Part shown: piece by piece, positions 1-64,000 of the stretch | Numbering within the stretch: position 1 is the first letter of the stretch | Layout of the letters: each line of letters starts with the position of its first letter | Assembly: GCF_021223605.1 (NCBI RefSeq) | Contig: NZ_CP075175.1 | Span: forward strand, 124,001 to 188,000 | DNA: 64,000 nt | From: Paenibacillus sp. 481 | GTDB taxonomy: Bacteria; Bacillota; Bacilli; Paenibacillales; Paenibacillaceae | Direction of reading: 5' to 3' | Made by a program: the position numbers and the translations under genes | The notes under the pieces: model-generated | The model's database searches: none | Seen by the model: only the letters and a program-made list of their open reading frames with translations | Told to the model about the DNA's origin: nothing

Positions 1-115
1 GATATCCGCAAGCGATGTTAATAGACGTAACAAGATCGAGTATCGCTTCATCGTTACCTATCGTATAGGCACCGAAGCTTTCCCCCATATCACAATTTAG
101 ATCGACGCTAAGCAT
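1..115 (-). CDS. pxpA: 5-oxoprolinase subunit A (LamB/YcsF family), N-terminal part
   Basis: Only the first 38 codons lie in the window; the rest is cut off by the left edge. They read [17 protein letters not shown] and end in N-I-A-C-G-Y, the start of LamB/YcsF proteins (DLNCDxGESFG, later NIACGFH). In the PxpABC complex this subunit takes part in ATP-dependent opening of 5-oxoproline to glutamate. A GAAGGAGGTC site just upstream fixes ATG at 115. It is the last gene of a minus-strand pxpB-pxpC-pxpA operon, 17 bases after pxpC. The family call is firm because both partner subunits are adjacent. Confidence 0.9.
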
Positions 116-132
116 GTTGCGACCTCCTTCTT

Positions 133-1365
133 TCAACTCTTCGCTAGATAAAGGCCGATCATGTTCACCAAATGCATAAATGAAAACTCGGCATCCATGT
201 ATAGTTGTTCGGCTTGCTCGAATGTGATTTCAGCGAATCGTACGCTTTCCCCCGGCTTCACTTGAGCCAGCACAGGTAAATCGGCACTTACGATTTGCGC
301 CATTTTAGGATAGCCGCCTACCGTTTGTCGGTCGGCCATCAAAATAATCGGATTGCCTTCTGGGGGAACTTGAACCGTACCGAACGATACCGCTTCCGAT
401 ATAAGTTCAACAGGCTCAATCAAGTGGAGGGCCTCCCCTTGGAGGCGATAGCCCATTCGATCCGAATGAGGGCTAATACGAAACGGCTGACTTGTCAGGT
501 ATGTTTTACTATCCTCTGTAAAACAGTTATACTCGCGGCCTTTGACGAAGCGGACGATAGGCTCTTTGGCCTCATATGCGACTGGACGTGATGTGTAACC
601 GACAAACCAAGAAGGTGCCACAAAGGGGGTGTTCCCTTTGCTTTGTCCACTAAGCATGGTAGGTCTATTAAACTCGTTAGGATGATCAAGACCAATACGC
701 TTATCAAGCTTGCTATGATCATCAAGACCAATCTGCCCGTCAAGCTCGCTATGATCATCAAGACCAATCTGCCCATCAAGCTTGCTAAGATCATCAAGAT
801 CAATATGACCATCAAGCTCGCGCTGGTCATTAATCCCGCCAAGCTCATCTAGCAGCCTTACCCGACTACGACGCATATAAGCTGCTGCGACATCAGAAAT
901 TGCGCCAAAGCGCAGTACATCACCCGCCTTCAGCGCCCTTCCTTCATGCCCCCCTACCCCAGCCCGCAAATATGTGCTCCGGCTCTGCATGACTAGCGGC
1001 ACGTCGATTCCTCCCGCAACCGCTAAATAAGCTCGTGCTCCCCACACACAAGGCCCAAATTCGAGCACCTCTTGCGCGCGAATAAGGACGGGCCTCCACA
1101 TCGGCACCCGCTGCCCCCTAATGCTCGGTGAAAAATCACCGCCACATATCGCAATCAGCGTGTCGATCTCAAAGCGAATTGCGGGCCCCCGCATCGTCAT
1201 TTCCAATGCGGCCGCCCCCTGATCATTGCCTGTCAGCACATTCGCTGTCCGAAGTGCAAATGAGTCCATTGCTCCGCTTACGATGACTCCTTGCAACTGG
1301 TAGCCGAATCGCCCTCGGTCTTGAATCGTAGTAAGCAGCCCTGGCTTTATTATTTCCAGACTCAT
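133..1365 (-). CDS. pxpC: 5-oxoprolinase subunit C (biotin-dependent carboxyltransferase-like), with an inserted tandem repeat
   Basis: About 410 residues, KipA/allophanate hydrolase subunit 2 family. Recognisable blocks are [14 protein letters not shown] near the N-terminus, [10 protein letters not shown] and, late, [13 protein letters not shown]. It pairs with PxpB in ATP-dependent 5-oxoproline cleavage. ATG at 1365 is chosen over an upstream GTG because it overlaps the pxpB stop as ATGA and has AGAGGA in front. Unusual: residues ~179-228 are a run of 12-residue repeats ([12 protein letters not shown] and variants) not expected in this family, apparently in a surface loop between two conserved blocks. 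Since the frame is kept, the protein may still work. Confidence 0.9.
681..830. repeat. 36-bp tandem repeat inside pxpC
   Basis: About four imperfect copies of a 36-bp unit built around ATCATCAAGACCAATCTGCC. The unit length is a multiple of three, so the pxpC frame is preserved and the copies encode a 12-residue acidic repeat. Slippage-type expansion is the simplest explanation. Confidence 0.8.
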
Positions 1366-2147
1366 ATGGCATCCTCTTTCCACATCGCAAATTGTTCAGG
1401 CGTAATGGGACGGAATCGCACAGTGTCTCCCATTTTCAACAAACTAGGTGATGGATGATGCGGTCGAAACAGCTGTACTGGCGTTTGTCCAATTAGGTGC
1501 CATCCACCTGGAGAGGCAATGGGATAAACTCCCGTCTGCTTGCCTCCTATGCCAACCGAACCTGGCTTAATACTCGTTCTAGGCGAGCTGCGTCTCGGAA
1601 CAGCAATTCGTTCGGGCAAACCGCCGAGATAAGGAAAACCGGGAGCGAAGCCAACCATATGCACCAAGTAATCATGACCGGAATGAAGCTCGATCACTTC
1701 TTCGATACTAAGCCCCGCGTAAGCGGCAACATCTTGTAAATCAGGCCCAAATTGCTCCCCATAGCACACCGGTATTTCCACAATTGTGGAACTGCCTATA
1801 TGTATTTCTTCCAACTGATTAACCATTTCGCGAATAATCTCTTCCATTATAGCAAAAGGAGATTGGAACTCGGTGTCACGATTATAGCTCGACTGCCATG
1901 TCTCACTCGTCGCCCGCTTCCACAGCTTTATCGGATCATAAAATACAGTGACCGTCGTATACGCGGGAACGACTTCAACAATCCCATGTACAGGATTTCG
2001 TTCCAACTGCGAACAAAAGGCGCGAATCTTTGTGTGCGTATGTTCGTGTATGGTTCCTCCCCAATCCACAATAAGTGCACATTCTCCTAGCGGCTGCAAG
2101 CGAACCTTCGTCTCGCCCGCCACTTCGACTTCGTAATTCTCCGTCAT
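1362..2147 (-). CDS. pxpB: 5-oxoprolinase subunit B (KipI/allophanate hydrolase subunit 1 family)
   Basis: About 261 residues. The family hallmark is clear: H-M-V-G-F-A-P-G-F-P-Y-L-G-G-L followed by P-R-R-S-S-P-R-T and G-S-V-G-I-G-G, then S-P-G-G-W-H-L-I-G-Q-T-P. With PxpC it forms the ATP-using heteromer acting on 5-oxoproline in the cytoplasm. ATG at 2147 has AAGGGAGAA in front; an upstream in-frame start at 2201 lacks a comparable site and would add 18 non-conserved residues. The stop overlaps the pxpC start by four bases, so the two are translationally coupled. It is the first gene of the operon. Confidence 0.92.
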   Translation of the reverse strand: MTENYEVEVAGETKVRLQPLGECALIVDWGGTIHEHTHTKIRAFCSQLERNPVHGIVEVVPAYTTVTVFYDPIKLWKRATSETWQSSYNRDTEFQSPFAIMEEIIREMVNQLEEIHIGSSTIVEIPVCYGEQFGPDLQDVAAYAGLSIEEVIELHSGHDYLVHMVGFAPGFPYLGGLPERIAVPRRSSPRTSIKPGSVGIGGKQTGVYPIASPGGWHLIGQTPVQLFRPHHPSPSLLKMGDTVRFRPITPEQFAMWKEDAI

Positions 2148-2310
2148 AGACTTCTCCCTTGTTGAATATGGCTTAGCATCTTTCCCAGACTCATTTCTCA
2201 CTTCTCATTTTATCAAATCAAGCTGGCGAACATATCGATTCAACTGAAAATAGTATAAGAATTCCTGCTGACCTCCGAGAACGAAAATGAATAATCTCGG
2301 AATACAAAAT

Positions 2311-2337
2311 GAAAAGCACCACTTGGGGTGCTTTTCA
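2311..2337 (-). terminator. Rho-independent terminator after the secreted protein gene
   Basis: AAAAGCACC / GGTGCTTTT hairpin with a short loop. On the minus strand it is followed by CATTTTGTATT, placing it correctly as the end of the gene at 2355-2819. Confidence 0.7.
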
Positions 2338-2354
2338 CAGTTCATGTATACGAT

Positions 2355-2819
2355 CTATTTCGCTACCGGTGTAACGCTGAATGGTATATAGTATACCCCG
2401 GCATCGAACTGTTCCGATTCGACGACAAAATATACAGTTGCCCCATTTGGTACCTGCAAATTAGTAACAGCTTTGGATCTTCCTTGACTATCAACAGGTG
2501 GAGCATATTGCTTGTTTGTCTGACGACCATCTGCATATTTGATAACCACACCAAATCGGTATTCTACTGTAGAATAAGCGTTATGGTTCATTAAAGAAAC
2601 ATTCATAAGGTGATTTTTGCCCGTTGTGTTCGTCCATTTATACCAATCGACATCGTCATGGCTGGAAAGATGTAGCTCTGGGAATTCGCCTGGAATAAGT
2701 GCGATGGCCTCATTTTGCGAATCGCCAACGCCTGTAGCAGCAAATGTAGATGGTGCCATAGCAGTTAAACTAGCTGTTATCATCGTTACAGCTAACAGCT
2801 GTTTGAGCTTCATTTTCAT
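2355..2819 (-). CDS. Small secreted protein of unknown function
   Basis: 154 residues with a Sec signal peptide: K-rich start, hydrophobic core to about residue 24, then S-T-F-A-A, a plausible signal peptidase I site. The mature part (E-L-H-L-S-S-H-D-D-V-D-W-Y-K-W, later V-P-N-G-A-T-V-Y-F-V-V-E-S) has the look of a single beta-sandwich, as in pre-peptidase C-terminal-like domains with their D-x-D-W-Y/F motif. That resemblance is inference. AGGAGGG lies eight bases before ATG 2819. Monocistronic, with its own terminator. I cannot name a function. Confidence 0.7.
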   Translation of the reverse strand: MKMKLKQLLAVTMITASLTAMAPSTFAATGVGDSQNEAIALIPGEFPELHLSSHDDVDWYKWTNTTGKNHLMNVSLMNHNAYSTVEYRFGVVIKYADGRQTNKQYAPPVDSQGRSKAVTNLQVPNGATVYFVVESEQFDAGVYYIPFSVTPVAK

Positions 2820-2923
2820 AAAGAAACCCTCCTATTCCATTCGTTTACTCGAGTAAAATTCCATATCTAACCTTTTACAAAATATCACATTTCATCTCGT
2901 TTGTATACGATAACTTCACGACA

Positions 2924-2957
2924 AAAAGAGCCACAGCCTCAACGAGCTGCGACTTTT
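2924..2957 (-). terminator. Probable terminator of the CDP-sugar operon
   Basis: Minus strand reads AAAAGTCGCAGC, loop, then GCTGTGGCTCTTTTTG: an imperfect stem followed by a T run, just past the stop of the epimerase gene. Confidence 0.55.
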
Positions 2958-2982
2958 GAGATGGGGCACAACATGAGCTGTG

Positions 2983-3888
2983 CTATACATGTAAATAACT
3001 TTTCCACCACCCTATCGTTTCTTCTAGACCTGCATCTAAAGTGTACGCGGGCTGCCACTGCGCTTCTTTTTGCAATCGTTGAACATCCGCTCCTACAAAA
3101 AGAGGCTCACGTTGCGGGAATGGAATTGCTCCCCACTTCATCAAATGCGCCCCCCCTATTTTCCCACTAATGATAGCTGCAATTTGTTTCACTTGAACGG
3201 GCTGCCCAGAACCTATATTGACTGTCCCTTGAATATTGCTTGTTAACAAAGTAATAAGCGCAGCAGCTACATCCCTAATATACAGAAAGTCACGAGCTTG
3301 ATTTCCATGCGTACATAGCGCTTCCTCGTTCTTTAATACAGAAGTAATAAGCGTTGAGATAAGCCGTTTGCCGGACTCATGAGGACCATATACATGAAAA
3401 ATCCTCCCCCAACATGTGCTTAAGCCCACTTGTTCGCAGTAAGATTGCAACCATAAACGAAATGTATTTTTAGAGGTAGCATAAGGGGTGTCAAAAGAAA
3501 GCGGTGTTACCTGTTCTGATAAATATCCATTCTCCCACTTATATTCTGCACAAGTGCCTGCGACCAGCAATCTTTTGCCGCCGCATTCTATAAAGGATCG
3601 GATTAAAGTCATGCTGGACTGCACCCAATAATAGTTGTTCAGCGCTTGGTAGCACTGCGGAGGTACCGCTTCCCAAGCAAGATGAACAAGATGAGAAGGC
3701 TTTACTTTATGAATAAGAGCGACTACCTCCTCATTGCATAACAAGTTGACTTGGTGCCATCTACACTTAGCTTCGGGCATGGCCGTTCTATAGCACGTAG
3801 CGTGGACTTCGTATCCTTTTTCAAGTAACAGCCGGACAACATAGCTGCCAATCCAGCCCGTTCCGCCCGTAACCAATACTTTTTCCAT
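2983..3888 (-). CDS. NAD(P)-dependent epimerase/reductase of the CDP-sugar cassette
   Basis: 301 residues, extended short-chain dehydrogenase. The N-terminus V-L-V-T-G-G-T-G-W-I-G-S-Y-V is the GxxGxxG nucleotide loop; the catalytic pair appears as Y-A-T-S-K near residue 136; F-L-Y-I-R-D-V-A follows later. It starts three bases after the methyltransferase stop and is last in a four-gene operon with rfbF, rfbG and a C-methyltransferase. By position it is probably the C4 ketoreductase (or epimerase) that finishes a C-methylated CDP-6-deoxyhexose. Substrate and stereochemistry cannot be read from the sequence. Confidence 0.8.
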   Translation of the reverse strand: MEKVLVTGGTGWIGSYVVRLLLEKGYEVHATCYRTAMPEAKCRWHQVNLLCNEEVVALIHKVKPSHLVHLAWEAVPPQCYQALNNYYWVQSSMTLIRSFIECGGKRLLVAGTCAEYKWENGYLSEQVTPLSFDTPYATSKNTFRLWLQSYCEQVGLSTCWGRIFHVYGPHESGKRLISTLITSVLKNEEALCTHGNQARDFLYIRDVAAALITLLTSNIQGTVNIGSGQPVQVKQIAAIISGKIGGAHLMKWGAIPFPQREPLFVGADVQRLQKEAQWQPAYTLDAGLEETIGWWKSYLHV

Positions 3889-3891
3889 ACT

Positions 3892-5121
3892 CTATATCAC
3901 TTCCACTTCTGGAACAAAGACAACAAATTTCCCGCCCCAATCACGGATAAAGGAACATTCATCCATAATTTCTTTTTTTAAATTCCACGCTAAAATGACG
4001 ACATAGTCTGGTTTGGTGCGCCTGATTTCGTCTGGTTCTTTAATCGGAATGCGAGAGCCGGGTAAGTATAAATGCTGCTTATATGGATTTTTGTCTACCG
4101 TATAGGGGAGAAAATGTGGTCCAATACCGCAATAATTTAACAACGTATTCCCTTTGGCTGGAGCTCCATAGCCTACTATTTTCTTGTGCATTGTCGCAGC
4201 TTCCACCAAAAAGGTTAAAATATCGACTTTCATCTGCTTAACTCGTCCAGCAAACTGTACATACGTTGTTAGATCATCGAGACCACTCGCTTGCTCTTGT
4301 TGAATGACTTTGGCCACATTTATATGAATGGGCTTACGATGTTCATGATGCCGCACAAATAGTCGTAACGATCCTCCGTGTGTATTCAATTGTTCGACAT
4401 CTACAACTTTTAAGTCATGTCTAGCTAAAAGGGATTGCACGGTGTGGAGTGAAAAGTAAGAAAAGTGTTCGTGATAGATCGTATCGAATTGTTTATCCTT
4501 AATCAGATGTAACAAGTGAGGAAACTCAATAGTAATGACTCCATCGGGTTGTAGTAACGCTTTTAACCCTGCTATAAAATCATGCAGTTGCGGGACGTGC
4601 GCTAATACATTATTGGCAACGATTAAATCGCCTTGATAGCCCTCTCGTACCAACTGTTTAGCTAAACTCTCACCAAAAAAATCCGTTCTAGTAGGAATCC
4701 CCTTGGCGGCAGCAATTTTCGCCACATTTTTGGCGGGTTCAATCCCGAGCGTGCGAATATTGCGTTGCTGAAAATATTGCAGCAGGTAGCCGTCATTGCT
4801 GGCGATTTCAATGACTTGTGAATCATCGTTCAGTTGGAATCTTTCAACTGCCATTTCTGTAAATTGTTCAGCATGTAATAACCAACTTGACGAATACGAA
4901 CTAAAATAAAGATAATGATTAAAAAGTTGATCCGGAGATTCAAATTCGCCCAGCTGGACTAAAAAACAACGGTCACAAACATAGGCATGCAACGGATAAA
5001 AGGGCTCCATTTTATTCAACTGTTCTGTCGTTATAAACGAGTTGGCAAGCGGGGAAACCCCTAAATCTACAAACGTTTGATGAAGCAGCGAATCGCAACA
5101 ACGACACTTTGTATGTGGCAT
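3892..5121 (-). CDS. NDP-sugar C-methyltransferase (SAM-dependent, TylC3/NovU-like)
   Basis: About 409 residues with the three-part layout of sugar C-methyltransferases: an N-terminal four-Cys zinc motif (C-R-C-C at residues 6-9, then C-D-R-C), a central SAM domain (V-I-E-I-A-S-N-D-G-Y-L-L), and a C-terminal domain with G-Y-G-A-P-A-K-G-N-T-L-L-N-Y. Such enzymes methylate the carbon next to the keto group of a 4-keto-6-deoxy sugar, which is the product of RfbG just upstream. ATG 5121 is preferred to one at 5142 because AAGGAG sits nine bases in front. Likely product: a C3- (or C5-) methyl-branched CDP-6-deoxyhexose. Confidence 0.85.
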   Translation of the reverse strand: MPHTKCRCCDSLLHQTFVDLGVSPLANSFITTEQLNKMEPFYPLHAYVCDRCFLVQLGEFESPDQLFNHYLYFSSYSSSWLLHAEQFTEMAVERFQLNDDSQVIEIASNDGYLLQYFQQRNIRTLGIEPAKNVAKIAAAKGIPTRTDFFGESLAKQLVREGYQGDLIVANNVLAHVPQLHDFIAGLKALLQPDGVITIEFPHLLHLIKDKQFDTIYHEHFSYFSLHTVQSLLARHDLKVVDVEQLNTHGGSLRLFVRHHEHRKPIHINVAKVIQQEQASGLDDLTTYVQFAGRVKQMKVDILTFLVEAATMHKKIVGYGAPAKGNTLLNYCGIGPHFLPYTVDKNPYKQHLYLPGSRIPIKEPDEIRRTKPDYVVILAWNLKKEIMDECSFIRDWGGKFVVFVPEVEVI

Positions 5122-5134
5122 TCCAATAGGCTCC

Positions 5135-6199
5135 TTATACATTTGTAAACGAATGAATTTGCTGTTGGGTCACTAATTTCATGTCCTCACCTGCTATGAA
5201 CTGCTGATACCATTTCACTGTCCATGCAACAGCTTCTTCGGTTGACAATTTGGGCCGCCAACCTAATTCATGTATAGATTTACTACTATTAAGTACTAAT
5301 ACAGGTGCTTCATAAAGTGTGCCCGTCGGATCCTGCGCATCTAGCTCGACTTGCTCCCCCCAACTTGCAGTCGCCATATGAATGATTTCCTGCACCGTTA
5401 CATTCGCTTGATCCACCGGACCAAAATTCCAAGCTTCAGCAAATTGAGCGTCGTCCCAACATTTTTCGGCAAGTTGTAAATAACCGTGCAACGGATCGAG
5501 CACATGCTGCCAAGGGCGAACCGCATTCGGATTTCTTATGCTCAGTCTTGTGGAATTGGTATATGCACTCACGATGTCTGGAAACAACCGCTGGGCGGCC
5601 CAGTCTCCGCCACCGATGACATTGCCGGCTCTTACGGAGGCGAGCCTTGGATATGATAATTGTTCGTGAAAATACGATTGTCGATAAGCTTCGGTCACCA
5701 ACTCCGCGCACGCTTTGCTGGCGCTGTATGGATCATGTCCCCCGAGGGGATCGCTTTCTTGAAAGGAGCGCATGCCCAAGCCATCATTTTTGTAACATTT
5801 ATCACTTGTCACATTAATAATGACGCGAACACTTGCCGTACGTCGCGCAGCTTCTAATAGATGAACCGTACCTAATACATTCGTCTTAAACGTATGGAGC
5901 GGATCAGTGTACGATTGTTGAACGAGCGGTTGGGCTGCCAGATGAAAAATAATTTCTGGTTGATGCTCGGAGATAACCTGTAACAGCTGCGGAAAATGAT
6001 TAATGTCTCCCTGTACGGAACAACATTCCGTAGCGATGTCCGCTACATCGAATAGATATGGATTCGATGGTGCATGAGAAGAATAACCTGTGACGTGTGC
6101 GCCAAGCGAGGTTAACCATAACGTAAGCCAACTGCCTTTGAATCCCGTATGGCCAGTAATCAACACTTTTTTTTGCTGCCAAAAATGCTTGTCGCCCAT
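5135..6199 (-). CDS. rfbG: CDP-glucose 4,6-dehydratase
   Basis: About 354 residues. K-V-L-I-T-G-H-T-G-F-K-G-S-W-L-T-L-W-L is the characteristic RfbG nucleotide-binding start; V-T-S-D-K-C-Y-K-N and Y-S-A-S-K-A-C-A-E carry the catalytic residues; R-P-W-Q-H-V-L-D-P-L is also typical. It converts CDP-glucose to CDP-4-keto-6-deoxyglucose. ATG 6199 starts one base after the rfbF stop, with GGAAGG in the rfbF tail as ribosome site; a longer start at 6292 would add 31 residues read through the rfbF gene in another frame and is rejected. Confidence 0.93.
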   Translation of the reverse strand: MGDKHFWQQKKVLITGHTGFKGSWLTLWLTSLGAHVTGYSSHAPSNPYLFDVADIATECCSVQGDINHFPQLLQVISEHQPEIIFHLAAQPLVQQSYTDPLHTFKTNVLGTVHLLEAARRTASVRVIINVTSDKCYKNDGLGMRSFQESDPLGGHDPYSASKACAELVTEAYRQSYFHEQLSYPRLASVRAGNVIGGGDWAAQRLFPDIVSAYTNSTRLSIRNPNAVRPWQHVLDPLHGYLQLAEKCWDDAQFAEAWNFGPVDQANVTVQEIIHMATASWGEQVELDAQDPTGTLYEAPVLVLNSSKSIHELGWRPKLSTEEAVAWTVKWYQQFIAGEDMKLVTQQQIHSFTNV

Positions 6200-6200
6200 C

Positions 6201-6968
6201 CTACCAAACCTTCCAAGCCGCATTTTTAGTATCCCATAATTCAAGCAACTTTTTTTTGTCCCGCAGCGTATCCATCGGATGCCAAAATCCATTATGCTGG
6301 TAAGCAGCTAACTGCTGCTGTTGTGCCAGCTTGACTAGAACATCGGTTTCCCATACGGTTCTGTCGTCCGAAATATGATGAAATACGTCCGGCTCGATGA
6401 CAAAAAAGCCGCCATTTACCCAGCCGCCGTCGCCAATGGGCTTCTCTTTAAAGTCGGCAACCATTTGATCTTGAAGCATAAGTGAGCCAAATCGGCCAGG
6501 TGGCTGCACCGCAGAAACCGTTGCAAGTTTCCCCTGCTGTTGATGAAATTGAATCAGCTCATTGATATTGATGTTGCTTAAACCGTCTCCGTAAGTCAGA
6601 CAAAACGCTTCGTCGCCCACATAATCTTTAATTCGCTTGATTCTCCCACCGGTTTCGGTATCCTCCCCCGTATCGACAAGCGTAACCTTCCATGGCTCCA
6701 CATTGTTGGAATGACTAATCACCTCATCCTTAGCCATATCAAGCGTGAAATCGGACATATATAAATAGTAGTTAGAAAAATATTGCTTGATGACATGCCC
6801 CTTATAGCCTAAACAAATGATAAACTCGTTAATGCCGTAAAAGCTGTACAATTTCATAATGTGCCATAAAATCGGCTTGCTCCCTATTTCAATCATCGGT
6901 TTCGGCTTCAGATGCGTCTCTTCACCTATTCTCGTCCCATATCCACCTGCTAGAATGACTGCTTTCAT
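6201..6968 (-). CDS. rfbF: Glucose-1-phosphate cytidylyltransferase
   Basis: 255 residues. Starts M-K-A-V-I-L-A-G-G-Y-G-T-R-I, then K-P-K-P-M-I-E-I-G and H-I-M-K-L-Y-S: the nucleotidyltransferase signature in its RfbF form. It makes CDP-glucose from CTP and glucose-1-phosphate, the entry step of the cassette. GGAGGG precedes ATG 6968. First gene of the operon, behind a ~310-base leader holding a long inverted repeat. B. subtilis YfnH/YfnG form a comparable pair used in spore surface polysaccharide, so a spore or cell-surface glycan is the likely destination. Confidence 0.94.
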   Translation of the reverse strand: MKAVILAGGYGTRIGEETHLKPKPMIEIGSKPILWHIMKLYSFYGINEFIICLGYKGHVIKQYFSNYYLYMSDFTLDMAKDEVISHSNNVEPWKVTLVDTGEDTETGGRIKRIKDYVGDEAFCLTYGDGLSNININELIQFHQQQGKLATVSAVQPPGRFGSLMLQDQMVADFKEKPIGDGGWVNGGFFVIEPDVFHHISDDRTVWETDVLVKLAQQQQLAAYQHNGFWHPMDTLRDKKKLLELWDTKNAAWKVW

Positions 6969-7282
6969 GCTTTACCCTCCATCCTTGCGCCATTGCAGAC
7001 TTGAAGACCTTTCCTGCTTTCGTGCTGATTTTCGTTTCAACATGTTATGCAAGGCCTCCGCAGATGGTGTTGTTGCTCCTTCCTGTGTCTAATACATCTG
7101 CTAGGGAGGCCTTTGGCTGATGAAAGTAGCCAACTTTAGGTATGTTTCACGTGCGGGCTTAGATGTGGCTTAAAAACAACTGTTGGTATTCGGGAATTAA
7201 ACGAAGATCCTCCGTGAAGTACGCATATTGTAAATATATACAACCACCTTTCAGTAGGATTGTATTGATTTACATCTTTTAC
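6969..7282 (-). promoter_or_regulatory. Leader of the CDP-sugar operon with a long inverted repeat
   Basis: Gene-free stretch. Positions 7051-7066 (AAGGCCTCCGCAGATG) pair with 7095-7113 (CATCTGCTAGGGAGGCCTT): about 15 paired bases with a three-base bulge and a 28-base loop. No T run follows on either strand, so it is not a plain terminator; an attenuator, RNA-protein site or operator are possible. I found no confident promoter. Confidence 0.45.
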
Positions 7283-7864
7283 CTAAGGCTTGATCGCATC
7301 CACAATAAGGGACACAAAACCAAGCTCCCCGTCCTGATTTCGGTGATCAAATCGTTTCGAGCGATAAATAAAACCCTCCTCGGGATTCCATTCATGAAAA
7401 TGAAACCGCCCTTGTTCATCGCAATATTCCAGTAGCTTCACATCAAAGCCTGCTTCCTCAAACATCCTAGTCAAAGATTGATAATCATGGACAATTTTAT
7501 GACTTGCCGCTGGATGATCCGCTGGTCCGGGACCGCCAACTTGCACCAGCTTCTGATATGCTTCATTTCGGAAAAAGCGATCCGGCACAGCACAGCGAAT
7601 ATGCGCCCCTCGGTTCATAAAGGCAAAGCAATTTCGTGCCGCCGCTACACCTTCCTCGAAATTAAGATGTTCCCACACATGCTCGGCTAAAATAGCGTCT
7701 ATTTTTCGTGAATGGAAGTGCAAGCTCCAATCTAAGTCATGCAATACATTCAGCTGATCCTCCTGTGTCTGTATCCAGCCAGGGTAAGATTGAGAAGAGG
7801 CGCCTATAATGATGTTCAATGGCGCGCCGAGCGGTATTTGACTAAGATCAATCTTGACCGTCAT
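7283..7864 (-). CDS. SAM-dependent methyltransferase-like protein
   Basis: About 193 residues. A-E-H-V-W-E-H-L-N-F-E-E-G resembles the post-motif I helix of small class I methyltransferases that act on sugars or surface glycans (H-x-L-E-H-x), and the end F-H-E-W-N-P-E-E-G with S-K-R-F-D-H-R-N is typical of that subgroup. N-terminal glycine motif I is weak (N-I-I-I-G-A-S-S). ATG 7864 overlaps the upstream HD gene stop as ATGA, with GGGAGA in front, so the two are coupled. Substrate unknown; it lies beside the sugar cassette but in a different transcription unit. Confidence 0.7.
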   Translation of the reverse strand: MTVKIDLSQIPLGAPLNIIIGASSQSYPGWIQTQEDQLNVLHDLDWSLHFHSRKIDAILAEHVWEHLNFEEGVAAARNCFAFMNRGAHIRCAVPDRFFRNEAYQKLVQVGGPGPADHPAASHKIVHDYQSLTRMFEEAGFDVKLLEYCDEQGRFHFHEWNPEEGFIYRSKRFDHRNQDGELGFVSLIVDAIKP

Positions 7865-8451
7865 AGCTTCAGTCTCCCTTGCTCTATCGACTCCTGAATG
7901 ACTTGTTGGGCGTACACCCAAAGCTGCTCTGATCCGCTCTGAATATCCTGATTACGCTTCAGCACCATCTCACTCGTAATCTGATGTTCTCGCCACAACT
8001 CCCCGCCATTTCTATCGTTAATTAATAATGGCTGCAAACGATCCATCGCTGCTGCATATTTCGCCTCGCTCGTTTGCTGTGCCTCATATTCCAGCCATAA
8101 CGCATACGTCTCCTCATATTGCTCAGCAGGCAACAGCGAAAAAATGGTACGCGCAGCTGCATCTTCACGTTCAAATTTATTTTGTCTACCCGTCTCATCG
8201 TACGCATAAGTATCCCCAGCTTCAATTTCGACAAGGTCATGAATGAGTAGCATTTTCATGACTTTTAACAAATTCAGTGCTGGATCGTTTGCATACTCGA
8301 CCAAAATCATGGCCATCATCGCCAAATGCCAACTATGTTCCGCATCGTTTTCCAATCGGGCCTGCCCGATTATTTTCGTCTTGCGGTAAACTTGTTTAAG
8401 TTTATCGATTTCAATAATAAATAGAATTTGACTCCTTAATTTGGCATCCAT
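7861..8451 (-). CDS. HD-domain phosphohydrolase (YfbR/HDDC2-like 5'-deoxynucleotidase)
   Basis: 196 residues. Metal ligands of an HD domain are visible: H39 in A-E-H-S-W-H, H71-D72 in L-I-H-D-L-V-E-I-E-A-G-D, and a distal Asp in A-A-M-D-R-L near residue 137. Family members remove phosphate from deoxynucleoside 5'-monophosphates. It starts three bases after the NTF2-like gene and overlaps the methyltransferase gene by four, giving a tight three-gene operon. Confidence 0.85.
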   Translation of the reverse strand: MDAKLRSQILFIIEIDKLKQVYRKTKIIGQARLENDAEHSWHLAMMAMILVEYANDPALNLLKVMKMLLIHDLVEIEAGDTYAYDETGRQNKFEREDAAARTIFSLLPAEQYEETYALWLEYEAQQTSEAKYAAAMDRLQPLLINDRNGGELWREHQITSEMVLKRNQDIQSGSEQLWVYAQQVIQESIEQGRLKL

Positions 8452-8454
8452 ATG

Positions 8455-8811
8455 TTATTCAGCCCCTTCCAGAAACCAAACCTTCGTAATCACCTCTCCT
8501 ACGACTTCATAAATGGCAACAGCCTCGAAAGGTTCTCTCCCTACTCTACCTGATACTTCTTCCAAATCGATTACAAAATGTGCAAACGTCATACGATTTT
8601 TGATCTGGGCGCGGCTATTTGGATGATTTGCAAATACTTGTTCATACACCTCTCGCAACTGTTGTCTCCCACGAATACTCACTGTTCCACTAGGATGATC
8701 CATAATAAGAACATCGACAGCATACGTGGAGACAAAGCCGTCAATATCCTGATTGTTATAGTAATTAAGTTGTAGCTGGACAATTTGCTCAGGAGTCAGA
8801 TGATTAGACAT
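8455..8811 (-). CDS. SnoaL/NTF2-like protein
   Basis: 118 residues, the usual size of a single cone-shaped NTF2-like domain. Pattern: Q-L-N-Y-Y-N-N-Q-D-I-D-G-F-V-S-T-Y, then I-M-D-H-P-S-G-T and R-G-R-Q-Q-L-R-E-V-Y-E, ending V-I-T-K-V-W-F-L. Such proteins bind or isomerise small ligands, or serve as unknown accessory proteins. GGAGGG precedes the ATG. First gene of the operon with the HD phosphohydrolase and methyltransferase. Confidence 0.75.
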   Translation of the reverse strand: MSNHLTPEQIVQLQLNYYNNQDIDGFVSTYAVDVLIMDHPSGTVSIRGRQQLREVYEQVFANHPNSRAQIKNRMTFAHFVIDLEEVSGRVGREPFEAVAIYEVVGEVITKVWFLEGAE

Positions 8812-8841
8812 GGGATAACCCTCCGATTCAAATAAAAGCGT

Positions 8842-9948
8842 TTATACATGCTGCGCAAGCTTGAGCTGATGCTCAACAAATTCAATACCATGTTCTCTGA
8901 GATGAGCCATAACTTCTTCCAGTGAAAATACTTCAAATGGAAAAACGACACCACCCATTGGTTCACGCTCCTCCAACAGCTTCACAATAGTCACAACGAC
9001 CAAAGAAGTAATCGCATAATCAGATGGTGCCGTTAAGCCATAGGTTTGCCGCACGTACTGTCCATTTACGATGCCATGCGCTTCAGCCGCGATGCTCGTC
9101 GTTTCCGGCTGCTGTGGATTGTGCTTCACTTGCGAATATAGTAGCTTCCCCCAGCGGGCAGCTTTCGTTGGATCTTGAAATACGTTCAGGACACGCAAGC
9201 GACTTAGCACATAAAGTAAGAAAGGAAGTGCGGATTTATCAAAACCAGTCCAATAGTTGATAGCGGGTAGACGCAATTTTTCAGACACGATATCTCTTTC
9301 AAAAAAATGAGCCAACCACATCGAACGATCGATATGTGCAGACGGAAATAAAAAAGAGCGCTTGTGTGAAACAGCAGCGTACAGCCGTTCACCATGGCGG
9401 CCCTTGTATACCACGCGACTTGATAATATGCCGAGCATATCGACAAAACCGTTCAAACCCGACGAAGCATTCGCACTTTGTAAAAAGGCAAGATCAGCCG
9501 AATGCGGCTCATCCAGCTGGGACACCGCGTGCTTGACTAGCAATCCGGACAGACCTGGAATAAAGCCCGCACCGATTATGATCGGAACTTGCAAAGCAAG
9601 GGCCTGCTCGTCATACGATAAATAACGTTGAATTTGTGCTAGATTGACCGTTACATCAACGAGCGGTGTTCCGTACTCTATACATTTTTCAACGAGTATA
9701 GACGTGTCGGAAACAAGCGTATTTATAATGAGGTCACTGATTTGAACAGCTTGTAAGAGGCTCTGCTCATCATGAATATTAACGTATTGGATCGATACGT
9801 GGACACCGAGTTCCGACGCGAACGCATCCGCTCGCGTCGTATTATAGTCACCCAGAATGAGGTGAACATGCTGAAGGTGAGACACAACTTGTCTACAAAT
9901 CTGTCTGCCTAAACCACCGGACGAACCAGTTACGAGCACCGTTTTCAT
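8842..9948 (-). CDS. Saccharopine dehydrogenase-like NAD(P)-binding oxidoreductase
   Basis: About 368 residues. T-V-L-V-T-G-S-S-G-G-L-G-R-Q-I at the N-terminus is a Rossmann loop; L-I-I-N-T-L, C-I-E-Y-G-T-P-L-V-D-V-T and G-A-G-F-I-P-G-L-S-G match the saccharopine-dehydrogenase-like (trans-acting enoyl reductase type) fold, where the Asn/Asp strand is followed by a G-x-x-P-G loop. ATG 9948 has AGGTG in front; a GTG three codons upstream is the alternative. Substrate unknown. Transcribed separately from the downstream operon. Confidence 0.75.
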   Translation of the reverse strand: MKTVLVTGSSGGLGRQICRQVVSHLQHVHLILGDYNTTRADAFASELGVHVSIQYVNIHDEQSLLQAVQISDLIINTLVSDTSILVEKCIEYGTPLVDVTVNLAQIQRYLSYDEQALALQVPIIIGAGFIPGLSGLLVKHAVSQLDEPHSADLAFLQSANASSGLNGFVDMLGILSSRVVYKGRHGERLYAAVSHKRSFLFPSAHIDRSMWLAHFFERDIVSEKLRLPAINYWTGFDKSALPFLLYVLSRLRVLNVFQDPTKAARWGKLLYSQVKHNPQQPETTSIAAEAHGIVNGQYVRQTYGLTAPSDYAITSLVVVTIVKLLEEREPMGGVVFPFEVFSLEEVMAHLREHGIEFVEHQLKLAQHV

Positions 9949-10029
9949 GAAGGACACCTGCTTATCTGTATAGGCTATTTCGTGCTGTGTGTAAACTATA
10001 TCATCGCAAGCTTCCCGTTTTTAGAATGA

Positions 10030-10542
10030 CTACACAAAACGGACAAACTCAGATGGATTTTGCTCAATGTAACGGTTGATTTGTTCAATAAGGGTTGGAG
10101 TAAGAGTGGTATATCGCTTATATATATGGCCTACGGCCAAACACAACTCACTGTCATTATCCAAATCCGAGATCGTATAGGCACGCCACGTTCCGTCAGC
10201 CTGTCTATTTTTCGCTTCGACGACTTGCTCCATTTCCTTATAAATGCTAAGCAGATCATCATTCTCAAAAAATTGCGCCGCCCGCTTGATGCCAGGCCAA
10301 GCTTTTAAATCACTCATATAATAGGAAACATACCAATACATATCCGCCGCATTATCCGCATGGTCGTGCAATATGCTAAACATAAACAACGCCTGCTGAC
10401 TTGGTGTTAGCTGTCCATACACTTCCGCTTTATAGGCAGCGTTTTTCCCACGAACTTGCAGGATAGTAGGTTCCATACACCATTTCCACAAACGGCTCCG
10501 ATCCAACGCTTCAAAGTCTTGTTTTTCAATAGATATTAACAT
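10030..10542 (-). CDS. Hypothetical protein, 170 residues
   Basis: I do not recognise the family. Soluble, helical and Tyr/Trp-rich (D-M-Y-W-Y-V-S-Y-Y-M-S-D-L), no signal peptide or membrane segment. AAGGAG precedes ATG 10542, and it begins 21 bases after the 5'-nucleotidase gene, so it is the last gene of a GNAT / 5'-nucleotidase operon. The real ribosome site and clean spacing argue that it is translated. Confidence 0.7.
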   Translation of the reverse strand: MLISIEKQDFEALDRSRLWKWCMEPTILQVRGKNAAYKAEVYGQLTPSQQALFMFSILHDHADNAADMYWYVSYYMSDLKAWPGIKRAAQFFENDDLLSIYKEMEQVVEAKNRQADGTWRAYTISDLDNDSELCLAVGHIYKRYTTLTPTLIEQINRYIEQNPSEFVRFV

Positions 10543-10563
10543 CGCTTCACTCCTTCAAAAAGG

Positions 10564-11532
10564 TTAATTTGACTGCTTTCCTGGCGGCTGTTCTGCTTGA
10601 CGTCCCTTGTTGTTCGTTATCCCAAACGGCACATGTACAGACGGGACAATTCTTGAAGCCCCTTCAATATGTCCAACCTGATCATCAAAGAAAATATGTG
10701 GCTTAAAAATGCGGAGCACTCTATTTTTATCAATTCCACCGAGAAAAAAAGCTTCATCGACCCGAATGTCAAGTTGCCGCAGCGTCGTTATGACCCTTTC
10801 ATGAGCTGGGGCATTCCGCGCAGTTGCAATGGCTACTCTAATTTTAGGCTTGTAATCGGGATTGGAACGGTTCTTTTCGAGTTCTCTACGCTGTAACTTT
10901 GATATTTCGGTAAAAAAGCGCAGCAACGGACCTGGCGGCAAGGGCTCTCCTGCCTTGAGCCTTTCGTGCTGATGAAATGAATCTAACGCCCCGCCTTGCT
11001 GATATACCGATTCAGCTGAATCGTCAGCAATAATGCCATCAAAATCAAATGCAATGCGCAGCTCACTATCTTCGTCGTCATCAATGTAATCCGTCGGATA
11101 AATACAGCCAGCAGGAAACCCTTGTTCAACCGCTTCCTTCACATCGGCTGGATTGCCGGACAGAAATAAGGTCGCATTGAACGCCTCCATATAAGCAAAC
11201 GGATTATTTCCCGTCACAAAAACAGCACGGCTGATCGGAAGCTTGTAATGCTCAATCGATTTAAATACACGCAACCCCGTGTCGGGATCGTTACGCGATA
11301 GCAGCACGACTTCAACAGGTTGATCTTCCGTTTCACCGGTATGCAGATGTAGCAGCCTTTTAATAAGCGGAAAAGCATTTCCTGGCTGTAGCACCTGATG
11401 TTCATGCTCCCGTTGATACTTCCGGTATTCGTCCTCCCCTTTGTCCATAAACACACGATCCGACTCGGTTAGGTCAAACAATGCACTCGAAGCGACCGCG
11501 ATCACAAATTTGTCTTCAATGTCGTAAGGCAC
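10564..11532 (-). CDS. Cytosolic 5'-nucleotidase (5-nucleotidase family)
   Basis: About 322 residues. Family blocks: F-V-I-A-V-A-S-S-A-L-F-D-L near the start, V-V-L-L-S-R-N-D-P-D-T-G, and the haloacid-dehalogenase-like I-A-F-D-F-D-G-I-I-A-D-D-S-A-E around residue 170, with I-F-F-D-D-Q late. It dephosphorylates nucleoside monophosphates. The GTG at 11532 fits best: AAAGGAG lies eight bases in front, whereas a GTG at 11553 would put the ribosome site inside the coding sequence. Middle gene of a three-gene operon. Confidence 0.85.
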   Translation of the reverse strand: MPYDIEDKFVIAVASSALFDLTESDRVFMDKGEDEYRKYQREHEHQVLQPGNAFPLIKRLLHLHTGETEDQPVEVVLLSRNDPDTGLRVFKSIEHYKLPISRAVFVTGNNPFAYMEAFNATLFLSGNPADVKEAVEQGFPAGCIYPTDYIDDDEDSELRIAFDFDGIIADDSAESVYQQGGALDSFHQHERLKAGEPLPPGPLLRFFTEISKLQRRELEKNRSNPDYKPKIRVAIATARNAPAHERVITTLRQLDIRVDEAFFLGGIDKNRVLRIFKPHIFFDDQVGHIEGASRIVPSVHVPFGITNNKGRQAEQPPGKQSN

Positions 11533-11571
11533 GCTTTGCACTCTCCTTTCCACATACCGTTGCGCGCTACA

Positions 11572-12036
11572 TCAGCTCGTTTGCTTAGGAACCACACCGC
11601 CATTGAGCTGCTTTCTAAAACCTTTCACAGGCTCCTTGCAATAGCCTAGCGACTCGTAGAACTTATGCGCATCCGTTCTAAAGCCGCTGGAAACGAAAAT
11701 GATATAGGAACAGTGATGCTCATTAGCGATTTCCTCGATCGCATTCATTAATTTTTTGCCAATTCCAGCTCCTTGATGCTTGTCCGATACGACAACATTT
11801 TCCACAACCATAAATGGCAAGCAGTCGCCGATCAAATCATAGCAAATGATGCCCATCACGGTACCGACTAACTGATCCTCGATTTGCGCACCTAGCACAT
11901 AATAATGAGGATTTTGTAACATAAGCTTGTACGTTTCTGTCATTTTGTTCAAGTTCGTATCGTTTTCTACTAATTGTTCATATAATGCTTTTAATTCTAG
12001 TAATTGATCGATTTCTACTTTATTAATCGTAACCAT
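11572..12036 (-). CDS. GNAT family N-acetyltransferase
   Basis: 154 residues. Acetyl-CoA loop V-V-S-D-K-H-Q-G-A-G-I-G-K-K-L-M (motif A, Q/RxxGxG/A), then S-S-G-F-R-T-D-A-H-K-F-Y-E-S-L-G-Y (motif B), the ordinary single-domain layout. Substrate cannot be inferred. AAGGTGG precedes ATG 12036; the 5'-nucleotidase follows in the same direction after a short gap. Confidence 0.85.
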   Translation of the reverse strand: MVTINKVEIDQLLELKALYEQLVENDTNLNKMTETYKLMLQNPHYYVLGAQIEDQLVGTVMGIICYDLIGDCLPFMVVENVVVSDKHQGAGIGKKLMNAIEEIANEHHCSYIIFVSSGFRTDAHKFYESLGYCKEPVKGFRKQLNGGVVPKQTS

Positions 12037-12070
12037 TGCAAATCCACCTTATCATTCATATATTTATAAT

Positions 12071-13090
12071 CTAGTTTGTGTGTGTAAAGCTTTTTTCTAG
12101 CTCCTTCGTAAGGGTCCAAGCACCACCGTTTTTATTAGCGATCACAACAGCCGTTTTGCCCAAGCTCGGATAAATGGCCGCATGAAAACATACCCCGGGA
12201 TCGTAACCCATTACATGCCATTTATAAATAGCATCGTTCTGTTTCGTTATCCAAACCCCATAGCCATAGAACTCGTCATCCTCATGATGAATATGTGGAG
12301 CTAACAACATGTCCGTATACGTTTGGCTTAACAGCTTGTAGCTACACAAAGCTTCCCATAATTTAATCATGTCTGCTGCTGTAACAAAGGCGCCCCCATC
12401 AGCTCCACCTGTAATAGGAAGGGAATACACATTCGTTCTCCAAGTTCCGTCTTCCTCGTTGTCGATGTAGCCAATCGCCGTCCGCTGCGGCAATCGATCT
12501 AGTGAAAAATATCCGGAGTCATCCATTCCACAAGGTGCAAAAATATGCTCTTTGATATATTGTGAAAAAGCAAGGCCTGTCCGCTGCTCAATGATTAAGC
12601 CTAACAAAATAAAACCAGCATTATTGTAATGAAAACGTTCACCTGGCTTAAACATCATCGGCAAATCCGCAAACATCGGGAGGAAATCAACTGGTTGCTT
12701 CATCAAGTACATGGGCTTTGTCTTCCAAAGGTCTTCAAAATCCCCCATGACGTCTTCATCAAAGTAGTCCGGTATGCCCGAGCTGTGTGTCAATAAATGA
12801 TGAACCGTAATCTGCTTGCCAAACTGCGGGAAATCATGCGGTACACAGTCCGCGAGCAGACTATCAAATGAAAGCAATCCACGCTCTACTAACTGACAAA
12901 TACCAATCGCGGTAAACAATTTGCAGCCTGAAGCAATACCAAATCGAGTATGGATCGTATTGGCGATTTGTTCGGCTCGATTGGCATAGCCATAAGCGGC
13001 TTCTACACCTTCACCACTCTTATCACGCAGTAGCACAACACCTGAAAAGTCAATTTCAGTTGCTTGCAGATCAATCTTCTGCCTTAACAT
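12071..13090 (-). CDS. Serine hydrolase, beta-lactamase/class C PBP-like
   Basis: 339 residues. The S-x-x-K motif is S-G-C-K (about residue 54), the Tyr motif is H-Y-N-N-A-G-F, and H-L-L-T-H-S-S-G-I-P-D is the usual block between them; a late H-V-M-G-Y-D-P-G stands where K/H-x-G is expected. No signal peptide, so probably cytoplasmic: an esterase or peptidase rather than a true beta-lactamase. GCGAGGG precedes the ATG. It follows sbnB by ~210 bases on the same strand, with an 11-bp inverted repeat between, so co-transcription is uncertain. Confidence 0.85.
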   Translation of the reverse strand: MLRQKIDLQATEIDFSGVVLLRDKSGEGVEAAYGYANRAEQIANTIHTRFGIASGCKLFTAIGICQLVERGLLSFDSLLADCVPHDFPQFGKQITVHHLLTHSSGIPDYFDEDVMGDFEDLWKTKPMYLMKQPVDFLPMFADLPMMFKPGERFHYNNAGFILLGLIIEQRTGLAFSQYIKEHIFAPCGMDDSGYFSLDRLPQRTAIGYIDNEEDGTWRTNVYSLPITGGADGGAFVTAADMIKLWEALCSYKLLSQTYTDMLLAPHIHHEDDEFYGYGVWITKQNDAIYKWHVMGYDPGVCFHAAIYPSLGKTAVVIANKNGGAWTLTKELEKSFTHTN

Positions 13091-13221
13091 ATGTACGTCC
13101 CTCGCTTTTTGTATGTATATGTCGTAAATTACCAGACACTAAGTCCATCATAACCTAATTCTTCCTCCAATTTAAACACATTTTTCAGTCTTACGATCTT
13201 GAATGTCATCAGATATCATTG

Positions 13222-13286
13222 CGTGAAGCGGCTTTTTCACCTACGCCGATAAGCCTGAATGATGTGCGGTTAGTCGCCGCTTCACG
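13222..13286. repeat. 11-bp perfect inverted repeat between sbnB and the serine hydrolase gene
   Basis: CGTGAAGCGGC at 13222-13232 pairs with GCCGCTTCACG at 13276-13286. The 43-base spacer and lack of a following T run make it a poor terminator; it may be a processing hairpin or operator. Confidence 0.5.
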
Positions 13287-13301
13287 TCACTTCTTACATG
13301 T

Positions 13302-14318
13302 TCAATCCAAATTTACCCCGATGTTACGCTGCTCTGCTTGCGAACCGTACCATGCTGCAATGGCGACATCGAACACCGCTAAGCCCATAGGTGTAAATAA
13401 GATGCGCCCCTGTGAGCTTATTTGATGTTCCGCAGCACCACATAGGACATCGCTGTACGTCACGGTCTGCTCTTGACGAAGTCCCCGCTCCACATGGAGT
13501 CGCTCGATCTCTGTGTCTGCACGGCACACTTCGTCCCAGCTATCGACAATATACGTGCTAATTCCGTCAAGCGCTTCCAGCTTATAGTCACGCAATGAAA
13601 TATGCATCAGGATACTGCCTTGTTTTGACGGTACGTCAATATAGCGCTCGCTCGATGCGGTGCAAGTAAATACGAGATCGGCATCCTCATAAGCCTCTTG
13701 CCAAGTCTCGCACACTTCAATCGCGACCGCTGTCCGCAATTCGTGATCGAATAGCTGATGCAGTTCAACGGGGCGTTTATCGTAGACGCGTATACGAGCA
13801 ACGCGATCGCTGAACAAGCTGGCAACCATCCGAATATGCATTTGCCCTATCGGACCAAGACCGATGACCGCGACTTCTAAGTCTCGCCCCTGTCGCGCGG
13901 TCACTCCCTCCAAGTCTCCCTCCAAGTCTCCTTTCGACTGCTGCAAAAGCTTGCGCAACAGCGCTGCGCTTACCGCAGTTGTACGAATCGTGCTGATTAA
14001 GCTGCCGTTAATAAGCAACGAAGGCACACCCGTGTCGGCATCGTTCAGCACGGTAATACTGTTCGCTCGCGGCAAACCTTTCAATAGGTTGTCTGGATAG
14101 CTCGCAATCCACTTCAAACCTGCCGTACGAATAGGCTCACTAATATAGGCAGGCATCGCAATAATACGATTTTTGTCGCTGCCAAACTTTAAATAAGGCT
14201 TAATCGGCTGCGCGTATTCGCCACGCTTATAAGCACCTGCAACAGCTTCGATCACATCGGCCAGCGCCTTCCAATCAATGCCAATACGTTGTATATCTGC
14301 CTCATTTAAATAACGCAT
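13302..14318 (-). CDS. sbnB: 2,3-diaminopropionate biosynthesis protein SbnB (ornithine cyclodeaminase family)
   Basis: 338 residues. Begins M-R-Y-L-N-E-A-D-I and has the NAD-binding G-L-G-P-I-G-Q-M-H with D-K-R-P after it, as in the ornithine cyclodeaminase/mu-crystallin family. In staphyloferrin B biosynthesis SbnB oxidatively cleaves N-(1-amino-1-carboxy-2-ethyl)glutamate to L-2,3-diaminopropionate and 2-oxoglutarate. The start overlaps the end of sbnA by 13 bases, and a near-perfect GGGAGGTGAT lies inside the sbnA tail. The adjacent SbnA homologue makes this assignment strong. Confidence 0.88.
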   Translation of the reverse strand: MRYLNEADIQRIGIDWKALADVIEAVAGAYKRGEYAQPIKPYLKFGSDKNRIIAMPAYISEPIRTAGLKWIASYPDNLLKGLPRANSITVLNDADTGVPSLLINGSLISTIRTTAVSAALLRKLLQQSKGDLEGDLEGVTARQGRDLEVAVIGLGPIGQMHIRMVASLFSDRVARIRVYDKRPVELHQLFDHELRTAVAIEVCETWQEAYEDADLVFTCTASSERYIDVPSKQGSILMHISLRDYKLEALDGISTYIVDSWDEVCRADTEIERLHVERGLRQEQTVTYSDVLCGAAEHQISSQGRILFTPMGLAVFDVAIAAWYGSQAEQRNIGVNLD

Positions 14319-15328
14319 CGCTGCTCATCACCTCCCTCACCTTCGAGCTGCGCATGTACGCGTGCCAGAAAGGAGTGACCGTACTGCTCCGCAATCCAAG
14401 CATCATCGTAAATCGTTTCCAAATAACGCTCGCCCCGATCAGGTAGCAGAAGTACGCACACAGATCCCGCTGGGATGCGCTCCCTATATTTGTGTACAGC
14501 TGCAATCACGCCACCCGATGAGCCGCCTGCTAAAATGGATTCGATGCGAGCAAGCTTGCGACAGCCTACTATGCACTCCAGCTCGCTAATATCTATCTGC
14601 TCATCAATACCTTCTGTTGGGCATAGCGAGGGCCGAATGCCCGCGCCAAGTCCAGGCAGCAGGCGGCGTTGCTTGAGCTGCTTGCCGAAAATAGCGCTGC
14701 CTTCGGCATCGACGGCCACCACTTTGGTCCGCAAGCCGTGTTCGCGGATATAGTCTACGCAGCCGCGCAGCGTGCCACAGGTGCTAACACCGCAGAACAA
14801 ATAATCGATCCGCGGCAAATCAGCCGCGATTTCTGTCATGGTTGTCTGCTGATGGGATAAGGCATTATGGCTGTTGGCATATTGGTTTGGCCAAAAAGCG
14901 TTCGGCAGCCTGCGCAGCCAATGGCGCACACGTCGCAGTCGCGCAGGCACGAATTCGCCTGTCGCTGCATCAGGCTTGCGCACAAGGTCGATCCGTGCGC
15001 CATAGGCGCGCAATATGCGCAAATTGGTTGTCGTCGTGCGTGGATCGACGACACAAATAAACCGGCAGCCTACCAAATTGCAAATTTGCGCTAGGCCGAT
15101 GGCTAAGTTCCCAGAGCTGGATTCCACAACGACAGAACCGGGGCGCAGCCGGCCCTCCTCCAACGCTGCGAGAATCATTGCTCGTGCGGGCCGATCTTTC
15201 GTACTGCCACCAGGATTAAGCATTTCTAGCTTCACATATGTTTCAAATGGCGAATCTTTGAATATGCGCTGCAACTTCACGATCGGTGTGTGGCCAATTA
15301 CCGACATCATATGCTCGTGAGCGCTCAA
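14306..15328 (-). CDS. sbnA: 2,3-diaminopropionate biosynthesis protein SbnA (PLP, cysteine synthase-like)
   Basis: 340 residues. V-I-G-H-T-P-I-V-K-L then M-L-N-P-G-G-S-T-K-D-R-P-A-R, with K44 as the PLP lysine, and S-S-S-G-N-L-A as the substrate loop; the K-D-R-P-A context is the SbnA form. SbnA condenses O-phosphoserine with glutamate to give the SbnB substrate. The start is probably TTG 15328 (AGGAAGG about 11 bases upstream); an ATG at 15310 is the alternative. Base composition looks more G+C-rich than neighbours, hinting at transfer. Sits between a PaaK-like ligase and sbnB. Confidence 0.88.
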   Translation of the reverse strand: MSAHEHMMSVIGHTPIVKLQRIFKDSPFETYVKLEMLNPGGSTKDRPARAMILAALEEGRLRPGSVVVESSSGNLAIGLAQICNLVGCRFICVVDPRTTTTNLRILRAYGARIDLVRKPDAATGEFVPARLRRVRHWLRRLPNAFWPNQYANSHNALSHQQTTMTEIAADLPRIDYLFCGVSTCGTLRGCVDYIREHGLRTKVVAVDAEGSAIFGKQLKQRRLLPGLGAGIRPSLCPTEGIDEQIDISELECIVGCRKLARIESILAGGSSGGVIAAVHKYRERIPAGSVCVLLLPDRGERYLETIYDDAWIAEQYGHSFLARVHAQLEGEGGDEQRCVI

Positions 15329-15362
15329 ATCGATCGCATCCTTCCTATTTTTCCGCTATCGT

Positions 15363-16622
15363 TTAGGGTTGAATGTAAAGCTTTTTTTGCTTTACGGAAG
15401 TAGAGGGGGTGAGAATTTGCCAACGAAGTTGGTGTTGCGGGTCGTTTAAATTCAACGGAATAATACATATTTCCTCTAACAGTTGGGAACGAATCATGTC
15501 TCCGATCTCAGGTATCGCCTCATGAATATCACTGCGAATATCCTCAATCGTGTGCTTATCGAGCGGATTTACACATTGAATGTACACGCGTAATCGATTG
15601 TCCTGTACCAAGATACGGACGTCCGCCTGCTGCACATGTCGAAACACGGCATTCTCCACATCGTAAACGCTAATTTTCTCACCATGCTTTAGCTCTGGTC
15701 CGATTCGTTTCACGAGTGCGGCAAATGTAGTCTGCAATTGCCCGTCTACTAACTCCGTGCGCAGATCGCGCACAACATCGTAGGTCACATAGCGAAGTAC
15801 CGGAAAACGACGGCGCACAAAGGAAGTTAACACAAGAATCTCTTCCCCAACTGGAAGCGTAATCCCGTTGAGGCCAGCTTGCTGAGGCGTAATCCCTTCC
15901 GCTAATAACCCGTCCATCAGTACATACCGCCCGATCTGCGAATCAAAATAGGCCATCGTACCTACTTCAATACTGCCGTACGTATCTACGATGTCGTTCG
16001 GTCGTATGCTCATCCGTTCAGCAATTCGCTGTCTCCAAGCTGGTGAGGCAGGCTCGCCAACTAAAATAATTCGGCGAATGCCCCAATTCAAATCGGGCGC
16101 AGCCGCCTTGACCAAAGCATCTAAGATGGACGGCATCGTATACAATACGTCCGGCCGAAATTGGGTGATTTGTTCCAGATGCTCGTCAATCGGCTGCTGA
16201 AAAGGGACGACTACACAGGAGATGCCAAGCTGTTCAAAAATTTCCTGCGCAGTCGCAGCGGCATGCCCCGTTCCCATATCGCTTATGGCCCGTGTGGCGT
16301 TCAAATCGTGCAACAGCTCTCCGAATAAGCGAGTCTTATGCTCCACATAGGCTGCTTCATCATCTGGATCATACACGATCGCCTTTCTTCGGTTACTACT
16401 TGTACCCGAGGTGCGGTACACATTCCAATTCGGCTCCTGCTGCTGCTCGGTCTGGTCAAAATAAGGCAGCAGCCGCTCATGGGTAAGCAGCGGGATCGAC
16501 GACCATGCGCCGACGTTCTCCCCTTGACTCAAGGCTTGGAGCAAGTCGTTGTACCACGGGTATAACTGTTTGACTTCCTGCAACTTCGCATGAATCCGCG
16601 CATCGTCAACGGTATTCGGCAT
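15363..16622 (-). CDS. PaaK-like adenylate-forming ligase of the diaminopropionate cassette
   Basis: 419 residues, phenylacetate-CoA ligase-like. The phosphate loop is Y-R-T-S-G-T-S-S-N-R-R-K (about residues 69-80); D-T-Y-G-S-I-E-V-G-T and V-L-T-S-F are the downstream ATP-binding blocks, and a small C-terminal lid follows. It should activate a carboxylic acid as an acyl-adenylate; the acceptor could be CoA or an amine. GGGGGA precedes ATG 16622. As first gene before sbnA-sbnB it probably activates either diaminopropionate or its acyl partner. No carrier protein or NRPS is visible in the window. Confidence 0.8.
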   Translation of the reverse strand: MPNTVDDARIHAKLQEVKQLYPWYNDLLQALSQGENVGAWSSIPLLTHERLLPYFDQTEQQQEPNWNVYRTSGTSSNRRKAIVYDPDDEAAYVEHKTRLFGELLHDLNATRAISDMGTGHAAATAQEIFEQLGISCVVVPFQQPIDEHLEQITQFRPDVLYTMPSILDALVKAAAPDLNWGIRRIILVGEPASPAWRQRIAERMSIRPNDIVDTYGSIEVGTMAYFDSQIGRYVLMDGLLAEGITPQQAGLNGITLPVGEEILVLTSFVRRRFPVLRYVTYDVVRDLRTELVDGQLQTTFAALVKRIGPELKHGEKISVYDVENAVFRHVQQADVRILVQDNRLRVYIQCVNPLDKHTIEDIRSDIHEAIPEIGDMIRSQLLEEICIIPLNLNDPQHQLRWQILTPSTSVKQKKLYIQP

Positions 16623-16748
16623 GGCATTCCCCCGCTTTCAACGGATTTCATCCCATCTTATGCAAAGTTCGCGAATTTGTCCGCCCACGGCCCAATCGTA
16701 CAGCCAATGACAGGCATAGAATAATTTTAAAAAAAGGTGGTGTATGGA

Positions 16749-17537
16749 GTGAAAGCGAAGATTTCTTATCAAGCAAGAAGTCGCAGAAAAGGTGTATCTA
16801 GCAAGTGGAAAAAAACCTTAGTGCTTGTCCGAAATAGCCACGTCCGTCGTTACGTCCCTTACACATTGCGATATAGCGACTCTTCACTTAGCAAACTAGT
16901 GAACCATTATCGAATCGTATATGTGAAACCTGAACGCGGCTCGCATGGCCGTGGTGTTATGCGTGTCGAGAAACGGCCGTCTAAGCGCAATAAACGTTCT
17001 CCCTACTGGGCGCACACAGGCAAAAAAATCCACTCACGCCTAACATGGAATGCACTACGTAGAGCCTTAAGACCTCGTACTTCCAAAGAATCATACCTCG
17101 TCCAACAAGGCATTAATATGCTCCGCTATCACGGGCGTCTGTTCGACTTTCGTGTCGTCACACAGCTCGATCGCAATCAAGAATGGCAGCTAACGGGGAT
17201 GTTAGCACGCGTTGCGCAACCATCCAAAGCAGTGACAAACGGCAGTCAAGGTGCCGATATCAAAACAGTCAAAGCCGTTCTCCTATCCCATGGACGTAAC
17301 GTACGTGATTTCAAACAGGCAACTGCTAAGCTGCGTGAGTGTTGCCTATTATCCGCAAGACAGTTGCATAAGTCATATCCATTTTTGCGTGAGCTTGGCT
17401 TTGACATCGCCCTCGATAAGAAGCTGCATCCATGGATTTTAGAAGTAAATACGAATCCCGAAGTCATACCGTTCGCCAAGCTTTCCGACAAAACCATGTT
17501 CCACCGTATTATGCGCTACCGCCGCTTAGAGAAGTAA
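16749..17537 (+). CDS. YheC/YheD-like ATP-grasp protein (short form)
   Basis: About 262 residues, basic. V-Y-V-K-P-E-R-G-S-H-G-R-G-V is the lysine/glycine block of an ATP-grasp domain, and F-D-F-R-V-V-T-Q and W-I-L-E-V-N-T-N-P are the later metal-binding strands, as in the YheC/YheD endospore coat-associated family. Those proteins are usually longer, so this is a compact version lacking the N-terminal part. GTG 16749 is chosen because AAAGGTGG lies eight bases in front; GTGs at 16737 and 16740 overlap that site. Divergent from the diaminopropionate cassette, so a ligase role there is conceivable but unsupported. Confidence 0.72.
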   Translation: MKAKISYQARSRRKGVSSKWKKTLVLVRNSHVRRYVPYTLRYSDSSLSKLVNHYRIVYVKPERGSHGRGVMRVEKRPSKRNKRSPYWAHTGKKIHSRLTWNALRRALRPRTSKESYLVQQGINMLRYHGRLFDFRVVTQLDRNQEWQLTGMLARVAQPSKAVTNGSQGADIKTVKAVLLSHGRNVRDFKQATAKLRECCLLSARQLHKSYPFLRELGFDIALDKKLHPWILEVNTNPEVIPFAKLSDKTMFHRIMRYRRLEK

Positions 17538-17538
17538 G

Positions 17539-17558
17539 GGGGGGAATCCCCCCTTTTC
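17539..17558 (+). terminator. Terminator of the ATP-grasp gene
   Basis: GGGGGG-AAT-CCCCCC followed by TTTT, immediately after the stop codon. Confidence 0.8.
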
Positions 17559-17618
17559 CTCTAATACTCATATATGCATCAACCTAATGGATGGTTCCTA
17601 AACCAGGTACACGAGATA

Positions 17619-17933
17619 CTACTTCTCCATCACGGTTTTTAAAAATAGTCGATCACCGAATCCACCATTTTGCTGCGCTTTTTTCAGCCTCAAACGTTCC
17701 AGTTCGTCTCGGGAGACACCTTTCACTGCCGCAAGTGCATATATGACTTCCAACATATCTGCCAGCTCCAACACTTCTTCTGCCTCTAAAAATTCGTTTA
17801 ATTCCTCCTGAAGCTTCTCCTTCAACGCCTTCACAAATAGCTGCTCATCCAGCGTAATCGTGTCGTGCACCTGACCTTGCGCCTCAATAATTTGTGGAAT
17901 TCGATCTCTAACAAGTTTATTGTAATGTTTCAT
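17619..17933 (-). CDS. MazG-like nucleotide pyrophosphohydrolase
   Basis: About 104 residues. K-L-V-R-D-R-I-P-Q-I-I near the start is diagnostic of a phosphoribosyl-ATP pyrophosphohydrolase/MazG-like subgroup, with E-E-L-N-E-F-L-E-A and E-L-A-D-M-L-E-V forming the metal-binding ExxE...ExxD arrangement. Likely a house-cleaning enzyme for abnormal NTPs. ATG 17933 has GAGGA eight bases upstream; longer starts to 17957 add unconserved residues. Confidence 0.85.
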   Translation of the reverse strand: MKHYNKLVRDRIPQIIEAQGQVHDTITLDEQLFVKALKEKLQEELNEFLEAEEVLELADMLEVIYALAAVKGVSRDELERLRLKKAQQNGGFGDRLFLKTVMEK

Positions 17934-18023
17934 CTTGACCATCCTCATTGTCGTCACTTATGACATTTTAAATGTGCTAATGAGATCGTTCGTGACCATG
18001 GAACTCGAAAGGTAACCCTTAAT

Positions 18024-19286
18024 CTATTCCTTGACCATTAATGATTTTATAGCTGCATTATTTTCTATATTCAATATGTCTACATCTTTTCCTTTTACGT
18101 GAATACCGCCATGAATTTCAAAAGAATTAGCTTTTGTTCCTTTTAATATACTCAGTCCTTGAGCTGGAATTTTTTTTATGATACCTTCAACAAGCGAATC
18201 TCCTATATTTCCATACGTGAAGATACCATCATTCACGATTAAACGATCAATCCGTGTGCTTGTTTGAATACCAATTGCGCCATCCCCGTGCGTAATCACT
18301 TTTTTGAAACACGCCGTTCCAATATCACCCGTGTATGCATTAAAACCACGAGCTCCCTGACCAAATGTTTCTATCGTACTTTGTATGGTAAGAACACTTA
18401 TTTTACCAAAATTAACAAACCCAATTCCACTTGCTCCATGCGAGGTAATGGACTTTTTTGCAATCCATTGTGATACTTCACCCCAATTATCCAGTACCAT
18501 ATCATTAACCCCATATGTTGTGACTGTCCCACGATTCGTCATGTTTTTAACCTTCACACCATGCACGATAAACAGACCGCCAGAAATAACGTCGGAAATT
18601 CCCAATCTTATTTTTCCTGTTGAGTGAATTTCATCCGTATCGATAACATCGGCAGTCAAAATCCCATTATGATTCGGCAAAGCATTAGGCCCATATCCAC
18701 TTAAGAAAATCCCGCTCCCTAAAACCGGTTTATCTTTTCCCCCTATCTGAATCCCATTTATGGAAACCGAAAGTACGGAGTCCTTTGATTGTTGTTGATT
18801 CCAAATCGTTAATGCTCCTTGAATCACCGATACACCGAACCCCTCGGGTCTTTCCATTCTATTCAGCACATCAGCTTCAATAATATGTAGATTTATCATT
18901 TCAATATGTCCGTTTTGGATTTTTGATTTCGCTAAAATCTGTACACTTCCAATTGTTTTTACATTTTTGATTTTCAGATTTCCCATAGATTTTTGGTTAT
19001 ATGAATTGAAAATGGCTCTGTTCTTGGGCGATACCTCTATACATAAATCCGATAGGGTATTGTTATTTGTGACTTCAATACCATCCATTCCTGCTTCAAA
19101 TATGATTCTCGTGTCTGTAGTAGCCCCTTTTAGCGTTACTTTTTCCGGTATCGTAATGGTGTTATTCACTTTTAAGGTTTGAGTTATCTCAATGACTGGA
19201 ACCTTCTTCTTCAAACCTATTAATAGTTCAGATTGGTTAGAAACTTTTAAAGTTCCTCTTTTTGCCCATACATTTTTGATGTTCAT
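18024..19286 (-). CDS. Right-handed beta-helix-like repeat protein, unknown function
   Basis: About 420 residues from ATG 19286. The whole length alternates short strands with Gly/Asn turns (I-S-V-S-I-N-G-I-Q-I-G-G, G-V-K-V-K-N-M-T-N-R-G-T-V), spaced about 20 residues, the look of a pectate-lyase-type beta-helix. No signal peptide or catalytic motif is recognisable. The open frame extends to 19568, but that part reads through a strong terminator hairpin (19517-19555) belonging to the gene upstream, so a start after it is likely; ATG 19286 has AAAGGGG twelve bases in front. A spore-surface or secreted adhesin role is possible but unproven. Confidence 0.6.
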   Translation of the reverse strand: MNIKNVWAKRGTLKVSNQSELLIGLKKKVPVIEITQTLKVNNTITIPEKVTLKGATTDTRIIFEAGMDGIEVTNNNTLSDLCIEVSPKNRAIFNSYNQKSMGNLKIKNVKTIGSVQILAKSKIQNGHIEMINLHIIEADVLNRMERPEGFGVSVIQGALTIWNQQQSKDSVLSVSINGIQIGGKDKPVLGSGIFLSGYGPNALPNHNGILTADVIDTDEIHSTGKIRLGISDVISGGLFIVHGVKVKNMTNRGTVTTYGVNDMVLDNWGEVSQWIAKKSITSHGASGIGFVNFGKISVLTIQSTIETFGQGARGFNAYTGDIGTACFKKVITHGDGAIGIQTSTRIDRLIVNDGIFTYGNIGDSLVEGIIKKIPAQGLSILKGTKANSFEIHGGIHVKGKDVDILNIENNAAIKSLMVKE

Positions 19287-19514
19287 CTCGTTTCTGTTCC
19301 CCTTTACGCCCGAACGGAATGCGGCACCTTGGATGGCTACAAGTTCACCGAATGAGGCTGGTAACCGATAAATGGATATACAGGATAGGGCTTCTACATA
19401 GATTATCTCCTCCAAATATCGATCATTACTAACATATGTATAAACGGCAACGTCGGTTAATGCCTCTCCTATACAGAAATATAGGAGCCTCAACTTGTCT
19501 TTGTTTGCATACAA

Positions 19515-19556
19515 AAAACAACCATGGCTGCTGCATGCGCTCACCATGGTTGCTTG
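19515..19556 (-). terminator. Terminator of the DUF1361 gene
   Basis: On the minus strand GCAACCATGG, a 16-base loop, CCATGGTTGT then TTTTTTG. A ten-base stem and T run, placed just downstream of the DUF1361 stop. It also marks the upstream limit for the start of the beta-helix gene. Confidence 0.8.
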
Positions 19557-19594
19557 ATATTCCTTCATTTCGATATATGCTGTTCGTGTATCGC

Positions 19595-20311
19595 TTATGT
19601 TCTTACTATCGGACGATGAACCAAAACATACAAAATGATATAAATCACCAAATTAGCAGTGCCGAAAAGCAGTGTAAATTGGATTGACTCCAGATGTATG
19701 TCACGCGTGATAATGACCAAAATATTGCTAGGGTCGGTAAGGATGTCCCAACTGTTCCAGCGAATAAATCTGCCTAAATAGATCGCAAACCCACTGAGAA
19801 GCTGCATCGTGATGACGAAGCTCCAGCCAATTGTACGATTCCACTTGTCCGCAAGCAATTGTTGAATGACATAAAGGGCAACGAAGCTTAGCGCAACAGC
19901 GATAAAGACCCCCATAACGATAGTGTACATATGATGCCAAAGTGCAAAGTCCGGATTGAACAATAATCGTGCCTCGTTGGAGTAAGGGGTGTAATTCGGA
20001 TTTACTACAATAAATTTCTGGCTTTGAATATGGATGAGATCGGTAATGATATATGAGGTATTCGGATAAAACAAAAACCAGATAAGTGACAAAATAGCAA
20101 GTACGACTTTGTGGCGCACTTCTGTTGTAACCCCTTTGCTTACATTGCGATAAATAAGTACCGCCATATAAAAAGGGATCGCAGCGAGCATTATATTCCA
20201 TACCATATAGCCAAGAAAGTGATCCTGAGCAAAAAAGATGGACACAACATATAATCCGATTATGATACTTAGCTTATTAACGATAGATTTATGATGTTCA
20301 TGACCGATCAT
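19595..20311 (-). CDS. DUF1361 integral membrane protein
   Basis: 238 residues with about six hydrophobic segments. The DUF1361 signature is plain: F-L-F-Y-P-N-T-S-Y-I-I-T-D-L-I-H and, later, A-I-Y-L-G-R-F-I-R-W-N-S-W-D-I-L. The function of the family is unknown. AAGGAGAG lies upstream, with a somewhat long spacing to ATG 20311. Followed by its own terminator, so probably monocistronic. Confidence 0.88.
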   Translation of the reverse strand: MIGHEHHKSIVNKLSIIIGLYVVSIFFAQDHFLGYMVWNIMLAAIPFYMAVLIYRNVSKGVTTEVRHKVVLAILSLIWFLFYPNTSYIITDLIHIQSQKFIVVNPNYTPYSNEARLLFNPDFALWHHMYTIVMGVFIAVALSFVALYVIQQLLADKWNRTIGWSFVITMQLLSGFAIYLGRFIRWNSWDILTDPSNILVIITRDIHLESIQFTLLFGTANLVIYIILYVLVHRPIVRT

Positions 20312-20447
20312 CCTAACAAAATCTCTCCTTCCTTTCTATTTGCCACCTTCAAAAATAGCTCTCAACAAGACTAAAGCGCAAATGGTTCTTCGAATTGTAT
20401 CGAAAAAAGGAAACTTTTGCAATCGTATGCGAGTGTGGTGTAGTGGC

Positions 20448-20497
20448 AAAAAAAAAAGAGACTGTCCATAGTCTACTAGACTATGGTACAGTCTCTT
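20448..20497 (-). terminator. Terminator of the chitin monooxygenase gene
   Basis: Minus strand AAGAGACTGT, ACCATAGTC, loop, GACTATGG, ACAGTCTCTT then a run of T. The stem is about 18 bp, very stable, directly after the gene end. Confidence 0.9.
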
Positions 20498-20506
20498 ACC
20501 TCACGA

Positions 20507-21556
20507 TTAGTTCACTGTTTTCCACGCACCTGATTTACCTGGAAGTTCACCTTGTACCCACCATTGTGCTTCGTAAACAACACCATTGTAGAGCACTCGT
20601 TTACCCTTTGTATACACGGTATTCGCGTCCCAAGCAGGTGTAGTCGTGCCGCCACCATTGGTCGATGTTTTGGCTGTAATTCCAAGGGATGCCTGCGATT
20701 TGTTGCCTAAACCATCAACAGCTTGAACCGTATACGTGTAAGACGTATTCGCCACTAGACCAGAGTCAGTAAACGACGTTTGGCTAGTTGTTCCGACTAA
20801 GCTACCATTGCGGAATACTTCATACAAGCGAATGCCGTTTGTTGCAGAGGAAGCGCTCCAAGAAAGCGAAATGCTAGAAGTCGTTTGGGACTGAGAAACT
20901 ACATTAGTAGGAACAGAAGGAAGCTTTACACCCGATCCATCGTTAATGACGTTCACGTCAATAACTTGGTGGAAAGCATTAGGCGTATCTGCAACATCCC
21001 AGACACCTAAAATCACATGGTAACCGCTGCGATCAGAAGGAACCGTGCAGCTGTGGCTTACTTTTTCAGCTGGTTGTTTGCCACCATCTTGATAGCTACA
21101 AAATTGCTCTAAGCTATCACGTGACAACGGCTTGTTTTGATCCCAGCCTGTTTTCGTAATAAAATATCTCCACTGTGAAGTACTATGACGAGCTGTGATA
21201 TGCCAATTAAACGTATTTTGGCCTGTGTTCATCGTCACTTTTTGCCAGCGATTCGTGCCTTGTGCATCCAGCTCAGGGTACAGGCCTACACCTGCAAGTT
21301 GGCCATCTGCTGGACCAGCTGCCGGAAAGCCTTTCTTGCCTTCAACGCTTTGCGGCTCGTAACGGACTTGTCCACAATTGTTGTTATTTCCTTGCTTACA
21401 TAAATAAGCTCGGCTTGCAGGAGCTTCAATATAACCGTGTGCAGAAGCTGTTTCTGCCACGGCCAATGTACCAGCTAAACCTAGCAATACTCCACCTGTA
21501 ACGAGCAGTGGTGTTGCTTTTAACGAGAGTTTGTTCCAAAAAGTTTGTTGAATCAT
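20507..21556 (-). CDS. AA10 lytic polysaccharide monooxygenase (chitin-active), with FnIII and CBM5/12
   Basis: 349 residues. A signal peptide ends E-T-A-S-A so that His40 (H-G-Y-I-E-A-P) becomes the mature N-terminus; with His124 (T-A-R-H-S-T-S-Q-W) it forms the copper histidine brace. Domains: signal 1-39, AA10 40 to ~205, fibronectin type III ~213-297, Gly/Thr linker, and a C-terminal CBM5/12 (Y-T-K-G-K-R-V-L-Y-N-G-V-V-Y-E-A-Q-W-W) ~305-349. It oxidatively cleaves crystalline chitin outside the cell. The CBM5/12 and the GbpA/CBP21-like brace context favour chitin over cellulose. A likely CcpA site lies upstream and a strong terminator downstream. Confidence 0.95.
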   Translation of the reverse strand: MIQQTFWNKLSLKATPLLVTGGVLLGLAGTLAVAETASAHGYIEAPASRAYLCKQGNNNNCGQVRYEPQSVEGKKGFPAAGPADGQLAGVGLYPELDAQGTNRWQKVTMNTGQNTFNWHITARHSTSQWRYFITKTGWDQNKPLSRDSLEQFCSYQDGGKQPAEKVSHSCTVPSDRSGYHVILGVWDVADTPNAFHQVIDVNVINDGSGVKLPSVPTNVVSQSQTTSSISLSWSASSATNGIRLYEVFRNGSLVGTTSQTSFTDSGLVANTSYTYTVQAVDGLGNKSQASLGITAKTSTNGGGTTTPAWDANTVYTKGKRVLYNGVVYEAQWWVQGELPGKSGAWKTVN

Positions 21557-21587
21557 GTCATTTACCTCCTCTAATTTGGCTAGATAA

Positions 21588-21601
21588 GGACAGCGCTTAC
21601 A
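21588..21601 (-). promoter_or_regulatory. Candidate CcpA (cre) site before the monooxygenase gene
   Basis: Minus strand TGTAAGCGCTGTCC matches TGWAARCGYTWNCW at 12 of 14 positions. It lies 32-45 bases before the start codon, downstream of a possible -10 (TATAAT, complement of 21658-21663), a position where bound CcpA would block transcription. Confidence 0.55.
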
Positions 21602-21715
21602 TTTACCTGTCCACGAGTATTTCTTTTTATCGACTATGCACCTCCCTTACAAGTTTTATTATAATAGAAGATTCCTAAATTTAACACTCCATTTTCACTT
21701 GATTTCATATAAAAA

Positions 21716-21746
21716 TTAAAAGGCTGCTCTTTTGGCAGCCTTTTTG
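21716..21746 (-). terminator. Terminator between the monooxygenase and a membrane protein gene
   Basis: AAAAGGCTGC / GCAGCCTTTTT hairpin. On the minus strand it ends in TTTTAATTTTT, serving the membrane protein gene at 21766. Confidence 0.75.
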
Positions 21747-21765
21747 TCGTTTTTTGCAACCATTA

Positions 21766-22215
21766 TCACCAAAATTTTTCATTAATCCACAAAATCCCTA
21801 AACAAAAGGTCCACACGAATACCGGTAAGCCTAGACTTATAAGCGCAGATAACGACGAATAATGTGTTTTCTTTCTTCTAAGCAGGATATCGGTAATTAA
21901 AAATAATAGCGCAGCAATCAAGCTAACCCACAGTAATACAAGACCAAATACGAGATGCAGCGCCGCGGATACGAACAACTCCGCATTTTTCTTTTTCCAT
22001 TTCATCGCTACCCGTTTCCCGATATAATCGCTAAGCATCGAAGTTAATACGCCATAAACGAGAATAACTGGAAAGCTAAACATCATATACACAGGTAAAG
22101 ACGAAATAAACGAAAATATGAAACTTTGGATGGTATCAAACCTTTTCTCACTAAATGGATCTGATACAATCAGTCCTAATATGAAGGCAAAGCACGTACC
22201 TGAAATCGATGCGGC
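21766..22215 (-). CDS. Small integral membrane protein, unknown function
   Basis: About 149 residues with four predicted membrane helices, e.g. F-A-F-I-L-G-L-I-V and L-H-L-V-F-G-L-V-L-L-W-V. I do not recognise the family. The frame is open to 22356, but that part lies inside the VOC gene; ATG 22215 is the first Met past the VOC stop. No good ribosome site precedes it (a G-rich run sits about 25 bases upstream), so the true start may be a nearby non-ATG codon. Confidence 0.55.
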   Translation of the reverse strand, partial: AASISGTCFAFILGLIVSDPFSEKRFDTIQSFIFSFISSLPVYMMFSFPVILVYGVLTSMLSDYIGKRVAMKWKKKNAELFVSAALHLVFGLVLLWVSLIAALLFLITDILLRRKKTHYSSLSALISLGLPVFVWTFCLGILWINEKFW

Positions 22216-22258
22216 CATTATTTTTCGTTGAAAAATAGCTATCCCCCCGCCTCTTTGA

Positions 22259-22624
22259 CTAATGGAGCCGCTGAATACATTCCACTCGATTTCCGAACGG
22301 ATCCCTAAATTCAAAACGATCATAGCCTGGAATAGGAACGGCTTCGAGTACTTCAATTCCGTGTTCTACTAATCGGTTATGTATCGCCTCGACATTCATC
22401 ACTTCGTACGCCAGATGCGCCTTTGTCAAGGTACGATCCACCCCATCTTCGGTGCCGATATGCAGCTCACTATTCCCTACCTGCACCCAAAATCCACCTC
22501 TGCCTTGCAATGAAACAGGTTTAGGTAGCTCTTCCAGCTGCAATACGCCGCAATAGAAGCTTCTCGCTTCCTCTTCCTTTCCTTTTGGAATCGTAATTTG
22601 CGCATGATGAAATCCTTTGATCAT
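22259..22624 (-). CDS. VOC family (glyoxalase/bleomycin resistance-like) protein
   Basis: About 121 residues, two beta-alpha-beta-beta-beta modules. G-F-H-H-A-Q-I-T-I-P-K-G at the start supplies the first metal His, and R-F-E-F-R-D-P-F-G-N-R-V-E ends with the typical D-P-x-G-N-x-x-E. Length is normal for a complete protein. ATG 22624 follows AGGGAGG; the longer frame to 22738 runs into the Amj gene and is rejected. Substrate unknown. Confidence 0.87.
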   Translation of the reverse strand: MIKGFHHAQITIPKGKEEEARSFYCGVLQLEELPKPVSLQGRGGFWVQVGNSELHIGTEDGVDRTLTKAHLAYEVMNVEAIHNRLVEHGIEVLEAVPIPGYDRFEFRDPFGNRVECIQRLH

Positions 22625-22650
22625 CGTAAGTCCTCCCTGAGATGAGTTGA

Positions 22651-23469
22651 TTACAAATACACCACGATCCAGCTTATTAAGCTTGCTGCTGGAACGAACA
22701 AAGCCTGCGCCAATATCGTGCCCGCTAAACGGGAACACATTAATAGCGCAAAAATTTTACCGAGTCGGTGCTTTTCCCGCTCATCGTGCAGCGCACGCTC
22801 TGTTAACAACGCCATTTGTGGGTCAATTAATATAGTTAACAAAATGGTCGCTACGCCATTGATGACACCTGAAGACATGGAAGCGGCTACAGCAAATTCA
22901 GGCTGCAACACCGAAGCATATAACGCTGCGAGCACGCCGACGGTATAAATGCCTGACACGAGGCAGTTCAATACTAATAAACGTTTAGGGATGCCCATCA
23001 GGCGCAATGATTTTAGCATACTAAAGCGTGGTTTGCGCAAGTGATGGCCGGCATGCCTCACCTTCGTGATTGTGACGGAAGAAATAAGTCTGGGCACAGA
23101 ACCCGTCACTTCCAAATGCGTAATGATTCGCTTGGCTAAACGAACAGCAGATGGGAACAAGAACAACGCAAGTAACGTACCCACCGATGCCGAGCCAATA
23201 AATATCCGAAATACGAGTTCAATATTAAAGTCGTTGTACGCGATCGCGTGATCAATCATTTTACCCGTTAGAGGCGCTTGAATTAAGTTGGAAGTGCGAG
23301 AAATAAGGACGATAATGCCTGTGAGTGAAATGGCGACGACGATCTTCCCAACCCTTACACCCGCGAGTCGGAATGCATAGGATAACGTTTCTACCAAATG
23401 TATGAGCATCGTCAATCCAGCGATAAGAATGATTTTATCGAACAGAACCCCAAACCTCCTATTCCACAT
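22651..23469 (-). CDS. amj: Lipid II flippase, Amj family
   Basis: About 273 residues and six to eight membrane helices. H-L-V-E-T-L-S-Y-A-F-R-L-A-G-V-R-V-G-K and V-L-I-S-R-T-S-N-L-I-Q-A-P-L match B. subtilis Amj (YdaH), the alternative to MurJ that moves lipid II across the membrane. Start problem: ATG 23469 lies before, not after, the only good ribosome site (AGGAGG at 23455-23460). The first in-frame codon at proper spacing after that site is CTG at 23445, which would give a mature start matching the family. I list the ATG as the outer limit. Confidence 0.82.
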   Translation of the reverse strand: MWNRRFGVLFDKIILIAGLTMLIHLVETLSYAFRLAGVRVGKIVVAISLTGIIVLISRTSNLIQAPLTGKMIDHAIAYNDFNIELVFRIFIGSASVGTLLALFLFPSAVRLAKRIITHLEVTGSVPRLISSVTITKVRHAGHHLRKPRFSMLKSLRLMGIPKRLLVLNCLVSGIYTVGVLAALYASVLQPEFAVAASMSSGVINGVATILLTILIDPQMALLTERALHDEREKHRLGKIFALLMCSRLAGTILAQALFVPAASLISWIVVYL

Positions 23470-23597
23470 TTTACAACGCTCGTCACATCCCAATTTTACC
23501 AGCACATGAATTATGAAGGCAATGATAATCCCAAAAAAAGCCAGAACGCTAGGCTTACACCTCATTCTGGCTTAACAGACGTTTAGTCTGCATTCGA

Positions 23598-24617
23598 TTA
23601 TGGAGTTGAGAACCAATGATGCCCGTACGGTCCTGGAGCCTCAATCGTCTCCCCTAATTGCCTCGCAGCTGTACGTGCCCAAAATGGATCATTAAGCAAC
23701 TCTCTGCCAATCGCTACAAGGTCTGCGCGTCCATTTTGCACAATTTCTTCCGCCTGTAAACCGTTCTTAATGAGGCCTACAGCAGCGGTGGCGATACCAG
23801 CCTCCCGCCGAATAGCGTCTGCATACGGCACTTGATAGCCTGGGAATGATTGGGGCACAATAGGTAGCACGCCCCCGCTGCTCACATCGATCAGGTCAAC
23901 ACCTTGCTCTTTCATTAATTTCGCAAAGTAAATATGATCCTCTACCGTATTGCCCCCTTCCCCGTATTCGACAGCTGATACACGTACGAACAGCGGACCG
24001 CTCCAGAAGCTGCGAATTTCATCGATTACTTCGCGCAGGAACTGGTAGCGCTTATCGCGAGTTCCACCGTATTTATCCTCTCTGTGATTCGTATACGGGG
24101 AAAGGAAATTGTTCACCAAATATCCGTGCGCAGCATGAATTTCGATCACGTCAAAGCCCGCTTCAACCGCTCTTCTGGCTGCATGCTTAAAGGCCTGAAC
24201 GAGATCTTGAATCTCTTCCTCATTTAATACTTTTGGCATCCGACTTTGGAAAGGTACCGCAGAAGGCGCAACCGATTCGCGCTCGGTTTCTGTTTTGAGA
24301 CCGATGTGTACGAGTTGAATGCCTACTTTAGATCCGTATAAGTGTTGAACACGTACGAGCTCACGTAATTGTGGAATATGATCATCACGCCATAGCCCGA
24401 GAACACCAGCGTAATTATTGGGCCCTGGATCGACAACGACTGTGGATTCCACCATAATTAAGCCCACCTGTCCAAGTGCACGTGCACCATAGTGCAACGT
24501 ATGCCACTCTGTAGCTATCCCATCCGGTGTTGCCATGCTCGTGACCATCGGAGACATCATGATTCGATTTTTCAACGCTAAGCCATTAATCGTAATCGGT
24601 GTAAACAGTAAACTCAT
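23598..24617 (-). CDS. NADH:flavin oxidoreductase (old yellow enzyme, NamA/YqjM-like)
   Basis: About 339 residues, FMN TIM barrel. Blocks: L-F-T-P-I-T-I-N-G-L-A-L-K-N-R-I-M-M-S-P-M, then I-E-I-H-A-A-H-G-Y-L-V-N-N-F-L-S-P-Y-T-N-H-R-E-D-K-Y-G-G, and V-A-I-G-R-E-L-L-N-D-P-F-W. Such enzymes reduce activated C=C bonds and nitro compounds. The His-x-x-Asn/His pair typical of the active site (here H-I-G-L-K region) deserves checking. AAGGAG precedes ATG 24617. It lies 39 bases downstream of a MerR regulator on the same strand, suggesting inducible co-expression. Confidence 0.88.
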   Translation of the reverse strand: MSLLFTPITINGLALKNRIMMSPMVTSMATPDGIATEWHTLHYGARALGQVGLIMVESTVVVDPGPNNYAGVLGLWRDDHIPQLRELVRVQHLYGSKVGIQLVHIGLKTETERESVAPSAVPFQSRMPKVLNEEEIQDLVQAFKHAARRAVEAGFDVIEIHAAHGYLVNNFLSPYTNHREDKYGGTRDKRYQFLREVIDEIRSFWSGPLFVRVSAVEYGEGGNTVEDHIYFAKLMKEQGVDLIDVSSGGVLPIVPQSFPGYQVPYADAIRREAGIATAAVGLIKNGLQAEEIVQNGRADLVAIGRELLNDPFWARTAARQLGETIEAPGPYGHHWFSTP

Positions 24618-24656
24618 CGTTCCCACTCCTTCGCCCCATTTAAGCTTTACGTTCCA

Positions 24657-25472
24657 TTAAGCTTTCGGTTCAATTGCAAGTTGAATTTCAGTCATAAACG
24701 GTTCCATCGCGTGCTCATCTTCGAAAAAATAGAGCTCTCGTCGTGGCTCGCCCGCTGTTAACACATAGCCGTTCTTTTCAATCCACATCGCTAAGCTTGC
24801 ACTTGCCGTGCTAATTTCACAACGATGCGTCAAACGCTGCACAATCGTCGCCATCAGCGGATGGTGAGGGATGCACTGCACGGTAAATGGCGCATGCATG
24901 TTAATCTCACGCGATAATGGACGTGCAACTTCGATTTCCATCTTCTCATCGCACGCTGCGCAGCCATGTAGCAAAGCGAGGCGTGGCTGAACGTTAGACA
25001 CATGCTTCCCTAACGCGCTGTCTAATTGCTGAAATAAGTGCGGAATGTCAACAATTGTAGCCTTACTGCGAAAAGAAGCTACCCATTGAGGTTCTACTTC
25101 TTTGAGAACAACATGCTGAAGATTGATCTCCTGTTCGGCTTCGAGCTGCTGCAATCGTTCTTCCAAGCGTGCAAGCTTCTCCTGTTCGTTGCGCAGCACG
25201 GACTGAATCTCTGCCTTTTTCACCTTAAACATGCCTTTAATTTGTTCCAAGCTCACTTGTTCTTGCAGCAGCGGAACGATTTGCTGCAACGTAAAACCAA
25301 GCTCCTTAAACGCTAAAATGCGGTTAAGCTCCAATAATTGTTCCGCAGCGTAGTAACGGTACCCCGTAACGTCATCAATATGAGCTGGTTTCAGCAGTTG
25401 CATCTGGTCATAGAAGCGGAGCGCTTTAACGGATACCTTGCTTAATTTTGAAAACTCGCTAATTTTGAACAT
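24657..25472 (-). CDS. MerR family regulator with GyrI-like effector domain (BmrR type)
   Basis: 271 residues. N-terminal winged helix: I-S-E-F-S-K-L-S-K-V-S-V-K-A-L-R-F-Y-D, then G-Y-R-Y-Y-A-A-E-Q-L; a long coiled coil (residues ~78-115, K-A-E-I-Q-S-V-L-R-N-E-Q) and a C-terminal effector-binding domain ending E-P-F-M-T-E-I-Q-L-A-I-E. BmrR-type proteins sense hydrophobic cations or other drugs. It probably controls itself and the adjacent old yellow enzyme. AGGAGA precedes the ATG. Confidence 0.9.
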   Translation of the reverse strand: MFKISEFSKLSKVSVKALRFYDQMQLLKPAHIDDVTGYRYYAAEQLLELNRILAFKELGFTLQQIVPLLQEQVSLEQIKGMFKVKKAEIQSVLRNEQEKLARLEERLQQLEAEQEINLQHVVLKEVEPQWVASFRSKATIVDIPHLFQQLDSALGKHVSNVQPRLALLHGCAACDEKMEIEVARPLSREINMHAPFTVQCIPHHPLMATIVQRLTHRCEISTASASLAMWIEKNGYVLTAGEPRRELYFFEDEHAMEPFMTEIQLAIEPKA

Positions 25473-25602
25473 ATGTGCTTTTCTCCTAGCCGCTGTATTT
25501 TAGCAACTTTCAAGCTTCACAGCATATCACTTCGCTTTTCGCTTAATGAAAGTGTATACTTTCCAGTTAAGGGGAAAGTCAAGTAAAAAAAGAAAATAAA
25601 AA

Positions 25603-25630
25603 AGACATCAAGGCATGGCGCTTGATGTCT
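25603..25630 (-). terminator. Terminator between the DIP1984 gene and the MerR gene
   Basis: AGACATCAAG / CTTGATGTCT, ten-base stem; on the minus strand it is followed by TTTTTTATTTTC. Confidence 0.8.
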
Positions 25631-25922
25631 CACGGTTACACGATAGCTTAACTGTCTGATGTGAAGTAAATCGACGACGAAAAATAACGAAATTGAATAC
25701 GTATATTCCCCTTCCCCACCCTCGCTATGACCAATAAACCAACACATGGTAGTTACATTAAAAGGTACAAATTACGTTATGCCGGTGGCATATGTAACAA
25801 TACTGGGCTAATTTATAAATGGTGCAGATATGGCCCTGCATCTACGTCATCCAACTTTCCCAGTTGGCGGGTCGTGCTCGTTTTTATTGGTCTAGCTACC
25901 ATCGCTTTAATCGTCGCTACTC
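25631..25922. other. Gene-poor stretch beyond the DIP1984 gene
   Basis: About 290 bases. A plus-strand frame from 25727 to 25966 encodes 79 residues ending in a convincing hydrophobic helix (W-R-V-V-L-V-F-I-G-L-A-T), but it has no ribosome site and runs into the 3' end of the opposite gene. It may be a small membrane protein with an unseen start or merely chance. Confidence 0.25.
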
Positions 25923-26381
25923 TTAATCGAGCAAATCTATCGTCCAATTTTTTTCTTGAATTTTAAAATCGAGTTCACGGTATGACTTGGATAACGTATC
26001 CACTTGTTGCTGCAGATCAATAATATCAACCGTTCGGAAAAACTTAACTTCAGAGCGACTATATCGATCTTGCTTAATAGAAGCATGTTCGATCATTTCA
26101 TTAAGTAGATTGCGCTTCTGCATGAACTTGTCACGCTCGGCCAGTGCATCTGCAATACTGAACTGCGCATCAAACGGCGTTAAGGCGTTTGTTTTGTTTA
26201 TTTTCTGGATCATGAGTGTAAGTTCATTCACCGTACGATCAAGCTCGGCAACGAGCAGCGTCGGATTTTCTGCGGGTTCCTCGCCTTCTTGAACTTTTAT
26301 AACTCGTTCTAATCTATTTTTCAGTTGTTGTATTTTGCGTTGATAATCGGCACGATGAACGAGTGCTTCTGCAAGTTTCAA
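25923..26381 (-). CDS. DIP1984 family (septicolysin-like annotated) protein
   Basis: 152 residues, nearly all helical with heptad-like coiled-coil segments. Start K-L-A-E-A-L-V-H-R-A-D-Y-Q-R-K-I-Q-Q-L-K and the later I-A-D-A-L-A-E-R-D match the DIP1984 family, often labelled septicolysin without functional proof. Start is TTG at 26381, seven bases after AGGAGGG. No signal peptide, so a secreted toxin role is unlikely. Confidence 0.8.
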   Translation of the reverse strand: MKLAEALVHRADYQRKIQQLKNRLERVIKVQEGEEPAENPTLLVAELDRTVNELTLMIQKINKTNALTPFDAQFSIADALAERDKFMQKRNLLNEMIEHASIKQDRYSRSEVKFFRTVDIIDLQQQVDTLSKSYRELDFKIQEKNWTIDLLD

Positions 26382-26487
26382 TATGAGCCCTCCTACATTG
26401 GGGAAGATGTAATGACGAACGAAGTCTACTTCTATATTTAACCATAAAGTAGACTCGTTATCAAATCACTCAAATCACTCAAAAGAC

Positions 26488-27159
26488 TCAACTAACTCCC
26501 ATTTCCGTTACCGTCCCATCGGCATAACCAACGATAACTTGCTGCACCATACCGACGAACAACCCGTTATCCACGACTCCAGGAATCAAATTCAACTGCT
26601 GATTCAACTGCTTCGCATTCGCAATTTCTTGAAAATAACAATCGACAATTAAATTACCGTTATCCGTCACAAACTCGCGCCCATGAACCGATCGAACGTT
26701 AACCTCGCCCGCCAGCTCTGTTAGCTTATTTATCGTCAGATTCGCAGCAAACGGTACGATTTCAACAGGCAACGGGAACTTGCCCAGCTTATTCACAAGC
26801 TTCGATTCATCTACAATCACGATAAATTGCTTACTATTGGCAGCCAGCACCTTTTCCCGTAACAGGGCGCCCCCACCACCTTTAATGAGGTTTAGCTCCG
26901 TATCGACTTCGTCAGCACCATCAATCGAGATGTCTATTTCATCAATTTGTGAAAAAGGTACAATGGGGATGCCTAATTCGAGCGCCAAGCGTTCCGATTG
27001 CTCGGAGCTTGCCACCGCGCGTATATGTAGCCCCGCATGAACTCGCTCAGCTATTTTGTGTATAGCCCAATACGCTGTCGAGCCTGTTCCCAGACCGACT
27101 ACCATTCCGTCTTGTATATATGCAACTGCCTTTTCCGCAGCAAGCTGTTTAGCATTCAT
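26488..27159 (-). CDS. rpiA: Ribose-5-phosphate isomerase A
   Basis: 223 residues. All RpiA signatures are present: G-L-G-T-G-S-T-A (residues 22-29), D-G-A-D-E-V-D (80-86) with catalytic Asp/Glu, and K-G-G-G-G-A-L-L-R-E-K (93-103). Interconverts ribose-5-phosphate and ribulose-5-phosphate in the pentose phosphate pathway. AAGGTGAG precedes ATG 27159. It stands alone; the next gene upstream on this strand is the DUF3221 protein, separated by 47 bases. Confidence 0.96.
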   Translation of the reverse strand: MNAKQLAAEKAVAYIQDGMVVGLGTGSTAYWAIHKIAERVHAGLHIRAVASSEQSERLALELGIPIVPFSQIDEIDISIDGADEVDTELNLIKGGGGALLREKVLAANSKQFIVIVDESKLVNKLGKFPLPVEIVPFAANLTINKLTELAGEVNVRSVHGREFVTDNGNLIVDCYFQEIANAKQLNQQLNLIPGVVDNGLFVGMVQQVIVGYADGTVTEMGVS

Positions 27160-27206
27160 TCTGACTCACCTTAATTCTATAAAGTATAGTGTTACCCTGC
27201 GTACGA

Positions 27207-27533
27207 TTAAGTTTCCCACATTCTTGTTCGTTCTACAAGTTCATACAAGGTTGCGACTGCTTGAGCTGGATATGACTCCTCAACCTGCTCGAACCATACT
27301 TTCACAATATCACCTAGCTTATATTTTTCACAATCCACTCCACTGATCCAGTACGCCTCGGGATATTGGGCAGCTTTATGTAGCAAATCATCTATGCTCA
27401 TATGCATATTTTCCACATTTAAACCTTGTACCACTAATATCCGATTGCTCGATTTTTCTATTTTAAAAATGATCCCTTCCACATTCGACTCCACGTCCGC
27501 TCCACATTTTCGCTTTCTTTCCGATTGCTTCAT
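27207..27533 (-). CDS. DUF3221-like protein
   Basis: About 108 residues. V-E-G-I-I-F-K-I-E-K-S-S-N-R-I-L-V-V-Q-G and K-L-G-D-I-V-K-V-W-F follow the DUF3221 pattern of a small OB-like beta-barrel. Family members are often lipoproteins, but this one has a charged N-terminus and no signal, so it may be cytoplasmic. ATG 27533 follows AGGTGAT; a GTG four codons earlier overlaps that site. Divergent from the germination operon. Confidence 0.7.
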   Translation of the reverse strand: MKQSERKRKCGADVESNVEGIIFKIEKSSNRILVVQGLNVENMHMSIDDLLHKAAQYPEAYWISGVDCEKYKLGDIVKVWFEQVEESYPAQAVATLYELVERTRMWET

Positions 27534-27693
27534 CGGTTGGATCACCTCATCTCTGCTTGTTTGAAATATTCGCTATTTCGAGTAAATCCCCTCCCATTTC
27601 AGTCCTTTTATTAGGGAGGCAAGCGCCGCGTTCGGCATCTGATGAATAAGAACATTCGTTATGTCAGACATTATTTGGAGGGAGGTGCAATGG

Positions 27694-29229
27694 ATGCCTG
27701 AACAGCCAGACGATAACGATACGCCCGAACATACCCAGTTAAGCGTTCATGTTGCGGATAACAAAAAGATGTTGGCTCATCTATTTCGCAATAACGCGAA
27801 CTTTGTTGTGCGCGAACTGGGCGTGAAACAAGGGGAGGCTGCTAGTTGTGTGGCTTATTTGAATACGCTGATTGATGAAAAATATGTAAACGAGCAGCTG
27901 CTACATTTGACCGAGCTGACGGCAGACGACAGCCATATGTCAGACAGCGACCGCAAGTCGGCCGTACTCTCATTTTTGTCAGCAATGGGCAGTGTCGAGC
28001 GACTTTCAACCCCTCATGAAATGACGGCATACCTATTGGAGGCTGGCTTTATCTGTTGTATAGAGGGGGAACTAGAAGCTTTCGGCGTGCAAATTCCAGG
28101 CTATAAGACGCGATCAATTGAAGAGTCGAAAATAGAACCTGTCGTGCGCGGGCCTAGGGAAGCATTCACCGAACAGATTCAAACGAATCTCTCTATGGTG
28201 TATCGTCGCTTAAAATCTGTTGATTTACACGCCGTCAAATACAAAATCGGCAGTAACAGTAAAACAGAGGTGCAAGCGTTATACTTGCAACACCTCGTCA
28301 ATCGTGAGGTGCTCACCGAGTTGGAGCGTCGGATGAAGCTGGTGAAGCTGGATGCTCTGATCGAAAGCGCTCAGCTTGAAGAAGTGATCCAAGATCACGT
28401 CTATAGCCCCTTCCCGCAAATTGCGCTCTCGGAACGACCCGATCGCATTGTGGCCGCACTTAATGAAGGCCGAATTGTGCTGCTTGTGGATGGGACACCT
28501 TCAGCGTTAATCGTCCCCTCGGTGTTCACCGATTTTTTACAAGCAAGTGAAGATTACTATGAGCGTTACATCTTTGCCAACTTAACGCGCGCGTTGCGCC
28601 TGATCGCTTTAGTCATTTCCTTACTTGGGCCATCGTTATATATTGCGTTGACCACCTTCCATCAGGAAATGCTGCCGACACCGCTGCTGCTTACGTTTAC
28701 TGCGGCTAAAGCAGGCGTACCTTTTCCTACCTTTATTGAAGCGCTCATTATGGAAATCGCGTTTGAACTGCTGCGTGAAGCGGGCGTCCGCTTACCACGC
28801 ACGGTAGGGCAAACGATTAGTATTGTTGGAGCGCTCATTATCGGCGAAGCAGCCGTCCAATCAGGAATCGTGTCCAGACCGATGGTTATTGTCGTCGCAA
28901 CGACCGGGATTGCCTCTTTTGCGATTCCTGCTTTTAATGCAGCCATTGCGTTTCGTATTCTGCGATTTCCGTTTATGTTCGTGTCCGCTTCACTTGGGGT
29001 GTTCGGCGTTGCCTTGTGCGCCTTATTTTTGCTGCTGCATCTAAGCTCACTGCGCTCATTCGGCATTCCATTTCTTTCGCCCATTGCACCTGTGCGTTGG
29101 AAGAGCTGGCTCAATGATATATTTGTATTTCCTTATCCATTACGTAAATCCAAACATATTCCTTCACCGTTTTCGGATATTCATACCGAAGAAACGGTCC
29201 ATTTTCAAAAAGAAGAGGAGTCTTCATGA
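27694..29229 (+). CDS. Spore germination protein, GerA (A subunit) family
   Basis: About 511 residues. A cytosolic N-terminal half is followed by about five membrane helices from residue ~280; hallmark blocks are R-R-L-K-S-V-D-L-H-A, A-L-N-E-G-R-I-V-L-L-V-D-G-T-P, and L-P-R-T-V-G-Q-T-I-S-I-V-G-A-L-I-I-G-E-A-A-V. A subunits bind the germinant with B and C and act in the spore inner membrane. ATG 27694 has GGAGG nine bases upstream; an ATG at 27661 contains that site within its coding sequence. First gene of an A-C-D-B operon. The cognate germinant cannot be told. Confidence 0.94.
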   Translation: MPEQPDDNDTPEHTQLSVHVADNKKMLAHLFRNNANFVVRELGVKQGEAASCVAYLNTLIDEKYVNEQLLHLTELTADDSHMSDSDRKSAVLSFLSAMGSVERLSTPHEMTAYLLEAGFICCIEGELEAFGVQIPGYKTRSIEESKIEPVVRGPREAFTEQIQTNLSMVYRRLKSVDLHAVKYKIGSNSKTEVQALYLQHLVNREVLTELERRMKLVKLDALIESAQLEEVIQDHVYSPFPQIALSERPDRIVAALNEGRIVLLVDGTPSALIVPSVFTDFLQASEDYYERYIFANLTRALRLIALVISLLGPSLYIALTTFHQEMLPTPLLLTFTAAKAGVPFPTFIEALIMEIAFELLREAGVRLPRTVGQTISIVGALIIGEAAVQSGIVSRPMVIVVATTGIASFAIPAFNAAIAFRILRFPFMFVSASLGVFGVALCALFLLLHLSSLRSFGIPFLSPIAPVRWKSWLNDIFVFPYPLRKSKHIPSPFSDIHTEETVHFQKEEESS

Positions 29230-30386
29230 TGTTTCGTTGCAGTTGGAGCCTTAAACTCGCTTTGTGCCTTTGCTTATTCGTTGTGGGGCCAGGCTGTTCC
29301 CTCGATGTGCGGGAGTTAGATGAGGTTTCGATTGTCATGGCAACGGGGATTGATTGGGATGCCAATACGAACAAACATCGTATCATCGTATATGCGCTGC
29401 AACCTGCCAGTAAAGGCTCGAGTGCCCAGAGCAATGGGCTTATGGAATGGCTGGGCGCAGGTAATGGAAATTCTGTGATGGAAAGCGCGCAGAGCTTACG
29501 CAATCGCGCCAGCAAAAAGCTGTTTTGGTTTCATAATCGTATTTTTGTAATCGGCAAAGAAGCCGCACAGCATTCGCTACCTGAAATTGTTGACTTTTTG
29601 CAGCGCAATCGTGAAATTCGTAACACAAGCCTCATGCTCGTTAGCGACGGGACAGCGGAACAAATGCTGAAAGTTCGGCCCGAAACGAAAGATCTATTAG
29701 TAAACGAACTGTTCGGTATGATTCGCAATCAGGATGAAACCGGGAAAAGCCTCGGCATTTCGGTTAAAGATATGATTAATCGGAATGCCAACGCAACGCA
29801 GGGCTTTTTAACAGGCCGATTAGTGGCCTATCAGCCTAAAGAAAAGTCAGAAGATGTGCTCGCGCTTGAAGGAACATCTATTTTAAGAAACGGCAAATTT
29901 ATTGGCTGGCTAAATAGTGAGGAAACGGCCGTGGCTCGCTTGTTGACGGATAGGGATACCGATAAAGTCCAATTCACGTGCGTCATCAAAGACGGCGCCA
30001 AACCATTCGGGGCGATAACGTCATTGTCAACGATTAAATCAAGAAGCATCCGACCCTATTTTGTGCGCAACCGCCCACATATCGATATTGATTTTGATCT
30101 GTTGTGCCAAATTAATGAAATCGCCAACAAACATACGCTTAGCCAGCAAGACATTTCCACGCTAGAGCAACATATTGAAACTTATGTCCAGCAGCAAGTA
30201 ACGGCCATCATTAAAAAAGCACAACAACAGACAAGGGTCGATTATTTGGGCTTTAGCGAACAATTTTATAAGCATCATCCGACGAAGTGGAACCAGTTAA
30301 AATCGAATTGGGACGACGTATTTGCCACGATGCCTGTCCATGTAAACGTCGATCTTACGATATGGAACACGGGAACCATTGATTAA
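29226..30386 (+). CDS. Ger(x)C family germination lipoprotein (C subunit)
   Basis: 386 residues. A short hydrophobic leader ends V-G-P-G-C, with Cys24 as lipidation site; next comes L-D-V-R-E-L-D-E-V-S-I-V-M-A-T-G-I-D-W-D, the standard GerC start (R-E-L-x-x-x). H-N-R-I-F-V-I-G-K-E and Y-K-H-H-P-T-K-W are further family blocks. It is anchored to the outer face of the spore inner membrane and is needed for receptor function. The start overlaps the A-subunit stop by four bases. Confidence 0.94.
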   Translation: MMFRCSWSLKLALCLCLFVVGPGCSLDVRELDEVSIVMATGIDWDANTNKHRIIVYALQPASKGSSAQSNGLMEWLGAGNGNSVMESAQSLRNRASKKLFWFHNRIFVIGKEAAQHSLPEIVDFLQRNREIRNTSLMLVSDGTAEQMLKVRPETKDLLVNELFGMIRNQDETGKSLGISVKDMINRNANATQGFLTGRLVAYQPKEKSEDVLALEGTSILRNGKFIGWLNSEETAVARLLTDRDTDKVQFTCVIKDGAKPFGAITSLSTIKSRSIRPYFVRNRPHIDIDFDLLCQINEIANKHTLSQQDISTLEQHIETYVQQQVTAIIKKAQQQTRVDYLGFSEQFYKHHPTKWNQLKSNWDDVFATMPVHVNVDLTIWNTGTID

Positions 30387-30414
30387 CGATGATGAAATGG
30401 AACGGAGGAAGCAC

Positions 30415-30654
30415 ATGAGCCTGCTATGCGTGCTATTAGCTATTTTTATCGCCTACTCGTGCTGGAGCATTCCCTTTTTGCTGCGAAAACAAGAACGTCG
30501 AACCGCACAAATCGTAGCCGTCTTCTCGATTATGGGGATCGTGTATATGCTTGCGATCATTGCGGACTTTCCTGTCCCAACTCCAGAGAAAGCCGATCGC
30601 CTTATGTATCAAGCGGTATCCGATTTCATCATTCATCAGACATTAGGACTTTGA
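30415..30654 (+). CDS. Small two-helix membrane protein, D-type germination receptor subunit
   Basis: About 79 residues with two hydrophobic segments (L-L-C-V-L-L-A-I-F-I-A-Y and V-F-S-I-M-G-I-V-Y-M-L-A). Germination operons in Bacillus sometimes carry a short two-helix D gene whose product modulates receptor activity (for example GerKD, GerUD). Position between C and B fits. ATG 30415 is set by CGGAGGAAG; an earlier in-frame ATG at 30379 lies inside the C gene. Assignment rests on size, topology and context. Confidence 0.72.
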   Translation: MSLLCVLLAIFIAYSCWSIPFLLRKQERRTAQIVAVFSIMGIVYMLAIIADFPVPTPEKADRLMYQAVSDFIIHQTLGL

Positions 30655-30676
30655 ACGATAAGGAGTTATACAGCAC

Positions 30677-31789
30677 ATGGTGGAACGTATTCACATCTCA
30701 GCGTTACAGCTCGGATATCTCATTTTTTCATTTTTGTCTGGATTTTCCACGTTATATTTACTTCAGCTTAAAATTATTGATGCCGATGCCTGGATGTCCA
30801 TTTTATTCGGTACATGTGGTGGAATCGTCTTGGCGGCGATGCTTATTTATATTCAAACCCAATACCCGGGAAGGCAAATTTTCGATTATTCCGAACAAAT
30901 TGTCGGCAAGTGGCTCGCCAAATTGTTTACTTTATGGTTGGTCTATTACACAGCGCAGCTTTGTATTCTTTCGAGCAAAGCGTTAACCGCTTTTTATTCG
31001 ACAGCAATCATGCCACGCACGCCGAGCTATGTATTTAGCGTATCTATCTTTATTGTGTCGACTTACGCCGTTTATTTAGGGATTGAAGCAATTGCAAGAG
31101 CTGTACAAGTCGTATTACCGGTAACGGTCATTTCGTTGCTCATCCTAAACTTATTAATTTTCAAAATTGTGGACACGAACCCGTTTCTGCCCGCTTTTCA
31201 AAGCAAATTCAATGAAATCGTCTACGCCACTTTGTTCAGCTTTGCATTTCCGTTCAGTAAAATCATTGTCTTTGCCGCTTTATTTGGTTATGTGAAGCAT
31301 CAAAAAAAGTTAATACGCAGTTCGATTCTTGCTTTGCTATTATCAGGAGTTTATTTATTTGCGGCTACTTATTTAACACTGGGGTCAGTCGGCGCTTATT
31401 TGTCCTCGATCAAAACGTATCCGTACTTCACCTCACTAAGCATGATTAGAATCGGAGATGACATTGAACGCTTTGAAATTAGCGCGATCGGGTTCTGGAC
31501 GATGTTTGTCATATTTGAGGTCATTATTGCTCAATACGTGGTTGTGAAGGGGTTGCGCTACTTATTTGCGCTTAAACAATCAAAGTGGCTTAATGTACCC
31601 ATCGCTCTACTGCTGTTTGCAATAAGCGAAAAAAGCTTTTCCCAAAGCTCTACTGATATTGTCGATTTTGAATATACGATACTCCCATTTGCTGCGGTCA
31701 TACCGACGATTGTAATTCCGATTGTGTTGTTCCTTGTCACGCTAGTCAAAAAGGGATTACATGCAAAATCAACAAAGACTGGAAACTAA
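30677..31789 (+). CDS. GerB family spore germination permease (B subunit)
   Basis: 370 residues and ten predicted membrane helices, APC-superfamily fold. I-S-A-L-Q-L-G-Y-L-I-F-S-F-L-S-G-F-S-T at the start and F-A-F-P-F-S-K-I-I-V-F-A (the usual P-F-x-E/K helix) are typical. B subunits carry the germinant pocket. AAGGAG precedes ATG 30677. Last gene of the operon. Having B last, after C and D, is less common than the A-B-C order. Confidence 0.93.
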   Translation: MVERIHISALQLGYLIFSFLSGFSTLYLLQLKIIDADAWMSILFGTCGGIVLAAMLIYIQTQYPGRQIFDYSEQIVGKWLAKLFTLWLVYYTAQLCILSSKALTAFYSTAIMPRTPSYVFSVSIFIVSTYAVYLGIEAIARAVQVVLPVTVISLLILNLLIFKIVDTNPFLPAFQSKFNEIVYATLFSFAFPFSKIIVFAALFGYVKHQKKLIRSSILALLLSGVYLFAATYLTLGSVGAYLSSIKTYPYFTSLSMIRIGDDIERFEISAIGFWTMFVIFEVIIAQYVVVKGLRYLFALKQSKWLNVPIALLLFAISEKSFSQSSTDIVDFEYTILPFAAVIPTIVIPIVLFLVTLVKKGLHAKSTKTGN

Positions 31790-31808
31790 TAGATAGGTCT
31801 TGTGCCGT

Positions 31809-31916
31809 TTACATCGTTCCAGTCTCCGTGTTTGTCGTGACTTTAGAATCAGATACACCTAATAATGGAGGGATTAATCCGATAATATTACGTTCTAACA
31901 TCCATTTGGCCTCCAT
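31809..31916 (-). CDS. Possible 35-residue peptide downstream of the Spo0E-like gene
   Basis: An open frame starting M-E-A-K-W-M-L-E-R-N-I-I-G-L-I-P-P-L-L-G and ending T-E-T-G-T-M. Composition looks protein-like, and AAAGG lies ten bases before the ATG. It begins 37 bases after the Spo0E-like stop on the same strand, so it could be co-transcribed. I know no family for it; it may also be a remnant. Confidence 0.3.
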   Translation of the reverse strand: MEAKWMLERNIIGLIPPLLGVSDSKVTTNTETGTM

Positions 31917-31953
31917 GCTAGCATCGCCTTTGGCAAAGAGCTTTCACCCCAGC

Positions 31954-32148
31954 TCACTTCCTCCCTTTTTTAGATTGTTTCTGTTGAGATTCTAAAATAT
32001 AAATGTCTAGTGCTTGGCTTAATTGGACCACTGGTCCAGCCGTAAAACTGTTATATTCGCTCACCGCATTCGCTAACTGACTTCTAAGGCTATCAATCTT
32101 ATACCTTAATACGTCCTCACCATCGCTCGCATAATGCAACAAACACAT
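31954..32148 (-). CDS. Spo0E-family aspartyl-phosphate phosphatase
   Basis: 64 residues. The Spo0E signature is visible in the C-terminal half: L-R-S-Q-L, then V-V-Q-L-S-Q-A-L-D-I-Y-I-L, i.e. the S-x-x-L-D motif that contacts Spo0A. Members dephosphorylate Spo0A-P and hold back sporulation. Size is right for a two-helix protein. GGGGTGG lies eight bases before ATG 32148. Lysine-rich tail. Lies next to germination genes and an XRE-TPR regulator. Confidence 0.8.
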   Translation of the reverse strand: MCLLHYASDGEDVLRYKIDSLRSQLANAVSEYNSFTAGPVVQLSQALDIYILESQQKQSKKGRK

Positions 32149-32406
32149 CGCTTTTCCACCCCACTTCTACAACAATCATTTTACAAATTTCACCCATAAA
32201 ATGGTTCTTGAAGGAATCATAGCATAACTTACATAGAATTCTGTCGTAAATTCTACAGATGTAATATTTTATAATTTTTTGAAAAAGAAAAGACGCCACG
32301 GCGTCTTAAATAGGTTCTCGATGAACGGTATTTTAAGTCTGCCTGCACAACATAGAGCGCGGGTAGGGAATGACTAGGCGTCCTGTGCAACCACCTCACC
32401 CCCTAC
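32149..32406 (-). other. Intergenic stretch with a terminator
   Basis: Holds the terminator at 32290-32307 plus AT-rich promoter-like DNA before the Spo0E-like gene. I searched both strands for a Phr-like peptide gene paired with the XRE-TPR regulator and saw no convincing one. Confidence 0.4.
32285..32308 (-). terminator. Terminator of the XRE-TPR regulator gene
   Basis: Minus strand AAGACGCC-GT-GGCGTCTT then TTCTTTTTC; ~100 bases after the gene end. Confidence 0.7.
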
Positions 32407-33705
32407 TTAAATGGCTTTGTTAATACTTAATAAGGTTAGTGCCCGATGTAGGATTTGAATCGCTTTATGACTGAGGTTAGCTGATTCACTTGCTGCATGT
32501 GTAATATAAGATAAACTTTCGAAGGCTTTCTTCTCTAGTGAGATCTGCGCATATTCGGAAGAACTTCTGAAGTAGTATTCAAATGCTTGGTCAACATCAC
32601 CGTTATGTAACCATACGTTTCCTGTGAGCATATAGAAGTAAGCCAATCTCGCACGCCGCTCAGGTGACAAGTGCTCGCCTTCCATTGAAGCCTTGATCTC
32701 TGCTTCATACTGCAACAGACGTATTGCAGATTCAAAGTCTTGTTTGGCCATATAAAAATCCATCAATTCGATAACCGCGTACACGAGATTGTAGGAAGAC
32801 GGGCTTGTTAAATACTGCTCTAACTGACGAATTCCTTTGTCTATGTCCCCTGTTCTTCCACTAATTCCACCATTAACAAGCTTAATACTATCCGTAATGT
32901 GCAGAAAATGATATTTACTGCACTCATTCAAATAACGACGGCTCATTTCATACTGACCTAGATAGTAGTAGGCGTTGCACAGATTAAAGATCGCGTTGGC
33001 TTTGCGCTCCCCTTTGCGTGCATCATGTTTAACGACGAATTTGCTTAGTTGAATCGATTCAGCATAGTCCATCAAACTAAATGCATGCACAGCTAACTGC
33101 TCATGCAAGGTCAGTTGATCTTCCATCGTTAAGAAATTAGCGTAGCTAAGCACGGCTTTGCCTGTATGGAAAGTTGATTCCAAGTTAGAAAAATCATTGC
33201 GTACAATTAAGTAATGTTGGTATAAGCCTTGCGCGATAAAAGGCATAATACCGTGGCTGCGAGCGTGTTCAACCATACAGTTGTATAGGGCAAGCTTAAT
33301 CGTGGTATCTTCTACTGAGAGCGTTGTTGCTGTGAATAATTGTTCCATTAATTCAAAGCTGTCTCCTTGCGGTGAATTCAGAAACTGAGTTGCAATATGA
33401 AGAATGACGGATAGATCCGTGGTGACTTTAACCGATTCTTGTAGAAGTGCAAAAAGTATGTAGGGCTTATATTCGTTCTTGATATAAAGTGGGACGTATA
33501 TATCAAACGGAATGTTCAAACTTGTAGCTATGGCCTTAATCGTCTTAATGTCAGAGTGCTTCGTCTCTCCGCTTTCAATTCGTGAAATACTCGCTGTCGT
33601 AATCCCCGACATTTCCTGCACTTGTGATTGGGTTAAAAAGGAATCTAGTCTGTATTTCTTGATGAGGTCGCCAAGAGTCATGGATTGCATCGACGCCGTC
33701 GGCAT
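32407..33705 (-). CDS. XRE helix-turn-helix regulator with C-terminal TPR-like repeats (RRNPP-like)
   Basis: About 432 residues. The N-terminal 70 are an XRE domain (L-T-Q-S-Q-V-Q-E-M-S-G-I-T-T-A-S-I-S-R-I-E-S-G-E-T-K); the rest is all-helical with repeated N-A-I-F-N-L-C-N-A-Y-Y-Y-L-G-Q-Y and L-M-D-F-Y-M-A-K-Q-D-F-E-S-A patterns typical of tetratricopeptide repeats. Length and layout match PlcR/NprR-type regulators controlled by small peptides. ATG 33705 follows AAGGAGGG. No signal-peptide gene is obvious nearby, so the ligand is unknown. Confidence 0.78.
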   Translation of the reverse strand: MPTASMQSMTLGDLIKKYRLDSFLTQSQVQEMSGITTASISRIESGETKHSDIKTIKAIATSLNIPFDIYVPLYIKNEYKPYILFALLQESVKVTTDLSVILHIATQFLNSPQGDSFELMEQLFTATTLSVEDTTIKLALYNCMVEHARSHGIMPFIAQGLYQHYLIVRNDFSNLESTFHTGKAVLSYANFLTMEDQLTLHEQLAVHAFSLMDYAESIQLSKFVVKHDARKGERKANAIFNLCNAYYYLGQYEMSRRYLNECSKYHFLHITDSIKLVNGGISGRTGDIDKGIRQLEQYLTSPSSYNLVYAVIELMDFYMAKQDFESAIRLLQYEAEIKASMEGEHLSPERRARLAYFYMLTGNVWLHNGDVDQAFEYYFRSSSEYAQISLEKKAFESLSYITHAASESANLSHKAIQILHRALTLLSINKAI

Positions 33706-34018
33706 ACTCCAACCCTCCTTATGCTTAATTATCACTTCTTGCTCTTAATTATGTTCGGCAAGATCAATATTTCCCCTTCTTTTTTACAAAAAATGAGTCC
33801 TCGGTTCTACCTCTTGAAATCTTTGTCGGTATTCCATAAGAGAAAATGAAGATATTTGTCGGTTATACAGTGTGAAGGCAACGATACAGCTTACTCACCT
33901 GTTCGTCGCCCTTCTTCAGCTGCAATATAACGCTTATTCCTGCTTTTTTTCGAAAAAAGGCTTCACATCGATTGGAAATTGTGACGGCTCCACGTTCATA
34001 TTTTCCACATCGAACGTC
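33706..34018. other. Intergenic stretch, 313 bases
   Basis: No convincing gene. On the minus strand a 21-codon frame (33934-33999, M-N-V-E-P-S-Q-F-P-I-D-V-K-P-F-F-E) follows the S41 gene and reads like protein; it could be a remnant. The rest is AT-rich. Confidence 0.3.
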
Positions 34019-34981
34019 TTACGCCTCTAGCAGCTGTTCGCTCTGCTGCTTCGTATCCCGTTTGCTGCGAACGACTCGCAGCGCCTCCTGATACGCCACG
34101 TCGAGCGCATCCTCGCTGCTCACCACCATATCAGGCGTAACCCCAACTTTTTCCCAGTTCGTATTCGTAATGGGGCTAACCGGTCTACCATTTGGAATAA
34201 CGATGCAAATGTCATCCGTCATTCGATGGATCGAACCTGGATGAGCACCGCCTTTTGTTTGCTCGCCTACAATGGTCGCGCGCTTTAGATTTTTCAGGTC
34301 ATACGTAAATTGCTCTGCTGCTGAAAACGTCTTTCCACTTGTTAACACATAAACAGGATTCTCAAGCGGATACTTACGTGAAGGGTGAATCGGAACCGTC
34401 CAAGTTTGAATCGTTTCTACATCGGATCGAGTATAGAACGTTTCCAAATGTGTAGGGTAATCCAGAAGATAACTGCAAATGAAGGCAACGGTGTCGGGAT
34501 ATCCCCCGCCGTTGTTTCGTACATCAATAATTAAGGCATCTGTATGCTGCAAGAGCGTAAACGCGGCCGCAATACTTTCAGACGCATGTGGGGCGGAGGC
34601 AAAACGTCGCAAATCGAGATAGCCGATATTGTCTTCTAGTCTTTCGATACGGTACAGCCCATAATTATGATGCATGGCTTCCGCAAGTTCACGTGCTTCC
34701 TGAGCTGCTTCGTCCTCTTCACTTGCCTCTTTTTTCATAAAATCCGGGGTGCTAATGAGTCTTAAATGCTTATCCTCACTTATGGCCAGCAGCTCTTGAT
34801 TAATGATTAGGAACAACGCTTCCCGCGTTATGTTCGAAAATGAATCTTTGTGCTCGCTTTCTGGTAACTGGATCAGCCGGCTAGCGAGTTGGTCTGCAAC
34901 TTCTGGAAAGATATAAATAGTTTGAATACGTTCAGCCAAACGTGTACATAGATCACTTACTTGTTCGAATTGCAATTCCAT
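34019..34981 (-). CDS. S41 family peptidase (C-terminal processing protease-like)
   Basis: About 320 residues. N-terminal helical domain, then the protease core: G-Y-L-D-L-R-R-F (120-127), I-I-D-V-R-N-N-G-G-G-Y-P (~151-162) and L-T-S-G-K-T-F-S-A-A-E-Q (S220 as nucleophile). No signal peptide and no PDZ domain, so closer to the cytoplasmic or tricorn-like S41 group. ATG 34981 has GGGGGA in front; the frame is open to 35050 without a better site. Substrate unknown. Confidence 0.85.
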   Translation of the reverse strand: MELQFEQVSDLCTRLAERIQTIYIFPEVADQLASRLIQLPESEHKDSFSNITREALFLIINQELLAISEDKHLRLISTPDFMKKEASEEDEAAQEARELAEAMHHNYGLYRIERLEDNIGYLDLRRFASAPHASESIAAAFTLLQHTDALIIDVRNNGGGYPDTVAFICSYLLDYPTHLETFYTRSDVETIQTWTVPIHPSRKYPLENPVYVLTSGKTFSAAEQFTYDLKNLKRATIVGEQTKGGAHPGSIHRMTDDICIVIPNGRPVSPITNTNWEKVGVTPDMVVSSEDALDVAYQEALRVVRSKRDTKQQSEQLLEA

Positions 34982-35455
34982 TGCTTCTTCCCCCATTTTA
35001 AGTATGATCACATGCAATAAAAACAGTTCAATCATACCATTATTATGCATTTCATGCTGCTCCTACTTTGAATAAGGGTGGAAATTGACGCTAAGGGATT
35101 GAGCAGATGATACAATCTCAGCCCTTTCATTTTCGAACGCAAAAGAGAGGACAGCGACCGTGAATAATAACGAGGTGTTTGGTTGCCATAATGCTATTCT
35201 CCCAGCGTTTATGTTCTGTGCTCATTTTTGCACGTGATAGATATGAATATGATGCTCGTTTTTTATTGAAGAAATAAGCAGGTGTTGGGATGAATGTATA
35301 TGACTACTATAGGTTAAAATAGGAGGCTATCTAATCAAAGCAAATGAGGAACCTAGCAAAAATCCTGCAAATAAATAAAAGTCCCGTACCCCAGCGCCTT
35401 GTTAGACTGGGTACGAGACTTCAATGGATTAGGTTAATTTATAATGGACATCAAA
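34982..35455. other. Intergenic stretch, ~470 bases
   Basis: Holds the GH20 terminator (35383-35421) and an imperfect hairpin AAGGGATTGAG / CTCAGCCCTTT near 35090-35130. A 25-codon plus-strand frame with GAGAGGA before GTG (about 35160) is not convincing. Nothing else recognised. Confidence 0.4.
35375..35422 (-). terminator. Terminator of the GH20 gene
   Basis: Minus strand GTCTCGTACCCAG, loop, CTGGGGTACGGGAC, then TTTTATTTATTT. Confidence 0.8.
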
Positions 35456-37381
35456 CTAGAAAATTTGAACGACATGGAAAAACACATTCGGTGAAGCGAT
35501 TCTGAAGTAGTAGCTGCTCCAACCCGCTCCTTTGTCATTAGAAGGATTGCGATAGCTGAACGTCAACCGTTCCTGCTCTAACTCCTCAATCGACTCAATC
35601 CGACCTGCTACATAATCCAGCAAACGGGCACCCGCACTATCCAGCCTTGTGAGCACACCGCCATAGCGAATATCTAACACTTCCCATCCGAATGGCTTGT
35701 ACATCGTAAACCATTGCGTACGGTGTGCGATTCGCAAATCGTTCACTTTTTTCGCCAGCTCTGGAAGCACGTGCTCCGCAATATGACGCAGTGTAATCAA
35801 GTCTTTGTCATCATAAGCTCGCTTGATCTCAATGCCTAATTGGCTTTTCATCTTCAAGACACCGCACAGCTGTGCAGGCACTTCAAACAAATAATCCAGC
35901 TTGGCCGTCTGGTCGCGCTGCTGCTGAATCGCCGTTTCCAAATTCGCATAATGCGCGTTCATTTCCAAGCCTTCAATATGTCTGTCAAACAGGCCTAACA
36001 ACACATCCTGCCACAACAAAAATTTAGAAGGGTTGCTCTGTTCCACATTATCTGGAACACTACCTGGTGTCTCATCTAAGTATTTCAACTGCATAAATGC
36101 AGATGCATCAATGCCCGTGCAAAATTTAACGCGTTCATTCAACACTTCTTGCGCCACATCATGCGCACCCGTGTATGCATGTTCTGCATAAAATTGTAAG
36201 CCGAGCAGCGCATTAAAATGGTTGTTCTCAAATCCATCGTCGCCCCAAATGGCGATATGTACTTGTTTGACGCCTTTCTTCTTACACGCTTTAAGCGCTG
36301 CATCTGATGCTTGCAGCGAAAGTCCGTAATTGGTGCCGAAGCAGTTCCACGTCCAGATGCCACCCAGAAATACCGGATATGCACCACGATTTAGTTTCGA
36401 ATACGTATCTAGCAATTGCGCATACTTTTGTTCATTCGTATTGAAAAAATCCCAATACACCAATTGAACATCTTCTGGAATGTGCTTCAGCATATGTTCC
36501 GAAATGTTAATTTCATTCGCGAATACATAGTGCTCCGCTTCGGAGGCAGAAGCCATCTTCAAGAACATGTCGCCATACATAAGCGGTGTTAATTGCAGCT
36601 TACGCACCATTTCCAACACTTTGGACAAATGGTTGATCATAATGTCGAACCGCTCTTTGTGACCGAAGCGGTCTAAGAATCGACCTCTACCGACTTCCTC
36701 TGCTTCATCCATCCCGATATTAATCTTGTTGCTGCGGAACGGTGCCGAGGCCGCCTTAATCATTTTTTCAATCAGTTCGTAGGAAGGCGCATAATCGATG
36801 AGCAGTGCACCTTTCGTGTCGCGATAGTGAACCGCCGCATCCCACTTCAAAAACTCCTCTAAATGCGCTAACGTCTGGATACCTGGATACGCTTCAATCC
36901 CGAACTGATCCGCATAGTCGTCGATTTCCTTTAACTCTGCATACGAGTATCTGCCGCGCATGTAACCGAAGTAAGGCTCACCTTCGACTTCATATAAGTC
37001 TTCCATATACAACACGATAGAGTTCAATCCCATGAGGGCAAATGTGCGAATTAATTGCTTAAAGCTATGTACCGTCAGCACAGCATTACGGGATAAATCA
37101 AGGCTTGGCCCGACCGCGTCAAATTGCGGCTGCTGCTCGATCAAGAACGATTCTGAGTGCGCGGCATGCTGGACAAACAAACCGAGCGCACGGAAGAACT
37201 CATGTTTTTTACCATATCGAATGCTGCCTTTCCCCTGCTCAAGCTTAATATCTAACACGCCAGCAACTTGCTCCACATGCACGGGCAAGCCATCGTCGGC
37301 TAAAGTAAAAGCTAATTCTTGAGACAACAATTGTATACCTGGCAATAATGGTCCTATTTCTCCTTCAAACTTGAACTTCAT
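35456..37381 (-). CDS. GH20 beta-N-acetylhexosaminidase
   Basis: About 641 residues, no signal peptide, so an intracellular enzyme. An N-terminal GH20b-like domain (to ~85) precedes the TIM barrel: S-L-D-L-S-R-N-A-V, A-Y-P-G-I-Q-T-L-A-H, and I-N-I-G-M-D-E-A-E-E with catalytic D225-E226 (substrate-assisted mechanism). It would release GlcNAc from imported chitin or muropeptide oligosaccharides. GGAGGG precedes ATG 37381. Divergent from an RpiR regulator, with a palindromic site between. It complements the secreted chitin monooxygenase at 20.5 kb. Confidence 0.88.
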   Translation of the reverse strand: MKFKFEGEIGPLLPGIQLLSQELAFTLADDGLPVHVEQVAGVLDIKLEQGKGSIRYGKKHEFFRALGLFVQHAAHSESFLIEQQPQFDAVGPSLDLSRNAVLTVHSFKQLIRTFALMGLNSIVLYMEDLYEVEGEPYFGYMRGRYSYAELKEIDDYADQFGIEAYPGIQTLAHLEEFLKWDAAVHYRDTKGALLIDYAPSYELIEKMIKAASAPFRSNKINIGMDEAEEVGRGRFLDRFGHKERFDIMINHLSKVLEMVRKLQLTPLMYGDMFLKMASASEAEHYVFANEINISEHMLKHIPEDVQLVYWDFFNTNEQKYAQLLDTYSKLNRGAYPVFLGGIWTWNCFGTNYGLSLQASDAALKACKKKGVKQVHIAIWGDDGFENNHFNALLGLQFYAEHAYTGAHDVAQEVLNERVKFCTGIDASAFMQLKYLDETPGSVPDNVEQSNPSKFLLWQDVLLGLFDRHIEGLEMNAHYANLETAIQQQRDQTAKLDYLFEVPAQLCGVLKMKSQLGIEIKRAYDDKDLITLRHIAEHVLPELAKKVNDLRIAHRTQWFTMYKPFGWEVLDIRYGGVLTRLDSAGARLLDYVAGRIESIEELEQERLTFSYRNPSNDKGAGWSSYYFRIASPNVFFHVVQIF

Positions 37382-37451
37382 CACATTTCCCTCCACCATG
37401 AGTTATGGAATAGTCGATTTAAGTAAATTCATAGAGACAAACGGCTGTAAA

Positions 37452-37466
37452 TGTAATATTATTACA
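37452..37466. promoter_or_regulatory. HexR/RpiR-type operator palindrome
   Basis: TGTAATATTATTACA: perfect six-base arms TGTAAT / ATTACA around ATT. RpiR-family HexR sites have the form TGTAAT-N3-ATTACA. It lies about 70 bases before the GH20 start and 64 before the regulator start, right for control of both. Confidence 0.65.
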
Positions 37467-37529
37467 CGTATCATTATATGGCGTGGAAAATTATTACGCA
37501 AGACTCGATTCTATAAATTAGGTGATGGA

Positions 37530-38423
37530 ATGAAAAATGCCCGACTATTGCTGCAAGGCATGCTGGATACACTCAATCCAGCTGAAAAACGTGCGGCGCA
37601 ACATATTTTGGAACATGAGCAACGGATCGGTCATATTTCTGTCCAGCAGCTTGCCGCCGACACACACACGAGCGTGGCGACTGTAGCCCGCCTTGCCCAA
37701 CGCGCAGGCTTTAGCGGGTTTCGTGAGCTAAAGCTGTCTTTGTTATCCGCGCGCGTCCATCCTGAGCAAGGCGCGGCATCTTTTGAAGGAATCCATTCTG
37801 GGATGGATTCTACGCAAGTGATACGCCAGCTTACCCATTGGGCTAAGCAATGCTTGGAGGATACGGCACTTGTGCTATGTGCCAATTTGGTTGATCAAGC
37901 TGTCGCAGCGCTGCTCGGTGCCCATAAGACAGCCTTTTTTGGCGTTGGCAGTTCATCTTTCGTGGCGATGGATGCCTCGTTCAAGTGGATGCGTCTCAAT
38001 CGTTGGAGCTTTGCATACAACGATCCACAAGTGATGCTGCTCTCGGGCGTGCTGCTTGAGCCAGGCGATGTACTTGTCGCTATCTCTTACTCCGGAGAGA
38101 CGAGAGAAACGCTGGAAGTGGCCAGCATGGCTAAAGAACATGGCGCCACGGTTATTAGCATCACTCAAGTCGGCAACAATTCGTTGCATCAATTGGCTGA
38201 CATCGGACTGTGGGTGACCGCGACGGAGGCTGGCATGAAGCGGGGCGACATTGGTTCACGTATCGCCCAAGCGCATGTGATTGACATCCTCTATATGACC
38301 ATGATTAGCCGTAATTTTAACGATGCTGTCTTGCAGTTGGAAGAGACACATACGATGATTCGGCAGGATCGAAGGAAAGCAAGTCAGGAGACCCATGCGA
38401 TCGATCGACACCGAAGCGACTGA
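37530..38423 (+). CDS. MurR/RpiR family transcriptional regulator
   Basis: About 297 residues. N-terminal HTH_6: L-N-P-A-E-K-R-A-A-Q-H-I-L-E-H, then T-S-V-A-T-V-A-R-L-A-Q-R-A-G-F-S-G-F-R-E-L-K. C-terminal SIS domain: F-F-G-V-G-S-S-S-F-V-A and A-I-S-Y-S-G-E-T-R-E-T, binding a phosphosugar. ATG 37530 follows AGGTGAT; a longer frame from 37371 would overlap the GH20 start and the operator and is rejected. Probable local regulator of amino-sugar use, sensing for example GlcNAc-6-P or MurNAc-6-P (inference). Confidence 0.9.
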   Translation: MKNARLLLQGMLDTLNPAEKRAAQHILEHEQRIGHISVQQLAADTHTSVATVARLAQRAGFSGFRELKLSLLSARVHPEQGAASFEGIHSGMDSTQVIRQLTHWAKQCLEDTALVLCANLVDQAVAALLGAHKTAFFGVGSSSFVAMDASFKWMRLNRWSFAYNDPQVMLLSGVLLEPGDVLVAISYSGETRETLEVASMAKEHGATVISITQVGNNSLHQLADIGLWVTATEAGMKRGDIGSRIAQAHVIDILYMTMISRNFNDAVLQLEETHTMIRQDRRKASQETHAIDRHRSD

Positions 38424-38535
38424 AGCAACATAGGGGCTACTGCGAAAAGGAGCTACTTCGAGCAGGGGTTGCTGCGAACAGGAACTAACCATACGAGTTC
38501 AAGTCGTCGCTCCGTCAACGATAGTGAACGGTTAA

Positions 38536-38587
38536 GAACAGGCCATACAACGACTTAGAGCTGCTAGAGTCGTTATATGGCCTGTTT
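38536..38587 (+). terminator. Terminator of the RpiR regulator gene
   Basis: AACAGGCCATA, ACGACT, loop, AGTCGT, TATGGCCTGTTTT: a stem of about 17 bp with a T run. Confidence 0.85.
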
Positions 38588-38668
38588 TCATGTATTGGCT
38601 ATTGACTGTTCACTAAAAGCGTACACAGCTAACTCGTTAAAGGTTCGCTACGTACTACAACATGAGCA

Positions 38669-38835
38669 TTACTGGCTTCCGGTAAAAATCGTCCTTTGAT
38701 CGACGATGCACAGTGGGTTTCCGAACGGATCTTCCATATAAAATAGGCGCTCCCCCCAATGCATCACCTCGATTCCTTGATCGATTGTTGCGCCTGCTTG
38801 CAGTGCACGTTCAAAAGCCTGCTCCACACTCCTTA
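38669..38835 (-). pseudogene. Truncated VOC (glyoxalase-like) gene fragment
   Basis: Only the last ~55 codons of a VOC protein remain: A-F-E-R-A-L-Q-A-G-A, then W-G-E-R-L-F-Y-M-E-D-P-F-G-N-P-L-C-I-V-D. The N-terminal half with the first metal ligand is missing, replaced by the unrelated membrane protein gene whose end overlaps the fragment in another frame. No proper start is present. Confidence 0.7.
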
Positions 38836-39132
38836 TTTTTTCACAAATTGAATCCACCAGATAATAGAAAACAAGATGCAGAACAGCACATAAATGGCCC
38901 ATAAGGAGCCTTGCATAAGTTGATTCATAAAAAATTGCAATTCAGTCTGTCCCTCTGTTCTCCCGATTGCATTCATAAATCCAACGACAAAACCTGACAC
39001 AATGACCGCAAGATGCAAGGACGACAGCAGTCGCATATTCTTTTTAAATAAACCCACAACGCTACCAATGACATTCGCACCCAAAATCGCATAAAACAGT
39101 ACCCATACCCACGGTGCATTTGTTGCCCACAT
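38833..39132 (-). CDS. Small membrane protein, three helices
   Basis: About 99 residues with three hydrophobic segments (V-W-V-L-F-Y-A-I-L-G-A, L-A-V-I-V-S-G-F-V-V-G-F and W-A-I-Y-V-L-F-C-I-L-F-S-I-I-W-W). I do not recognise the family. GGAGGG lies before ATG 39132, so translation is likely. Ends in the truncated VOC fragment. Confidence 0.65.
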   Translation of the reverse strand: MWATNAPWVWVLFYAILGANVIGSVVGLFKKNMRLLSSLHLAVIVSGFVVGFMNAIGRTEGQTELQFFMNQLMQGSLWAIYVLFCILFSIIWWIQFVKK

Positions 39133-39380
39133 GACGTTCCCTCCAAGTCCTGTCATTTCTAAACGAAACAATGGTATCTCTATACCATTTATATGACTTT
39201 AGTATACAAGGTATACAGGGATACACCCTTCATTGGTTTCTCGCTTAATACGGACTGTAGATCCGCTATTTAGCTCATTTTAAAGCTTATACCTATCTTT
39301 GCGGAACTTCCGTCCGCGACTACCTTACAACTGCATTCAACCGCCATACATCAGCGAACGGAATAGTTCCATCTCACATT

Positions 39381-40457
39381 TTATGTAAAACCACGTATGA
39401 GCTGACTCGGATTCACCCCATATTTTTCACGGAACAGTTGTGCAAAATGACTAGGGTTCGAATATCCGACCCTTACGGCTGCTTGCATCACGTTCATCTG
39501 CCCTTGCTGCAATAGCAGCCAAGCCTTTTCCAATCTTTTGTCGCGCAAATAGCCGAACACGGTGTGGCCGTACACTTCTTTGAACCCGATTTTTAGCTTA
39601 AAATCGTTGATACCTACCATTTTGGCCAGTTCCAGCAAAGATGGCGGATTCGCCATGCGATGCAGCAAGATGACTTGCGCTTCCTTTATTTTTTCAAGAT
39701 CTGTTCTGCTTAATAGAGAGCGCTGTGAGTCGTTCATAGGCGGGCGATCGAGGATAAATGTATCAAAGCAATGCGACAACAATTCCAATGCCTTGCATTC
39801 CATATAAATGTTGCGCGTGCTATCACCAGCTGGAGGATTCATTAGCTGCTCTACGATGACCGACGCTGTGGGATCAATCGGCTGCTCTAACAGATGAAAA
39901 GAGCGCTGCGCAAGCAGCTTGGACACCGCATCGCTTTGCCTACCGTTCGTGTATGCCATAAAATGTTGGAACGTTGTGACGGGAATGCCGATTCCGAGCG
40001 TTACTATCGGCTCGCTATTGTCGAATTCAAGCTGCGCGTCAAAGCTCCCCATAAACTGTAGGGCGCAGCGATTCGCTTGAAATGTGTACGTGGTCTCACA
40101 TGCGCGTACATTTCTCATCCCTTGTAGACAGAAGTTTAGTTCAATCATCGGCGTATCGGCGTGAATATTGAACTGTTTCACTTTATGGAGCGTATAGTTG
40201 GAGATAACGATTTCCAAATCAGAGCGTGGCACCATTCTCCGAATCGTTCCTTGGCCCATAAAGGAAGGTATGGTCATTGCGGCGAATGGATGGACTGGGT
40301 CCTTGGTTTGAGTAATTGAATTTGCTTGAGTTGCTTGATTTGTTTGATTCTGTTGGTTCTGTTGGTTCGAATAGCTCAATTCGTTCGCAGGACGCCGCTC
40401 GATGTGAAAATGATCAAAAAATTGATCATACAGTTGATGAAAGTCTGTAGCTTTCAT
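39381..40457 (-). CDS. AraC family regulator (PchR-like)
   Basis: 358 residues. C-terminal double HTH: L-E-L-A-K-M-V-G-I-N-D-F-K-L-K-I-G-F-K-E-V-Y-G and A-V-R-V-G-Y-S-N-P-S-H-F-A-Q-L-F-R-E-K-Y-G-V-N-P-S-Q-L. The K-L-K-x-G-F-K spelling is that of the PchR branch, often regulators of siderophore systems. Residues ~30-50 are a Gln/Asn-rich run (N-Q-Q-N-Q-Q-N-Q-T-N-Q), an unusual low-complexity linker. Downstream of an MFS gene on the same strand, so both may share control. Confidence 0.85.
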   Translation of the reverse strand: MKATDFHQLYDQFFDHFHIERRPANELSYSNQQNQQNQTNQATQANSITQTKDPVHPFAAMTIPSFMGQGTIRRMVPRSDLEIVISNYTLHKVKQFNIHADTPMIELNFCLQGMRNVRACETTYTFQANRCALQFMGSFDAQLEFDNSEPIVTLGIGIPVTTFQHFMAYTNGRQSDAVSKLLAQRSFHLLEQPIDPTASVIVEQLMNPPAGDSTRNIYMECKALELLSHCFDTFILDRPPMNDSQRSLLSRTDLEKIKEAQVILLHRMANPPSLLELAKMVGINDFKLKIGFKEVYGHTVFGYLRDKRLEKAWLLLQQGQMNVMQAAVRVGYSNPSHFAQLFREKYGVNPSQLIRGFT

Positions 40458-40506
40458 GTCATGTCTACGCTCCTCTTCCTCGAAAATGACAACTCCCCTT
40501 TCTAAA

Positions 40507-40521
40507 TGATAATGTTTCTCG
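40507..40521. promoter_or_regulatory. Degenerate Fur-box-like site
   Basis: TGATAATGTTTCTCG: the left half matches the 7-1-7 Fur box (TGATAAT) exactly, the right half 4 of 7. It lies ~50 bases before the AraC start. Weak, and meaningful only with the PchR-like call. Confidence 0.3.
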
Positions 40522-40649
40522 GTCGTTCGTACAACATATCAACAGAAATTCCCCTTCCAGCTAACAAGCAGGCTCATCGTAAACGATGTCCACGATACTT
40601 GTTATCCAAAAGGGGCACACTGTATAGCGCTAACTTCGTTATGCTTCCG

Positions 40650-41831
40650 TTACGACTTCCACTTTTTAATGGATGGACTGCTCCATATGTAACACGTTAA
40701 TAACGTCAGTAGGACGATTAATAACCAGAACGGTACTTCGGGACGAATCTGGTACAAAAAAGTTCCGCTTAACGGCCCGATGAGCGAGCCGATTCCGATT
40801 GCCATCGCAATCATCCCCGCTGCTGCACCTTGCTCGTGCTGCGCAACCGCCAATGAAGCTCCCGACGTAAAGCCTGGAATGACTAGTCCTGCACCAATTC
40901 CGAGCAAAGCAAACGCCGCCGCATACACCCCGATATGGTCGTAACTAATAAGCAGCAGGATTCCGCTAACAAAAATAGGAACCCCGAATCGCAGCAGCTG
41001 GAAGGGGCTCAGCTTGTAGGCTCTTACGATAACAAGCTGCACCAGCGCCATCATAATCCCGATGCACAACAGCGCTACTCCTACCGCTTGAGCAGTCTGT
41101 GCTGTCGATAAGCCTAGCTTGTCTTGAAAGTAAAAACCGGCGGTCATTTGAATCTGAATGAGCGCCATCATAAATACCGTCGCGACGACTAGAAAAGGAG
41201 CTACGGCACGCCGCTGAAACGGCTGCTGCTGTCGCCCTCGCGTAGGCCCTGCGGATACTGTATTAGGCAGCGCAAAAGCTATCCCTATTAATGCTAACAG
41301 CGGTAAAATAGCCGCTACATAAATAGGAGCAAGAAACCCAATTGCGGAAAGAACCGCCGCCAACGCTGGGCCGATTACAAAGCCAATCCCATTGGCTGCG
41401 CCGATCAGTGACATTCCCGCGGAGCGGTCTCGTTCAGATGTGAGATCCGCCATATACGCTTGACTAGCTGATAAAATAGCCGGAAACGAAGCCCCGAGCA
41501 AAATGCGCGATATGAGCAACAGTACAAATAACGGAATAATCGGCAAGCCGCCAGCTAGCCCTTCTTGGGATGCGAACCCAAACATGCCATAACTGATGAC
41601 CATCCCTGTCATTCCGATTAAAATGACGCGCTTCCGCCCGATCTTATCGCTTAACGCTCCCCACATAGCAGAGCTGAGCATCACCATCAAAGATGAGGCG
41701 GATACAATCCACCCCGCATCCGTTTCTTGAAGCCCCAACGCTCGAATAAGCGGCGCCATAATCGGGTTCAACACGCTTAAACCAATATAAGCGATTAAGA
41801 CGGCCATAAAAATAGTCCACTGTGGTTGCAT
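40650..41831 (-). CDS. MFS transporter (12-helix, efflux type)
   Basis: 393 residues, twelve membrane helices. Motif A is W-G-A-L-S-D-K-I-G-R-K-R-V-I-L-I-G between helices 2 and 3; motif C-like G-I-G-F-V-I-G-P-A-L-A in helix 5 marks a proton-coupled exporter (DHA1/TetA-like). AAGGAGGG precedes ATG 41831 at long spacing. The PchR-type AraC gene directly downstream raises siderophore or metallophore export as a possibility; drug efflux is equally compatible. Confidence 0.85.
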   Translation of the reverse strand: MQPQWTIFMAVLIAYIGLSVLNPIMAPLIRALGLQETDAGWIVSASSLMVMLSSAMWGALSDKIGRKRVILIGMTGMVISYGMFGFASQEGLAGGLPIIPLFVLLLISRILLGASFPAILSASQAYMADLTSERDRSAGMSLIGAANGIGFVIGPALAAVLSAIGFLAPIYVAAILPLLALIGIAFALPNTVSAGPTRGRQQQPFQRRAVAPFLVVATVFMMALIQIQMTAGFYFQDKLGLSTAQTAQAVGVALLCIGIMMALVQLVIVRAYKLSPFQLLRFGVPIFVSGILLLISYDHIGVYAAAFALLGIGAGLVIPGFTSGASLAVAQHEQGAAAGMIAMAIGIGSLIGPLSGTFLYQIRPEVPFWLLIVLLTLLTCYIWSSPSIKKWKS

Positions 41832-41950
41832 GGCTAATGTTTCCCTCCTTCTCTATACCGTCTTTTATTGTAAAGAAGCGGGTACAGAACATCTGCCCCG
41901 ACACGGAGCCGACAGACGCAGGAGGGATTTTATTATCGTTTATGTCACAG

Positions 41951-42409
41951 TTATAAATCTTGCGAAAGACGTATCATATCTCGGCACGGAATGCCATTTT
42001 CAACAATTTCTTCATCATAATGTCGCGTAAAAAAGTCTAGATCTACGCCGACGATGCGAAATCCGCATTTTTGATAGAGAGCAAGCTGGCCCGTACTTGA
42101 ATTTCCTGTGCCAACCTCGATCGTGGCATACCCGAGTTGCTTCGCCTTTTCAATTGCAGCACGCACAACTTGTTTCCCGACCCCTTTTCCTTGATGACGC
42201 TCGCTGACGGCCACATTCACTAACTCAATCGTATCTGGTCTTGTCGGCAATAATACATGGACAGCTACAATGCAGCCTTCCCCTTCCGCCACAAAGCATT
42301 GACCGCGTTTCAAATACCCTTCCACGATCCGTGTAGAAGGGTCCGCTAACAAGAGCAGATCCATGGGCGGCGTTTCATCCGATTGCAGTTGACGAATTTC
42401 GATCTCCAA
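41951..42409 (-). CDS. GNAT family N-acetyltransferase
   Basis: About 152 residues. Motif A is V-A-V-S-E-R-H-Q-G-K-G-V-G-K-Q-V-V; motif B is G-Q-L-A-L-Y-Q-K-C-G-F-R-I-V-G. A TTG at 42409 is eight bases after AAGGAG; a GTG at 42418 overlaps that site. Resembles YvbK-like acetyltransferases. Substrate unknown. Confidence 0.82.
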   Translation of the reverse strand: MEIEIRQLQSDETPPMDLLLLADPSTRIVEGYLKRGQCFVAEGEGCIVAVHVLLPTRPDTIELVNVAVSERHQGKGVGKQVVRAAIEKAKQLGYATIEVGTGNSSTGQLALYQKCGFRIVGVDLDFFTRHYDEEIVENGIPCRDMIRLSQDL

Positions 42410-42528
42410 TTGTTCCACTCCTTACTATCGTTAGCAAGCTACATATGTCTTGTGACAACATCGGGATACTCGCTATTCTGGTAACATTTTTGCTAGACAA
42501 TAACCCGCTTGCTTGAAATAAAAATAAG

Positions 42529-42557
42529 AATCCCCGTATTTACCTGAGTAGGGGGTT
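42529..42557 (-). terminator. Probable terminator after the NUDIX gene
   Basis: Minus strand AACCCCC, loop, GGGGATT, then CTTATTTTTATTTC. Confidence 0.45.
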
Positions 42558-42631
42558 ACCTCTGTTATCCTCTTTGTTCGACGAACCTCAAAAATCACAG
42601 TCCGCTACATGTCCGATTCGAATACTGGACC

Positions 42632-43123
42632 TTATGGTAGCAACTCTTCATAATGTCTGATCGTCTCTTTAATCGTTTCTTTCTTTTTCCCATCCCAAAC
42701 GCTGCTAAGTTCAAACGTACCTGGTGTAAAAAACAAAGGAAATCTGCGCTTAAACCAATCTTGCATCGGTAACGAGAGTGCTTCGTCGATATGAATCCAG
42801 CTTAATTCACCTTCTGGCGGCGACTCGAGCAACTCCCCTTCGAACGATGTCGCTAAATAGTTAAACACCATATAACGAAGCCCATCATTAGGCTCACAAA
42901 ACTCGTCCAAGCCTTTGTACACAATATGTTTAACGGTTAAGCCCGTCTCTTCTTTCACTTCACGAATGGCCGCATCTACGATACTTTCTGGAAAATCAAC
43001 TTTTCCACCCGGTGCTATATATCCTGGAAATCCGAGCTTATCTGGTCTGTTCAGTAGCAGTACTTTATCATCATGTTGAACCATACACATCGTTAGTATT
43101 TGGCATTTCATCTCTGTCGTCAT
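42632..43123 (-). CDS. NUDIX hydrolase (8-oxo-dGTP diphosphatase-like)
   Basis: About 163 residues. Complete NUDIX box G-G-K-V-D-F-P-E-S-I-V-D-A-A-I-R-E-V-K-E. The preceding L-L-L-N-R-P-D-K and late F-F-T-P-G-T-F-E are typical of MutT/YtkD-like proteins. ATG 43123 has GGAG in front; a GTG at 43138 overlaps it. Stands alone. Confidence 0.88.
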   Translation of the reverse strand: MTTEMKCQILTMCMVQHDDKVLLLNRPDKLGFPGYIAPGGKVDFPESIVDAAIREVKEETGLTVKHIVYKGLDEFCEPNDGLRYMVFNYLATSFEGELLESPPEGELSWIHIDEALSLPMQDWFKRRFPLFFTPGTFELSSVWDGKKKETIKETIRHYEELLP

Positions 43124-43191
43124 ATGATTCAGCTCCACATCTTATTGAATAATACATTTTCCGCCCTTTTTTTGTATGCGATTAGAAATGT

Positions 43192-43725
43192 CTAATACCA
43201 ATCTTTACTATATGATAGATTTAAATAGTCAGCCACTTGAAAGGCAAATTGCTTGTAATATCTCCCGCGCGCCGTCACGATATTTCCAGCTTGGACAACA
43301 CCTTCGTGGCAATACTGCTCTTCATTAAACACACCTAAGAAGCTTCTTTGTTCCTCATTCAAACCAACGGTGTACTTCTTCCCATGCAATATGCCAGCCT
43401 TAGCAAGTAGATAAGGTGCACTGGAAATTGCGGCCACTAAGTGTCCTTTTCCAGAAAATTCACTAATTTTGTTAAAAAGCTCTTGCTGCTCTACCATATG
43501 TTCGAAGTCGTTACACCCTGAAATAACAAAGCTATCAAATTGATCAACATATGCGTCCCGCAAACTTAATTGTGGAACACATCTTAACCCCGCTTCGCCC
43601 ACGACCATCTCATCATTTAAGCCTACAAATTGTATACGCTTCTTTCCTTGCTCCAAGACAGACAGTGTGATACTTAATTCGTACTCGCTAAAATTTGAAT
43701 ATAGTAAAATGGCGGTTGCTTTCAT
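43192..43725 (-). CDS. DJ-1/PfpI family protein lacking the nucleophilic Cys
   Basis: About 177 residues, flavodoxin-like fold: A-T-A-I-L-L-Y-S-N-F-S-E-Y-E at the start (with the conserved Glu), D-S-F-V-I-S-G-C-N-D in the middle. The nucleophile elbow reads V-A-A-I-S-S-A-P-Y-L-L-A, so Ser101 replaces the Cys of A-I-C-H/A. Enzymatic glyoxalase or peptidase activity is therefore doubtful; a binding role is possible. GGGGA precedes ATG 43725. Confidence 0.82.
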   Translation of the reverse strand: MKATAILLYSNFSEYELSITLSVLEQGKKRIQFVGLNDEMVVGEAGLRCVPQLSLRDAYVDQFDSFVISGCNDFEHMVEQQELFNKISEFSGKGHLVAAISSAPYLLAKAGILHGKKYTVGLNEEQRSFLGVFNEEQYCHEGVVQAGNIVTARGRYYKQFAFQVADYLNLSYSKDWY

Positions 43726-43776
43726 CGGTTCATTCCCCATTCTTTATGCATGCTGAAGGTACTCCGGTTGTCCTCA

Positions 43777-45261
43777 CTAATCCATTGTTGGCGGAACGCG
43801 ATGGAGGGTCGCTTGCTCATATCCATATGCAATCTTGATTAAAGTCGGTTCGCTATAAGCCGTACCCGAGAAAGCTACGCCAAAAGGTCCTTTGGTGGAA
43901 AATCCACCTTCTGGGTCAGTAATCCCTTGCGTGGTATACCCCGCCGGAACGGTTATGATAGGATAGCCCGCTCTTGCCGCAAGTACACTTCCATTATAAT
44001 TCCCAGGCAGCATGAGGGCATCAAGTTCATATTTTTGCAACACATAATCCATTCCTTGTGCTCGCGCGAACTCCAAGTTCTGCTGTAAACTATCCAAATA
44101 TTCTTGTTCCGATAAGGTTCCACTCGTCTGCTCTGACCAGATAAGTATGTCTTGTCCATATTTTAACGCAACGTCCGCATGCTGTTCATTAAATGCAATA
44201 ACGTCTTGTATACTATGTACGGGTGCCGATTCGGGCAACTTCGCTAAATAGTCGTTCACATATTTCTTAAACTCATAACGCAGCACTTGATTGCTCCAGT
44301 TCACTTCATCACACGGTAGACTAATCGGATCGATAATCGTCGCGCCTTCGTTACGAAGCGTTTCAATCGCAGCCTCCATAAGCACAAGCCGTTCCTCATC
44401 CAAGCTACTGTAATAAAATCGAGGAATCCCGATTCGGGCATGCTTCAAATAACTAGCATCTAAAAATGGCGTATAGTCTGTATAATAACGATCCTTACTA
44501 GCTAAGGTAAGTTCATCACGCTCATCTACTCCAGTCAGCGCGCCTAGCAAAATGGCCGCATCTTTCACGGTTCTTGCCATCGGCCCCGCCGTATCTTGAC
44601 TGTACGTAATCGGGATAATTCCCGAGCGGCTAACTAGTCCAACAGTCGGTTTAATCCCGACCAGAAAGTGGGAGCTTGCTGGGCAAATGATAGAGCCCGC
44701 TGTTTCCGTGCCAATTGCGGCTGCACTTAAGTTGGCCGCCACCGCAGCCGCTGAACCTGAGCTTGATCCGCTTACAAATAGCTCACCCGGTCCGTACGGG
44801 TTGAGCACTAGTCCGCCTCGCGAGCTGTATCCTGCCCACATCGTAGGAGACATGAAATTGGCCCATTCGGTCATATTGGCTTTTCCTAACAAAATAGCTC
44901 CCGCAGCACGCAGCTGCGCAGCGACAAAGGAATCTTCCGCGGCAAATGATTCCGCCAACGCGATCGATCCAGCACTCGTATGCATGTTATCGTGAGTATC
45001 GATATTATCCTTCAACAAAATAGGAATACCATGCAAAGGGCCACGACTTCCTTGTTCCTTACGTTCCTGGTCTAACGCCTTTGCAATCTGAAGTGCATCA
45101 GGGTTAAGCTCCAATATCGTCTTTAGGGTTGAATCATATTTGCGAATCCTCTCCATGTAAACGGTAACAAGTTCTTCCGAGCTCAACCTACCTGACTCCA
45201 AAGCAACCTGCATACTCGAAATATCAGCTTCTATAATCCACTCATCTAACTTCAGGTTCAT
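43777..45261 (-). CDS. Amidase (amidase signature family)
   Basis: 494 residues. The Ser-cisSer-Lys triad is intact: K84 in I-L-L-K-D-N-I, S166 in V-S-G-S-S-S-G-S, S190 in G-T-E-T-A-G-S-I-I-C-P. C-terminal P-G-N-Y-N-G and G-Y-P-I-I-T-V-P are also typical. It hydrolyses an unidentified amide; no gatB/gatC genes nearby, so it is not GatA. Upstream lies a GNAT gene on the same strand 18 bases away, so an operon with the DJ-1-like gene is likely. Confidence 0.92.
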   Translation of the reverse strand: MNLKLDEWIIEADISSMQVALESGRLSSEELVTVYMERIRKYDSTLKTILELNPDALQIAKALDQERKEQGSRGPLHGIPILLKDNIDTHDNMHTSAGSIALAESFAAEDSFVAAQLRAAGAILLGKANMTEWANFMSPTMWAGYSSRGGLVLNPYGPGELFVSGSSSGSAAAVAANLSAAAIGTETAGSIICPASSHFLVGIKPTVGLVSRSGIIPITYSQDTAGPMARTVKDAAILLGALTGVDERDELTLASKDRYYTDYTPFLDASYLKHARIGIPRFYYSSLDEERLVLMEAAIETLRNEGATIIDPISLPCDEVNWSNQVLRYEFKKYVNDYLAKLPESAPVHSIQDVIAFNEQHADVALKYGQDILIWSEQTSGTLSEQEYLDSLQQNLEFARAQGMDYVLQKYELDALMLPGNYNGSVLAARAGYPIITVPAGYTTQGITDPEGGFSTKGPFGVAFSGTAYSEPTLIKIAYGYEQATLHRVPPTMD

Positions 45262-45279
45262 CTAATCTAAATCCCCTCT

Positions 45280-45822
45280 CTAGGTGTCGTCTGTATTATG
45301 GAATCTAAATATGATCTTGTCTCCTGCAAATGTATTTCCCCGCGTTTCTTCAACCTTACCTGCCCCATACTCAGCTAACGTACGCCGCCAAAATTGTTGC
45401 GCTCTACCGTTTGCTTCCGCCGGACTCGTATACAACTCCCATTTTCCCTTAAACTGATTAAAGAGCTGTACAGCTGCCTGCTGCGCTACCCCCTTACCTC
45501 GATATGGCCGCAACACAAAAAATTCGTTCACAAAATATTGAATGCCAGGGGTACAATGCGGTGGTGTCGCCACAAGACCGAACCCTGCTGGTCGCTCATC
45601 TACTGTAAACATAAAAGGAAACAAAATATTCGGCTTATCCCACCAAATTTGCTGTACTTCGTACTGATCGGTTAACGTTCGATAATCATCACTCTCTTCA
45701 TAGATCCCATGCTCGTTAGGAAGGTTCTGAAGATGCTCGGACAAATCATGTAAATATAAAGGGTACATATTTTTAATTTTGTAGGCTTCGTCTGGCGCTG
45801 TTAGTCGTACCTTAACGTCCAC
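45280..45822 (-). CDS. GNAT family N-acetyltransferase
   Basis: 180 residues. F-F-V-L-R-P-Y-R-G-K-G-V-A-Q-Q-A-A-V is motif A; the C-terminal S-P-A-E-A-N-G-R-A-Q-Q-F-W-R-R-T-L fits motif B. Start GTG 45822 follows CAAGGAG. Ends 18 bases before the amidase start. Substrate unknown. Confidence 0.82.
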   Translation of the reverse strand: MDVKVRLTAPDEAYKIKNMYPLYLHDLSEHLQNLPNEHGIYEESDDYRTLTDQYEVQQIWWDKPNILFPFMFTVDERPAGFGLVATPPHCTPGIQYFVNEFFVLRPYRGKGVAQQAAVQLFNQFKGKWELYTSPAEANGRAQQFWRRTLAEYGAGKVEETRGNTFAGDKIIFRFHNTDDT

Positions 45823-45854
45823 TATGTATCACTCCTTGGCTAGTTGATGGTTCA

Positions 45855-45898
45855 CTTAGTTCGGTCTAGTTCGGTCTAGTTCGTCTAGCTCGTCTAGT
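45855..45898. repeat. Short tandem repeat TAGTTCGGTC
   Basis: Two copies of TAGTTCGGTC followed by degenerate TAGTTCGTC, TAGCTCGTC copies. It overlaps the last codons of the nucleotidyltransferase gene (45894) and reaches the start region of the GNAT gene. Confidence 0.7.
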
Positions 45899-46454
45899 TT
45901 TCCATTATCGTAAGCATTGGCCATTGCTGTTTCCAATTTTTCTTACGAACGCGCTCCAAATAATACGCTCGATCATGAAATAACGGACTCCGTCGTACAA
46001 CCAAGTTAAACAAGTCGTCCAAGCCATGCGGATGACAGCATTCGATTTGCTCCCTGTCATTTATCCGAACACCTATGGCGGTTACAACCTCTGGCCACCT
46101 GCTTAAGGCATCCGCTGTCGATTGATAAGGCTCCATTCCATTTTTCACGTGCATTCGCGCTTGATTTTTAACCGACCATTGCTCATTTCCGGTGTGTGCA
46201 ATGAGTTCATTCTCGATTTCTTTATCACGTTGTTCCGATAATTCATACGAATCAAAATAGACAACGTCAATGTCCTCATGCTTCGCGCGATATTCATATC
46301 CGTGCAAACGATCCCACACGTAATTGCGAATATATCCAGCCGCAATATAGCATTGAGACAAACTCAAGCTGCTTACTAACCGTAAATCCTCCATAAGTTG
46401 TTCATGCTCTCGTACATATTGTTGCAGTCGCGTTTCAAGTCCTGAATCTAGCAT
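45894..46454 (-). CDS. Nucleotidyltransferase family protein (NTP_transf_6/DUF925)
   Basis: About 186 residues. A-A-G-Y-I-R-N-Y-V-W-D, then H-E-D-I-D-V-V-Y-F-D with the metal-binding Asp pair, and P-H-G-L-D-D-L-F-N-L-V-V-R near the end are the signatures. The target is unknown in this family. ATG 46454 is set by the G-rich site in front; the longer frame from 46478 overlaps that site. In a string of small same-strand genes with the NUDIX protein upstream. Confidence 0.82.
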   Translation of the reverse strand: MLDSGLETRLQQYVREHEQLMEDLRLVSSLSLSQCYIAAGYIRNYVWDRLHGYEYRAKHEDIDVVYFDSYELSEQRDKEIENELIAHTGNEQWSVKNQARMHVKNGMEPYQSTADALSRWPEVVTAIGVRINDREQIECCHPHGLDDLFNLVVRRSPLFHDRAYYLERVRKKNWKQQWPMLTIMEN

Positions 46455-46493
46455 GTACAGCCCCACTCTCCATACCATTAACCCTACCCGTCA

Positions 46494-47021
46494 TCAGAAT
46501 AGATTAGAAAATTCCTTACTAATAAATCCCCTCAAACCCGCTTGTAGCACCGCGAACGTTAACTCAGAATCTTGAAGTTCGTTGTCTCGTATCTGCTGCA
46601 AGCATTGCGCTACCTCAATTTCTAGCACTTCAATCTGTTCATCGTTATCCAAACGCTGTTCAGATCGCGTCAGAACTTCATCCGTATAAAACACATGGGC
46701 AATTTCATTGCATCGCCATGAGGCTGGATACATTTTACCAAGATAGTAAACCGCTCCACACTCGTAACCCGTCTCCTCTACAAGCTCTCTGCGCACAGCC
46801 ATTTCGATGCTTTCTCCACGTTCGACCTTGCCTCCAGGCAATTGGATAACGACGGAGTCAACCGCTTTTCTCAGCTGCTTAATTAAAATGAAATACCCTG
46901 CTCTGTTAGCTAACATCACGACATGTTCATTGGATTCCTGATTCCAGTACACTTTCCCACTGCGCTCTTGATATACCGTAATTCCATTGCGTTCGATTAG
47001 TTTGACTGATTCTGTGTGCAC
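46494..47021 (-). CDS. NUDIX hydrolase (ADP-ribose pyrophosphatase-like)
   Basis: About 175 residues. NUDIX box G-G-K-V-E-R-G-E-S-I-E-M-A-V-R-R-E-L-V-E followed by Tyr-rich Y-L-G-K-M-Y-P-A-S-W, close to ADP-ribose or sugar-nucleotide pyrophosphatases. Start is unclear: GTG 47021 lies 12 bases after AAGGAG, while TTG 47033 abuts it. Confidence 0.83.
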   Translation of the reverse strand: MHTESVKLIERNGITVYQERSGKVYWNQESNEHVVMLANRAGYFILIKQLRKAVDSVVIQLPGGKVERGESIEMAVRRELVEETGYECGAVYYLGKMYPASWRCNEIAHVFYTDEVLTRSEQRLDNDEQIEVLEIEVAQCLQQIRDNELQDSELTFAVLQAGLRGFISKEFSNLF

Positions 47022-47033
47022 GCCGCAGTTCAA

Positions 47034-47301
47034 CTCCTTCTGACTTTAAGATCTGCTAATAAATAGGATAAATTGTCCTATTGTTGAATAGTTTATAGGA
47101 TTCCAAAATCTACCGCAAGGCAAGCGCCCTATTAATTTCAGCTATGATGAACGAAGTAACGATATAAAAGTTAAAAGAAACCACACCCATATCATATTTA
47201 AACAAATAACCCCTTACAACGGACTGAAACATGTGCTTCAGTGTCGAAGTAAGGGGTGTACTTTAGACCGCAAAAGAGTCATTCATCTAACCTATACAAA
47301 G
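47034..47301. other. Intergenic stretch with a nested terminator
   Basis: Contains the nested hairpin at 47204-47262 and AT-rich promoter-like DNA for the NUDIX gene. No gene seen. Confidence 0.4.
47204..47262 (-). terminator. Terminator after the decayed secreted gene
   Basis: Outer arms ACCCCTTAC / GTAAGGGGT, inner arms GACTGAA / TTCAGT; minus strand ends GGGGTTATTTGTTTAAA. Confidence 0.65.
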
Positions 47302-48982
47302 TTATTGAGCAGCAACACTGAGTTCATTTACTAAAATGACTCCTTCACCACCATCCTTGGTAGCGCGAACAATCGCATGCACGATAGCACGAGCTGCATC
47401 AGGAGGCACGACACCTTCTTGCTGCAAAGTAATGTAATGGCCATCCGTAGGCTATAGGTGGTCAATAATATTAACCCCAAGATGCCTGTCGTTCTTATCA
47501 TAGAAATCCATATACAATTGTACCTTTGCATTGTTTAGAGACAAGACGTTTAATGATCCTTTGAGTAAATAAGGTTGATTGGGAGTCATTTTGACACTTT
47601 GACTGATTGCCGCAATTCCGTTATGACCAATTCCTTTTCCTTCAATACACTGCACGATCCGATCATTAAACTTTTGGACTTGAAAATGAGCCCGTGCCGC
47701 GCCCCAGTTTTCTTTTTTCCACCCATTCGCGATTTCGTCACCATTACTGAACGATTCAAATGAAGAGTTATGCGTCCTCTCTTTGCTTGTGATATGCTCG
47801 AAATGCAGATCATCTACATACATCGTACCTGTTGCGCCGTCTTTTAGTGAGCGAAGAATCCCGTAAACCTTAACAGCTACTGCGTTCGCAGGGACTTGAC
47901 CTGTAAGGTTGAACGTCATAAAAGTTCCGTTAGATGGCTGTGTGTGTTCTGTTATATTATTCGAAATCCACTTGCCATCCTTGTCGATAAAATCCAAATA
48001 TAATTGAACTGACGCATCTTTTAAACTCTGCAAGGAACAATCCACTAGCACGATAATGCTGTGAAGGCTTTACTGCTAATCGCTGGTTAACAGAAATAAG
48101 ACCATATGCTTTTATTCCTGATCCCGAAAGCTTCCGCATGTTGTTATTTCCATGAGTAACCGTTAATATATTCGCAGTTTACGCTTCCCAAGATCCTATT
48201 TCCCAGATATCTGGCATTCCGTTTCCATTAGGCGCGACCGCCTGAAAATCATAGTTCACTACCTCATTTCGAGAATGTTCATATGAAAGGTTGGCCCCTC
48301 TTACCACGATCATTCCAGCAGCATTATCGTCAACGGCGCGAATCAGGACGTAGATGACTACCGATTTCGCTTTTGCTGGCACGATTCCTGACGTGGACAG
48401 CGTAATAAACGAACCATACGTTAGGGCTTGGTGGTCGATTACGTTTGCTCCAATGAACTCATCATTGGGCCCGAGAAAGTCTAAATACAGCTGCACTTTA
48501 GCGTTTTGCAAATGCTCAATTCCAACAGAGGTGTTCGCCACATAAGGCTTACCAGCTGTAATAGGTACTCTCTGCTTTATTCCTACATACTGGTGAAGGG
48601 ACATGTTTGATGCAGAAACCTTTTGTACATTCCGATTTTCATAGGTGTATGTATGATAGTTAGTCGTTGGTGTTCCCCAGATAGCCTTCTCCCATTTGTT
48701 CACCAACTCTTGATTGACTTGCGCAAAATTAGCGTTCTGCAGCAAGTTAACAGGCGGCACAACGAAATTTTTCAACACGGTCTGATTAATGGTATTCCCA
48801 TTCTTATCACTCGTGAATTTAATTTTGCTGTCACCGTTAAATACTTCGGTTATATTTCCATTCTGGTCGTAACGGTATTGTGAACCACTGCTCGCATATG
48901 CTTGCATGCTGTTAACGGAAATCACACAGATTGATAGAATGAATATCGTTGTGTACCACATCATGTTCTTTATGGTAATCAA
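47302..48982 (-). pseudogene. Decayed secreted YD-repeat/carbohydrate-binding-like gene
   Basis: Reads as one gene broken three times. From TTG 48982 (GGAG eight bases upstream) come a signal peptide (I-F-I-L-S-I-C-V-I-S-V to A-Y-A), one YD repeat (Y-R-Y-D-Q-N-G-N-I-T-E) and a CBM4/9-like sandwich (K-V-Q-L-Y-L-D-F). The frame stops at TAA 48179-48181 but continues in frame (T-A-N-I-L-T-V-T-H-G-N), shifts by one base near 48050, resumes (S-L-Q-S-L-K-D-A-S-V-Q-L-Y-L-D-F) through two more sandwich repeats, meets TAG near 47455, and still reads on to V-A-A-Q at 47302. The first 268 codons could still give a short secreted protein. Confidence 0.75.
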
Positions 48983-48983
48983 C

Positions 48984-50906
48984 TTAATTCTCCGCTCTAT
49001 AGAACTGAACATTATCTGCATATGCCTCACCTATTGCTTGCGAATCCGCAACGACTCGAACAATAACCTTCTTCGTTGTAGGCTGGGTGGTGATCGTTAA
49101 TGCATTTGTCGTCCACTCACCTTGTCTAGTTGAAAAAATAGCCGCACCGTCATAAACAGATTCGTTTCGTTCATTAAACTCCACGGTATCAACATAAACT
49201 ATCCCACCTTTTAAAAGATTCAAAAAATCTGCCTGGAGCACATATTTCGTATTTGGAGATACAGGCAGCACGAAACTCTCAGAAGCTGTACCTACAACCG
49301 GACTAGTAGAATGGAATTTAATTTGCATTCCCTTGTCCTTGGAGTGAGCGTCTATTTTCATAAAGCTACTTAACGTCCAGTGAAGTTCCTGTTGTTCGAA
49401 ATCATGGTTAGGCAGCAAATTGTTCGTTTTGACACGGGACACCCGATTACCCTGCGCATCGTATTTCATATGTATGCGTTCATACATCGTTAACATATCG
49501 GTTAACTGATTGTTCGCATTGTATAGAAACTGTGTCTGCTGTCCGGGACGGCTCACATGAACTTGAACTTGCAGTGCTTGTCCAAAAGATGTATCCCCGA
49601 AGTAAAGCTGCCATCCAAGCTTATATGTACCAAATTGCTGCGGCGCTGTAATCGGAAATTCAAACGTGTAGGCCTCACCAGATTTGAGCTGGATGCCAAG
49701 CTGTGGCTTTATTGTTCCTGCTTGAAAAGATGCAGCCGCGCCTTGTCCATGCAGTGATATGTTATCGCTGCTCCACGTACCCTTCGTTGTATTACGAATC
49801 TGGACGGAAACGGTTCGCTTTCCCCCTTCTGGTATTACTGTAGGAACCGTGTGAGCAACGATTGGCTCATCCTTACTTAGAACGTGTACATTCACGGCTA
49901 GTTTCTCACCAAACCATGTGACCTGTTCTTGTAACATTCGCCAATCTGTCGTATAGACCCCCTTCTTAGGAGGTGCTATCATTGTAAAATGAAATGTATG
50001 TGTATTTCCGTATGTCACCTTGGTGTCGTTAGGCAAAACAATGCGCCCGGTTACTGACAGCGGGTCGCCATCATCCACCGCGCCAAGACGAAACATTTGC
50101 TGCTCAGTCCACTCTGGCATACCCGTGTTTTTAACTGTGACCGAAACAGGATACGTTTCTCCCACTATCATCTTATCGGGAATCGTATGCGACACGATTT
50201 TAGCGGATACATTTTGCTCCGGACCTATGTATAAATCATCAAAGTAGCTGCGGAATTTGCCTGTTGTATTGTTGACATCGTCGTCATCATAAGCGACTAG
50301 CACCTTCTGAATGTACCTTCCTGCTAACGGTGATAAATCTACTTCAACTTGTACCCATTGATTGAGCGGATCTTTACGATGTGCAGGGTGAAGTCGATTA
50401 CCATGAGTATCTGTTACGTGCGCGGCCTCCCGCAGATTCGAACCATCGCTAAAAATAAGATCAACCGCCATTTTGCCGCTATGTGAGCCACCCGCATGGT
50501 AAACCCAATATTTCAGCTTTGTGCCAGCTTGGACAGGCAAATGTAAATGATCGTACAGTTTAAAGTAAATAAAGCTGTTCTCGGTCGTGCTTGTGTCTGT
50601 TCCAGCCACACGATAAAATAATTCACCGCTGCGCGGTGTCAATTCCATATCCCCCTTGTAAACCGTAAAAGCTTCAGGTGGTATGTTTGGAAAGTATCCC
50701 CCAACATTAGAGGATATCTCGGTTTGCATAGCCAGCGCGTCATTGTCATGTGCTTCAAACGTATTGTTAATCGACATGCGTTGCGTGGACTGACCAGCCG
50801 TATTAGCCATACTGACGGGTACAAAGCATGTAGACGTCAATAGGATTAGTACAGTTAAAACACTACTTATTTTTCTTATCAAAATGCTCACATCCTTGTC
50901 TCTCAT
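48984..50906 (-). CDS. Secreted protein with NBR1-Ig-like domains, one YD repeat and a C-terminal beta-sandwich
   Basis: About 640 residues. Signal peptide (I-S-S-V-L-T-V-L-I-L-L-T-S to S-M-A-N); a carbohydrate-binding-like sandwich to ~230 (L-K-Y-W-V-Y-H-A-G-G-S-H-S-G and F-D-D-L-Y-I-G); two Ig-like domains of the NBR1/next-to-BRCA1 kind (V-T-V-K-N-T-G-M-P-E-W-T and V-Q-I-R-N-T-T-K-G-T-W-S); one YD repeat (M-K-Y-D-A-Q-G-N-R-V-S-R); and a final sandwich (F-Y-R-A-E-N end). Likely a cell-surface or secreted glycan-binding partner of the RHS locus. Start is uncertain: ATG 50906 has only TAGGG, and a TTG slightly further in follows AAGG. It is coupled to the decayed gene downstream. Confidence 0.7.
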   Translation of the reverse strand: MRDKDVSILIRKISSVLTVLILLTSTCFVPVSMANTAGQSTQRMSINNTFEAHDNDALAMQTEISSNVGGYFPNIPPEAFTVYKGDMELTPRSGELFYRVAGTDTSTTENSFIYFKLYDHLHLPVQAGTKLKYWVYHAGGSHSGKMAVDLIFSDGSNLREAAHVTDTHGNRLHPAHRKDPLNQWVQVEVDLSPLAGRYIQKVLVAYDDDDVNNTTGKFRSYFDDLYIGPEQNVSAKIVSHTIPDKMIVGETYPVSVTVKNTGMPEWTEQQMFRLGAVDDGDPLSVTGRIVLPNDTKVTYGNTHTFHFTMIAPPKKGVYTTDWRMLQEQVTWFGEKLAVNVHVLSKDEPIVAHTVPTVIPEGGKRTVSVQIRNTTKGTWSSDNISLHGQGAAASFQAGTIKPQLGIQLKSGEAYTFEFPITAPQQFGTYKLGWQLYFGDTSFGQALQVQVHVSRPGQQTQFLYNANNQLTDMLTMYERIHMKYDAQGNRVSRVKTNNLLPNHDFEQQELHWTLSSFMKIDAHSKDKGMQIKFHSTSPVVGTASESFVLPVSPNTKYVLQADFLNLLKGGIVYVDTVEFNERNESVYDGAAIFSTRQGEWTTNALTITTQPTTKKVIVRVVADSQAIGEAYADNVQFYRAEN

Positions 50907-51191
50907 TGTTGCCCTATCTATCATATTTTGTTGTAAGGTTGTTGTCTATGGTGAATATGAGACTAAACTGCGGTCCATGTATTTTCACTGCCCTATTTTA
51001 CTGAGATATGTATAAAAAGACCCTTGGGAACCCCAAAAGTCTTTAAGAAACTTTACACTTGCGAAGTATGGTATTTTAGTAAATACTACTCTAAATCTTC
51101 ACCCTTTATAAACCTGAATTCCCCTAACTTTCATCATCGTTTAATTCTTCGTATATATAAAAGAAGATTATCCGAAGAAAGAAGGTTAAAC
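50907..51191. other. Intergenic stretch between the secreted gene and repeat copy A
   Basis: Contains GTCCATGTATTTT at 50973-50985 (also found upstream of the RHS gene), the terminator at 51014-51044, the decamer AACCTGAATT at 51111-51120 and, from 51125, the left end of repeat copy A. Confidence 0.5.
51014..51044 (-). terminator. Terminator after the Rep module, copy A side
   Basis: Minus strand AAAGACTTTTGGGGTTCCCAA then GGGTCTTTTTATA: a stem with a T run, facing transcription from the Rep gene. Confidence 0.6.
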
Positions 51192-51395
51192 ATGCCTGTC
51201 GTTGTTAAACTGAGAGAAATCCTTGCAGAAAGGAACATGTCACAGCGTGAACTAGCCCGACTTACTGGGCTAAGACCTAACACGATTAGTCACTTATGTT
51301 CAAATGAAGTTGACAGAGTGCATCTAAGCACTTTTGAAGTCATCTGTAAGACGCTCGATATTCAACTTCATGAATTGATCGTCATGGAAGATTGA
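51192..51395 (+). CDS. Small XRE/Cro-type regulator, copy A
   Basis: 67 residues. A single helix-turn-helix: L-A-E-R-N-M-S-Q-R-E-L-A-R-L-T-G-L-R-P-N, then F-E-V-I-C-K-T-L-D-I, the YozG/Cro-like one-domain type common on mobile elements. AAGAAGG lies upstream of ATG 51192; the longer frame back to 51024 runs through a terminator and is rejected. It ends 11 bases from the convergent Rep gene. Identical in amino acids to copy B despite silent base changes. Probably regulates the Rep gene or copy number. Confidence 0.85.
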   Translation: MPVVVKLREILAERNMSQRELARLTGLRPNTISHLCSNEVDRVHLSTFEVICKTLDIQLHELIVMED

Positions 51396-51406
51396 GATAA
51401 ATGTGA

Positions 51407-52252
51407 TTATGCTACTGGTACTTTACTCACAGCACCGACTAATATTGCACACGGAATCGCAATCGCATTTTCCCATTGCTCCGCCGCAACGTTATCGAAA
51501 TCAAGAGTAGGGCGTGTTCTCATTTCTTTTTCAATCTCCCTACGGTAATATCCAGTTACTTGTCGTTGCTCAAGTTCACCGTTCATCATTCCAATAACTC
51601 TTTCGAGTAATTTAAGTTTTAGCTTCTCAAGTGATCCCAAACGAGAACACAGATAATATTTGTTAAATGAGGGAGGATACTGAACCAACACGTGGAGCGG
51701 TATCTTCTCCTTAGGAGCATACACAATTTCAAACCTCGTCAATTCTCCCGATATTTTCTTCCCTTGCTTCTCTGCTCTTTCTAACTTCTTGTCGTAAACT
51801 CTACAGTACCCTGCGACTTGTCGTTGATGCTTCTGATTAGAATATCGAGTCCCCTTCCATGTATGCATATTCCGCCCTGTTAAAGACAGTGTAAACAGTT
51901 CAGTTATGGGTAACGGAATATCAAAGGCTACATCACATCGAACAAACAAAACTTCACGGCATGTTTTCTTCAAAGGCAACAACCCTGACTTGAAATGAAC
52001 TAAACTATCAGGATGACATTCAATTCTTAACAAGTTCTTTCTTGACTTAGGAACAAACGTAAGCTGATAGGAAACATGTAAGTAATGACTTCCATCTCTC
52101 ACATGTAAATGATACTTAAACCCTTTTTCCTGCAAACGCAAGCTAGCATTAAAATGGGTACGTAGAGTTAGATGAAATCGGTTAAAGAAGTCCCAAAGTA
52201 CATCTGTAAAATCTACTACAATTCGGTCAATCGAAACTTGTACGTCTTCCAT
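51407..52252 (-). CDS. Rep_trans-like replication initiation protein, copy A
   Basis: 281 residues, basic. W-K-G-T-R-Y-S-N-Q-K, then Y-C-R-V-Y-D-K-K-L-E-R and E-L-T-R-F-E-I-V are the pattern of Rep_trans/replication initiation factor proteins (G-S-R-x-S ... R-x-Y-D-K ... R-x-E) used by rolling-circle plasmids and some integrative elements. An upstream L-R-I-E-C-H-P and V-R-C-D-V-A-F-D-I-P also fit. The active Tyr cannot be assigned with confidence. Preceded by a GGGGG stretch and an 8-bp hairpin. Convergent with the XRE gene. Confidence 0.6.
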   Translation of the reverse strand: MEDVQVSIDRIVVDFTDVLWDFFNRFHLTLRTHFNASLRLQEKGFKYHLHVRDGSHYLHVSYQLTFVPKSRKNLLRIECHPDSLVHFKSGLLPLKKTCREVLFVRCDVAFDIPLPITELFTLSLTGRNMHTWKGTRYSNQKHQRQVAGYCRVYDKKLERAEKQGKKISGELTRFEIVYAPKEKIPLHVLVQYPPSFNKYYLCSRLGSLEKLKLKLLERVIGMMNGELEQRQVTGYYRREIEKEMRTRPTLDFDNVAAEQWENAIAIPCAILVGAVSKVPVA

Positions 52253-52776
52253 AATCAGCCCCCAACCCGAAATTTTTCAACGAATTTCGGACTATATTAG
52301 AGGGCAAGGTGGCTAGCCTAAAACGTTCCTTACCTGCTTCTATGTAAACTGGCACGTTACCAGAATAATTTTTGACCCTTACACAATAAACAATCGGGAC
52401 ATCCTCTCATTTTGTTGCAATGAATTTTTTTGTTCCTCCCTCACCCTATACATCGTTTTAAATACACAGATTGATGCAATTTATTTCGAAAAAACTGTGA
52501 GAAGGCGAAGATAACAAAAAACAGGTCAATCATGGTGGTATCTGACCATAATCAACCTGAATGTCGTAATGCAATAACGTTATTTAGGGTATAATTGTAT
52601 ACCTCGCTCGTACGTACCACCATTTAAGGAAAATATTATACGGGGCTGATGAGGGTTAAGTTCTTGTGGAACGTGCCGCCTGATTCATTCGGCACTGGGT
52701 GGGGTTAAAAGAAAGACCTTGAGGATTTCCGCCCTCAAGGTCTTTCAACTGTTCCTGTACATTGCAATGATTCTAG
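52253..52776. other. Palindrome-rich non-coding DNA, copy A (candidate origin)
   Basis: ~500 bases without a gene, conserved in copy B. Contains CCGAAATT / AATTTCGG (52267-52290), GGTCA / TGACC, the perfect palindrome AATAACGTTATT (near 52570-52581), GGTATA-ATTG-TATACC (degenerate in copy B), GTGCCG / CGGCAC, and finally the terminator 52711-52746. Several nested hairpins next to a Rep gene resemble a rolling-circle origin. Confidence 0.5.
52711..52746 (-). terminator. Terminator of the orphan immunity gene, end of repeat copy A
   Basis: GAAAGACCTTGAGG / CCTCAAGGTCTTTC, 14-bp stem; minus strand continues TTTTAACCC. Confidence 0.85.
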
Positions 52777-53115
52777 TTAAATTTCTTTAACTTGTTTCAT
52801 ATATTCATCATGGGCCTCCTGAATCTTCTGCCTACATATACGTTCCCACAATTCTTTAAACTTAACTTCCTTCTCTTCATCTTTGTCAATCGGAAACATA
52901 TCCCCCCCAAATCCTACTCTTGCATCTGGATCCGGCACTACCCCATACTCTCCTGCATAAGCCAATTCAAAAGGAGCCTGTGTATAGCTAACATTAGGGC
53001 AATTTCCAGCTAGGCAATGATACCCAGGCTTTCCTAGCCCTTCATTACAACACAATGGGGGCTCAGTAGTATTATTCTCACAATATACTTCTAGTAAAAC
53101 ATGCCTCATTTTCAT
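52777..53115 (-). CDS. Candidate immunity protein of the orphan RHS toxin, Cys-rich
   Basis: 112 residues. Cysteines cluster at C-C-N-E-G-L-G-K-P-G-Y-H-C-L-A-G-N-C, followed by an acidic half (D-K-D-E-E-K-E-V-K-F-K-E-L-W-E-R). No signal peptide. I do not recognise the family. GTGGAGATGG precedes ATG 53115. It follows the orphan toxin by 23 bases on the same strand and ends at a terminator: the normal place for an immunity gene. Confidence 0.6.
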   Translation of the reverse strand: MKMRHVLLEVYCENNTTEPPLCCNEGLGKPGYHCLAGNCPNVSYTQAPFELAYAGEYGVVPDPDARVGFGGDMFPIDKDEEKEVKFKELWERICRQKIQEAHDEYMKQVKEI

Positions 53116-53138
53116 TAAACCATCTCCACTTCATATGC

Positions 53139-53813
53139 TCAATAATCATCATGGGTTGTTATCACTTCAATTACATTAATATCCCCATTAGATTCCTTAG
53201 TGTAAATTACTCTAGCATCACCACGTTTACGTCCAGACCCTTTAATATCCACTGCCCACTGTCCCTTCCTCTTTCCTGAAAGTGCGTGTGCATGTAGACC
53301 CCTTAAATCTCCAGACTCTAAACCTTTAATTGCTGCATCATAACCTTTTTTCGCTTCTGGTGATAACTTCTTAGCAGTTCTAGCCGCTGATTTAGAAATT
53401 GATACATTACACTCTGTATTATGCACCCAAATTCCCAGATCAGTTACATAATACGTGTTGTAATCTGCCACCGTAAAGTTATATACTGTAACTGGCTTAT
53501 CTAGCATAATAAATTCAAGCTTTTCAATCGTTAGATTGCTTCCGTCAGCCTTTTGGAGTTTATCGCCCACCTGGAGTTCATCTGCGAAGACCCAACCCTT
53601 ACCTTCAACCCAGAACGGGTGGTTATCTGTCGTCTCGATGATTTGTTCCCCAACATACAGCTTAATTATATCATCACGTTGGTTACGGTAAAGATTCGTT
53701 ACTTCCTTATAAGCTAATTCACCGTCAGGGTTATTCTCATCCTTAGCAAGAACCATATCTCCGACCTCAATGTCTTCGATATTCTTCTCCCCTTCGTTAG
53801 TTATAAACTTGAT
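53139..53813 (-). pseudogene. Orphan RHS tail: truncated Hint domain plus RelE/ParE-like toxin
   Basis: 5'-truncated frame without a natural start. Coding reads from K-F-I-T-N-E-G-E-K-N-I-E-D-I-E-V-G-D at 53810, matching the Hint of the intact RHS protein just after its C-F-V-A-G-T, and continues through T-T-D-N-H-P-F-W-V-E-G-K-G-W to I-W-V-H-N (Asn at 53418-53420). Beyond that come 92 toxin residues ending R-V-I-Y-T-K-E-S-N-G-D-I-N-V-I-E and T-T-H-D-D-Y, resembling a RelE/ParE-type ribonuclease fold. The IS110 element joins at ~53811. A downstream internal ATG (53756) could still allow expression of a part. Confidence 0.75.
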
Positions 53814-53858
53814 TCAGGGAAGAAAGAAGGTGGCAACTTTTAAGCTACCACCATAGTA

Positions 53859-55097
53859 TCAACTCGCCGCCAATTCGGGTAAAGGGGCGAGTCTATACTC
53901 CGTTTTATTTTTCATCATGCTGTAAATGATATTGACTAACTTTCGCATAATACAGATGATGACTTGCTTCTTCTTTTTGCCTTCACTTAGTCGCTTCTCA
54001 TAGTAAGCGTGGAATAAAGGATTAAGTGGTTTCTTGGACGTTCTAGCCGTCTGAACTTGTCTTACCGCTAACCCCCACAGAACCTTGTTTAATGTCCTGT
54101 TTCCTTGTCGCTGGTTACGCTCTTTACCTCTGCCACCACTACTCATTTGACTTGGCGTCAGTCCTGCATACTTGGCTAGCTTATCAGCACTGGTAAATCG
54201 GGAAATATCACCGATTTCAGCCACAATAGCCGAAGCAGTAACATTATCTATGCCCGTAAACGTGTTCAGTTTGAAGTCTAGCTTCTGCATAATGAGACGA
54301 ATATTGTCCTCAACATCGTTCATCTCACGGTGAACATCACGAATTTGGTTTACATGACTCCGGACTAAGAAATCACGATATTCCTGTCCGTTCCGCTTCG
54401 TATTGCCATCTGCTTGCACACTTTCAAGAATAAGAGCGGCTTTCTTCGTTGAACACACATTGTTACTGTTCTTCCTTAGAAACTCCGCCAAATCTTCCAG
54501 TGTCATGCCCTCCAATAAATACGGTGAAGGATACTCATGCCATACGGCTAACGCTGTTCTCCCATCCACTTCGGAGAAAAACTTGTTGTAGCTGGGATAG
54601 TTGTAGCTTAGTTGGGTATGTAATTGATTCTTGAGCATGACAAGCGTATCTCTCAAGCTATACCGCCGCATCACTAGCTGTTTCAGAATCCAGTAGTCGT
54701 CTTGTGGGTGGGCATTTGGTAATCTATCTAATTCGTCAAGCAATAGTTTAGCAATATTCTCCGCATCCCAACTGTCATGCTTTTCCGTCATAGCATAGCT
54801 TTTACGCTTCCAGTTAGATAAAGCGGCATTAACTTCTTTGACAAGGAAATGATTCTCGACTAGGTAAACGGCTAAGGATCTTCCATAGCCGCCCACGTCC
54901 TCAAGCCCAAATACGATAGTCATTCCGTCTTGAACATGCTTCTTGACCTTACTAATTACCGCTGGAAATGCAGAGGGTTTGTTCTCGAACTCTATGATTT
55001 CCAGCTTCTCATTCCAGCAATTAATAACAACTGCCGTATGTGACCGCTTATGTAAATCAACGCCAACATAAATAAACTGCTCTTTACGATGTTTCAT
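53859..55097 (-). CDS. IS110 family transposase (DEDD recombinase)
   Basis: 412 residues. RuvC-like DEDD domain with D14 (Y-V-G-V-D-L-H-K), E66 (F-G-L-E-D-V-G-G), D108 and D111 (E-K-H-D-S-W-D-A-E); C-terminal Tnp_20 domain F-T-G-I-D-N-V-T-A-S, then Y-A-G-L-T-P-S-Q-M-S-S-G-G with the nucleophilic Ser candidate, and G-N-R-T-L-N-K-V-L-W. All key residues appear present. AAGGGGG precedes ATG 55097. IS110 enzymes use a structured bridge RNA encoded in the non-coding end. Confidence 0.93.
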   Translation of the reverse strand: MKHRKEQFIYVGVDLHKRSHTAVVINCWNEKLEIIEFENKPSAFPAVISKVKKHVQDGMTIVFGLEDVGGYGRSLAVYLVENHFLVKEVNAALSNWKRKSYAMTEKHDSWDAENIAKLLLDELDRLPNAHPQDDYWILKQLVMRRYSLRDTLVMLKNQLHTQLSYNYPSYNKFFSEVDGRTALAVWHEYPSPYLLEGMTLEDLAEFLRKNSNNVCSTKKAALILESVQADGNTKRNGQEYRDFLVRSHVNQIRDVHREMNDVEDNIRLIMQKLDFKLNTFTGIDNVTASAIVAEIGDISRFTSADKLAKYAGLTPSQMSSGGRGKERNQRQGNRTLNKVLWGLAVRQVQTARTSKKPLNPLFHAYYEKRLSEGKKKKQVIICIMRKLVNIIYSMMKNKTEYRLAPLPELAAS

Positions 55098-55222
55098 ATG
55101 ATTTCCCCCTTAGCTTCTTATAGCGATTAGGGAAAAAGAATAGCCGCATCGTCTGTTTAGTATTCTCCCGAAGGGATACATTGAAGGGTAAGCGTGTCCA
55201 TTCTTCCTCATTAATCGCTATA
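55098..55222 (-). ncRNA. Candidate bridge-RNA region of the IS110 element
   Basis: Non-coding stretch directly upstream of the transposase, with 11-bp inverted arms at its ends and internal CTCCCGAAGGGATAC. IS110-group elements encode the guide RNA in this flank. I have not folded it; limits and loops are unproven. Confidence 0.35.
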
Positions 55223-55994
55223 AAATAGCTTGATGTCGTCCTGTTGCCGTAATGCCACCATATTGATACTGACCTTCGTAGAACGCTCTGCGGTCAAGTA
55301 TTCGTTTGACTTGTACTTTCGTGAACTGCTTGCCTTGCTGTGTCGTAAAGCCTTCTTCATTCAGTTGAAATGCGATTTCAGATAACGTCCATTTCAAGTT
55401 CTGTTCCCGTATATCAAAGAGTCGTTTTACTGCTTGGGCTTGCATATCATTAACCTCAATTGACTTATGTCCTTTACGGGCTTTATAGCCAAATGCCGCC
55501 CGTCCTCCTGCATAACCGCCCTGTTGGGCTTTTTTGTTACGCCCTCTGCCTAGCTTGAGGGCGATTTCAAGCCGCTGATACTGGTCAAGCAGTTCCATAA
55601 GACCATTGATAAGAAAATCACTTGGGTCTTTCTTATGGATAGAATAAGTCGGCTGTTCAATGCTCTTTACATCCACACCATACTTCTTGAACTCCCGATG
55701 AACCAACACTTTCACAATATCAGACCGCCATAAACGGCTTGTATGGAGGACAACAACAGCATCATAGGTTCGAGTAGACAGGGCGGTTAACATGCTCTGA
55801 AAGCCGATTCTGTCCACCTCAAGAGCATCCTCATCCACCTTTGCCCCACTAATACCTTCATCCGTAAAGATGTCCTGCAAGTCCCATCCTTGCTCCTGAC
55901 AATAGGAGCAAATTTCATCTTGTTGGTACGCTAAGCTGTAACCGTCTTTTGCCTGTCCACTCGTTGAAACTCTGACATAACCGATGACTTTCAT
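55218..55994 (-). CDS. Serine recombinase (resolvase plus Recombinase domain, short form)
   Basis: 258 residues. N-terminal resolvase domain: I-G-Y-V-R-V-S-T-S-G-Q with catalytic Ser10, then F-T-D-E-G-I-S-G-A-K and H-T-S-R-L-W-R-S-D with the Arg pair; a Recombinase domain follows (G-G-R-A-A-F-G-Y-K-A and S-E-I-A-F-Q-L-N-E-E-G-F-T-T). No zinc ribbon or coiled coil, so smaller than a large serine integrase. The stop lies in the IS110 left arm, so the tail may be trimmed. AAAGGGG precedes ATG 55994, which overlaps the upstream ORF by four bases. Confidence 0.88.
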   Translation of the reverse strand: MKVIGYVRVSTSGQAKDGYSLAYQQDEICSYCQEQGWDLQDIFTDEGISGAKVDEDALEVDRIGFQSMLTALSTRTYDAVVVLHTSRLWRSDIVKVLVHREFKKYGVDVKSIEQPTYSIHKKDPSDFLINGLMELLDQYQRLEIALKLGRGRNKKAQQGGYAGGRAAFGYKARKGHKSIEVNDMQAQAVKRLFDIREQNLKWTLSEIAFQLNEEGFTTQQGKQFTKVQVKRILDRRAFYEGQYQYGGITATGRHQAIL

Positions 55995-56257
55995 ACTGTT
56001 TCCCCTTTAGCAAAGCGTACTTCACTAGAAACTAATGCCTTCGCCAATTTGAGGTGACAAACTTCTGTTCGTAAGTCCATTTCAACACGATGAACGGCTA
56101 ATAGAATATCTTCGATTGCTGTTTGATGACAACGAAATCCTTCCTGAATCGTATAATCTAAGATAGCAGACTGATATGCAATGCAAGTTTCCAATCGCTC
56201 ATTAACAACTGATTCTCTTTCATACAATTGTTCCAGTTTTTCTATTAAGTGACTCAT
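55991..56257 (-). CDS. Small helical partner ORF of the recombinase
   Basis: 88 residues, largely helical (E-K-L-E-Q-L-Y-E-R-E-S-V-V-N-E-R-L-E), with no recognised domain. Ends in an ATGA overlap with the recombinase, so the two are coupled. GGAGGGGG precedes ATG 56257. May be a directionality or accessory factor by analogy; not shown. Confidence 0.65.
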   Translation of the reverse strand: MSHLIEKLEQLYERESVVNERLETCIAYQSAILDYTIQEGFRCHQTAIEDILLAVHRVEMDLRTEVCHLKLAKALVSSEVRFAKGETV

Positions 56258-56297
56258 GCCGTTTCCCCCTCCGTTACGATAACCTGAATTATTGTAA

Positions 56298-56336
56298 CGC
56301 CTAGTAGATACAAATACATTATATATCTACTAAGCG
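56298..56336. promoter_or_regulatory. 13-bp inverted repeat before the recombinase operon
   Basis: CGCCTAGTAGATA (56298-56310) and TATCTACTAAGCG (56324-56336), 12 of 13 bases paired, spacer 13. Lies ~40 bases before the first ORF; candidate recombination site (res/att) or autoregulatory operator. Absent from copy A. Confidence 0.5.
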
Positions 56337-56412
56337 ATACATACAATAACTTTCATCATCGTTTAATTCTTCGTATAATAAAAGAAGATTGTGCGAAGAA
56401 AGAAGGTTAAAC

Positions 56413-56616
56413 ATGCCTGTCGTTGTTAAACTAAGAGAAATCCTTGCAGAAAGGAACATGTCACAGCGTGAACTAGCCCGACTTACAGGGCTAAGACCTA
56501 ACACGATTAGTCATTTATGTTCAAATGAAGTTGACAGAGTGCATCTAAGCACTTTTGAAGTTATCTGTAAGACACTCGATATTCAACTTCATGAATTGAT
56601 CGTCATGGAAGATTGA
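56413..56616 (+). CDS. Small XRE/Cro-type regulator, copy B
   Basis: 67 residues, identical in protein sequence to copy A at 51192-51395; I count about five base changes, all silent. Same ribosome site and the same 11-base distance to the convergent Rep gene. Conservation implies selection to keep it functional. Confidence 0.85.
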   Translation: MPVVVKLREILAERNMSQRELARLTGLRPNTISHLCSNEVDRVHLSTFEVICKTLDIQLHELIVMED

Positions 56617-56627
56617 AATAAATATGA

Positions 56628-57473
56628 TTACGCTACTGGTACTTTACTCACAACACCGACTAATATTGCACACGGAATTGCAATCGCATTTTCCCATTGC
56701 TCCGCCGCAACTTTATCAAAATTAAGACTAGGGCGTGTTCTCATTTCTTTTTCAATCTCCCTACGGTAATATCCAGTTACTTGTCGTTGCTCAAGTTCAC
56801 CATTCATCAGTCCATTAACTCTTTCGAGCAATTTAGGTTTTAGCTTCTCAAGTGATACCAAACGAGAACACAAATAATATTTGTTAAATGAGGGAGGATA
56901 CTGAACCAACACGTGGAGCGGTATCTTCTCCTTAGGTGCATACACAATTTCAAACCTCGTCAATTCTCCCGATATTTTCTTCCCTTGCTTCTCTGCTCTC
57001 TCTAATTTCTTATCGTAAACTCTACAGTACCCTGCGACTTGTCGTTGATGCTTCTGATTGGAATATCGAGTCCCCTTCCACGTGTGCATATTCCGCCCTG
57101 TTAGAGATAGTGTAAACAGTTCAGTTATGGATAACGGAATGTCGAAGGCTACATCACATCGAACAAACAAAACTTCACGGCATATTTTCTTTAAAGGCAA
57201 CAGCCATGACTTGAAATGAACTAAACTATCAGGATGACATTCAATTCTTAGCAAATTCTTTCTTGACTTAGGAACAAACGTAAGCTGATAGGAAACATGT
57301 AAGTAATGACTTCCATCTCTCACATGTAAATGATACTTAAACCCTTTCTCCTGCAAATGGAAGCTAGCATTAAAATGGGTACGTAAAGCTAGATGAAATC
57401 GGTTGAAGAAGTCCCAAAATACATCTGTAAAATCTACTACAATTCGGTCAATCGAAACTTGTACGTCTTCCAT
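56628..57473 (-). CDS. Rep_trans-like replication initiation protein, copy B
   Basis: 281 residues. Differs from copy A at 15 positions, e.g. Gly to Trp in F-K-S-W-L-L-P, Gly to Val in S-R-L-V-S-L-E, and Leu to Pro in K-L-K-P-K-L-L. The R-V-Y-D-K and R-F-E-I motifs are unchanged in both. Either copy could be active. Confidence 0.6.
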   Translation of the reverse strand: MEDVQVSIDRIVVDFTDVFWDFFNRFHLALRTHFNASFHLQEKGFKYHLHVRDGSHYLHVSYQLTFVPKSRKNLLRIECHPDSLVHFKSWLLPLKKICREVLFVRCDVAFDIPLSITELFTLSLTGRNMHTWKGTRYSNQKHQRQVAGYCRVYDKKLERAEKQGKKISGELTRFEIVYAPKEKIPLHVLVQYPPSFNKYYLCSRLVSLEKLKPKLLERVNGLMNGELEQRQVTGYYRREIEKEMRTRPSLNFDKVAAEQWENAIAIPCAILVGVVSKVPVA

Positions 57474-57970
57474 AATCAGCCCCCAACCCGAAATTTTTTA
57501 ACGAATTTCGGACTATATTAGAGGGCAAGGTGGCTAGCCTAAAACGTTCCTTACCTGCTTCTATGTAAACTGGCACGTTACCAGAATAATTTTTGACCCT
57601 TACACAATAAACAATCGGAACATCCTCTCATTTTGTTGCAATGAATTTTTTTGTTCCTCCCTCACCCTATACATCGTTTTAAATACGGAAATTGATGCAA
57701 TTTATTTTGAAGAAACTGCGAGAAAGCGAAGATAGCAAAAAACAGGTCAATCATGGTGGTATCTGACCATAATCAACCTGAATGTCGTAACGCAATAACG
57801 TTATTTAGGGTATAATTGTTGACCTCTCTCGTACGTACCGCCATTTAAGGAAAATATTATATAGGGCTGATGAGAGTTAAGTTCTTGTGGAACGTGCCAC
57901 CCGATTCATTCGGCACTGGGTGGGGGTAAAAGAAAGACCTTGAGGATTGCCGCCCTCAAGATCTTATAAA
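57474..57970. other. Palindrome-rich non-coding DNA, copy B (candidate origin)
   Basis: Counterpart of 52253-52776. CCGAAATT / AATTTCGG at 57488-57511 and AATAACGTTATT are kept; GGTATA-ATTG-TATACC is degraded to one arm and GTGCCG to GTGCCA, which may mean this copy has lost part of its function. Confidence 0.5.
57932..57966 (-). terminator. Terminator of the RHS immunity gene, end of repeat copy B
   Basis: GAAAGACCTTGAGG pairs with CCTCAAGATCTT, one mismatch versus copy A; minus strand continues TTTTACCC. Confidence 0.8.
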
Positions 57971-58351
57971 TCAGGTATCTTTGTTTAGTCTTCCCATTGC
58001 TTCATCAAGTGTTTCGTATTGGATGTTATCATATTCCCAATTCAGGTGACGATTAATAGCCTTAGCCACCTCATCCCAAGTCGGTCGCACACAATCTTCC
58101 AATATTAAATTTATTTCTTTTTCCACCAGTGTCAAATCAAGTTCATTCACTAAGAAAGTTGCTCTGCCATCCAGTATCTTATCTTCTTCTAAAATTGAAA
58201 GTAATCTCTTAGGTGTCATAATCCTAAAATAAAAGTATTCAACACCCTCTGACTCAGCAGTTCCTATATCTGCACTTGCAGGGAGTACAAAATCATCTGT
58301 TATCTCAGGCTCACCACGCAACAGAATTCTTTTTAAAACTGGAACTATCAA
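57971..58351 (-). CDS. Imm8-like immunity protein of the RHS toxin
   Basis: About 126 residues. The layout G-V-E-Y-F-Y-F-R-I-M-T-P-K-R-L-L, A-T-F-L-V-N-E, P-T-W-D-E-V-A-K-A-I-N-R-H and L-N-W-E-Y-D fits the Imm8 family of polymorphic-toxin immunity proteins (F-x-F-x-V-x-T-P ... T-W-x-E ... W-E-F/Y). Start TTG 58351 lies eight bases after GGGGAG; the longer frame to 58459 overlaps the toxin gene. It directly follows the RHS gene. Confidence 0.72.
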   Translation of the reverse strand: MIVPVLKRILLRGEPEITDDFVLPASADIGTAESEGVEYFYFRIMTPKRLLSILEEDKILDGRATFLVNELDLTLVEKEINLILEDCVRPTWDEVAKAINRHLNWEYDNIQYETLDEAMGRLNKDT

Positions 58352-58373
58352 TATAATCACTCCCCATAAATAT

Positions 58374-61300
58374 TTACTCAATTTCAACATGGTAATTCGT
58401 GAGTCTGTTCCCTCTCTTATCAAACGATTCAAAGTTGGCTTCATACACGCCCTTACCATACTTTTTCCCTGTTCTAACTGACTTTAACCCATCTTTGCTA
58501 GTATAGAGCATTCCTCCATCAATCTTCTGTACTTTCGCTCCCTTACCAACAAAATCAATTGATGCATCATATATCAAGTCGGCTGAAACTTTCGCACCTT
58601 GTAAACCATCATTTTTCTTGGATTTCCTAGCCAAATCTGCTAAGTCGGAAGCTGAACCGCAGAACTTATTAATATTATGAACCCAAATCCCCAAATCGCT
58701 TACAAAATAAGTATGGAAGTCAGCAACAGTAAAGTTGTAGACCTTAACCATTTCATCGTGCTTAACGATATTAATCTTATCAATAGTCAAGATATTTCCA
58801 TTACTCTGCTGTAACTTATCCCCCGCATGTAAGTCAGCCGCAAGCACCCAACCTTTACCTTCCACCCAGAATGGATGATTGTCGGTTGTCTCAATGACTT
58901 GGTCGCCTACGGTCAATTCGTAGATGATTTCCTTATCATTTCTATACAGATGCGTAACTTCCTTGTACGCTTGCTCGCCAGTCTCTTCATTCTTCGAGAG
59001 AACCTTATCTCCGACTTCAATGTCTTCGATATTTTTCTCCCCTTCGTCTGTGAGAACCATTGTTCCAGCAACGAAACAATTACATCCCGTTTTAGCCTTC
59101 TGGGCTTTCTTAGCCTTACTTGCCTGATAAACATTTGTAGCTGCCTTACCTGCTTTAAGCACTTTTCCAGCTGGTATTAAAGTAGTAGCAATCGCCATAC
59201 CCTTTTGTGCCATAGAGGTGTTCGGATCAGATATAACTCGCAGATCATCCAGCACTAGGAAATTGGCTGTGCTTACCGCTGCTCTTCCAGCTACCCTTGC
59301 TCCCTTTTTCACACCGTTCCAAGCATTTTTTGCAAACTGTGCTACGTTTCCTGTTGGATCCACAAAAATCAACGGGTTGTTCAATACATACGTATACAAG
59401 TTCAAACTAAGCGGGCTATCTATTTCACCCTCATACGTATCCTCGTTAATAAAACGACCGATACTCGGGTCATACCATCTTTCACGCAAATATTGCAAGC
59501 CTGTAGTTGCATCCCAGTACTCGCCTGAGTAGCGGAAGATGTTAGGAACTTTTTCCTCAGGCGTATTTAATGGGTTACCCCATATATCATACGTGTACTT
59601 GTTTAGTACATTACCCTGCTCGTCGCGAATTTCAGTGACGTCGCCGTGTCCGTTCGTAATGTAATACTGCATGCCTTTACCCGGAACTTGACGCGCTAAA
59701 ATATCATCGTTCGCATCGTACACATAACCTGCCAAAATGGTAACTGAACCGTTTTCTACTTTAGCTTCAGCTACGATTTTGTCGTTATCATCATAATAAT
59801 AACGTGTTGTCTCACCGTTTTCCGTACGCTCGACCATCAGGTTGTCGCCATTGTAGCGATAAGTAACGGTCTTACCTTCATCTGTTGTAACAGATGTCAG
59901 ACGATTTCGTTGATCATACGTGTAACTGCCACCCTTAATTTCAGGTGTATGATCCGTTGTTAGGGTACTCCGATTATCCCGATTATCGTACGCATACGTC
60001 TCGTTAAACTGGCTGTTTGTTTGAATACGGTTCAGCTTATCGTAAGTATACTGATACCCTGCACCATTATCATTTTTTCCAACAATGTTACGGTTCTTAT
60101 CATAATTGTACGTGTATTGGCCAAATGTGTTTCCGCCCAATTGCTGCTGAATATCGATCATGTTCAGACCATCGTACTTATATGACTCCGTGTAACCATT
60201 TGATCCACTAAGCTTGGACAAAAATTTAGAACGTTGATCGAACTCGTACGTAAACTGAGATAATGCATTCCCACTTCCATCCATAACTGAAAGTTTGGTT
60301 GGTGTTGGATAATCAAATAAATAGTCAATGCTAGATGTTAGATTAAAGCTTCCAGCTGATACACTTTGTTTCGTCCGCAAGCCGCGTCCTTCATAATCGT
60401 AGCTTAGCATAATACCGTCGTGATACGTGATCGTCTTCAGTTCACCTGTCGGATGATAGTTGTAATTCGTGGTACCTGTGTTGTCTTTCATCGAAAGTCG
60501 CTTGCCTGCGGCATCGTACGCATAGGTGATCGTCTCATCCGCTGTTATACTGCTTGTCAATAAATCACGATTGTTATATTCGAACTGCTGTGTCTGACCT
60601 TTACGATCAACGGAACGAACTACATTATCGTTTGCATCGTAGTACAATTTCTTACTCTGCTGCTTCGGATCAAGCTGTTCAACTAATCGTCCGATCTCAT
60701 CGTACTTCTTCTGCACGATATTTCCATCCGGATATTGCACTTCGACCATATCGCCAGTCAAATTGTATTTATATTTGGTCGTCTTTCCTTCGGCATCCGT
60801 TACAGCAACTAGACGACTCAAAGCATCATACTCATACTTCGTCACATTGTTATTGCCGTCCGCCATGCTTGTAACATTACCTGCATAGTCATACACATAA
60901 CGAGCCAGTTCGACATTGCCACCAGGCTTTACTTCTTCTTTAAGCAGTAATCTTCCTAGTACATCATACGTTTCTTTAAACGTGTTATTCGCGCCATCGA
61001 TCGTCGTTTTTGTGTTTGCTCCATCATCATATAAGAAGCGAGTTGCCTCATAATGACCCGGCTTCTCTTCAATGACTCGTCCCCATGCATCGTATTTATA
61101 ATGTGTAGAGGAACCGTTGGCATTTCCTTTAACAATGACGTGATTAAATTCATCATAAGTATGGTTTGCAGAGCCCCGTCCGTTCGTTTCTTTAATAAGA
61201 CGGCCAAACGGATCAAACAACCATTCAGATTGCTCTCCGGTTGGAGAGGTTACCGTTACTTTATTTTGAGCATCATCGTACACGATTTTCGTCTGTGTAC

Positions 61301-63692
61301 CGTCATGGTACGTTTCAGACGTAATTCGGTTCAGATGATCATAACTGTACGTAACAACCTGTCCTTTACCGTCTATAAATTGATAAAGGTTACCTGTCTC
61401 AGGAATTATTTTATTCTGACTCACTATATCAGAAGCGTTTCCGTTTGCGTCCGTTACTGTAACAGTCTGCTTGTTCACGAACCTATACTTATGTTCTTGA
61501 TTGAACTCCTGCTTAACGACCGTATTTCTGGAGCCATCGCCCTTTATTTGAATCGTTGTCGGGTTGCCAAGCAAATCATAGTCATAATTGACTTGACTTA
61601 GCTGCTGACCTTGACCATTGTGTACCGCTACCTGCGTCACGCTCGCCGTTTTTTGATCATATTCATATTCGGTTACTAAATTCGACTTCGGTCCAACAGG
61701 AACCGTGCTTTTCTTTAATCTTTTATATCCCGCCGCATAGCCGTATTCAAGATGACTTGTAACGTTCAGTGAATTTGTTTCCGTCAGTACGTATCCATAG
61801 TCATCGTACGTGTACCTCGTCGCTTTTGAATGTGATGCACCAGTCGGACCATAGCTAGTTTCAGTAACTTGAGTTGGATTAGTATGCCGTTCCTCTCTAT
61901 TAGAGTAAGTATCATAACCATAGCCAGTCACTTTTCTTTCATTGCTGCGTTTAGATGAAACTTCTACAGAATCCGTATACATCAACGGGGAATCTGGAGG
62001 AAATTGGTACGTCGAGCTGTCATCTAAATTGTGATAATCTTCTCTATAATCTAAAGAATAGTTATATTTACTTAGAGTCAAGCCATCGTCAACACTTACG
62101 CTAAAGGACTGATCTCCATATGTTTGGCCGATATCCCGGTGAAAAGTTAATTTCTGAATGTCTGCTGCAACCTCTGCTCCGGTATTTGTACTATACAATC
62201 GTTTACGTCCCTCATACCGAACTTGTTCTTCTTGGGCGTAAACACCAATTTCACGGAGAACTTCAGACGTTTCAAACTTTGTCTGTGCTTTTGTTGGATG
62301 TTCGATCATACCCAACGTTACCCATGTATTCTTACCCCAATACATCATTCTATCAGAAAAATCTGTAAATATATCATATCCTTTCAAAATATTGAAGAAC
62401 ATCGTGTTTCTTACATCATAATAATATTTAGTAGAGCGGCCGACCGGATCAATGACTTCTTTCAAAATGTTATGCTCTCGACCGTTAATATTAATCTTAT
62501 TTTTTACATATTTAACTTTTCGCTCTTGATATGTATTCGTTGCAGGGTCTTTGTATGAAGCAGTCGCAAGCGTATAGTCATCATAATCTTTAATAAATAG
62601 TACATTGTATTGTTGTCTGGCTACATCTTGGTTGGAGAAAGTAGCAACCATAAATAACTTGTATCCATCATAGACAAATTCAGTAAAGTTTCCGTGTTTA
62701 TCATTAATTTGCTTCAAAAATCCATCTGCACTAAAGGTATATCTTAATCCTTTGGTCGCATCAGTAAGAGCAAACACGGTACCTTCTGGTTCTCCATAAC
62801 TTGGACCAAAGCTTAAATCGCCGAATGGATACCCTAATATTTCATAGTTATCCGCTATTCCAAATGTCCCTTTTCCGGGTATGTATATAAACTTTTGATC
62901 CCCGTCTTCTTTAAAGTAAGGGATATCCCACATCCACCCTTTTCCTAACGAAGTACGATAATCCTCTTCTGTTCTCTTTGTAGACTGCTTATATTCCGAC
63001 CAGTCGTAAAACGTATCATCTTTACCGCGGGAGCTGTCATAGACACGGCGAAGTTCAAAGTCTAATCCATTAGGACCTGGAAGAATGAGATCGGTGTTTT
63101 GAATCTGAAGCGAGCCGTCGACCGTTGAAATCTGTTCATTCACATCACCTATCGAGAACGGTGCATGATCGAATTTCAGCTGCTTCTGCTTAAGTGCAAT
63201 ATTATCGTATTCACCAGATGCAGAACGCTTTTTGCGGCTATTCGTTACCGGATAAACAGCATTTGTGACGCTGCTATTTCCTTCGACGCTAGCATCTTTA
63301 TTCAAATCTCCATACACGCTAGATGTAACACCTGTATTCCGTTCATCCAGCGGTTTTTGTATAACATTTGGATATAATTGCTTCATATATTGCTCATAGG
63401 AGCCGCCTTTTTGCTTCTCCTGCAAACCTTCGTATATATGATGCAGTCGATACCCTTTTTTGATTTCTTCGTAAACCCAATCACCTGTTACATTGAATTG
63501 ATTTGCTACCGAAGATATCGTAATGATGTCTTCCGGCTTTAAGTCTGCTGGCTGTGAATCGTAAACCGCCTCGGTTACCGAGCGTGGCGTTGACGTGGAG
63601 TTATCCTCCGACCATAGTGGCTGTGCCGAAGCTAGTGGCAAGCTTGTAAACACCATCATGAACGCGAGAATGACAGATATGTACTTTTTCAT
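58374..63692 (-). CDS. Secreted RHS/YD-repeat polymorphic toxin with Hint domain (WapA-like)
   Basis: 1772 residues. Sec signal peptide (1-23, L-P-L-A-S-A-Q); N-terminal region with Y-D-S-S-R-G-K; dozens of YD repeats (Y-D-x-x-G-R/N) from ~600; the RHS core end Y-L-R-E-R-W-Y-D-P-S-I-G-R-F-I-N-E-D (~1400); a Hint autoprocessing domain (C1539-F-V-A-G-T, T-T-D-N-H-P-F-W-V, to V-H-N1673); and a 99-residue C-terminal toxin ending G-M-L-Y-T-S-K-D-G-L-K-S-V-R and Y-H-V-E-I-E, whose family I cannot name. Expected to deliver the toxin to competitors by contact; Hint should release it after Asn1673. AAGGGAG precedes the ATG. Confidence 0.92.
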   Translation of the reverse strand: MKKYISVILAFMMVFTSLPLASAQPLWSEDNSTSTPRSVTEAVYDSQPADLKPEDIITISSVANQFNVTGDWVYEEIKKGYRLHHIYEGLQEKQKGGSYEQYMKQLYPNVIQKPLDERNTGVTSSVYGDLNKDASVEGNSSVTNAVYPVTNSRKKRSASGEYDNIALKQKQLKFDHAPFSIGDVNEQISTVDGSLQIQNTDLILPGPNGLDFELRRVYDSSRGKDDTFYDWSEYKQSTKRTEEDYRTSLGKGWMWDIPYFKEDGDQKFIYIPGKGTFGIADNYEILGYPFGDLSFGPSYGEPEGTVFALTDATKGLRYTFSADGFLKQINDKHGNFTEFVYDGYKLFMVATFSNQDVARQQYNVLFIKDYDDYTLATASYKDPATNTYQERKVKYVKNKININGREHNILKEVIDPVGRSTKYYYDVRNTMFFNILKGYDIFTDFSDRMMYWGKNTWVTLGMIEHPTKAQTKFETSEVLREIGVYAQEEQVRYEGRKRLYSTNTGAEVAADIQKLTFHRDIGQTYGDQSFSVSVDDGLTLSKYNYSLDYREDYHNLDDSSTYQFPPDSPLMYTDSVEVSSKRSNERKVTGYGYDTYSNREERHTNPTQVTETSYGPTGASHSKATRYTYDDYGYVLTETNSLNVTSHLEYGYAAGYKRLKKSTVPVGPKSNLVTEYEYDQKTASVTQVAVHNGQGQQLSQVNYDYDLLGNPTTIQIKGDGSRNTVVKQEFNQEHKYRFVNKQTVTVTDANGNASDIVSQNKIIPETGNLYQFIDGKGQVVTYSYDHLNRITSETYHDGTQTKIVYDDAQNKVTVTSPTGEQSEWLFDPFGRLIKETNGRGSANHTYDEFNHVIVKGNANGSSTHYKYDAWGRVIEEKPGHYEATRFLYDDGANTKTTIDGANNTFKETYDVLGRLLLKEEVKPGGNVELARYVYDYAGNVTSMADGNNNVTKYEYDALSRLVAVTDAEGKTTKYKYNLTGDMVEVQYPDGNIVQKKYDEIGRLVEQLDPKQQSKKLYYDANDNVVRSVDRKGQTQQFEYNNRDLLTSSITADETITYAYDAAGKRLSMKDNTGTTNYNYHPTGELKTITYHDGIMLSYDYEGRGLRTKQSVSAGSFNLTSSIDYLFDYPTPTKLSVMDGSGNALSQFTYEFDQRSKFLSKLSGSNGYTESYKYDGLNMIDIQQQLGGNTFGQYTYNYDKNRNIVGKNDNGAGYQYTYDKLNRIQTNSQFNETYAYDNRDNRSTLTTDHTPEIKGGSYTYDQRNRLTSVTTDEGKTVTYRYNGDNLMVERTENGETTRYYYDDNDKIVAEAKVENGSVTILAGYVYDANDDILARQVPGKGMQYYITNGHGDVTEIRDEQGNVLNKYTYDIWGNPLNTPEEKVPNIFRYSGEYWDATTGLQYLRERWYDPSIGRFINEDTYEGEIDSPLSLNLYTYVLNNPLIFVDPTGNVAQFAKNAWNGVKKGARVAGRAAVSTANFLVLDDLRVISDPNTSMAQKGMAIATTLIPAGKVLKAGKAATNVYQASKAKKAQKAKTGCNCFVAGTMVLTDEGEKNIEDIEVGDKVLSKNEETGEQAYKEVTHLYRNDKEIIYELTVGDQVIETTDNHPFWVEGKGWVLAADLHAGDKLQQSNGNILTIDKINIVKHDEMVKVYNFTVADFHTYFVSDLGIWVHNINKFCGSASDLADLARKSKKNDGLQGAKVSADLIYDASIDFVGKGAKVQKIDGGMLYTSKDGLKSVRTGKKYGKGVYEANFESFDKRGNRLTNYHVEIE

Positions 63693-64000
63693 TTTTCTCT
63701 CCCTTTAAAGTAAGCTGTGTTGCGTAATCATATGGAAACCGACTTTCTAATGTACTTGCAGCTTACGTTCACCTCTAGTTTATTTATTTAATATTGTTAA
63801 CTATTAGACCCTATAGAATCATATTTTTTTGTTGGCTACATGTCCATGTATTTTTATTACATTTCCCCTGCAATATATAATTAAATCCATATAAATATTA
63901 TTCATACTGTCTGTTTTAGCTTAATCACAATATTATCCATGACAAATTCCCACTTAATGATTAATCTATAAAAGGTTATTTCATTAAAAAGGGGTAAAAA
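63693..64000 (-). promoter_or_regulatory. RHS upstream region
   Basis: Gene-free up to the window edge. Contains the palindrome TACATG-TC-CATGTA (63837-63850), overlapping GTCCATGTATTTT (63842-63854), which recurs upstream of the secreted gene at 50906. Very AT-rich beyond; no certain promoter. Confidence 0.45.

Follow-up and report, generated by a model that had tools for sequence, protein, structure and literature searches.

Within the 64,000 nt of Paenibacillus sp. 481 DNA analyzed here (the window), the 5.25 kb from 53795 to 59045 likely form a mobile toxin-cassette element, judged from sequence to be RNA-guided and site-specific, to carry a plasmid-type Rep and probably to move as a circle. 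The unit runs from a Hint or RHS arm through toxin, immunity gene, noncoding block, Rep, HTH gene and serine recombinase to an IS110 transposase. One edge lies inside an rhs gene, at the Hint start, and the other just past IS110, where the docking site recurs; a further Hint-toxin tail, paired with an immunity gene of its own, lies beyond it. Deleting 53795-59045 in silico puts this displaced toxin back in phase with rhs (phase computed). It also seems reasonably probable that such RNA-guided toxin-cassette replicons make up a family, whose members would be circles resembling plasmids, with an IS110 enzyme and guide RNA that dock toxin-immunity cassettes in frame at any one of three addresses within polymorphic toxin genes.

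A Probable Mobile Element in an rhs Gene

The features of the locus are as follows.

59046-63692, minus strand: rhs scaffold (N-terminus, RHS/YD repeats, RHS core), the cassette recipient, ending at the putative crossover core
59431-59442, minus strand: unoccupied class-1 docking site, GGATACGTATGA, in the RHS core of the same rhs gene; occupied in other genomes
59037-59051, minus strand: left junction at the Hint start, with the class-2 docking sequence ACAGACGAAGGGGAG; putative core GA at 59044-59045
58374-59045, minus strand: Hint domain and toxin tip carried by the element and continuing the frame of the rhs scaffold (phase computed); PT-HINT in rhs
57971-58378, minus strand: immunity gene of the active toxin; Imm8 (Pfam), E 4.6e-20
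57474-57966, minus strand: noncoding block between immunity gene and Rep, with terminator and palindromes; possible replication origin
56628-57473, minus strand: Rep copy 2, with a rolling-circle replication initiator fold (RepD type) by structure model and Foldseek
56413-56616, plus strand: HTH (Cro/C1-type) regulator, copy 2; HTH_26, E 1.9e-18
55991-56257, minus strand: 88-aa ORF that overlaps the start of the recombinase gene; some other units have relatives of it, variably placed
55218-55994, minus strand: serine recombinase, 258 aa; Resolvase, E 5e-25; TP901-1 integrase 3bvp, E 4e-13
55136-55206, minus strand: guide-RNA-like hairpin; internal loop matches the docking site; covariation in class-3 relatives
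53859-55097, minus strand: IS110-family transposase/recombinase, 412 aa; NCBIfam IS110, 217.6 bits against a cutoff of 140; IS621 8wt6, E 2e-14
53787-53798, minus strand: right junction, AACGAAGGGGAG after donor-left ATCAAGTTTATAACT; putative core GA at 53794-53795
53139-53793, minus strand: orphan of the previous cassette (displaced Hint domain and toxin tip), in a phase that matches the active gene
52777-53115, minus strand: presumed immunity gene of the orphan toxin, by position; no family match; homologue (44%) in locus L035
51125-52745, minus strand: remnant of an older unit, with noncoding block, Rep copy 1 (51407-52252, minus) and HTH copy 1 (51192-51395, plus)

The open reading frame at 58374-63692 contains RHS repeats and core (Pfam/NCBIfam), and PT-HINT is also found in the orphan frame at 53139-53756. 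With RHS_repeat, PT-HINT, a variable tip and a linked Imm8 gene, the locus has the attributes of an Rhs polymorphic toxin, the toxin activity being putative. At the left junction, ACAGACGAAGGGG occurs once in the 5.69-Mb genome. An IS110-family element is defined by a transposase and noncoding ends only; the edges seen here enclose toxin, immunity gene, Rep, HTH gene and serine recombinase. A tyrosine-recombinase match was absent among the ten window proteins scanned, and positions 48000-60000 gave no Rfam match up to E 1.

Docking Sites of Related Units

Relatives were compared as 65 units, each a distinct full-length IS110 gene with an upstream serine recombinase, retained from 104 IS110 clusters (one genome per species) after removal of duplicates, partial genes and copies lacking the upstream recombinase. 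One of three docking sequences follows the IS110 gene within 190 nt in 58/65 units, which divide into class 1 (RHS core, 29), class 2 (Hint, 8) and class 3 (pretoxin, 21), with seven unassigned; units with GGATACTTATGA were counted as class 1 despite a Hint-like label, and L050 as unassigned on account of a chance Hint match. For 51 of the 58, the retrieved stretch also contains, farther upstream, a same-class site that is not of the donor type (class 1, 27/29; class 2, 8/8; class 3, 16/21), typically at the start of the variable tip of the toxin gene. The address GAGGGGACGGG (protein EGTG) is common to RHS, phage-baseplate-hub-like, subtilase-RHS and other scaffolds.

With the window's own IS110 as query (E up to 1e-170, four candidates scored per genome), 10/394 genomes gave one match each; the hairpin loop is found at all ten loci and the right junction at nine, the gene at the tenth being truncated. 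The serine recombinase occurs in 58/394 family genomes. Between Paenibacillus and Brevibacillus, the serine recombinase-IS110 segment is 92-93% identical and similarity stops at the right junction. Furthermore, orphan toxins of one genome serve as active tips in another, and in L034-L100 and L044-L042/L058 the likeness between them sets in at the docking site.

Two plasmid-borne relatives of the serine recombinase (E up to 1e-40) lacked an IS110, RHS or window-Rep match by tblastn in the retrieved stretches. Exact terminal overlaps of at least 15 nt were absent from eight short contigs (L028, L031, L034, L037, L044, L046, L061, L063); the ends of L034 have 23 nt in common at 91%, and L031, a 6.8-kb contig labelled plasmid, does not come out as a circle in this test.

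Docking Class and the IS110 Tree

On the same 48 labelled rows present in both trees, docking class changes twice on the IS110 tree and eight times on the serine-recombinase tree, so that the target can be said to travel with IS110. The full IS110 and serine-recombinase trees (57 and 63 of the 65 rows, too-short frames being dropped) give two and nine changes. Branch support on the IS110 tree is 84 for class 1 and 91 for class 3, and the classes represent few independent events, since IS110 and target class have common ancestry. Membership of the window enzyme in the family is indicated by PF01548 (DEDD RuvC-like, E 3.6e-22), PF02371 (Transposase_20, E 1.9e-20) and an NCBIfam equivalog match above cutoff. 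Aligned to IS621, it keeps acidic residues at four places and a Ser in the C-terminal domain, which we take to be catalytic.

A Guide-RNA-like Leader

The IS110 gene is preceded by an RNA-like hairpin. Like the guides of IS110 bridge RNA/seekRNA, its internal loop has matches to each of the two docking-site strands: CCCTTC (55183-55188) is antisense to GAAGGG, and the last 8 nt of AACAGACGA (55149-55157) are the window's own docking strand. Among 14 aligned class-3 sequences, 96.4% of cells are paired and 8/16 pairs show two-sided changes; pairing, two-sided changes and covariation score were each as high in 0/500 shuffles, and further pair types were not unusual (57/500). In free folding, the two guide segments partly pair with each other. 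A stacked alignment of the three RNA classes, in which the class-2 hairpin sits one column off, was for that reason left out of these counts. The window hairpin folds only slightly better than its shuffles (z -1.31).

Scored against target strings picked after the sequences had been seen, leaders rated their own class best in 23/29 (class 1), 7/8 (class 2) and 19/21 (class 3) cases. Six of the 29 class-1 leaders are not uniquely class 1, partly because the AACTGAGG loop found in most of them resembles the class-3 target. The window leader itself scores 17 for class 1 and 16 for its own class 2, owing to an 11-nt match, ATTAATGAGGA, outside the internal loop. The antisense match to a leader's own right half averages 6.55 nt against 5.58 nt when permuted (0/200 as high). 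Of the seven class-1 units that could be read, one has a second-loop guide identical to its local target across 6 nt. The order of the guide segments is reversed relative to that reported for an IS110 element, if transposase direction sets the top strand. From class-3 covariation and class-specific guides we infer RNA-guided docking, with exceptions.

The Rep Module

The first-pass annotation had described a 1.62-kb Rep module behind each toxin-immunity pair, and this repeat stands: each copy directly follows 52777-53115 or 57971-58378, both immunity genes lie behind a Hint-toxin tail, and the terminator stems at the module start, taken there for a common immunity-gene terminator, are present in both. 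The copies (51125-52745 and 56347-57966) each comprise an HTH gene on the plus strand, a 281-aa Rep on the minus strand and a noncoding part of about 490 nt. Their alignment, 1,620 columns long, shows 95.6% identity and a single 1-nt gap, and the genome has only these two copies of Rep at E up to 1e-3. The unit boundaries as first drawn were wrong, the unit being larger and including the recombinases: the overlooked DNA between the copies (53859-56257) encodes the IS110 transposase, the serine recombinase and the 88-aa ORF, all of which recur as unit parts in relatives. The similarity of copy 1 to copy 2 stops at 51125, and copy 1 most plausibly represents the leading portion of an older unit that lacks the recombinase genes. 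Derivation of both copies from a single tandem duplication was rejected, as their toxins, immunity genes and Hint arms differ and identical edges recur across many genomes.

The earlier assignment of Rep to the rolling-circle type is borne out by a plasmid-type fold. A structure model (pLDDT 89.9) retrieved RepDE 4cwc with Foldseek (E 5e-11, TM 0.68-0.70), a profile search gave 4cwc at E 7e-10, and the fold is that of pT181/Rep_trans initiators; the Pfam Rep_trans score is 22, below the cutoff of 29.6. A 27% relative is found on a 5.9-kb Geobacillus plasmid. Unlike the Rep of pT181/RepD-type rolling-circle plasmids, the window Rep is chromosomal, sits in a toxin cassette and is replaced by other genes in other units. 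It is optional: this Rep family occurs in 27/65 units, and in six of seven Rep-less units inspected a different gene occupies the position, in some cases a replication-type gene. The palindromic block before Rep suggests an origin for autonomous replication; similar blocks occur at many loci, with 95 copies of the middle part in the retrieved set. The check that the first-pass annotation called for, on what surrounds Rep elsewhere, placed it mostly near toxin cassettes and not away from them: 26/45 Rep loci have RHS or Hint homology in the retrieved stretch, a further 17 have the pretoxin docking motif (motif presence only), and two (L040, L053) have neither. A phage origin of Rep was rejected, with no match in phages and none confirmed in viral contigs.

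Proposed Mechanism and Alternatives

In the model that we favor, RNA from upstream of IS110 would expose two guide segments pairing with opposite strands of the docking site, and these would steer the IS110 enzyme there. Recombination between a circular form of the element and the rhs gene would then join the new tip in frame and leave the old toxin-immunity pair downstream as an orphan, and excision would be the reverse of insertion. Among the least certain roles, Rep, or the gene in its place, would probably copy the excised circle, and the serine recombinase may resolve or excise it.

The first-pass annotation had instead envisaged that cassettes are exchanged through two homology arms, Hint DNA on the upstream side and the Rep module on the downstream side, under which IS110 and the serine recombinase would be chance insertions. 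Part of that proposal holds: toxin, immunity gene and Rep module do lie inside one unit, displaced toxins are retained as orphans, and both arms are truly repeated. Recombination between main and orphan rhs genes is, moreover, reported for Salmonella (PMC3967940). Exchange between these two arms is nonetheless improbable, given the fixed site after serine recombinase-IS110 in 58/65 units, the presence of this Rep in only 27, and class-3 pairs (L034-L100, L044-L042/L058) in which similarity begins at the docking site and not within the arm. Nor does the Rep module behave as a 3' homology arm, the edges being short fixed sites and docking class following IS110. An enzyme conserved beside IS110 and related to the TP901-1 phage integrase could itself integrate and excise the element at the docking site, leaving IS110 as passenger or regulator, and a B. 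subtilis plasmid does carry a 40% relative of the serine recombinase with a Rep-family protein. Such a role is unlikely, if the least so of the alternatives, in view of the eight class changes on its tree against two for IS110 on the same rows and the location of the target-matching loop in the IS110 leader; the enzyme, at 258 aa, is also smaller than large serine integrases usually are. Site specificity is a known property of IS110 elements (PMC11208160, PMC11187229), and ordinary insertions favoring rhs genes, with toxin genes merely nearby, would draw on it. This explanation is very improbable: in the 65 counted units the left of IS110 is occupied by the serine recombinase, not by the target's left half. 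In the window that left half is in the rhs gene, at a distance of about 5 kb, with toxin, immunity gene and Rep between the half-sites.

Comparison with Known Systems

The RNA-guided docking model has its closest parallel in IS621 and ISEc21, for which the accounts consulted describe a noncoding RNA upstream of the transposase, guides that match opposite target strands and overlap at the core, and sufficiency of a 70-100-nt RNA (PMC11187229, PMC11208160). The window unit has the same transposase family, RNA-like upstream sequence and opposite-strand guides. Unlike these elements, it has a cargo of about 4 kb, made up of toxin tip, immunity gene, replication gene and serine recombinase, and a left end of coding DNA in frame with the host gene; units of its type target toxin-delivery genes, and their short leaders have one guide loop (two in some class-1 leaders) in apparently reversed guide order. 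The window IS110 is 412 aa long, against 328 aa for IS621. Rhs and polymorphic toxin loci are described as a full-length gene with a variable toxic tip, linked immunity and displaced tips downstream, and their exchange is ascribed to shared-sequence recombination or to recombination with standalone cassettes (PMC3967940, PMC3482391). The window has the same organization, but its cassettes carry recombinases and fixed edges. Contact-dependent toxin genes are also found on a mobile element in Burkholderia thailandensis (PMC6350997), which, unlike the window unit, itself holds the CDI-encoding genes; the available text of that source does not mention tip exchange. An RNA-guided toxin-cassette insertion system was not found in the parts of the literature searched.

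Integrons, which have an integron integrase and attC sites, capture cassettes at a fixed site, newest first, with older ones stored behind. The element may work in a similar way, with a fixed capture site and stored older cassettes, whereas the enzyme belongs to the IS110 recombinases, is preceded by a guide-RNA-like leader and is carried by the cassettes themselves.

So far, the change of toxin tips with frame and matching immunity kept has been put down to shared-sequence recombination. If the model is true, tip exchange would be a programmed, possibly reversible process, run by a dedicated RNA-guided recombinase on fixed addresses, and excision could re-arm a cell with an older toxin. It would also constitute a natural case in which an IS110 recombinase brings several kilobases of cargo into a coding region. 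Its guides appear to be single-loop, and several clades retargeted in nature would be available for comparison. Since the address GAGGGGACGGG is present on several scaffolds, one warhead pool could serve several delivery machines.

Edges of the element and docking classes

The cassette system proposed in the first-pass annotation is real, but its edges were misplaced. Comparison of the DNA after IS110 with the upstream rhs gene shows that the edges are short and fixed, and places them at docking sites in the rhs gene and after IS110. Counting as units the 65 distinct full-length IS110 genes with a serine recombinase upstream, 29 fall in class 1, 8 in class 2, 21 in class 3 and 7 in no class.

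Junctions of the docking classes (/, junction)
Class 1, RHS core: rhs gene, commonly ..TTTATTAATGA/GGATACGTATGA; after IS110, ..TTTATAAACTA/GGATACGTATGA
Class 2, Hint start (window): rhs gene, ..CTCACAG/ACGAAGGGGAG; after IS110, ..ATAACTA/ACGAAGGGGAG
Class 3, directly ahead of the toxin: rhs gene, commonly ..TGA/GGGGACGGG; after IS110, ..ACAACTTA/GGGGACGGG

For 27/29 class-1, 8/8 class-2 and 16/21 class-3 units, the fetched stretch includes a class-matched site upstream that is not of the donor type seen after IS110. ACAGACGAAGGGG occurs only once in the host genome, at the left junction. In the window, both core-to-toxin-stop distances are multiples of three, and excision would therefore restore the old toxin to phase; in eight translated class-3 orphans (displaced toxin tails behind IS110), the toxin frame continues in phase from the docking codons. 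At locus L050 (12605-13880), an IS110 beside the class-2 clade has a Hint-start sequence of another kind behind it, AAAGACGGTGAACGG; this may be a fourth docking class. Two further IS110 genes with a serine recombinase (L110, 11703-12935; L132, 11556-12779) have no recognised docking sequence after them and possibly represent further target classes or variants.

The codons GAG GAT ACG TAT are 96-100% fixed in 49 RHS segments less than 95% identical. Other conserved residues near these docking codons vary more (commonest codon 67-76% for Asp, down to 33% for Pro), and certain two-codon residues further along are likewise 94-96% fixed; the fixation may be partly due to loci being picked for carrying the element. 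Protein-level scans recovered GATACGTAT in 33/34, GAAGGGGAGAA in 17/18 and GGGACGGG in 20/27 cases. Class-3 sites encode EGTG in dissimilar scaffolds.

Scaffolds of class-3 EGTG sites
RHS with PT-TG
Phage_GPD baseplate-hub-like proteins, one slightly below the Pfam cutoff
A subtilase-RHS protein; others besides

Composition of the unit

The claim that two Rep modules lie behind toxin-immunity pairs was borne out, each coming after an immunity gene and a Hint-toxin tail.

51125-52745: Rep module, copy 1
56347-57966: Rep module, copy 2 (95.6% identity over 1,620 aligned columns)

No third copy of the window-type Rep was found in the host genome (5.69 Mb), and the nearest Rep outside it (90%) is in a genome labelled P. 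alvei. The protein (281 aa) scores under the Pfam cutoff for Rep_trans; its structure model, built from a 35-sequence alignment, is confident (pLDDT 89.9), with the rolling-circle initiator RepDE (4cwc) as top structural match (E 5e-11, TM 0.68-0.70). Distant relatives (26-27%) are carried by two small plasmids, and a search of phage records gave no match. Within the noncoding block, some 120 nt (57696-57815 and the corresponding part of copy 1) are kept across many loci. With duplicate genomes counted, the fetched set contains 95 copies of this stretch, possibly a replication origin, and a Rep frame follows 49 of them within 600 nt.

Forty-five loci with Rep relatives, fetched from named genomes, were searched with the parts of the window. 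Many show the order noncoding block, Rep, HTH (opposite strand), serine recombinase and IS110, followed again by RHS/Hint homology, and some are arranged in tandem, with three IS110 copies in L023 and L024; the window IS110 is therefore no stray insertion. The serine recombinase (E up to 1e-60) is present in 58 of 394 family genomes, from which search 60 stretches were fetched. A Rep-family match was found in 27/65 units; among seven inspected of the other 38, six hold another protein between the immunity gene and the serine recombinase.

Proteins in the replication slot
L137: Phage_CRI/G2P-type
L111: look-alike of the Phage_CRI/G2P-type protein, without Pfam match
L138, L141: DnaD/HTH_36-type
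L099, L144: winged-helix protein

Such exchangeable proteins would suit a plasmid-like stage with swappable replicons. A 3.96-kb B. subtilis plasmid carries a serine recombinase (40%), an HTH gene and a Rep-family protein (E 1.5e-10). L137 is a second unit of the host genome (C1:219914-220687), of class 1, in which the Phage_CRI-type protein replaces the window-type Rep.

Target specificity and the IS110 leader

Placing the three docking classes on a tree of IS110 proteins (50 of 57 rows labelled) takes 2 changes, the minimum possible (shuffled mean 21.2); a serine-recombinase tree (56 of 63 rows labelled) takes 9 (shuffled mean 22.9). With an identical set of 48 rows the counts are 2 and 8, both trees being quick ones in which some branches are long. 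By these counts, target specificity travels with IS110. The window IS110, used as query with a limit of E 1e-170 and four scored candidates in each genome, matched 10 of 394 genomes, once each. Nine fetched loci of these relatives have the class-2 loop (9/9) and the right junction (8/9, the ninth gene being truncated), and the window's own copy has both.

The leader between serine recombinase and IS110 contains a hairpin with a large internal loop, whose fold in the window (z -1.31) is therefore weak taken alone. Among 14 class-3 leaders, covariation supports the named helices, with 96.4% of cells paired and two-sided changes in 8/16 pairs; none of 500 shuffles reached these values (57/500 for further pair types), and sliding the structure lowers paired cells to 36-45%. 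Under free folding of this alignment, parts of both putative guide segments pair with each other. On its 5' side the window's loop reads CCCTTC, the antisense of GAAGGG. Its 3' side reads AACAGACGA, of which the last eight bases are the window's own docking strand; the two segments overlap at GA. In IS621, bridge-RNA guides are reported to pair with opposite strands, core included (PMC11208160).

Scored against target strings picked after the data had been seen, 23/29 class-1, 7/8 class-2 and 19/21 class-3 leaders match their own class best. The sole class-2 exception is the window; the cause is an 11-nt segment of class-1 type that lies outside its internal loop (55201-55211, ATTAATGAGGA). 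This segment matches the class-1 docking strand and is weaker in other class-2 leaders. For the right half of each unit's own junction only, antisense matches average 6.55 nt, versus 5.58 with units permuted (0/200 as high). A second loop occurs in some class-1 leaders. The AACTGAGG loop, present in most class-1 leaders, is similar to the class-3 target; agreement between the variable loop and the local target extends over 6 nt in just 1/7 readable units. We regard the leader-target match as real at the class level and as no more than possible within classes.

Probable mobility between genomes

Comparison of locus pairs shows that orphan toxins of one genome are active tips of another. L034 and L100 are 91% identical over 2.5 kb, a length bounded by the search window. 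A longer alignment of the two (4.8 kb, 88%) begins at the left docking site and reaches the right junction; since the L034 contig stops at that point, this pair gives no judgement of the right edge. Further pairs are L044-L042, L108-L113, L123-L141, L125-L098, L131-L146 and L138-L026. In class-1 and class-2 pairs the similarity of donor and target just left of the site shifts the start of the alignment some bases in that direction; in L125-L098 and L131-L146 the alignment begins within the cassette. P. xylaniclasticus, Brevibacillus borstelensis and another genome of the window's genus share the serine recombinase-IS110 block at 92-93% identity, which stops at the right junction.

Nature of the element

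Taken together, the element appears to work like cassette capture driven by an RNA-guided IS110 recombinase. Its recombinase belongs to the IS110 family; unlike an IS110 insertion sequence, the whole element does not fit the transposase-only definition. We call the composite a categorically new kind of element, each enzyme of which comes from a known family. In PMC3967940 and PMC3482391 toxin exchange is put down to recombination, either with standalone cassettes or through stretches of rhs that are shared. Among titles and abstract openings in the open PubMed Central library, no report was found that ties IS110 or a guide RNA to the exchange of polymorphic toxins. Downstream of the element, on the same strand, lie two ORFs with single YD-repeat-like stretches (judged by eye), perhaps remnants of another RHS-type gene (48179-50924).
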